Source: a virus. From it: a stretch of DNA of 26,315 bases. Positions 1-26,315 of this stretch are shown piece after piece (within the stretch, counting starts at the first letter, position 1; each line of letters starts with the position of its first letter). The stretch is from positions 1 to 26,315 of IMG/VR virus record IMGVR_UViG_3300030107_001708; one strand, written 5' to 3'. A program made the translations under genes and the position numbers. The notes under the pieces are model-generated. The model saw nothing but the letters and a program-made list of their open reading frames with translations, made no database searches and had not been told where the DNA came from.

Positions 1-1185
1 GGAAGGTTTATGGAGACAGAGGAGCCGGGACTCTACTGGCTCGTCGCCGCAGATTATGAGAGAACACGGGCAGAATTCGAGTACCTAGTACAGGATTTTG
101 CCATGCTTGGCATATTAAAACAGGCTAGTAAGAGGGTGGACCCCGGCTATATCGTACTGGCAGATGGTACGAGGATAGAAACCAAGTCGGCAAAGGACCC
201 CCGCACCCTTGCAATGAGGGCTCCCAATGGTATTTTGGGCTGCGAAGCCTCACAATTAGACATGGAAACCTTCTTCAGGCTCCGTGGAAGATGTGCGCCA
301 AAGCGCGGATGGATGTTTTTGGCAGGTACGTTTGAGGGTTCACTCGGTTGGTATCCCCAGATGTACACTGCATGGGCAGCAGGTGCTGACCCAGAGGCAA
401 AAGCCTACTCTTTACCTAGCTGGACGAACAAATACCTCTACCCCGGAGGCCGTGAAGACCCGGAAATTCAACGGCTAAAGGAGGTAGCGTCTGATGATTT
501 CTATATGGAGCGCATTGAGGGGAAACCGTCGCCACCGAAAGGTCTTGTATTCACGGAATTCCGACCGGACCAGCATGTGGTGGATGTCGAATATGAACCG
601 GATGTACCCGTTCACCTCTGGATGGACCCCGGATACGCGGGGGGCTATGCGGTCGAAGTCATCCAAGTCAAAAACGAACAGATTCAGGTTATTGATGAGA
701 TATATGAGGTCGGTCTGGTCACGGATGAGATAATCGACATAGCAAAGTCACGCCCGTGGTGGCCCGATGTGAAGTTCGGGGTGATAGATATCGCCGGGAA
801 CCAGCATCAGGCGATGGCTGCACCTGCTGAGGTGTGGCTCCAGCAGGCTGGGCTGTACTTATCATCGCAAAAGGTTAAGATAAACGAGGGGACAGAGCGA
901 TTGAAGGGCTGGTTGAAGATAGACCCAAGAACGCATGCCCCACGTATTGTGTTTTCCCCCAAGTGTATTGGTATCATGTCAGAGTTCGGCATGGCTCCGA
1001 ACCCATTTGACGGTCAGACCCGTGCATATCGCTGGAAAACTGACCGCGAGGGCAATATTGTTGGCGATACGCCCGAAGATAAGTACAATCACGGGGTAAA
1101 AGCGATAATATATGGCCTGATTGACCGATTTGGCTACGGTTATGTCCAAGGACACGACCGAATCAAGGTACGGAGGTGGGTGTAG
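1..1185 (+). CDS. terL: Terminase large subunit, 5'-truncated
   Basis: This is the ATP-driven DNA packaging motor and headful/cos nuclease. The frame is open to base 1 (codons Gly-Arg-Phe precede the first ATG at base 10), so the true start and the Walker A loop lie outside the window. Numbering from that ATG, YWLVAADYERTRAEF (9-23) is typical of the ATPase core after the P-loop. GILGCEA (74-80) fits Walker B with its glutamate, and LAGTFEG (104-110) fits the coupling motif. The C-terminal RNase H-like nuclease shows Asp206 in WMDPGY, Asp260 in GVIDIAG and Asp357 in EDKYNHG as plausible metal ligands. In many relatives the last motif continues with HGxDA; here it is HGVKA. The stop TAG directly abuts the portal ATG. 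The family call is firm; the metal-ligand assignment is by motif only. Confidence 0.93.
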   Translation, partial: GRFMETEEPGLYWLVAADYERTRAEFEYLVQDFAMLGILKQASKRVDPGYIVLADGTRIETKSAKDPRTLAMRAPNGILGCEASQLDMETFFRLRGRCAPKRGWMFLAGTFEGSLGWYPQMYTAWAAGADPEAKAYSLPSWTNKYLYPGGREDPEIQRLKEVASDDFYMERIEGKPSPPKGLVFTEFRPDQHVVDVEYEPDVPVHLWMDPGYAGGYAVEVIQVKNEQIQVIDEIYEVGLVTDEIIDIAKSRPWWPDVKFGVIDIAGNQHQAMAAPAEVWLQQAGLYLSSQKVKINEGTERLKGWLKIDPRTHAPRIVFSPKCIGIMSEFGMAPNPFDGQTRAYRWKTDREGNIVGDTPEDKYNHGVKAIIYGLIDRFGYGYVQGHDRIKVRRWV

Positions 1186-3045
1186 ATGGCAAAGCGAAAG
1201 CCAGAAGACATCGTTGCTCTGGTAGAGGGGCACTACAACGCCACCGAACCATTACGGCAGCGCATGGAGGACGACCATGCAATTTACCGCCTTGCACCCT
1301 ACGATGCAGGCGAGGGATACCAGTCTTTTACCAGCAATGAGCCACAGACCTACGCCGATAAGGTGATGGGATGGCTCGCAGGCTCCGAGGTAACGGTACG
1401 AATTCCCCATAACGGCAATGACAGGAAGACACGGGAGAAGAATGACCTCAAGGAACGGTTCCTCGTGGGCATTATCCGTGCCGCTGATGAGCGGCTATGC
1501 ACTATGATGCTGCCTCCACTCAAGGACCAGCTTGCATGGTACATGACCATACGTGGTTGGTATGCAGGGCGAGCCTTACTTGCCAAGCGAAAGGATGGCT
1601 CAACCTATGTGGACATCACCCCGTGGGATGCCCTGCACACCTACTGGGGCGTGGGAACAGACGGTCTGGACTGGGCATGCTACCGCGTGCCAAAGACCAA
1701 ACAGCAGATAGAAGCACAGTATGGGATAAAACTCGATGGCATTATGAACCGTGACGAGAACGGCCTGATGGTTTATGACTTCTACGACAAGGAAATGAAC
1801 ACCATCATTGTCCACAACGGCAATATGAACAGGCCCGTGCAGCACACGATAAAGAAACAGATAGCACATGGAGCCAAGCAGGTTCCTGTGTTCCTTGGGC
1901 CATGCGGCCCGAATCCGTACATAGTACCCCTGAACCAAACGAATCTCGAAGATACTATTGCGGATGTAGGCGAATCAGTCTTCCGCTCGAACAGGGACAC
2001 CTACCTGAATCACAACATGGTTATGTCAACCATGCTGGAGATGGTAGCCAGAAGCAAACGACAGGGACTGAAGGTTAAGTCGAGGGATGGGACAAAGACC
2101 CTTGATGAAGACCCATACTTGGAGGGTTCGGAGATTGCCCTTGCACAGGGCGAGGACATAGAACCACTGGGACTCATGGAGATAGCACGGGAGACCGGGG
2201 CATTCATGTCACTGGTATCAGGTGAACTCCAGCGCGGCTCCCTGCCGCACTCAGTCTACGGTGATGTCCCGTTCCAGCTATCAGGATTTGCAATCAACAC
2301 CCTCAGGCAGGGCGTTGAGACAGTACTCGGCAAGTACCTTCGCTCCATGGAAAAGGCATACCAGATGATTTTCAATGTCATCTCAGACCAGTACATATCT
2401 GGTTCATTCCAGTCGATAGAAGTATCAGGCATGGACAAGAACAGGAACTACTTCTCCGAGGAAATTACTCCTGAGAAGCTCAGTGAAACTGGCATGGCAG
2501 AGGTAACCTTCTCGGCACAACTGCCAGCAGACGACATGCAGAAATACTCAATGGCACAGATTGCACGCGAGGGCCCAACTCCTCTACTCTCCGACAGGGC
2601 AATACGCGACAGGATTCTTGCCATACAGGATGCAGACCAGATGGACTACGCCATCAAGGAACAGATGGCAGAGCGCATGCTGCCTGAGGCAGCACTCTGG
2701 TCGCTCATACAGGCTGCCGAGGAACAGGGCCGCGATGACCTTGTTGAGTTCTACACAGGTGAGCTTATCCGTGTACTCATGGAGAAGAACCCTGCTATGC
2801 AGCAACCACCACCTCCACCACCTATGGGACCGGGCGGTCCTATGGGTCCACCACCTATGGGTCCAATGGGTCCTCCCCCTATGGGTCCTCCACCTCCCGG
2901 TGGTATGGGTGGTCCTCCCGGACTCCCTCCGCAAGTCATGCCTGAGGCAATGATGGGCGTACCTCCTCCAACTCCAACTCCGCAGGCAGGGCCACTCGTA
3001 CCACCCGGAACACCACGACCGGGGGCACAGGAAGGACCGTTATAA
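1186..3045 (+). CDS. Portal protein
   Basis: Dodecameric portal at the unique capsid vertex, the channel for DNA packaging and ejection and the docking site for terminase. The 619-residue length, the position directly after terL, and the sequence style support the call: an N-terminal helical start, then YADKVMGWLAG, RGWYAGRALLAKR, DITPWDALHTYWG and a long helical C-terminal half with LRQGVETVLGKYLRSMEKAYQM. The start is set by GGAGG at 1172-1176 inside the terL 3' end, and the ATG touches the terL TAG. Residues 538-619 form a low-complexity Pro/Gly/Met tail built from MGPPP-like units. Such a tail is not part of the portal core and may be a flexible, surface or internal extension. Base composition looks more G/C-rich than in the following genes (by eye). 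Confidence 0.9.
   Translation: MAKRKPEDIVALVEGHYNATEPLRQRMEDDHAIYRLAPYDAGEGYQSFTSNEPQTYADKVMGWLAGSEVTVRIPHNGNDRKTREKNDLKERFLVGIIRAADERLCTMMLPPLKDQLAWYMTIRGWYAGRALLAKRKDGSTYVDITPWDALHTYWGVGTDGLDWACYRVPKTKQQIEAQYGIKLDGIMNRDENGLMVYDFYDKEMNTIIVHNGNMNRPVQHTIKKQIAHGAKQVPVFLGPCGPNPYIVPLNQTNLEDTIADVGESVFRSNRDTYLNHNMVMSTMLEMVARSKRQGLKVKSRDGTKTLDEDPYLEGSEIALAQGEDIEPLGLMEIARETGAFMSLVSGELQRGSLPHSVYGDVPFQLSGFAINTLRQGVETVLGKYLRSMEKAYQMIFNVISDQYISGSFQSIEVSGMDKNRNYFSEEITPEKLSETGMAEVTFSAQLPADDMQKYSMAQIAREGPTPLLSDRAIRDRILAIQDADQMDYAIKEQMAERMLPEAALWSLIQAAEEQGRDDLVEFYTGELIRVLMEKNPAMQQPPPPPPMGPGGPMGPPPMGPMGPPPMGPPPPGGMGGPPGLPPQVMPEAMMGVPPPTPTPQAGPLVPPGTPRPGAQEGPL
2797..3042 (+). repeat. Pro/Gly/Met low-complexity repeat in portal C-terminus
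   Basis: Imperfect tandem units of roughly CCTATGGGTCC and CCACCACCT encode MGPPP, MGPM and PPPPGG repeats over the last 82 portal residues. The repeated DNA units make this stretch prone to length changes by slippage. The reading frame stays intact to the TAA at 3043-3045. Confidence 0.85.
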
Positions 3046-3048
3046 GCC

Positions 3049-5622
3049 ATGGCAAGCAAGGCATATAAAGATGCAGCTAACATAGTCTTTAGTGGGTTAT
3101 TAAAAGAACTCCCCAAGGGCACTGTGACACATAACGCCATGCTTCGAGTCAAAGAGGAAGGCCTTAAAATCGAAGATGCTGTCAAGGCCGCTCTTCGGGA
3201 AATGGAACGACTTGAGGATGAATACGAGGAGCAGGGATTAGAAATTCCTGATATTGATGTCGATGATATTTACTCTCGGTTTGAAGCAGTTAAAGAAGCA
3301 GGAGGGTTGCCGGAAGCAGAGGAACGAACCCTTTTCGGTGACGAGCAGTCATACAATGAAGCACAGCTAGAACTCCTTTCCCTCCGCGAAGAGGCGGAGA
3401 TGATGATGTCGTCTGATGACCCAGATAGCCTTGATGAGTTTGAAGATTCCTACACAATGCTTCAAGATGCCATATCGGGCATCACCGATGAGCAGGCCAA
3501 CCAAGTAATTGAGATGCTCGACGAAGAAGAAACAAAGATAGGCGCAGAGACAAAGATGGAGAATGTCCTGCGTAAGGTGGAACTCGCAGGGTTCAATGAC
3601 CAACCAATTGTTATTTCAGAGTTTGATGAACTCGATGCGCTTGAGGCTGACCGTGAATACCGTGCGTATGTTGCAAGAAAAAACATCGGTCCAACGACAA
3701 AGGAACAGGGGTTGTCCCAAAGGGAGATGAACATCCTTGGCTACGGTTATGGCATGGACCCTGATTTTGATGAGGATGACGCACAACCAGAAGGGCTGAT
3801 TCTTGGCGGTGGTACAGGTCCGCTGGATGTTCCCGGAGGCAGTGACGCCAACCAAGGAGAGTGGAACGAGGTCCGCGATGATGGCAAAGCCTTGGCGTGG
3901 CTGCAAGCAAATACTGGATGGAAAGCTCCTCGACAAGGAGTAGCGTCCAAGGAGGCACTAGAGCTTGCCCTGCAACGAGATTTGTTTATCGGCGAAGTTG
4001 CAACAATGATAAAGAACCCAACATGGGAAGGTGACCTAGAAGGTTTGTATGCTGCCGCGTGGCAAAAAGCACTGACAGGGGCAAGTAATACCGTAACTAA
4101 CTTTGCTGATGTCTCAGATGTATGGAGTTCTGACTATGGTGACACAGGCAGAACAGGAGGAGCGGCCTCCGTGGGAGGAGCCACAGCCTCTGGGCTTGGC
4201 GGCATATTCGATGAGTTCAGGGACTTCTTTACGATAGAGGCAAATCCAAACTATATCCAGACAGACTACGGCACATTCTATAAGGGCATGACGGACTGGG
4301 ATGCAGAGATAACATCTGGTATTGACTTGGAATCTATAAAAAACGAATTGAGCATGGAAAAGATAATGTCTGATGGGAGCAGGCAAATGCAACGAGAGGA
4401 TGAGGTTGTTGTTAAAGCAGCCGAATTATTTGCATGGCTCTATTCAAACACCTACCGTGGGAGGCTTGATGAGTTTGCCGTGCAGGGTGGCTATGTAGCA
4501 GAGGAGCGTCCCGAACCTGAGTGGAGTGGCAAGAAAGAAACACATAGTGGCACACGAATGTTTTCTCCTGCTGAGATGCTCTACGATGACATCATGACGA
4601 TACTTTCCGGTGATGAAATTCTTCGGGGGAACACAGGTACGTTAAATTCCTACGTTGCAAAATTTATGCCTGCAATGGTGTCAAATTTTCAGGCTAACCC
4701 CGGTGGGAAATGGAGTGTTTCGTACAACAATGCAAAAGCAGGTACGGGAAAGTATGCAAAATCAGGAAGCGCAATAGGCTCATCGTATCTTTCCAACACG
4801 GTTGGTTCAGGGTACGAAGAAGAAGAGAAATTTCTTGAGGCGTTTGATGAAATCCTTCCCCAGTTTAAAGGTCATTTCTATGATGACTGGAAAGATTCTA
4901 TTTACACTGATGCGTCCATGGCAAAGTACGTCATGGGTGAAGGGGAAACTTCACTGTTTGATAGTACACCAGACCCACTATATGCAGCCCCAACACCAAA
5001 GGATACTGAGGCATTTGCCTACAAGGACAAATGGGCGGCTGACAAACAGTGGTTCAAGGATTACATCTACAACCGCAATGAAAACCAAACTGCGCTCTAT
5101 GACAACGCTTTTGAGTTGGCAGGTTTCCTTGCTGAAAATGCAGACAGTGTTTCATTAGGTGCTTACGACAGGCTTTATGCAGAAGTAGAAGGCGAATTAG
5201 ATGATGTGATGGGCAGAAGAAGCGCAGCCGATAAAGAGCTTGCTCTCGCTTATAATCTCGATTTAGATAACAATGAAGATGATTACCGTTTGCTTTCATG
5301 GGCAAAGAAATTTAACCCAGCACTTTATACTCCGAACAGTAAGGGCTGGAATGAAGCAGAGGGTAATATGCTGAATATGATAATATCTGCTACGACTCCT
5401 GTGGGTACACCACCAACGAAGCGTGCATGGTACAGGCAGGCAGTGTCGGATTCCTACCGTGACTTCAAGAGAACAGGACAGAATCCAAACCTGTTCATGC
5501 AACAAATGCTTGAAAAAGGCAGGATAGTCAGTAGCCGAAGTAAGTATTATGATGACACAATGGAATCAGGTACAAGAAGAAAGTTAACTGCGCCAGAGAA
5601 ACAAAGGACGCAGCCTTACTAG
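3049..5622 (+). CDS. Large uncharacterised virion-module protein, 857 aa
   Basis: I do not recognise a family. The first ~190 residues are helical and strongly acidic (for example EMERLEDEYEEQGLEIPDI), followed by further Glu/Asp-rich helices. Around residues 245-265 and 360-385 are Gly/Ser/Thr-rich linkers (LGGGTGPLDVPGGSD and GGAASVGGATASGLGG) that appear to separate domains. The C-terminal third is Trp/Tyr-rich and mostly helical. No signal peptide or obvious membrane segment is visible. It lies between portal and the paralogous small proteins, upstream of the giant gene, so an internal or neck-associated virion role is plausible. The start is ATG at 3049, three bases after the portal stop, with a modest GGAAGGA at about 3030. 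The stop codon TAG is fused to the next gene's SD. Confidence 0.8.
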   Translation: MASKAYKDAANIVFSGLLKELPKGTVTHNAMLRVKEEGLKIEDAVKAALREMERLEDEYEEQGLEIPDIDVDDIYSRFEAVKEAGGLPEAEERTLFGDEQSYNEAQLELLSLREEAEMMMSSDDPDSLDEFEDSYTMLQDAISGITDEQANQVIEMLDEEETKIGAETKMENVLRKVELAGFNDQPIVISEFDELDALEADREYRAYVARKNIGPTTKEQGLSQREMNILGYGYGMDPDFDEDDAQPEGLILGGGTGPLDVPGGSDANQGEWNEVRDDGKALAWLQANTGWKAPRQGVASKEALELALQRDLFIGEVATMIKNPTWEGDLEGLYAAAWQKALTGASNTVTNFADVSDVWSSDYGDTGRTGGAASVGGATASGLGGIFDEFRDFFTIEANPNYIQTDYGTFYKGMTDWDAEITSGIDLESIKNELSMEKIMSDGSRQMQREDEVVVKAAELFAWLYSNTYRGRLDEFAVQGGYVAEERPEPEWSGKKETHSGTRMFSPAEMLYDDIMTILSGDEILRGNTGTLNSYVAKFMPAMVSNFQANPGGKWSVSYNNAKAGTGKYAKSGSAIGSSYLSNTVGSGYEEEEKFLEAFDEILPQFKGHFYDDWKDSIYTDASMAKYVMGEGETSLFDSTPDPLYAAPTPKDTEAFAYKDKWAADKQWFKDYIYNRNENQTALYDNAFELAGFLAENADSVSLGAYDRLYAEVEGELDDVMGRRSAADKELALAYNLDLDNNEDDYRLLSWAKKFNPALYTPNSKGWNEAEGNMLNMIISATTPVGTPPTKRAWYRQAVSDSYRDFKRTGQNPNLFMQQMLEKGRIVSSRSKYYDDTMESGTRRKLTAPEKQRTQPY

Positions 5623-5626
5623 GGGG
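5620..5626 (+). promoter_or_regulatory. Stop codon fused to SD (TAGGGGG)
   Basis: The TAG stop of the 857-residue gene supplies the first bases of an AGGGGG ribosome-binding site five bases before the ATG at 5632. This couples termination and initiation. Confidence 0.6.
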
Positions 5627-5631
5627 AAAAT

Positions 5632-6234
5632 ATGGCTAATGGATTTGGCGATTTCGCACCAGATATGAATTACTTACTGTCTCCATTGGAGCAGTATCAG
5701 CGGTATGCAATGCAGCAGATGCCTGACCGATACGCACTTGAAGGTGCTGCACCTCTTAGTCCCTATGCGCGACAGGCATTGACACAATCGTTTACTCCTG
5801 CTTATCAGTACTACCAGTTTGAGGAACCAACTGGAACCTATGGTACTTTCTCTGATTATCTGGGGGAGGCAGCATATAGGGCTGCTCCTACCAGACAAGC
5901 TATTAGGCAAAGGATTGGCGGTCTTTATGCTGGCAGTGTTGACCCGTTACTAATGCAGTATTACATGGGTGACGAGAATGCCATGAAGCGTCAGCAGAAT
6001 CTTGCCCAACTGGATTTAATGACTAACAGGGGTGCTAGGGCCGCATTTAATCCTGCGCTTCAGGCTGCTGCCCGTGGAGCTATTGAGAATATGTATCAGG
6101 ATTATATTGGTGGCATGGGCGGAAGTGATTACGGTACAGAATTTAAAGATACTGGACCAACGGGATTCCTTCGGTACTACATGGGTAGGCGAGGCGGCAA
6201 ACCAGATTCTTGGAAAACAGCAGGAGCCGCATAA
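5632..6234 (+). CDS. Small virion-module protein, paralogue A (200 aa)
   Basis: No family is recognised. The protein is rich in Tyr, Gln, Ala and Gly. Residues 28-77 line up with residues 23-83 of the next gene: both have QQMP, then Ser-Pro-x-x-Arg at 43, a Gln-rich stretch ending in Phe at 54, Tyr at 58, and a G(T/S)-TF-x-DYL motif. This suggests an old duplication. This copy carries an extra C-terminal part (about 85-200) ending in GGKPDSWKTAGAA. The SD is AGGGGG overlapping the upstream stop. Its own TAA overlaps the next ATG (TAATG), so the two genes are probably translationally coupled and their products used together. An internal or neck virion component is inferred from position only. 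Confidence 0.78.
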   Translation: MANGFGDFAPDMNYLLSPLEQYQRYAMQQMPDRYALEGAAPLSPYARQALTQSFTPAYQYYQFEEPTGTYGTFSDYLGEAAYRAAPTRQAIRQRIGGLYAGSVDPLLMQYYMGDENAMKRQQNLAQLDLMTNRGARAAFNPALQAAARGAIENMYQDYIGGMGGSDYGTEFKDTGPTGFLRYYMGRRGGKPDSWKTAGAA

Positions 6235-6584
6235 TGGCTAACGAAAATCCCTACTCAGATTTTCTGGATAACAACTCTTCTTGGGGCTCATTGCTGTTGC
6301 AGCAGATGCCACAGGCCGCCTATTACTCTTCTCCAACCGGGACGAGTTTCGGAAGGCAGAGTCCAAGACGTGAGCGTTATTTCCAGCAGAACTTTCAGGA
6401 TGTGTATAACCAGTACCTTGGGGCACTGGGAACACAGCTACGTGAAGGTGAGCAAGGGTCACTTACATTCCAAGACTACCTTGCCACAGACCCATGGACA
6501 TCACGTTACGCCCAGCTACCTCAGGGTATGCGTGGCGTAAACACAGGTATGTATAGCCCAAGAACCAGATTCCTGTACTACTAG
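6234..6584 (+). CDS. Small virion-module protein, paralogue B (116 aa)
   Basis: Short Tyr/Gln-rich protein related to its upstream neighbour (shared QQMP, SPRRERYFQQNF and LTFQDYL segments). I chose ATG at 6234, which overlaps the upstream TAA as TAATG. The in-frame ATG at 6210 would add eight residues, has no better SD and lies inside the upstream gene. Both proteins begin Met-Ala-Asn, which supports the chosen start. The stop TAG at 6582 is fused to AGGAG for the giant gene. Function unknown. The conserved aromatic DYL motif may be a docking element, but that is speculation. Confidence 0.78.
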   Translation: MANENPYSDFLDNNSSWGSLLLQQMPQAAYYSSPTGTSFGRQSPRRERYFQQNFQDVYNQYLGALGTQLREGEQGSLTFQDYLATDPWTSRYAQLPQGMRGVNTGMYSPRTRFLYY

Positions 6585-6587
6585 GAG
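6582..6587 (+). promoter_or_regulatory. Stop codon fused to SD (TAGGAG)
   Basis: The TAG stop of paralogue B forms part of the AGGAG ribosome-binding site for the giant gene starting at 6593. Confidence 0.6.
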
Positions 6588-6592
6588 ATGTA

Positions 6593-9500
6593 ATGGCTCT
6601 CAGTCCAGAAGAATGGCTACGTAGAAGAAGAGGACCTATGGGTAGGCCACGGCTTCCTGAGCCTCAAGTTGAGCCAGTTCCATTACCCGGACCTATGGGC
6701 ACGAGGGAGACTCGTCGTGGGCTTCCGACATTACCAGAAGACGCTGGTATGCCACAACCAACTATGCGATTACCTACAGGGACCGTTAATATTCCGAGGT
6801 CATTCGCAGAATATAGAAGCAATGTAGGTCAGAACTTCGCGAAGAGGGGAAGTCAAGTAGCATCAGGACTAGGTCAAGTAGCATCTGGACTTCAGGGTAT
6901 GACAGGTATACCAGTTGCAGGTTACACTGACGCTGTTGTCCCGGAAGACGCGCTAGCCCTTGAAAACGAAAGGCTAGTTACTAGTACACTGCTAGACCTT
7001 CTTGACCCAAGTACAGGATTTGGGAGGACAGGTGCTGCATCAGAAGAGGCAGGAAGAGATTACAAAGGATTCTTAACTGCAGGTGGCGAAGAAGTCACAA
7101 AACATGGATGGTCAGCAGGTCCACCAGTAGCAAGACCGGGCGCACCAGCAGGACAGGTTCAGTTTGAAGAAGGATATCAATATCCAGTAGAGCGTTTTAA
7201 GGAAACACTGGATGAGTGGATGGAGGTTTACGAAAATACTCCCGGTAACTTCTTTCAAAAAAACAGCGCAGCATATGAGGACTATAAACGAAAGTCAGGA
7301 TTACCAGAAACATATTTCTTTGTGATGGAGCTTCTTGTTGAAGAAGGTTTGCTGGTTGGTTCTTTTGGTGCAGGTGCTGCACTAAGGGCAGGTGGTAAGG
7401 GTCTGCAAAAATGGTCCATAAAGAATGCAATCGGTAAAGATGCGATTGATGTGGATAAGATTAACAGGTTGCCTCCAGCCGCACAGAAGCTCCTTAATGA
7501 ATTAGCCAATGATACGGGTTCAGTACTGGAAGTCACAGGGCGAGGACTTGAAGGTCCACTGCGACTTGAAAATTACTTAGGTGAAAAACTAATTGGCGGT
7601 ACAGTTGCCGCTTTCAGGGGCGGCCAGAAAGCTGCAGAAGGACGGTTTGACACGCAAATGTCAAATGACGCCACTACGGTAGATGACTTTGATATTGGTA
7701 TTCCAACAACGGCAAATCGTGGAACAGAAGTCGAGCCCGGTTTTAACAGGTTTACTTATCAAGAAATTGCAGAGTTGCCGACCAGTAAGTATGGCGAAGC
7801 ACACGAACAAACAGCAGTGCGAACCTTTGAATCTAGTTACGATGATTTGGTTGCTCAACTGCAATCAAACGCATACCCAAGTGAGGTTAGGAATCTTTCA
7901 CCACAAGAACACCTAGAGAATCTCAAGTCTTTAAACGGGCTAGATGCCGATGACGCAACGGGTAGCACAATTGGATTCCCTGATGTGCTTAATGACCCAA
8001 TGGGTTATCTTGACACAGCTACATTGCATCTGTTGTATAAAGACCCAAGCCGAGGAGTGATGACTAGCTATGGAGCTACCTTGAACCAAATCAAGGACAG
8101 GCTTATAGACGATGGTAACTCATGGATGTTTGGCGTTGCTCGTGCAGACTTAGATGGATTCCGAGCTTATCTAGCCTCTCCACCCGGTGCAATTCAAGGC
8201 TTTAGCTCTTTCGTAGATAATTTAATCGACGATGCTGCATCTCTTGCGCCTGATAACTGGCGCACTGCATCTGATGAACTTGCTGAAGCAGCAGGGCTTA
8301 GTACAGAAGAAATAAATTATAGGACATGGTTGCAAGGGATGCCTGAGACTGAGCCATCCCTTGGCGGTTTATACACAGAGGAAATTGTCGAGGGGAGAAT
8401 ACCGGGCCTGCGTGATGAAGTAAAGGTTCCGCAAAAATGGCAATCTCAAGTCACAGCCAGTCTCCCTCGTAGCGGTCGTAGTGTTCCCGTTGGAAGCGCA
8501 GTGGATGAATATGATTACACAATTCCAACAAAAGAAGGAATGGAATCACCGCCACTCGGCGGAGTCGAGTATTATGGACAAAGAGGTGCGGATGAAATCG
8601 ATGACATCCGATTTGATACTAGCAGTGGTAGCTTGTATGCCAAACTGAACGTCGATAAGCTTAAGAAAAACATTAATATAAGTTGGTTTCCTAGAATGAA
8701 CACTGACCCCGGAATGTTAGCTGGGGAAGCGATAGAGGAACAGAAGGAAATATTTGAATTCATCTCTGACTTTCTTAAGGAGAACCCCGGATATTCTTTT
8801 GCTGCTACGGCTACGAATATAGGACAGTCTCAGAAAGCGTTAGTTCGATTATTGCAGGAGCCGTGGGTGCAGAATGACCCTTCTTATCCTGATTTAATGG
8901 AGGCAATAAGGGCTCAAGGGCAAACGCTGGATTCTTTGTCTAGGGACATAATGTCAACGGGTGCTTTTAGTGATTTCTACGCTAACGTAGAGAAATATCT
9001 AAATTATTATGGAACTGGCGACCCAGAGGTTTTTGAGTTTGTAAATGCATTGCAGCAAGTATTACATTACGACGGTACGGTAAAGCGAGCTAATATATAC
9101 ACAGGCTCATTTGGGCGAAAGGCATCAGGTGAGCAAGAGTTTGAAATATTGGAAGGACAGGGTGCGGTAGAAGGCCGTATCCCTACGCGTAAGGGTGAGC
9201 CAACAAATATCACCCTTCGTCCGGGCGTTGAACTTGAAGGTAGGCCTCAGGCGTATGAAGTTAGTGCCGAGGTTCCTGCGTTAGCCCTGCGGCGTTTTCA
9301 GGATGGAGCGAGAACAGCACTCCAGAGGGTGCGGAATAACCTTCCGGGTAACAAGGCGCAGAAGCAGAAGCTTTACGATGATACTTATACTGGGGTTAGG
9401 AGCTTTGTTGAGTATCAGTTACGGAATGAAGGATTCACCAATGCAACAGTAAAGATAGTAAAGAACTACGTTAGGAATGCAGAGTTAGGCGTTACGGTTT

Positions 9501-12500
9501 ACGAGCCAAGGCTTTCTATTGATGCAACAGTTCACCCTGACAGGGTAGATGCCTTTGAGCAGGCAGTGGCAAGGATAGTGGATACTGATTTGAATCACGA
9601 TTCCTACCTTATGTACCGCAAGCCTAACCCACAAGAGTTAGCCCTACTTAGAAGCAAAGCTCCCGGAACTACCATTACTGATTTAGCAGCAGGAGCAGGC
9701 GGACCCATTACGTATGGTCCGATAGCGGATACAGATGAATTCCTTGAGCCATCAGTAACCTTTAGGTTTGATGGAACACCCTTAAACGAAACAGAAAAAG
9801 CTTATATTGTTGATGCAGCTATTCGTAACGGTGTTAATGGTGTACGAGTAGCTGATGATGGATTGTCAGTAGAATTTTTGCATGTATCAGGAATGGATGG
9901 CTCGGCATCATTGGGCATAGGCGAAGATGATTACTCAGAGATATACGAATGGGCAATGCGTCTAAGGACCATGCTAGGAGATGAAAATGTTAACCTCGCA
10001 AGACTTTCAACAAATTATGAGACAGGTACTGTCGTCACAAGGTTTCGTGGAGAATCCGCCCCTAAGGGAAGAGGAACCCTCAGAGAGCAACGAGTTAAAG
10101 GTGCAGGCGTTGACGATACCGGCAAGGCAATTACGTTCAGTGAAAAAGGACTTGCCGCAGAATCAAACAGGCGCACCGCAGAATGGCTTAGATGGTCAGA
10201 CCAAGGCTCAAACTACCTCGATGACGGACGACCCCTTAAGCCAGTTGGAGGCGGAGCTACCGCCACAACTACCCCAACAGTTACAGGATTCGCCAGACTT
10301 CCTCTAATGGCTAGAGCCCTCGCAAGACCTTTGGAGGAAATTCATGACAATTACTTTGGGTTGAAATGGATGGACCGTAAATACCAGTCGATGCTTCAGA
10401 GTGAACTAGGCAGAAAACTTGACCTTTTTGATTACGACAAGGCTGGAGTAGTAGATTTGGCTAATCTTTTGACTCGTGCCCCACGAGCGGCGCAGGCTGG
10501 CATTGGTCGATACAAGGCTTTCATGTCGGATATAAAGGCGATACAAAAGACATCTTCTATTTCAGATGTAGAAAAATTTATTAAACTTCGTCGTATCCTT
10601 GAGGTTACCCAGTTAGACCGTATGCAGGGCAAAGATGTAGTGTACAACATTTCAGAGGCCGGTCAGCCGCCTGTGCTTGTACGAACAGCAGAAAATGCAG
10701 AAGAACAAATAGCATTACTGAAAACGAATATGGGTGATGTTGCTTTCAAAGAAGCAGAGGACATCGCTGATATGCTCAACGATTTGTACAGAGATGAGAG
10801 AAGAAGGCTTTTCGAGAATGGCTGGATAAACAAAGAAGCTTATGATTTATGGGAAGAAAAGCATCCTAACTATAGCCCGTTTGATTTTGTTGACGAGACA
10901 GCAAAGAAAGGCGGTATAGGTAAAGGTGACCTGTGGACACAGATACAGGATTCAGGGATAAGGGAGCTAGGTGGAGGAACAGTAAACGCTATCAAGCAGC
11001 CTATACGTGAAGTATTGCCGCATCAGATGGTAAAGAATGAACTCCGTATACGCGGCAACGAGCTAGTTGGTGCTGCTATGAAGCAGAGCAAATACTTGGA
11101 CCCAGATTCAATAGAACTCATTAAAGGAGTTGACCCAGTAACAGGTGAGGCTATAAGTAAAAATGTGGATGTTGATAAATTTTCAACACTGACATTGTGG
11201 GAAAACGGAGTAAAGAACACTTACCGAGTACCAAAAACAATGCAGGTAGAACTTACTTTCCTTAATGATATGGCCATTAAAGATATGGGCAGGATTTACA
11301 ATATACTTGCAGGTCTTGGGCGAAAGGCATCCACGTTTAGGCGTCAGTCAATAACTCGGTACAGCATGCCAATATCAGCAGGAATATTTGTTGGTGATAT
11401 AGCTCAGGCATTTATTAAGCGAAGAGTAAATCCATTTGAAACTATTTTAGGGCAGATGCTCAGAAGGGCTGAGTCCAGCGAGGGGCAATGGTACTCTTCT
11501 TTTATTGCGAACCCTGCGAAAATTGCGCGAATGGGATTGAACGTACCTATACAAATCGCAAATGTTGTTCCGGGTGTGAACTGGCAAACCATCGGTGGTG
11601 GAGGCGCAGCCTCTGACCGACTAGTAGAAAATATTATGCGTATGGGCGGTGGTAGGCAGGGCAGATGGTACGGCCTTGATGTAGAGATTGGAGATGTTGC
11701 TTCGGAGTTCACTGAAGCGCAGCGAAAACAGATGGAAGATTATGTCAAACGTGAGGGCGGAATTGTCATTACGAATGAAAAACAATCCAACAATCTCTAC
11801 ATGAGAGCAGCGAAAGCCGCGTGGGAATCTAAGGTTAGGAGACTTGCCACATCCCCCGGTAAAGGATATATGAAACTGGCAGGTGGTTTTTCAGACTGGT
11901 CAGAGAATGCATCACGAAAGGCTTTCATACGCAAACAATTAGACCAACAGTTTCCGGGTTGGGAGAAATCTATTGCAGCGAACAGAAGGAACGCAGAAGA
12001 ACTTATTAACCAGCAGTCCGTGCTTCAAATAGTTGAGGACGCATCGAAGCTTACTCTCGATTTTACTCGTGGCGGCAGGAGTATAAAGGTAGCCAATAGA
12101 TATATTCCATTTCTTAATGCCATGATGGAAAGCATAAAAGACCCTGTAAGAGCTATGTTTACTGACCCTAGAGGAAAAGCCGACGCATGGAGAGGATTAG
12201 GGCTAGTTGCATTAGGACAGGTAGCACTAACTATTCATAACATGGATATACCGGGATACTGGGATAGGACAGAGCAGTCTAGGCACAGTGGTGTGAGCAT
12301 ACAGTTACCACAGGATGAGGATGATGTTGATGCGAGCGGAAGACCTCGTCCAAAGTTTATGGCAATAATCCCTAACCTTTGGACATGGGGTGTGTTTACA
12401 GGGACAGTCACGGCATTGGTCGAGAACCTAGCCCTAGAAAACCCGAAAGCATTTAAAGAATTAAAAGCTGGTATGTTCGATAATATGTGGGACGTAGTAG

Positions 12501-14065
12501 AAGATATACCTTCGGCTGCATTTAATGCCCTTAAGACACGGGTATCTTCAGGTGAGCTTGTACCTACTCAGCAATGGAAGAGTACATTTACGCCTGCTCT
12601 TGTAGGAACAGGAATGCAGCTTTACCAAGGGGTAAACTGGTTTACTGGAGAGGAAATAGTTCCTCCTGCACTAGAAGGGTTACCTGAAGAAGAGCAGTAC
12701 ACTGCACGCACCTCACGGTTAATACATGGTACAGCGAATCTTTTTAATCTAAATCCGAGCCTTGCTGATTTTGCTATACGAGACCAAGGCGGTGCTGCCG
12801 TAGGAGATGTCCTTGGCATGACTGATACTTTCCTTCAGTCTATTCTCCCGGAGTACTCCGATGAAACCGAGAAGCTCCTTGAGCAATATGAGGCGTTGGA
12901 AAAATCAAAAAATCCAATGGGAGTAAGGGCTGCAAAAAGAAACTTTATAGCACAGCTTTCTAATGAGCAGCGAGAGCGTTTGCAATTTAGGCTTGATGAG
13001 CCTGACGGAGTGCGAGCGATTCCTATATTCGGAAAAGCGATACAGAAGTTTTACCCAAGAACTGGTGGCGGATTGTATGAGCGTGGATTACAGGTAGGTG
13101 AAGAGGAGTTTGGAATAGATGAAGAGCAGACTCGTAAAGTCTCTAAATTACTATCGACAGATTCCACACTTAAACACAACGATTACAGAAAATTAGAAGA
13201 TGAGTTCACGCAAGGAAAGCTTACCCCGAAGCAGCTTAGAAAAGGCAAGGATGCAATCGATGATATATATAGTAACAAGAGAGCTACCTATGAAGAAGAG
13301 AACCCACTGGCGGGACAGTTCCTGAAAGGTCTAGACGAGAACATTATGTTCGATGAATTGACAGAAACTGGCGGTGGATTGGCAGATGATTTAAGAACAC
13401 AAGCAGAGAAGTCAGTAAGTGAAATTTACGCTATCCCAGTAGAAATGGAATTTGGTCCTAACTATGACGCCGAGAAAGGGGAGGTAGTAGAAGATTCCTA
13501 TGCATATGCAAAATTCTTTAATGACCGTCAAGATAAGCTGGATGAAATAGAAAGAAAGTATGGGTCTGAATACCTTGAGACAGTAGAGCAAATTATGAGT
13601 GCTGGATTGCGTGGACCTATCGCGGAACTTGACAAAGACCGAAAGTCATTACGTGAATACTGGAATGCTGGGCAGGACGATTTCCTGACATGGGCTACTG
13701 AAGATTGGTCAATCGGTAAACAGAGGCCTGATGATGTACGAGACTTTATGGAATCTGATTCTGATAGGAGAGATTACCTTATGAACCAAGGTGGTACTAC
13801 AGAAGACCAAGCGTTCTATACTCGGCTTCGTGAGCAGCATTCCCTATCTAAAAATAGACGTAGTGGTGAAATAAACAGGCAAAGGCAAAGAGTGCTAAAA
13901 CAACCCAATCAGGTTGGAGAGGCGATTCAGACTCTGTTACGATACTGGGGTTATGATGATGAGATAGAAGTCGATGAACAGGGTGGCAGGATATCAGTAA
14001 CCGAGCCTCGCGTGACTGAGGCTGAAGTGCAAATGGCAAGAAATATATTGAGGAATAGGAGTTAG
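6593..14065 (+). CDS. Giant 2490-residue virion-module protein with LPD38-like region
   Basis: One uninterrupted frame takes 28% of the window. The N-terminus (1-60) is Arg/Pro-rich, and around 237-270 is a helical stretch with a hydrophobic Gly/Ala segment. Roughly 950-1170 looks like alternating alpha/beta domains (for example HPDRVDAFEQAVARIV). From about 1570 to 1960 the pattern resembles LPD38: RQSITRYSMPISAGIFVGD, later SDWSENASRKAFIRK, then LTLDFTRGGRSI and RYIPFLNAMMES. The C-terminal ~430 residues are charged and helical. LPD38-type regions occur in very large polyvalent proteins of phages and conjugative elements that are thought to enter the recipient cell. With no tape measure in the window and a position between portal and scaffold, an ejected internal virion protein is my preferred role. 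I see no clear lysozyme, peptidase or polymerase motif. It carries one TTGACA-N6-TGTCAA site at 7647. Confidence 0.82.
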   Translation: MALSPEEWLRRRRGPMGRPRLPEPQVEPVPLPGPMGTRETRRGLPTLPEDAGMPQPTMRLPTGTVNIPRSFAEYRSNVGQNFAKRGSQVASGLGQVASGLQGMTGIPVAGYTDAVVPEDALALENERLVTSTLLDLLDPSTGFGRTGAASEEAGRDYKGFLTAGGEEVTKHGWSAGPPVARPGAPAGQVQFEEGYQYPVERFKETLDEWMEVYENTPGNFFQKNSAAYEDYKRKSGLPETYFFVMELLVEEGLLVGSFGAGAALRAGGKGLQKWSIKNAIGKDAIDVDKINRLPPAAQKLLNELANDTGSVLEVTGRGLEGPLRLENYLGEKLIGGTVAAFRGGQKAAEGRFDTQMSNDATTVDDFDIGIPTTANRGTEVEPGFNRFTYQEIAELPTSKYGEAHEQTAVRTFESSYDDLVAQLQSNAYPSEVRNLSPQEHLENLKSLNGLDADDATGSTIGFPDVLNDPMGYLDTATLHLLYKDPSRGVMTSYGATLNQIKDRLIDDGNSWMFGVARADLDGFRAYLASPPGAIQGFSSFVDNLIDDAASLAPDNWRTASDELAEAAGLSTEEINYRTWLQGMPETEPSLGGLYTEEIVEGRIPGLRDEVKVPQKWQSQVTASLPRSGRSVPVGSAVDEYDYTIPTKEGMESPPLGGVEYYGQRGADEIDDIRFDTSSGSLYAKLNVDKLKKNINISWFPRMNTDPGMLAGEAIEEQKEIFEFISDFLKENPGYSFAATATNIGQSQKALVRLLQEPWVQNDPSYPDLMEAIRAQGQTLDSLSRDIMSTGAFSDFYANVEKYLNYYGTGDPEVFEFVNALQQVLHYDGTVKRANIYTGSFGRKASGEQEFEILEGQGAVEGRIPTRKGEPTNITLRPGVELEGRPQAYEVSAEVPALALRRFQDGARTALQRVRNNLPGNKAQKQKLYDDTYTGVRSFVEYQLRNEGFTNATVKIVKNYVRNAELGVTVYEPRLSIDATVHPDRVDAFEQAVARIVDTDLNHDSYLMYRKPNPQELALLRSKAPGTTITDLAAGAGGPITYGPIADTDEFLEPSVTFRFDGTPLNETEKAYIVDAAIRNGVNGVRVADDGLSVEFLHVSGMDGSASLGIGEDDYSEIYEWAMRLRTMLGDENVNLARLSTNYETGTVVTRFRGESAPKGRGTLREQRVKGAGVDDTGKAITFSEKGLAAESNRRTAEWLRWSDQGSNYLDDGRPLKPVGGGATATTTPTVTGFARLPLMARALARPLEEIHDNYFGLKWMDRKYQSMLQSELGRKLDLFDYDKAGVVDLANLLTRAPRAAQAGIGRYKAFMSDIKAIQKTSSISDVEKFIKLRRILEVTQLDRMQGKDVVYNISEAGQPPVLVRTAENAEEQIALLKTNMGDVAFKEAEDIADMLNDLYRDERRRLFENGWINKEAYDLWEEKHPNYSPFDFVDETAKKGGIGKGDLWTQIQDSGIRELGGGTVNAIKQPIREVLPHQMVKNELRIRGNELVGAAMKQSKYLDPDSIELIKGVDPVTGEAISKNVDVDKFSTLTLWENGVKNTYRVPKTMQVELTFLNDMAIKDMGRIYNILAGLGRKASTFRRQSITRYSMPISAGIFVGDIAQAFIKRRVNPFETILGQMLRRAESSEGQWYSSFIANPAKIARMGLNVPIQIANVVPGVNWQTIGGGGAASDRLVENIMRMGGGRQGRWYGLDVEIGDVASEFTEAQRKQMEDYVKREGGIVITNEKQSNNLYMRAAKAAWESKVRRLATSPGKGYMKLAGGFSDWSENASRKAFIRKQLDQQFPGWEKSIAANRRNAEELINQQSVLQIVEDASKLTLDFTRGGRSIKVANRYIPFLNAMMESIKDPVRAMFTDPRGKADAWRGLGLVALGQVALTIHNMDIPGYWDRTEQSRHSGVSIQLPQDEDDVDASGRPRPKFMAIIPNLWTWGVFTGTVTALVENLALENPKAFKELKAGMFDNMWDVVEDIPSAAFNALKTRVSSGELVPTQQWKSTFTPALVGTGMQLYQGVNWFTGEEIVPPALEGLPEEEQYTARTSRLIHGTANLFNLNPSLADFAIRDQGGAAVGDVLGMTDTFLQSILPEYSDETEKLLEQYEALEKSKNPMGVRAAKRNFIAQLSNEQRERLQFRLDEPDGVRAIPIFGKAIQKFYPRTGGGLYERGLQVGEEEFGIDEEQTRKVSKLLSTDSTLKHNDYRKLEDEFTQGKLTPKQLRKGKDAIDDIYSNKRATYEEENPLAGQFLKGLDENIMFDELTETGGGLADDLRTQAEKSVSEIYAIPVEMEFGPNYDAEKGEVVEDSYAYAKFFNDRQDKLDEIERKYGSEYLETVEQIMSAGLRGPIAELDKDRKSLREYWNAGQDDFLTWATEDWSIGKQRPDDVRDFMESDSDRRDYLMNQGGTTEDQAFYTRLREQHSLSKNRRSGEINRQRQRVLKQPNQVGEAIQTLLRYWGYDDEIEVDEQGGRISVTEPRVTEAEVQMARNILRNRS
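7646..7665. repeat. Palindromic site copy 1, 7-bp arms
   Basis: TTTGACA-CGCAAA-TGTCAAA, perfect inverted repeat with seven-base arms. It is in the giant gene in the frame that reads Phe-Asp-Thr-Gln-Met-Ser-Asn. It shares the 12 fixed arm bases and an identical spacer with copy 3. It could be a protein-binding operator or an RNA hairpin. Confidence 0.75.
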
Positions 14066-14068
14066 AGT

Positions 14069-14842
14069 ATGGTAATGCAAGAGGAGAATCTGCAGCCGGA
14101 ACCGATTGAACAAGACACGGTAGTGGACTTGACACCGGAACCAGAACCAGAGGTAGCGGAAGGAGAGCAGCTTTCACTTGATGATGTTGCTCCTGTTGGT
14201 GAAACAGTAGTTGACACGCAATTGTCAACCCCTGAAGCTCCACCTGTTGAAGAGGCAAAGGCAGAAGTAAGTGCCGAGCAGGCAAAGGAAGAACGACAGA
14301 GACTGGCAGACCTAGAGGAACTAGGCCGCAGGAGAAGGGAAGAAGAAGAAACGCAACGCAAGCAGCAGTTACTGCAACGCGCAAGAACTAAAGAACAAAA
14401 CCTTTTAAATGACGGCTTTCTTCCTGAGCAGGCTAGAAGACAAGTTAATGAGATGGTTTCGTATGAGAATAAGATTCACGACGTTCAGCAGAAGTCTATG
14501 GAACTGTTACAATTTGCTGAAGGTCGTAACAATGCAGCACTTCACTTCGGTGTAAAGCATGGACTTATTCCTAAAGAAGTGGTAGATGATATAAACGTGT
14601 TGTTACGTTCTCAAAGTCCAGACGATATGGAGTTTGAGGCGAAGCGAATGTCTGAGTTACGTCAGACAAGGGCGGAGATAAGTCGATTGAAGCAAGGGCA
14701 GGTGAAGCCACAGACATTTGACAACAGTCAAGGTTCGGCAGAAGCTGTTAATAGTGATGATAGACTTATCGACGCATATCTTAACGGTGACCGTTCAGAG
14801 GCTGCGGTGCAGGCAGCAAAACGGCTTACTTTTGGTAGCTAA
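14069..14842 (+). CDS. Putative capsid scaffolding protein (257 aa)
   Basis: The position directly before the major capsid gene, the size and the composition fit a scaffold, which templates procapsid assembly and leaves or is digested before DNA fills the head. Residues 1-65 are acidic and Pro/Glu-rich (PEPEPEVAEG). Residues ~70-150 are a charged Arg/Glu/Gln coiled coil (RRREEEETQRKQQLLQRA), and a basic-flanked helix with KRMSELRQTRAEISRLKQ lies near 205. The C-terminal ATEA-like stretch ends in AAVQAAKRLTFGS. I see no fused protease. The start is ATG at 14069 after TAGGAG at 14056-14061; a second in-frame ATG at 14075 is possible. Copy 2 of the palindromic site lies inside it. A minor head protein is the alternative. 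Confidence 0.68.
   Translation: MVMQEENLQPEPIEQDTVVDLTPEPEPEVAEGEQLSLDDVAPVGETVVDTQLSTPEAPPVEEAKAEVSAEQAKEERQRLADLEELGRRRREEEETQRKQQLLQRARTKEQNLLNDGFLPEQARRQVNEMVSYENKIHDVQQKSMELLQFAEGRNNAALHFGVKHGLIPKEVVDDINVLLRSQSPDDMEFEAKRMSELRQTRAEISRLKQGQVKPQTFDNSQGSAEAVNSDDRLIDAYLNGDRSEAAVQAAKRLTFGS
14210..14229. repeat. Palindromic site copy 2, 7-bp arms
   Basis: GTTGACA-CGCAAT-TGTCAAC, perfect inverted repeat with seven-base arms, inside the scaffold gene. The outermost arm base differs from copy 1 (G/C instead of T/A) but changes on both sides, keeping the palindrome. It reads Val-Asp-Thr-Gln-Leu-Ser-Thr. Confidence 0.75.
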
Positions 14843-14848
14843 AGGAGG
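14841..14848 (+). promoter_or_regulatory. Consensus SD of the major capsid gene (AAAGGAGG)
   Basis: AAAGGAGG ends five bases before the capsid ATG at 14854 and starts within the upstream TAA region. It is the strongest ribosome-binding site in the window, matching the need for hundreds of capsid copies. Confidence 0.8.
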
Positions 14849-14853
14849 CTCCT

Positions 14854-15714
14854 ATGGCACAGACAGCCACGACTGGTAATTTAGAGAATGCACAGAAGAT
14901 TATTATAGCAACGTCTCGTTACACCGAGGAACACAATGCTCCTGCGATGAACTTGATTGAGCAATTCAACCTTCCGAGCGGAAGCAAACAAGTGACCGTT
15001 CCTAAGGTTGGACAGATGTCAATGAGTGACCTTGCCGATGGCATCGACATCGTTGACGAAGAGGACATTGGAATGACAACGGTAGACCTCACTGCATCTG
15101 AGGTTGGAGCCAAGATAATCATTACCGATAAACTCTCCCGACAGAGTGCCGAGAACGTATTCAGCATTATCGGACGACAGCTTGGTGACGGCATGGCACG
15201 AAAGAAAGATGAAGACGTAGTAGCTCTTTACTCTGGATTCGGTACTGACATTGGGGCTGCCGGACGCAGTATGACGCTAGCAAATGTTGCTGCCAGTATT
15301 GCATATGCCAAAGGTAACAAGTTTGGTTCTCAGGTGTACATCAACCACCACCCATTCGCAGTATTTGATGTAGCAAACACCGCAGTAACAGCATCTACTA
15401 CCTACCCTGTACCACAGGGATGGACAGCAGACTTGCTTGGTAACTTCTTCAGTGGCCTTCGCCCAATCAACGGTGTTCCAATCTTTGAAGATGGGAACAT
15501 AACCATTGATGCAAGCGATGACGCTGTTGGCGTTATTGCTGACAAGACTGCCTTGGCAGTACTCAAGAGCGTAGACACCCGAACTGAGCGACAACGTGAC
15601 GCTTCTCTCCGTGCAACGGAAGTAGTTATCACGGCTGACTACGGTGTATTCGAGCTTGATGACAGCAAAGGTGCAGCATTTACATTAGACGCTGGTACAC
15701 CTGCCACCTCATAG
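14854..15714 (+). CDS. Major capsid protein (HK97-fold type)
   Basis: Builds the icosahedral shell. The 286-residue length, position after the scaffold-like gene, strong SD and sequence pattern agree. There is an N-terminal arm with ATSRYTEEHNAPAMNLIEQF, then an E-loop-like strand region with VTVPKVGQM and an Ile/Asp-rich segment. The helix SAENVFSIIGRQLGDGMARKKDEDVVALYSGF is typical of the spine/A-domain region. Later come VYINHHPFAVFDV, GLRPINGVPIFEDGNI and a C-terminal ERQRDASLRATEVVITADYGVFELDD, where the newly made protein contacts its neighbours. No protease cleavage site or crosslinking residue can be assigned by eye. Fold assignment is by pattern memory; the capsid role is well supported by context. 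Confidence 0.88.
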   Translation: MAQTATTGNLENAQKIIIATSRYTEEHNAPAMNLIEQFNLPSGSKQVTVPKVGQMSMSDLADGIDIVDEEDIGMTTVDLTASEVGAKIIITDKLSRQSAENVFSIIGRQLGDGMARKKDEDVVALYSGFGTDIGAAGRSMTLANVAASIAYAKGNKFGSQVYINHHPFAVFDVANTAVTASTTYPVPQGWTADLLGNFFSGLRPINGVPIFEDGNITIDASDDAVGVIADKTALAVLKSVDTRTERQRDASLRATEVVITADYGVFELDDSKGAAFTLDAGTPATS

Positions 15715-15717
15715 GAG
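15712..15717 (+). promoter_or_regulatory. Stop codon fused to SD (TAGGAG)
   Basis: The TAG stop of the capsid gene overlaps AGGAG serving the ATG at 15724. Confidence 0.6.
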
Positions 15718-15723
15718 AGATAA

Positions 15724-16059
15724 ATGGCTATAGGAACTAAGGAGCGAACCGAATTGAGAGACAAGTTAGTATCTCAAGGGTACGACTGGAATTACATAGA
15801 TGAATGGCAACCAAAGGTAACACTGTACAGGCATTGCCCGGTATATTCTCCATCAGGAGCGGAGGCTAGTCCGAGAGGAACAGCTATTAAAAATCTACCG
15901 GGCCATCCTGACTATGTTCATAAAAAAGGTAGAATAGGGCTGTTCACATGGCCGCCAAGTGATACGTGTACGTGTCGCTGGTGTGTTGAAGAAAGTAAAG
16001 CATCTTCCAAAAAAGATAGCGGAAGCGTTGTCGAAAAGGTAGATGAGATACCTAGCTAG
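15724..16059 (+). CDS. Small Cys/His-rich protein next to the capsid gene (111 aa)
   Basis: Unrecognised small protein. Cys82-x-Cys84-x2-Cys87 (CTCRWC), with Cys38, His61 and His66 available, could hold a zinc ion. The central LPGHPDYVHKKGRIGLF block has the look of a conserved core, and the last ~25 residues are a charged, Ser/Lys-rich disordered tail. It sits between the capsid and decoration genes, so a capsid-associated or assembly role is likely, though not shown. The SD overlaps the capsid stop. The stop lies in a perfect 10-base palindrome, CCTAGCTAGG, at 16051-16060, and is followed by the longest gap in the window. Confidence 0.78.
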   Translation: MAIGTKERTELRDKLVSQGYDWNYIDEWQPKVTLYRHCPVYSPSGAEASPRGTAIKNLPGHPDYVHKKGRIGLFTWPPSDTCTCRWCVEESKASSKKDSGSVVEKVDEIPS

Positions 16060-16136
16060 GTGTAAAGATTGGCCGTGCCTAGCGATAAATTAATAACGGC
16101 TGGTCGCAGGGCTTGACCCTGTAGAAAGGAGACATC
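16060..16136 (+). promoter_or_regulatory. 77-base structured intergenic leader before the decoration-like gene
   Basis: Two adjacent hairpins can be drawn. ATTGGCCGT (16068-16076) pairs with ACGGCTGGT (16096-16104), nine pairs including three G-U, around a 19-base A/T-rich loop. CAGGG (16107-16111) pairs with CCCTG (16117-16121) around CTTGA. AAAGGAG follows at 16125-16131, before the ATG at 16137. There is no T-run, so it is not a classical intrinsic terminator. It may be an RNA processing site, mRNA stabiliser or translational control leader. No convincing -35/-10 pair is visible. The structure is from manual pairing only. Confidence 0.45.
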
Positions 16137-16877
16137 ATGTCTTTCGGAGCGATACAAAGTGGAAAGTATGGGTTTGAAAAACAAACTCATAACAAACAGA
16201 GAGCTACACTCGGAGCGACTATGGCTCTTCCTGATGGAAGAGTATTTCGTTATGTAGCAAATGGTGGCACAGCCATTGGTGAGGGACTTGTTGTTGCATC
16301 AGAAGCACCAGCAGGAAACCACGATGACGACTTGGTTGTAGCTGTATCCGGTGCTGTTGGTGGCAAGACCATTAGCATCACCTTAGGTGGTACTGCTGCT
16401 GCTAAGAATCTTTACGCAGAGGGTTTCATTCGACCAAATCTTCCTTCTACAACTCCTCATGAGATGTACAAGATAAAGAGCCACCCGGCTATTGGAAGCA
16501 GTAGCACAGGCGTATTCACCATTGATGAGCCAGATGGGTTCCAGACTGCTATTACAGCAGGCACGGACAGTGTTGGTCTTATCAAGAGCCCATATGCAGA
16601 CATTGTTGTTGCACCAGCAGCAGTCGCAGGACGATTTGTTGGCGTAACTTGTGCTGACCTTGAAGCCGACTACTACGGTTGGGTTCAGGTAGCAGGACTA
16701 GCCAATGCAAAGATGGATGGAACTCCAGCCATTGGTACATTGGTAGGTGCTAGCTCCAACCACGCAGGTCAATTACTTGCTATTGGTGCTGACACTACTC
16801 CTGCACTAGCAAGAGTCCACGGTATAGCAGCAGTAGACAATGAGTTTAGCTCAGTATTCTTGATGAACCTCTTTTAA
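16137..16877 (+). CDS. Head decoration-like / capsid-associated protein (246 aa)
   Basis: Beta-rich protein two genes after the capsid gene. The pattern MALPDGRVFRYVANGGTAIGEGLVVASEA, then TAAAKNLYAEGFI, a MYKIKSHPAIGSS stretch, DSVGLIKSPYADIVV and ADYYGWVQVAGLA is one I associate with conserved phage head proteins that decorate or stabilise the shell. It is small-residue-rich (Ala, Gly, Thr), with no membrane segment or signal peptide. It has its own good SD and a structured leader, which suggests high or separately tuned expression. The decoration role is an inference from position and pattern; a second structural head protein remains possible. Confidence 0.7.
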   Translation: MSFGAIQSGKYGFEKQTHNKQRATLGATMALPDGRVFRYVANGGTAIGEGLVVASEAPAGNHDDDLVVAVSGAVGGKTISITLGGTAAAKNLYAEGFIRPNLPSTTPHEMYKIKSHPAIGSSSTGVFTIDEPDGFQTAITAGTDSVGLIKSPYADIVVAPAAVAGRFVGVTCADLEADYYGWVQVAGLANAKMDGTPAIGTLVGASSNHAGQLLAIGADTTPALARVHGIAAVDNEFSSVFLMNLF

Positions 16878-16901
16878 TAAGAGTCGTCACAAGGTAGGAA
16901 T

Positions 16902-17276
16902 ATGACAACAGATTTATGGATACCGTCAGGGGCTACCTATCAAGGGGTGGCCCCTGCAGGAAAAAACGCGGAAACAGGCGAAGCGGTAGTAGTTCATCAA
17001 CTCAAGGTAGTCTTTACAGATATCTGGGGTGTGGAACATAAGCAGATAATCAGGGTACTTGCTGATGCAGACACCAGTCAGGCTCACATAGACGAGATGT
17101 TTGGTAATGCAACAGAGAGGTGGCTTGAGGAAGCAAAGATAAAGTACAACCGCAGACCTGCTACTGCTGAGGAAAAGAAGGAAGCTGGTAAAGCACTGAA
17201 CGAAATCCTGAAGCATAGAATATTGCGTAAGGAAAGTACTACAGGGAAAATATACTTCAAAGGAACGAGGAGATAG
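16902..17276 (+). CDS. Conserved-looking small protein of unknown role (124 aa)
   Basis: No family recognised. The first half is beta-like (HQLKVVFTDIWGVEHKQIIRVLA) and the second half helical and charged (TERWLEEAKIKYNRRPATAEEKKEAGKALNEILKHRI), ending in a basic FKGTRR tail. The upstream gap of 24 bases holds AAGGTAGGA as a weak SD. Its 3' end contains AGGAG (17268-17272), which serves the next mini-gene. It sits between the decoration-like gene and the mini-gene cluster, so a head-completion role is possible but unproven. Confidence 0.72.
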   Translation: MTTDLWIPSGATYQGVAPAGKNAETGEAVVVHQLKVVFTDIWGVEHKQIIRVLADADTSQAHIDEMFGNATERWLEEAKIKYNRRPATAEEKKEAGKALNEILKHRILRKESTTGKIYFKGTRR

Positions 17277-17277
17277 G

Positions 17278-17448
17278 ATGGCAGACATAGACGTTGCGGT
17301 TACTAAGGAAGACTTGGATAGCGTTATAAAAGAAAATCCATTAGTTTCATTACAGTTACAGGTCAAGGCATTGACACGCAAATGTCAAGAACTCGCTGAT
17401 AAAATAGTTGAGTTAGAGGGAGAGAAGAATGCCAGCAGTAAAAAGTAA
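17278..17448 (+). CDS. Mini-gene 1: 56-residue coiled-coil protein
   Basis: ATG at 17278 follows AGGAG at 17268-17272 by five bases and begins one base after the previous stop, giving 56 residues. The product begins MADIDVAVTKEDLDSVIK and continues with a heptad-like helix (SLQLQVKALTRKCQELADKIVELEGEK), so a small coiled coil is likely. Palindromic site copy 3 lies inside and reads Leu-Thr-Arg-Lys-Cys-Gln, a different frame from copies 1 and 2. Its last 20 bases overlap the next mini-gene. Confidence 0.7.
   Translation: MADIDVAVTKEDLDSVIKENPLVSLQLQVKALTRKCQELADKIVELEGEKNASSKK
17371..17388. repeat. Palindromic site copy 3
   Basis: TTGACA-CGCAAA-TGTCAA, six-base arms with the same spacer as copy 1, inside mini-gene 1. 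It is read in another codon frame than copies 1 and 2, so shared protein sequence does not explain the identity. Confidence 0.75.
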
Positions 17449-17566
17449 ATCAGGTAGAACGAGACACTTTCCTTACACGAAATCAGGGGAAGCTGCTGCC
17501 AAGAAAATGGCTAAGAAGTCTGGTACTAAAGTCATGAATAAGAAGAAAAGAAATGGCAAGTACTAG
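17429..17566 (+). CDS. Mini-gene 2: 45-residue basic protein
   Basis: Starts at ATG 17429 with AGGGAG at 17417-17422, overlapping mini-gene 1 by 20 bases in another frame. The 45 residues contain 12 Lys and 3 Arg against one Glu, with HFPYTKSGEAAAKKMAKKSG in the middle. I recall small phage proteins with a FPYT-x-x-G start and AKK repeats, but no function for them. A nucleic-acid-binding or capsid-internal role fits the charge. The protein is short and was found by reading the overlap, so the evidence is the SD, composition and overlap pattern. Confidence 0.68.
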   Translation: MPAVKSKSGRTRHFPYTKSGEAAAKKMAKKSGTKVMNKKKRNGKY

Positions 17567-17705
17567 AAGAAAACCAGCCCAAAAGAAGAACACTCGGTCA
17601 GATATGCGTCGAGCGATGAAGCACCGATTAGCAGTAAGCTATGTAAAAGGCCAGCGTGCTGGTGGTAAACGTGCTGTTAAAGCTCGCATGGGCGATGATG
17701 ACTAG
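17553..17705 (+). CDS. Mini-gene 3: 50-residue basic protein
   Basis: ATG at 17553 overlaps mini-gene 2 by 14 bases, and the frame ends with TAG at 17703-17705. The product holds about 16 Arg/Lys (MASTRRKPAQKKNTRSDMRR at the start, GGKRAVKARMG near the end) and finishes with three Asp. The SD is poor (AAGAAGAAAAG), so translational coupling to mini-gene 2 is likely. Role unknown. Charge suggests binding to DNA, RNA or an acidic partner. Confidence 0.62.
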   Translation: MASTRRKPAQKKNTRSDMRRAMKHRLAVSYVKGQRAGGKRAVKARMGDDD

Positions 17706-17720
17706 TCAAGGAGTACAATT

Positions 17721-19007
17721 ATGCCTGTCATCCAAGGGAGGACACGAGAACAATTAAGGCAGGACGTAGGCCATGCACTAGGTGCTATCTACGTATCTTC
17801 AGCTACCTCTAATGGTACGGATGCAGGCAAGCTGATTGACAATACGCTTGCTATAGGAGGAGATGATACCTTCAATGGCAAGTGGATTCGTTTCACATCA
17901 GGAGATGATGATGGTGCTATTCGCAGGGTTACTGACTACACTGCATCCTCATACACGATGACACTTCTTCCTGCACTTAGTGAAGCCAGTACGAGTGGTG
18001 ATACCTACGAGATGTGGGATGAAGAGTATCCTCCTGCACGCATCGACAGTTTTATCAACCAAGCAATCATGGATGCGACAGGCCATGCCTATGACCCCAT
18101 AGAGAACATCTCTCTGCATGGTGATGGGTATCAGACGAGATTCGATATACCTTCAAACATCGACATGATTAGCAAGATTGAGTACCGCAAGGATGTTTCA
18201 ATGAAGAGACTCCATACCTGTGGTACTACGTTTGATGAGGTTTCAACACCTACAGGATTTACTCAAGCAGTTGATACTAAAGATACAAAGCAAGGGGCAC
18301 AGTCATTAAAGATTTCTCTTGCTGCTGGGGCTAGTGCAGGTGCTTTTATCGCTGACTCAATCACTGCTGCTAACTTATCAGAATATGACACCATAGAAAT
18401 GTGGATAAAAGTAACTGGAATTGGCAGTGCATTGGTAGCAGGGAATATTAAATTGCACCTTGATGATGGCACAGTTGCAGCAGATGGCAGTGATTTAGAA
18501 AGCTTAGACCTTCCTGCGATTTCACCAGATACATGGACGTTTGCAAGGATGGCTTTAAATAATCCAGAATCAGATACTGCGATTGCCTCTGTTGGCCTTG
18601 AGCATGATGCAGACCTTGGTGCAGGAGTAACAATATTTATTGATGACATCGTTGCAGTAGCCACTGACACTGCTGAATGGGAGATACTCGACAGGAGAAA
18701 CTGGAAGATAGACAAGGAGGCTCGTGACCTCGTGTTACTCAGGGAAGGACAGAAGAAACTAGGTTATTCCCTGATAAAGATTGTAGGTGGTGACAAGCCT
18801 GCCCTTATGACCAGTGATTCTGATGTCACAGAGGTGGGAGAATCCTACGTTATCGCAACTGCTACGGCACTGGCACTCATATCCTCATCGGGAGGACCAG
18901 CAACTGACCCTGATTCAAAGAGGCAACTCAGTGCATACTGGGCAGCACAGGCAGAGCGTGAGCGCAATGCCTTCCCAATGCTTACTAATGTACGGACGGT
19001 CAGCTAA
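17721..19007 (+). CDS. Head-tail adaptor-like protein with inserted beta-sandwich (428 aa)
   Basis: The flanks look like a phage neck/adaptor protein: an N-terminal MPVIQGRTREQLRQDVGHALG and EYPPARIDSFINQAI, and a C-terminal EWEILDRRNWKIDKEAR followed by VGESYVIATATALAL. Between residues ~168 and 316 sits a module resembling a galactose-binding/carbohydrate-binding jelly roll: TKQGAQSLKISLAAG, LSEYDTIEMWIKV, LDLPAISPDTWTFARMAL and a final Asp-Asp-Ile strand. Residues ~25-95 are another beta-rich unit (IRFTSGDDDGAIRRVTDY). AAGGAG at 17708-17713 sets the start. The TAA overlaps the next ATG as TAATG, coupling it to the tail gene. The adaptor role is inferred from order and pattern. Confidence 0.66.
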   Translation: MPVIQGRTREQLRQDVGHALGAIYVSSATSNGTDAGKLIDNTLAIGGDDTFNGKWIRFTSGDDDGAIRRVTDYTASSYTMTLLPALSEASTSGDTYEMWDEEYPPARIDSFINQAIMDATGHAYDPIENISLHGDGYQTRFDIPSNIDMISKIEYRKDVSMKRLHTCGTTFDEVSTPTGFTQAVDTKDTKQGAQSLKISLAAGASAGAFIADSITAANLSEYDTIEMWIKVTGIGSALVAGNIKLHLDDGTVAADGSDLESLDLPAISPDTWTFARMALNNPESDTAIASVGLEHDADLGAGVTIFIDDIVAVATDTAEWEILDRRNWKIDKEARDLVLLREGQKKLGYSLIKIVGGDKPALMTSDSDVTEVGESYVIATATALALISSSGGPATDPDSKRQLSAYWAAQAERERNAFPMLTNVRTVS

Positions 19008-20932
19008 TGGCTGCGAAAGTAGTAGATACCAACGAAATCTCTCTGAATGGTGTCTACTATCCGATAACAAAACCAGTTCAGAGCATGCTAGCTTCCATCT
19101 ATCCGGGCAAGGTAGTCATTGGTGATACAACCAAGGACTCACAGCTACGGACATCTATCATTGCATGGTCAGACTGGCGTGGTGGTATAGGTGTTAACCG
19201 CATGGAGGGGGCAGGGGAGGTCAACCGTGCATGGTGGTCAACAGCACAGCTTCGCTATAAGAATCACCTCGTACTACCGGGACTAGCAACCGAGACGGCT
19301 GATGCTGACCATCAGTTTGGTGATGGAAGCATTGGTGCTATCAATGAATTTAATAATGAAATCTATGCTATGTGGAATGGTGGGGGTGGAACTAACCCTA
19401 AGTTATTCAAATACAACAACACCAGCGATAGCTGGGGAGAAGAAACAAGCAATGCAACTGACGAGGCTACCGACAGCGTTGTGTTTACCGATGCAGCAGG
19501 GACTTCATACCTTGTCTTTGCCTGTTACGATGCAGCAAACAGTGGATATATATACTCATCCAATGGAACTAGTTGGACACGAGATTCACAGGCAACACAG
19601 TTCCTGACAGTGTGGGATGAAAGACTCTGGGGAATATCCAATGCAGGTCAGTTATGGCACGCATCAACGATAGGCGCAGAGGTACTGGATGCAATGCTCC
19701 CACTACCAGATGGCTATGTCACTGCTCTATTCGTAGCACGTAATGCTGCTGGTGTACCTATCATCTACGCATCTACCCTTGAGGGCTTATATGCCCATGA
19801 CGCAGACAATGCCATGTGGGTAGAAACCCAGATGAAGTTCCCTCGTCACCCTGAGAATGGTAAAGGAACTATTCGATGGAGAGACAGCGTTTATATTCCA
19901 GCAGGAATGGGGCTATACAAGTACATCAATGGTGGTAACTCTGCTGTTGTTACAGTCGTTGGGCCTGACAGGGATGATGGTCTACCGTCAGACAAACGGG
20001 GCTCGATACGAGTAACGGCAGGAAGCCACAATGAATTACTGGTAGGTGTTGATGCACAGGCAACGCCCGGAGCAGTGTCAAGTACTTCTATTCCCTATCA
20101 ATGGCAGTCGCATCAGGGTTCAATGGTTATCCCTGCCTCCACTGGATACAGTGCCATCTTTGGCTATAACGAACTGGGATGGGAAACAAAGTGGCTTAGT
20201 ACGGCAGCAGGAAGAGGGCTTGGGGCTATCCATGTAAGCAGTGCCTATAACAAGTACAGGCTATGGTGGGGGCATTTCTTGGATGTGTACTTCATGGATA
20301 TTCCATCAGACATTATTAACCCATCAGAGATAGGTGACTTTGATTACGCTTTGTCTGCCACGCATGAGACTCCTTGGTTCAATGCAGGGCAGAGTGAGGT
20401 TGATAAGCTCGCACTCAAGGTTAAGACTGAGGTAGAAGACGCATCAAGTACTGAGACAGTCAAGGTTGAGTATGCCGTTAACTACGATGAATCGACCTAC
20501 TATACTGCAGCAGCTAGCATTACCAGCAGTGGGATTGACACCTATACCTTTAACTCTGGTGCTGGTACTGCGTTCAGGTCCATTAAGTTTAGGCTTACCT
20601 TGGCTCGAAGCAATGCTACAACAACAGGATTCGAAAGCCGGAATACACCAGATGTAGTATCCCTGACGTTAGAATACAGAAAGAAACTACCTGCAAAATG
20701 GGGTCACTCAGTACAGGTAGATTTAAATAATACGCATAAGGGGAAAAACCCAAAGGATTTGAGGGCTGCGTTAATAGCAGCCATAGAAAGTACAGAGCTT
20801 GTAGAGTTTACCTACAGGGATGACTCTGGGGGAACAAGAAACTATTATGTTGATGTAGTTTCTGCAACAGGATTAGAGTTCACTGGATTAGATGAACGAG
20901 GGTTCTCCACGATATCAGTAATGGAACCATAA
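19007..20932 (+). CDS. Beta-rich tail protein, possibly beta-propeller (641 aa)
   Basis: Predominantly beta protein with repeated strand blocks that look like propeller blades: NEIYAMWNGGG, YLVFACYDAANSGYIYSS, DERLWGISNAGQLWHAS, PIIYASTLEGLYAHD, DSVYIPAGMGLYKYI and NELLVGVDAQA. The C-terminal ~180 residues (from about ETPWFNAGQSEVDKLAL) look like a beta-sandwich, then VEFTYRDDSGGTRNYYVDVVS near the end. It directly follows the adaptor-like gene with a TAATG overlap, so a tail hub or nozzle-type component of a short tail is plausible. I see no catalytic motif. A tail protein with host-binding propeller is the alternative. Confidence 0.68.
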   Translation: MAAKVVDTNEISLNGVYYPITKPVQSMLASIYPGKVVIGDTTKDSQLRTSIIAWSDWRGGIGVNRMEGAGEVNRAWWSTAQLRYKNHLVLPGLATETADADHQFGDGSIGAINEFNNEIYAMWNGGGGTNPKLFKYNNTSDSWGEETSNATDEATDSVVFTDAAGTSYLVFACYDAANSGYIYSSNGTSWTRDSQATQFLTVWDERLWGISNAGQLWHASTIGAEVLDAMLPLPDGYVTALFVARNAAGVPIIYASTLEGLYAHDADNAMWVETQMKFPRHPENGKGTIRWRDSVYIPAGMGLYKYINGGNSAVVTVVGPDRDDGLPSDKRGSIRVTAGSHNELLVGVDAQATPGAVSSTSIPYQWQSHQGSMVIPASTGYSAIFGYNELGWETKWLSTAAGRGLGAIHVSSAYNKYRLWWGHFLDVYFMDIPSDIINPSEIGDFDYALSATHETPWFNAGQSEVDKLALKVKTEVEDASSTETVKVEYAVNYDESTYYTAAASITSSGIDTYTFNSGAGTAFRSIKFRLTLARSNATTTGFESRNTPDVVSLTLEYRKKLPAKWGHSVQVDLNNTHKGKNPKDLRAALIAAIESTELVEFTYRDDSGGTRNYYVDVVSATGLEFTGLDERGFSTISVMEP

Positions 20933-20933
20933 T

Positions 20934-20951
20934 TTGACATTTGTGTGTCAA
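20934..20951. repeat. Palindromic site copy 4, intergenic
   Basis: TTGACA-TTTGTG-TGTCAA lies immediately after the stop of the 641-residue gene and before TAGGAG (20953-20958). On the opposite strand the spacer reads CACAAA, one base from CGCAAA, so this copy is inverted relative to the others. It is the only copy outside a coding frame. No -10 box follows at normal spacing. Confidence 0.75.
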
Positions 20952-20964
20952 CTAGGAGCAAGGA

Positions 20965-21258
20965 ATGCGAGTAGATGTAGGAGTAACAACAATAAGTTCG
21001 GCTGGCACAAGGGTGCAATTAAACAATGTAACCAACAGGGTAAAGTTTGTCAGGGTTAAGGCGTTAGCTGGTAACTCTGGACTTGCCTACATAGGTATTA
21101 GTGACGTGGCTGCTACTGTTGGCTACGAATTAAGTGCAGGGAATGAGCATGAACTGAACTTTGGTGAGTTTGGTGGGAGTGTTCCTGCAAATATATTCTA
21201 TGCAGATGCGGCTACGAATGGCGATAAGATATGTTGGACGATGGTGCTTGAGGGATGA
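20965..21258 (+). CDS. Small beta-rich structural protein (97 aa)
   Basis: Unnamed small protein that appears to be one beta-sandwich domain: MRVDVGVTTISSAGTRVQL, VKFVRVKALAGNSGLAYIGISD, HELNFGEFGG and a final ICWTMVLEG. Such short sandwich proteins are common between tail and fibre genes, but its role is not established here. AGGAG at 20954-20958 lies seven bases before the ATG. The stop is TGA overlapping the next start as ATGA. Confidence 0.75.
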   Translation: MRVDVGVTTISSAGTRVQLNNVTNRVKFVRVKALAGNSGLAYIGISDVAATVGYELSAGNEHELNFGEFGGSVPANIFYADAATNGDKICWTMVLEG

Positions 21259-21653
21259 CAACGCAACAGACTGTACCAGCAGGGTGGGAAGGCTCGTTGC
21301 CTGAGTATGTGGCATACGAGGCCTTTCAACGTGCAGGTAAAGTACCGGGTGTTGACTTTACTTACCAGTCACCCCTAGAGGGTGGGCGAATGCAAAAAGG
21401 CGGATTAGTTTTAGATTTCCTTTTTAATGACCCACCTGATTTAGCAGTCAATGTACAGGGTGTGTATTATCACTATCAGTTTGGCATTGAAACTCGTGCG
21501 AGGGATATACTTGCACGAGAACAAATGCTGGGTGCAGGCATAACGGTCATCTTCATAGACGAGGACGACATTATGCAAGACCCAGATTATTATGTGCGTG
21601 AAGCATTGAATTACCGAGACCACTCGCGTCTTGGACCGGGAGGTTCAGAATGA
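21255..21653 (+). CDS. PD-(D/E)XK / DUF559-like protein (132 aa)
   Basis: The order of motifs resembles the Vsr/DUF559 branch of the restriction-endonuclease-like fold: an N-terminal helix with Glu (SLPEYVAYEAFQRAG), a GGRMQKGGLVLDFLF strand carrying the likely metal Asp, VNVQGVYYHY where relatives usually have Glu-x-x-Gly-x-x-His, then RDILAREQMLGAGITVIFI and a DPDYYVREAL end. Gln replaces the usual second acidic residue, so catalysis is uncertain. The fold-level call is from pattern only. Sitting between a structural protein and the fibre, with ATGA overlaps at both ends, it must be co-translated with virion genes. It may be a structural or DNA-associated use of a nuclease fold. Confidence 0.6.
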   Translation: MTTQQTVPAGWEGSLPEYVAYEAFQRAGKVPGVDFTYQSPLEGGRMQKGGLVLDFLFNDPPDLAVNVQGVYYHYQFGIETRARDILAREQMLGAGITVIFIDEDDIMQDPDYYVREALNYRDHSRLGPGGSE

Positions 21654-24037
21654 CTGTTAATTTTCAAGGGTATGTATTCGATGATGTGGGGGCAGCCGTC
21701 TCAGGTGCTACCGTAAGACTTTTTGCTACGGGTGAAACAAGTGCTGCTCATACTGCAGTAGCAACTGATACAACTGACTCCAATGGTCACTGGAACTTCG
21801 CTACTGCTGCTGATGCTCCTACTCAATATGACGTAGAGATTAGCAAAAGTGGTTCTTATAGGCGTATCAGGTGGGACGACCAGATACAGCTAAAAGAAAT
21901 AGATGTACAGAACAACACGGGTAACACTACCCCTGCTGCTACCTTTACTAATTTTACTAATAATGCTGACAACGATGTTGCTCACTTCAGAAGCCTTCGT
22001 GGTACTGGTGTCAATAACGATGAGATGTTTATTCGCTACTACATGGATGATGGTGGTGGCACTGCTGAAGAAGTAGCACGGATGACAGTAAAGCTAAATG
22101 ATGCTACTGCTGGTAGTGGTGACTCACAGATAACATGGGGGGTTCTTAAGAATAACGCCATCGTTGATGCTTTAACTATTTCATCATCTAGTAGTGCATC
22201 ACTATCAATTGATTTCAACCAAGATGCGATTACGTTTGGTACTGCAACGGATGGAACAGACATAAGCCTGACTTTTGATGGTCATGCTGGAGATGGTGTC
22301 ATCACATGGATGGAAGATGAGGACTACTTCCAGTTCTCTGATGACATCCTTATGAGTACGACAGAACGAATTAACTTACGTGATGATGCCATATACATAT
22401 ACTCATCTGCGGATGGACAGTTGGACTTGGTAGCTGATACTGAAATACAGATAGCAGCAACCACTGTTGATATTAATGGGGCTGTGGACATATCTGGAGA
22501 CCTGACTCTTTCAGGTGGGGCAGACGGTGCATTGCAGTTCACCAACGCAGGTGAGAACTCAATCAAGATACCTGACAACCAAGCCAGTGCTTTGATAATA
22601 GAGCAAGCCAACAACGCTTACATAACATTCGTTACGACTGATAGCTCTGAGGCTATCACCGTAGCCAAGGCTACTACCTTCTCAGCAGGTATTGCTGATG
22701 CAGGAACCATTGCTGCTGGTACATGGAACGGTACAGACATAGGCGTTGCCTACGGTGGTACTGGGGCATCAAGCCTTACCGATGGTGGTGTCCTTCTAGG
22801 CTCTGGTACAGGTGCAATTACTGCAATGTCTGTACTCACAGACGGACAGATGATAGTTGGAGATGGAAGCGGTGACCCTGTGGCAGAGAGTGGGTCTGTT
22901 CTCAGGACATCCATAGGAGTAGGTACAAGTGACAATGTTGAATTTGCTGCAATAACAGGTACAACGATTGAGGCTTCAACCAACTTCACTATGGGTACTA
23001 CGGTTATTACTGATGATTCAATCGTAATGACTCCTAGCACTGATGATACGGTGACTATCGCTGCTGCTACTAACGGTGTTTTGAATATCACCACGGTAGA
23101 TACTGCTGCTGCTGCTGCAAATCTTAATGTAACTATTGATGGTGCAATAACCCTTGATGCAGCAGGAAACATTGAACTGGATTCTGCTAGCGGTATATGG
23201 ATATTTGAAGACGGAGGAACAGAGGTACTTCGATTTACGGAAGGAAGCTCTGGTGATGTTACCGTCAAACTTGCTGTAGATGGTAAAGACCTCGTATTTA
23301 CTGACAATGGTGATGCTACTGGTCTAACAATCAAGGATGCAGCAGCAGGTATCGTAGTTCCCGGTGAGGTAATGACAACCAAAATCAGCTATACCGATGG
23401 TGACGATGCCATAACAATAGCTGACGGAGGAGGAACTACTTTTGCTGCTGCGGTTGACCTTGGTTCTAATACCCTTACCACTACAGGTAGCCTTCAGGTA
23501 CGCACCATTGATTACAGTGATGGCGATAACGCTATTACTATTGCTGATGGTGGTGGAGTTACTCTTGCACAAGCAACTACATTTTCGGCAGGTGCTGTGC
23601 TATCGGGTGATTCTTCTATTCAACTTGATTCTACTCCCGGTGATGAGGATGTCAGTGGTATTACTGCTATATTTACGGCAGGTGAAGACTTGGAACGCGG
23701 TGAGGTGGTTTACTTCAAGGCTGGTGACAGCAAAATGTGGAAGGCAGTGGCAACGGCTACTGGCACAATGCCTGTTGTAGCAATGGCTGCTGCTGATATC
23801 AGTGCAGATGCGACAGGAGTATTCCTGCTTCATGGATTCCTTGAAGACAATAGTACATTCCCTGCGTATACAGTAGGTGGCAAGTTGTATGCACCTGAAG
23901 TAGAAACTAGTAGCCAGAATGTACCTGAGCAGGCAGCCCCTGATACTGATGGGGACTTCGTTCAGGTGCTGGGGTTTGCGGTAACAGCTAACCTCGTTTA
24001 CTTTAACCCATCCTTAGACATAATTGAGCATGCATAA
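21650..24037 (+). CDS. Tail fibre-like protein (795 aa)
   Basis: Likely trimeric receptor-binding or fibre protein. Residues 1-80 resemble a carboxypeptidase-regulatory-like Ig domain (VNFQGYVFDDVGAAVSGATV, then DSNGHWNF), a usual fibre base. A repetitive beta region follows, with GGTGASSLTDGGVLLGSGTG at about 370-395, a repeat style common in phage fibres. Two near-identical units DGD(D/N)AITIADGGG sit at about 583 and 623. The C-terminal ~125 residues (GEDLERGEVVYFKAGDSKMW onward) form another compact beta domain. No chaperone or peptidase motif is seen. The start overlaps the upstream TGA (ATGA) with GGGAGG at 21638-21643. The Ala/Thr/Gly/Asp-rich composition fits a beta-helix. Confidence 0.76.
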   Translation: MTVNFQGYVFDDVGAAVSGATVRLFATGETSAAHTAVATDTTDSNGHWNFATAADAPTQYDVEISKSGSYRRIRWDDQIQLKEIDVQNNTGNTTPAATFTNFTNNADNDVAHFRSLRGTGVNNDEMFIRYYMDDGGGTAEEVARMTVKLNDATAGSGDSQITWGVLKNNAIVDALTISSSSSASLSIDFNQDAITFGTATDGTDISLTFDGHAGDGVITWMEDEDYFQFSDDILMSTTERINLRDDAIYIYSSADGQLDLVADTEIQIAATTVDINGAVDISGDLTLSGGADGALQFTNAGENSIKIPDNQASALIIEQANNAYITFVTTDSSEAITVAKATTFSAGIADAGTIAAGTWNGTDIGVAYGGTGASSLTDGGVLLGSGTGAITAMSVLTDGQMIVGDGSGDPVAESGSVLRTSIGVGTSDNVEFAAITGTTIEASTNFTMGTTVITDDSIVMTPSTDDTVTIAAATNGVLNITTVDTAAAAANLNVTIDGAITLDAAGNIELDSASGIWIFEDGGTEVLRFTEGSSGDVTVKLAVDGKDLVFTDNGDATGLTIKDAAAGIVVPGEVMTTKISYTDGDDAITIADGGGTTFAAAVDLGSNTLTTTGSLQVRTIDYSDGDNAITIADGGGVTLAQATTFSAGAVLSGDSSIQLDSTPGDEDVSGITAIFTAGEDLERGEVVYFKAGDSKMWKAVATATGTMPVVAMAAADISADATGVFLLHGFLEDNSTFPAYTVGGKLYAPEVETSSQNVPEQAAPDTDGDFVQVLGFAVTANLVYFNPSLDIIEHA
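23388..23560 (+). repeat. Internal duplication in the fibre gene
   Basis: The segment from 23388 (SYTDGDDAITIADGGG) recurs about 120 bases later as DYSDGDNAITIADGGG. The DNA also repeats the ATAACAATAGCTGA / ATTACTATTGCTGA and GGTGGTGG blocks. It is likely one rung or repeat unit of a beta-helix. Confidence 0.6.
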
Positions 24038-24327
24038 TGAGTAGATGCGATTACAAAATACAGGGCTTATACGATGACGGTGGGAGCAACTACGTTGTTA
24101 CCTATTCAGTCTATGAGGGTGACGTTACCACTGAATCTGAATGGCGTGGTAAAGCAGGCGGTGGCTCAGAAGAAGTAAACATCACCCGATACAGGAGGAC
24201 TACTAGGCTTGCTGGTCCCCTACAGGTGACGCTTGCTAAGTCCACCCACATAGCAGACCTGAACAAGCTACTAGAAGATAACTACGTTACTGGCTCACGT
24301 ACAGCCATAGATGAGCAGGAAGCATGA
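24037..24327 (+). CDS. Small protein after the fibre gene (96 aa)
   Basis: Unrecognised. It starts MSRCDYKIQGLYDDGGSNYVVTY and has a beta-like first half (YSVYEGDVTTESEWRGK), a basic centre (ITRYRRTTRLAG) and a helical end (STHIADLNKLLEDNYV). ATG overlaps the fibre TAA as TAATG and its TGA overlaps the next ATG, so all three are coupled. Position suggests a fibre accessory or assembly protein; nothing in the sequence proves that. Confidence 0.7.
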   Translation: MSRCDYKIQGLYDDGGSNYVVTYSVYEGDVTTESEWRGKAGGGSEEVNITRYRRTTRLAGPLQVTLAKSTHIADLNKLLEDNYVTGSRTAIDEQEA

Positions 24328-25352
24328 ACGATAAACAGTGGTTTAAATTCTATCAGCCCTCCCTACTTGGTCTTGTTAACACTGACCACGGCAGGGATTT
24401 GTTTGATATATCCAGAGACCTACCTACCATCGTGGAGATTGGCCCTTGGTACTACCGCTGGCTCATAGGAAAGGGAGAGTACCAGACTGAGTTTCATTCC
24501 AAGGCTGTCTACTTTAGGAAGCTACTTCACAGGTGGAATGAGATAGTCAGTGGCTTGGAGCATCCACTCTTTGTACCCAAGTACGTTGTGCATAACGGCA
24601 GGAAACTAGCAGTGCCTATGGGTGGTGCTACTGCGACTGTATATCCAAACGCACATACGGAAAGCTCGTCTGTGGACGGACACGTTGGGTTCGTTGGCCT
24701 AGACGATAAGATATCTTGGAGTACTGCGACCACTGATAATGGGGACAATGTTACGCAGATAAGAGATTCTCATAGCACGATTAACTGCACAGTCCACTAT
24801 AACGGTGGATGGGAGGACTTCACTCGTGGATTTCTCTTGTTCGATACCAGTGGGATTGGTTCTGGTCAATCAGTATCTGCTGCGGTCTTGTCATTTACCT
24901 CTAGTCAGACGGTAACTACCGCTACTGAGGATACATGGACAATAGTAGCTTCCACTCCTGCTTCAAATACAGCACTAGTGGCAGCCGACTACGACAACGT
25001 AGCAAGTACCTCATTCGGAAGCATAGAAAGCACAGCCGTAACGACTGATTCATCTACCTACAATGACATCACTCTTAATGCTTCTGGTCGTTCTGCTGTA
25101 GCAGTGGCAGGCGTTACTAAGTTTGGTGTTCGGTGGGAGGCGGATAGGGCAGACTCAGAAGAGCAATCCAGTAACCAGATAATCATGCTCTCAGCAGACA
25201 CTGCATCTAATAGCAAGGACCCCAAGCTCGTGGTTACCCATGCTGTTGCTGCTGACATAGAAAAAATAAATGGAATAGCACTCTCGTCTATAGAGAAATG
25301 GAATGGTATTACTCAAGCTAATGCACAGGAGATAAACGGAATTACGTTCTAG
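24324..25352 (+). CDS. DNRLRE-type beta protein, possible fibre/spike (342 aa)
   Basis: The N-terminal ~100 residues are Trp/Tyr-rich (PWYYRWLIGKGEYQTEFHSK) and may attach to the tail. Residues ~125-310 have the layout of a DNRLRE-like module found in surface proteins: RGFLLFDTSGIGSGQSVSAAVLSF, a TWTIVAS strand, and GVRWEADRADSEEQSSNQIIMLSADT before DPKLVVTHA. The last 31 residues contain three spaced units ending in Asn-Gly-Ile (IEKINGIA, IEKWNGIT, AQEINGIT), a coiled or beta-clasp tail seen at ends of phage surface proteins. The upstream ATGA overlap and downstream stop-SD fusion keep it in the operon. A second receptor-binding or spike protein is my best guess. Confidence 0.68.
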   Translation: MNDKQWFKFYQPSLLGLVNTDHGRDLFDISRDLPTIVEIGPWYYRWLIGKGEYQTEFHSKAVYFRKLLHRWNEIVSGLEHPLFVPKYVVHNGRKLAVPMGGATATVYPNAHTESSSVDGHVGFVGLDDKISWSTATTDNGDNVTQIRDSHSTINCTVHYNGGWEDFTRGFLLFDTSGIGSGQSVSAAVLSFTSSQTVTTATEDTWTIVASTPASNTALVAADYDNVASTSFGSIESTAVTTDSSTYNDITLNASGRSAVAVAGVTKFGVRWEADRADSEEQSSNQIIMLSADTASNSKDPKLVVTHAVAADIEKINGIALSSIEKWNGITQANAQEINGITF

Positions 25353-25355
25353 GAG
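25350..25355 (+). promoter_or_regulatory. Stop codon fused to SD (TAGGAG)
   Basis: The TAG stop of the DNRLRE-type gene overlaps AGGAG for the small membrane protein at 25362. Confidence 0.6.
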
Positions 25356-25361
25356 ATAGGA

Positions 25362-25514
25362 ATGATAGGAAAATTTAGGCCACAGATATTCTTAGCGATA
25401 CTTGTATTAGGTGGATTAGCTAGCCTCGGACTATACTATGGAGTACCAGAGGTAAGCACAGCTACTATAGGTGGTATTATTGCATTAGGGATGAAGGTTT
25501 TAGAGCAAGAGTAG
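25362..25514 (+). CDS. Small two-helix membrane protein, holin-like (50 aa)
   Basis: Short gene with SD AGGAG at 25351-25355, encoding MIGKFRPQIFLAILVLGG onward. Residues 8-27 and about 33-46 are hydrophobic helices joined by a short YYGVPEV turn, with a charged LEQE end. Size, two helices and place after the fibre genes fit a class II-type holin, which times lysis by piercing the inner membrane. Other small phage membrane proteins (for example ejection-channel or host-membrane factors) cannot be excluded, and no endolysin is seen in the window. Its TAG forms TAGGAGG for the next gene. Confidence 0.6.
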   Translation: MIGKFRPQIFLAILVLGGLASLGLYYGVPEVSTATIGGIIALGMKVLEQE

Positions 25515-25518
25515 GAGG
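25512..25518 (+). promoter_or_regulatory. Stop codon fused to SD (TAGGAGG)
   Basis: The TAG stop of the holin-like gene is the start of AGGAGG, five bases before ATG 25524. It supports ATG 25524 over the in-frame GTG at 25521. Confidence 0.6.
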
Positions 25519-25523
25519 TAGTG

Positions 25524-26315
25524 ATGATAATCGTAACGAGTATGACTAAGCTGTATGTGAGAGCTATAAAGTGGGCTGTCCACTGGATACTGAAGCTCCT
25601 CTTTGCACCATTCAAACTTATCTGGCTGTTCGCAAAGCACCTAGCTTTGGCATTCATAGCTACGCCCGGCATCCTATGGCGTGTGCCAGTGAAGATGTAC
25701 CGTGGCCTAGTCAAGGGACGTAACTGGCTTCTCGATAAGGTGAACTACCTAGAGCAGGAGTCACAGAAGTGGAAGACCACTTTCATAATGCTTAAATCTC
25801 CCTACACATTACTCCTGAAGATGGGCTTCACGCCTCAAATGGCTGCCTCATTGTTGATAGGAACCTCTGCTATAGGTGGTGGTGTCGTTGTTAACGAGAC
25901 CATCCTTACAGAGAAGTCTTTTGCCAGAGGTGACTCAGGTCAGTATGTAACTGATACCTCTAGGGAAATACCTGTTGTATGGGATGAACAGTTCAACACA
26001 TTGAGGGTTGACCTTGGTGCTACAGCTATAAAGGAACTGTCAATCGACTCGGTTTCCATAGGAAATGTGTTCGCTGGTTCCAGCATCCCTGCTCCTAATA
26101 CAACTGCTATAGATGTCGGCGGTAGGGGTGACGTGGATACATGGCTAATCGTAGGTCATTTGATATTTGAGAAGAACCGCTGCGATACGCTGCTCATGAC
26201 CAGCATTCAGACACGAGAGCTTGTAGTTGATTCAAACGTAAGTGATGGTCAGTCACTGGCAATGGGAGCAGGGGCGCACATTCCTAGAAGTGTGAATATG
26301 GGACACCACTCTACA
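25524..26315 (+). CDS. Membrane-associated structural protein, truncated at right edge
   Basis: The frame is open from ATG 25524 to the last base (264 codons), so the C-terminus is missing. The N-terminus has a long run of hydrophobic and aromatic residues mixed with Lys/Arg (AIKWAVHWILKLLFAPFKLIWLFAKH, continuing to about residue 52), which looks like an amphipathic or membrane-inserting helix pair. A second hydrophobic helix lies near 106-128 (MAASLLIGTSAIGGGVVV). From ~165 the protein becomes beta-like (IDSVSIGNVFAGSSIP, then WLIVGHLIFEKNRCDTL and VSDGQSLAMGAG), resembling a tail or fibre tip repeat. Function unknown. It could be a tail protein that meets the host membrane or a lysis-linked factor. 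Confidence 0.62.
   Translation, partial: MIIVTSMTKLYVRAIKWAVHWILKLLFAPFKLIWLFAKHLALAFIATPGILWRVPVKMYRGLVKGRNWLLDKVNYLEQESQKWKTTFIMLKSPYTLLLKMGFTPQMAASLLIGTSAIGGGVVVNETILTEKSFARGDSGQYVTDTSREIPVVWDEQFNTLRVDLGATAIKELSIDSVSIGNVFAGSSIPAPNTTAIDVGGRGDVDTWLIVGHLIFEKNRCDTLLMTSIQTRELVVDSNVSDGQSLAMGAGAHIPRSVNMGHHST

What the first reader, a model, noticed from the sequence alone, without database searches (positions are those of the whole stretch)
7646..20951. Four copies of a perfect bipartite palindrome TTGACA-N6-TGTCAA with a near-constant spacer
Exact copies lie at 7647-7664, 14211-14228, 17371-17388 and 20934-20951. Twelve bases are fixed, so about 0.002 copies are expected by chance in 26 kb of random sequence; four are present, and the spacers are CGCAAA, CGCAAT, CGCAAA and (on the minus strand) CACAAA. 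In copies 1 and 2 the seventh arm base pair differs but co-varies (T/A against G/C). Copies 1 and 2 are read as Asp-Thr-Gln-(Met/Leu)-Ser, copy 3 in another frame, and copy 4 is intergenic, so protein conservation cannot explain it. The layout resembles scattered phage operators or stoperators, or a dimeric helix-turn-helix regulator site with CRP-like spacing. Other options are a methyltransferase or restriction site, a nucleoid or packaging-factor site, or an RNA hairpin with a GCAA-like loop (less likely because copy 4 is inverted). Since TTGACA is also the -35 hexamer, binding could silence stray promoters on either strand.
Basis: partly seen in the sequence, partly recalled or inferred. 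Interest (0 to 1): 0.78.

Follow-up and report, generated by a model that had tools for sequence, protein, structure and literature searches.

The report
Dispersed phage palindrome shared with SprT-phages
A fragment of an uncultured virus carries four perfect copies of an 18-base two-sided DNA tag, and unrelated phages and plasmids carry the same tag scattered through their genomes and in front of a gene for a SprT-like DNA-repair-type protease, so the tag is probably a binding site of a regulatory system built around that protease.

Summary
In detail: TTGACA-N6-TGTCAA occurs exactly four times (7647, 14211, 17371, 20934), with no one- or two-mismatch copies, and it is the only repeated 6-base-arm spaced palindrome in the window. 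Protein constraint does not explain it. In the closest relative (78-89% DNA identity) copy 4 is absent as a clean 23-bp gap and copy 3 is broken by three changes that leave the protein unchanged. The window's phage family lacks the motif (background level in 1.5 Mb).

Unrelated phages have it in quantity: a marine group (4-12 copies per contig), G020 (12), G074 (15), and, as TTGAC-N8-GTCAA, cultured Actinoplanes phage phiAsp2 (16). Spacers there are variable and arms are under purifying selection. The only protein family shared widely by these phages is a SprT-like zinc metalloprotease. When such phages were fetched by that protein alone, TTGAC-N8-GTCAA was the most frequent of all 5-base spaced palindromes tested and often sits at the sprT-like promoter, also in some plasmids.

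Best reading: dispersed dimeric operators of a SprT-linked regulator. The window contains no sprT-like gene; its early region is missing, so for this phage the link rests on motif identity. I found no published description.

The parts
7647..7664 (+). Copy 1, TTGACACGCAAATGTCAA, inside the 2490-aa ORF 6593-14065 (reads F-D-T-Q-M-S-N)
   Evidence: exact match; no alignable relative of this stretch
14211..14228 (+). Copy 2, TTGACACGCAATTGTCAA, in the variable Pro/Glu-rich N-terminal part of the gene before the capsid gene (reads V-D-T-Q-L-S)
   Evidence: exact match; residues not conserved in relatives
17371..17388 (+). Copy 3, TTGACACGCAAATGTCAA, inside the 56-aa gene 17278-17445 (reads A-L-T-R-K-C-Q-E)
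   Evidence: exact match; all 12 arm bases kept in L041; three synonymous changes break it in L094
20934..20951 (-). Copy 4, TTGACACACAAATGTCAA on the minus strand, intergenic, 13 nt before the ATG of the gene at 20965 and next to its ribosome-binding site
   Evidence: exact match; absent from L094 and the other relatives aligned
20930..20952 (.). 23-bp segment TAATTTGACATTTGTGTGTCAAC that contains copy 4 and is missing, as one clean gap, in the closest relative
   Evidence: pairwise alignment with L094, flanks 85-100% identical; 17 more distant relatives also lack the site

Best explanation
The four copies are dispersed binding sites (operators) for a sequence-specific, dimeric DNA-binding factor of the phage: half-site TTGACA, 6-bp spacer, 18 bp in all. 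The same operator is used by several unrelated phages and some plasmids, where it goes with a SprT-like zinc metalloprotease gene and usually lies at that gene's own promoter or start. Shown: identity of the motif, its enrichment, its tie to SprT-like genes, selection on the arms. Inferred: that the factor is the SprT-like protein itself or is controlled by it; that the window's phage encodes it in the missing early region; that binding acts as an autoregulatory operator at the sprT-like promoter and as a stoperator-like block or start-proximal silencer at the scattered sites.
For: Exact enrichment in the window. Independent dense arrays: G020 12, G026 11, G023 8 and G021 10 copies; G074 15; spacers there differ. 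At orthologous positions in the marine group, chosen from one partner only, arms are 96-98% identical against 74-80% for flanks and 65% for spacers in pairs below 85% identity. SprT-like is the only protein with a strong match between all three of G020, G074 and the marine group and the only family in more than 3 of the 14 SprT-carrying groups compared, found in 12. In 55 loci (468 kb) fetched by SprT protein sequence, TTGAC-N8-GTCAA occurs 78 times against a mean of 0.37 for permuted arms, the top of all 1024 x 13 five-base spaced palindromes; phiAsp2 has 16 copies. In L248 the only copy on a 154-kb contig, and in L317 the only copy in the 12.9 kb held, lie at the sprT-like start or promoter. 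Plasmid sprT-like genes of Natronoglycomyces, Brachybacterium and pA387 have it at -57 to -65 with 0-1 mismatch. Copy 4 is a 23-bp gain beside a ribosome-binding site, the same placement as in the marine group.
Against: No sprT-like gene lies in the 26 kb, and in the window's family only L161 has one, with an ordinary promoter and no palindrome. The closest relative lacks the sites. Three of four copies are inside late genes, far from starts. The spacer is nearly constant here but free elsewhere. Binding by a SprT-like protein is not shown: the predicted structure is a SprT domain plus a C-terminal zinc ribbon with no classical HTH. Many sprT-like genes have no match or another palindrome upstream, and 22 of the 54 loci in that test share one upstream sequence family.
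Confidence: 0.55

Rival explanations
1. Dispersed operators of an unrelated phage repressor (HTH type, immunity repressor or stoperator-like) in the missing early region; the match to the SprT-linked motif is coincidence.
For: The window lacks sprT-like and so does most of its family. Phages with dispersed operators are known (PMC9283540, PMC4351075). The near-constant spacer differs from the SprT-linked arrays.
Against: A 12-base palindrome with exactly the same spacing recurs in several unrelated phages tied to one protein family. The window was not chosen with knowledge of that motif.
Confidence: 0.22
2. Sites for a host-encoded regulator that phages of many hosts have acquired; sprT-like genes are simply one of its targets.
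For: Elements of quite different hosts share the operator.
Against: 14 cellular genomes known to carry at least one copy hold 1-2, except one Clostridia genome with 5 that also has a sprT-like gene near a site. The operator follows the sprT-like gene across Actinoplanes, Brachybacterium, Natronoglycomyces and Clostridia elements.
Confidence: 0.13
3. A tiny mobile palindrome (about 21-23 bp) copying itself through this phage genome.
For: Copy 4 is a clean 23-bp gain with a possible TA duplication; the 18-mer is nearly identical in all copies.
Against: Copy 3 is not an insertion: its codons align with relatives without a gap. Flanks of the copies share nothing beyond 18 bp. In other phages the spacers are unrelated, so those sites are not copies of one unit.
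Confidence: 0.05
4. Chance plus codon bias: three coding matches and one intergenic match with no function.
For: Sites are lost in the closest relative; the codon-preserving shuffle gives a coding copy in 8% of trials.
Against: Never two coding copies in 300 shuffles against three observed; no other palindrome repeats; the intergenic copy is a gain of exactly the palindrome.
Confidence: 0.05

Closest known systems
Cluster O mycobacteriophage repeats (TGTTCGG-N3-CCGAACA; Corndog; PMC4351075)
   Same: Perfect, invariant inverted repeat with variable centre, scattered between and inside genes, absent from host genomes, occasionally lost by a single synonymous change; dimeric binding suspected, function unknown
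   Different: Different sequence and spacing; about 34 copies per genome rather than 4; conserved among cluster members; no SprT-like link is mentioned in that paper
Stoperators of Cluster A mycobacteriophages (L5-like repressor sites; PMC9283540)
   Same: Scattered repressor sites thought to stop transcription; a TGTCAA core (recalled from memory, not checked in a text here)
   Different: Asymmetric 13-mers bound by a monomer and oriented with transcription; here symmetric, with no consistent orientation
Start-associated sequences of Cluster K mycobacteriophages (PMC3203893)
   Same: Short repeats just before start codons, as for copy 4 and most marine-group sites; Cluster K phages also encode a SprT relative
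   Different: Different sequence and not a 6-bp-spaced palindrome; three of the four window copies are not start-associated
SprT-like / phage DNA-dependent metalloproteases (PF10263, PHROG 6361, Pas43 of phiAsp2)
   Same: The protein family whose genes carry this operator
   Different: Not described as a transcription regulator or linked to a palindrome in any text found; not present in the window
CapH/CapP and ImmR/ImmA repressor-protease pairs
   Same: Metalloprotease tied to an operator in mobile elements; a CapP structure is a weak fold hit to the SprT-like model (not significant)
   Different: Those pairs have a separate HTH repressor next to the protease; no shared repressor was found here

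Membership tests
SprT-linked dispersed operator (defined here) | TTGAC-N8-GTCAA / TTGACA-N6-TGTCAA in several scattered copies | tested here: met
   4 exact copies in the window
SprT-linked dispersed operator (defined here) | sprT-like gene in the same element with the palindrome at its promoter or start | not testable with these tools
   the window is a 26-kb fragment beginning inside the terminase gene; none in it; only L161 in the family has one, without the palindrome
SprT-linked dispersed operator (defined here) | variable spacer between conserved arms | tested here: inconclusive
   spacers CGCAAA, CGCAAT, CGCAAA, CACAAA are near-constant in the window, four sites only; the L041 orthologue of copy 3 has CGCACC with intact arms
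Cluster A stoperators | asymmetric site oriented with transcription | tested here: not met
   site is a perfect inverted repeat, and copy 4 has its spacer in the opposite orientation
Cluster O type palindromic repeats | TGTTCGG-N3-CCGAACA, over 30 copies, conserved in position among close relatives | tested here: not met
   different sequence, 4 copies, absent from the closest relative
Cluster K start-associated sequences | repeat immediately upstream of start codons | tested here: not met
   only copy 4 is start-associated; the others are intragenic
CRP/FNR-family site | a CRP/FNR-type regulator that binds it | not tested
   no such gene was recognised in the window; only the spacing resembles such sites
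RNA hairpin / terminator | stem extended or kept by compensatory pairs; strand-specific | tested here: not met
   outer pairs near chance in 148 sites from four phage groups; copies occur in both orientations
Promoter -35 element | a -10 hexamer 16-18 bp downstream | tested here: not met
   best -10 match 1-3 of 6 on either strand of all four window copies

The most novel reading that the evidence does not exclude
SprT-like zinc metalloproteases of phages and plasmids are sequence-specific, autoregulating DNA-binding proteins whose palindromic operator is scattered over the element that encodes them: a class of phage regulator that joins protease and operator control, of which this window is one user.
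Probability: 0.35. Interest if true: 0.82.

Novelty: new variant of a known kind. Interest (0 to 1): 0.62.

Why it matters
Scattered palindromes of unknown function are known from several phage clusters, with no binding protein assigned in the papers read. Here one such palindrome recurs in unrelated phages and plasmids and is statistically tied to a single protein family known as DNA-protein-crosslink proteases. That gives a directly testable candidate factor, in a cultured phage (phiAsp2) as well as in plasmids of cultured bacteria, and would give SprT-like proteins a regulatory role.

Tried and rejected
Relatives of the middle of the 2490-aa protein and of its N-terminal part in known phages: none. 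Exact 18-mer scans in viral and cellular collections: about chance number of hits and single copies each; the useful signal came only after relaxing the spacer. Known isolates related to G020/G026 by polymerase, terminase or SprT: no motif, one chance-like copy in phiAsp2 until the pattern was relaxed to TTGAC-N8-GTCAA. First conservation test was circular, since both partners had been selected for intact sites; replaced. First control for the upstream test was inflated by motif-dense loci, and the redone control still contained scattered arrays; the permuted-arm count is the fair one. Literature: no paper with the motif written out and none tying SprT to an operator. The Corndog genome was not in the collection, so whether Cluster O phages have a sprT-like gene was not checked. 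PDB fold search gave no significant hit.
Full report
THE OBSERVATION. Among all spaced palindromes with 6-base arms and spacers 0-20, TTGACA-N6-TGTCAA is the only one that occurs more than once in the window. A codon shuffle that keeps every protein gave no coding copy in 277 of 300 trials, one in 23, and never two; three are present, plus the intergenic one. The finding is real. The conserved block is 18 bp; the flanks share nothing.

SURROUNDINGS. The window is a 26,315-base virus record, a structural-gene segment: terminase large subunit, a portal-position protein, a 2490-aa ORF with an LPD38 domain, the gene before the capsid gene, major capsid protein, and likely tail genes. It starts inside the terminase gene, so the early region is not present. 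The nearest named phages are Pelagibacter phages such as HTVC112P, with about 32% capsid identity. The host is unknown.

CLOSE RELATIVES. 168 loci of the window's family (1.5 Mb) carry the motif once, in L041, at the position of copy 3. The L041 protein is 53% identical there, yet all 12 arm bases are kept and two of the six spacer bases differ. The closest relative with both regions, L094 (78-89% DNA identity), has no copy. At copy 3 it has TTGACtCGtAAATGcCAA with the same amino acids. At copy 4 the window has 23 extra bases (20930-20952) inside otherwise 85-100% identical DNA, and 17 more distant aligned relatives lack the site as well. So copy 4 was gained as a unit, copy 3 is not an insertion, and neither is held by protein constraint. 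Copies 1 and 2 lie in stretches too divergent to judge.

THE SAME PALINDROME ELSEWHERE. Scans with relaxed spacers found unrelated phage contigs with many copies: G020, 43 kb, 12; G026, 47 kb, 11; G021, 12 kb, 10; G023, 27 kb, 8; G074, 60 kb, 15; G078, 10; G079, 12. They share no proteins with the window. One set is a marine group spanning G+C 0.42-0.60. In it many early genes have the palindrome shortly before a GAGGAGGA ribosome-binding site, and some sites are inside genes. Following sites of one phage to the orthologous place in another, the arms are 96-98% identical, flanks 74-80% and spacers 65% in pairs below 85% identity: selection acts on the arms. Pairing outside the arms is near chance; the sixth base is mostly A and the seventh often C or G. 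This is the profile of a dimeric protein site, not of a hairpin.

THE LINKED PROTEIN. Between G020, G074 and the marine group the only protein with a strong match in all three is SprT-like (30-40% identity), and each has the palindrome just before its likely true start. L248 (only copy on a 154-kb contig) and L317 (only copy in the 12.9 kb held) are two further unrelated contigs; the copy sits at -24 and -66 of the sprT-like match, in L317 overlapping a TTGACA-N17-TAGGCT promoter. The test was then turned round: phages were fetched by SprT protein sequence only. In 55 such loci not already in hand (468 kb), TTGAC-N8-GTCAA occurs 78 times against a mean of 0.37 for permuted arms, and it is the most frequent of all 1024 x 13 five-base spaced palindromes; in the window's family it is at background, 3 in 1.5 Mb. 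Cultured Actinoplanes phage phiAsp2 has 16 copies in 58.6 kb, one before pas43. Of 14 SprT-carrying groups compared, 12 were joined through SprT-like and no other family joined more than three. In plasmids the match before sprT-like is exact in Natronoglycomyces and Brachybacterium and one mismatch off in pA387; Nocardiopsis, pNO33, Gryllotalpicola and Iamia have other palindromes there, and some have none. A Clostridia genome with 5 copies has a sprT-like gene 1.1 kb from a copy that lies before a ribosome-binding site and has exactly the window's CGCAAA spacer. The predicted structure of the phiAsp2 protein is a confident SprT domain with a C-terminal zinc ribbon.

MECHANISM. Most likely, a phage-encoded factor binds the palindrome as a dimer. 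At sprT-like promoters the site overlaps or adjoins the -35 region, so autoregulation is likely. At scattered sites, where no -10 is present in the window, binding would act as a block to transcription or initiation, in the manner of stoperators. Which protein binds is not shown. SprT-like is the only shared candidate, but a host factor, or a repressor destroyed by the protease, is not excluded.

LIMITS. For the window itself the connection is the identity of a 12-base palindrome and its spacing. No sprT-like gene is in the 26 kb, and in its family only L161 has one, about 3 kb before the portal gene, behind an ordinary promoter. The near-constant spacer remains unexplained. Many SprT-found loci belong to one phiAsp2-like set (22 of 54 in the upstream test), so independent lineages are fewer than loci.

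COMPARISON. The nearest published parallel is the 17-bp palindrome of Cluster O mycobacteriophages, scattered, invariant in its arms, of unknown function (PMC4351075). Stoperators (PMC9283540) are asymmetric; start-associated sequences (PMC3203893) are start-bound. No text found describes this motif or ties SprT-like proteins to an operator.

Noticed in passing
window 17278-17445: Unlisted 56-aa coiled-coil-like gene (MADIDVAVTKEDL...) conserved across the phage family; copy 3 lies in it.
   Followed up: yes
window 6593-14065: One 2490-aa ORF with an LPD38 domain, poorly conserved even in the closest relative (about 20% identity) although flanking genes are 84-89% identical in DNA.
   Followed up: partly
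L248 3150-3330 (154-kb contig): Perfect 36-bp palindrome GTCGCAGTATTGACACGTACGTGTCAATACTGCGAC immediately before a sprT-like gene.
   Followed up: partly
L347 (G045) 727-4003: Five copies of TTGACACTTATGTGTCAA with identical spacers within 3.3 kb, G+C 0.35; a different arrangement from the scattered arrays.
   Followed up: no
L435, L436, L428, L430 (plasmids): sprT-like genes preceded by other palindromes: AGTTCCCATGTACATGGGAACT, CTGTACACGCGAAATTTCGCGTGTACAG, TCATTTGATCAAATGA, TTGTCACGTACGTGACAA.
   Followed up: no
L275, L329, L241 (marine group): A further conserved GG(G/C)ACGA lies directly before many of the start-associated palindromes.
   Followed up: no
G026 39112-39387 (L211): Ferredoxin-like gene (CTGDGLCVEICPSLF) in a marine phage.
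   Followed up: no
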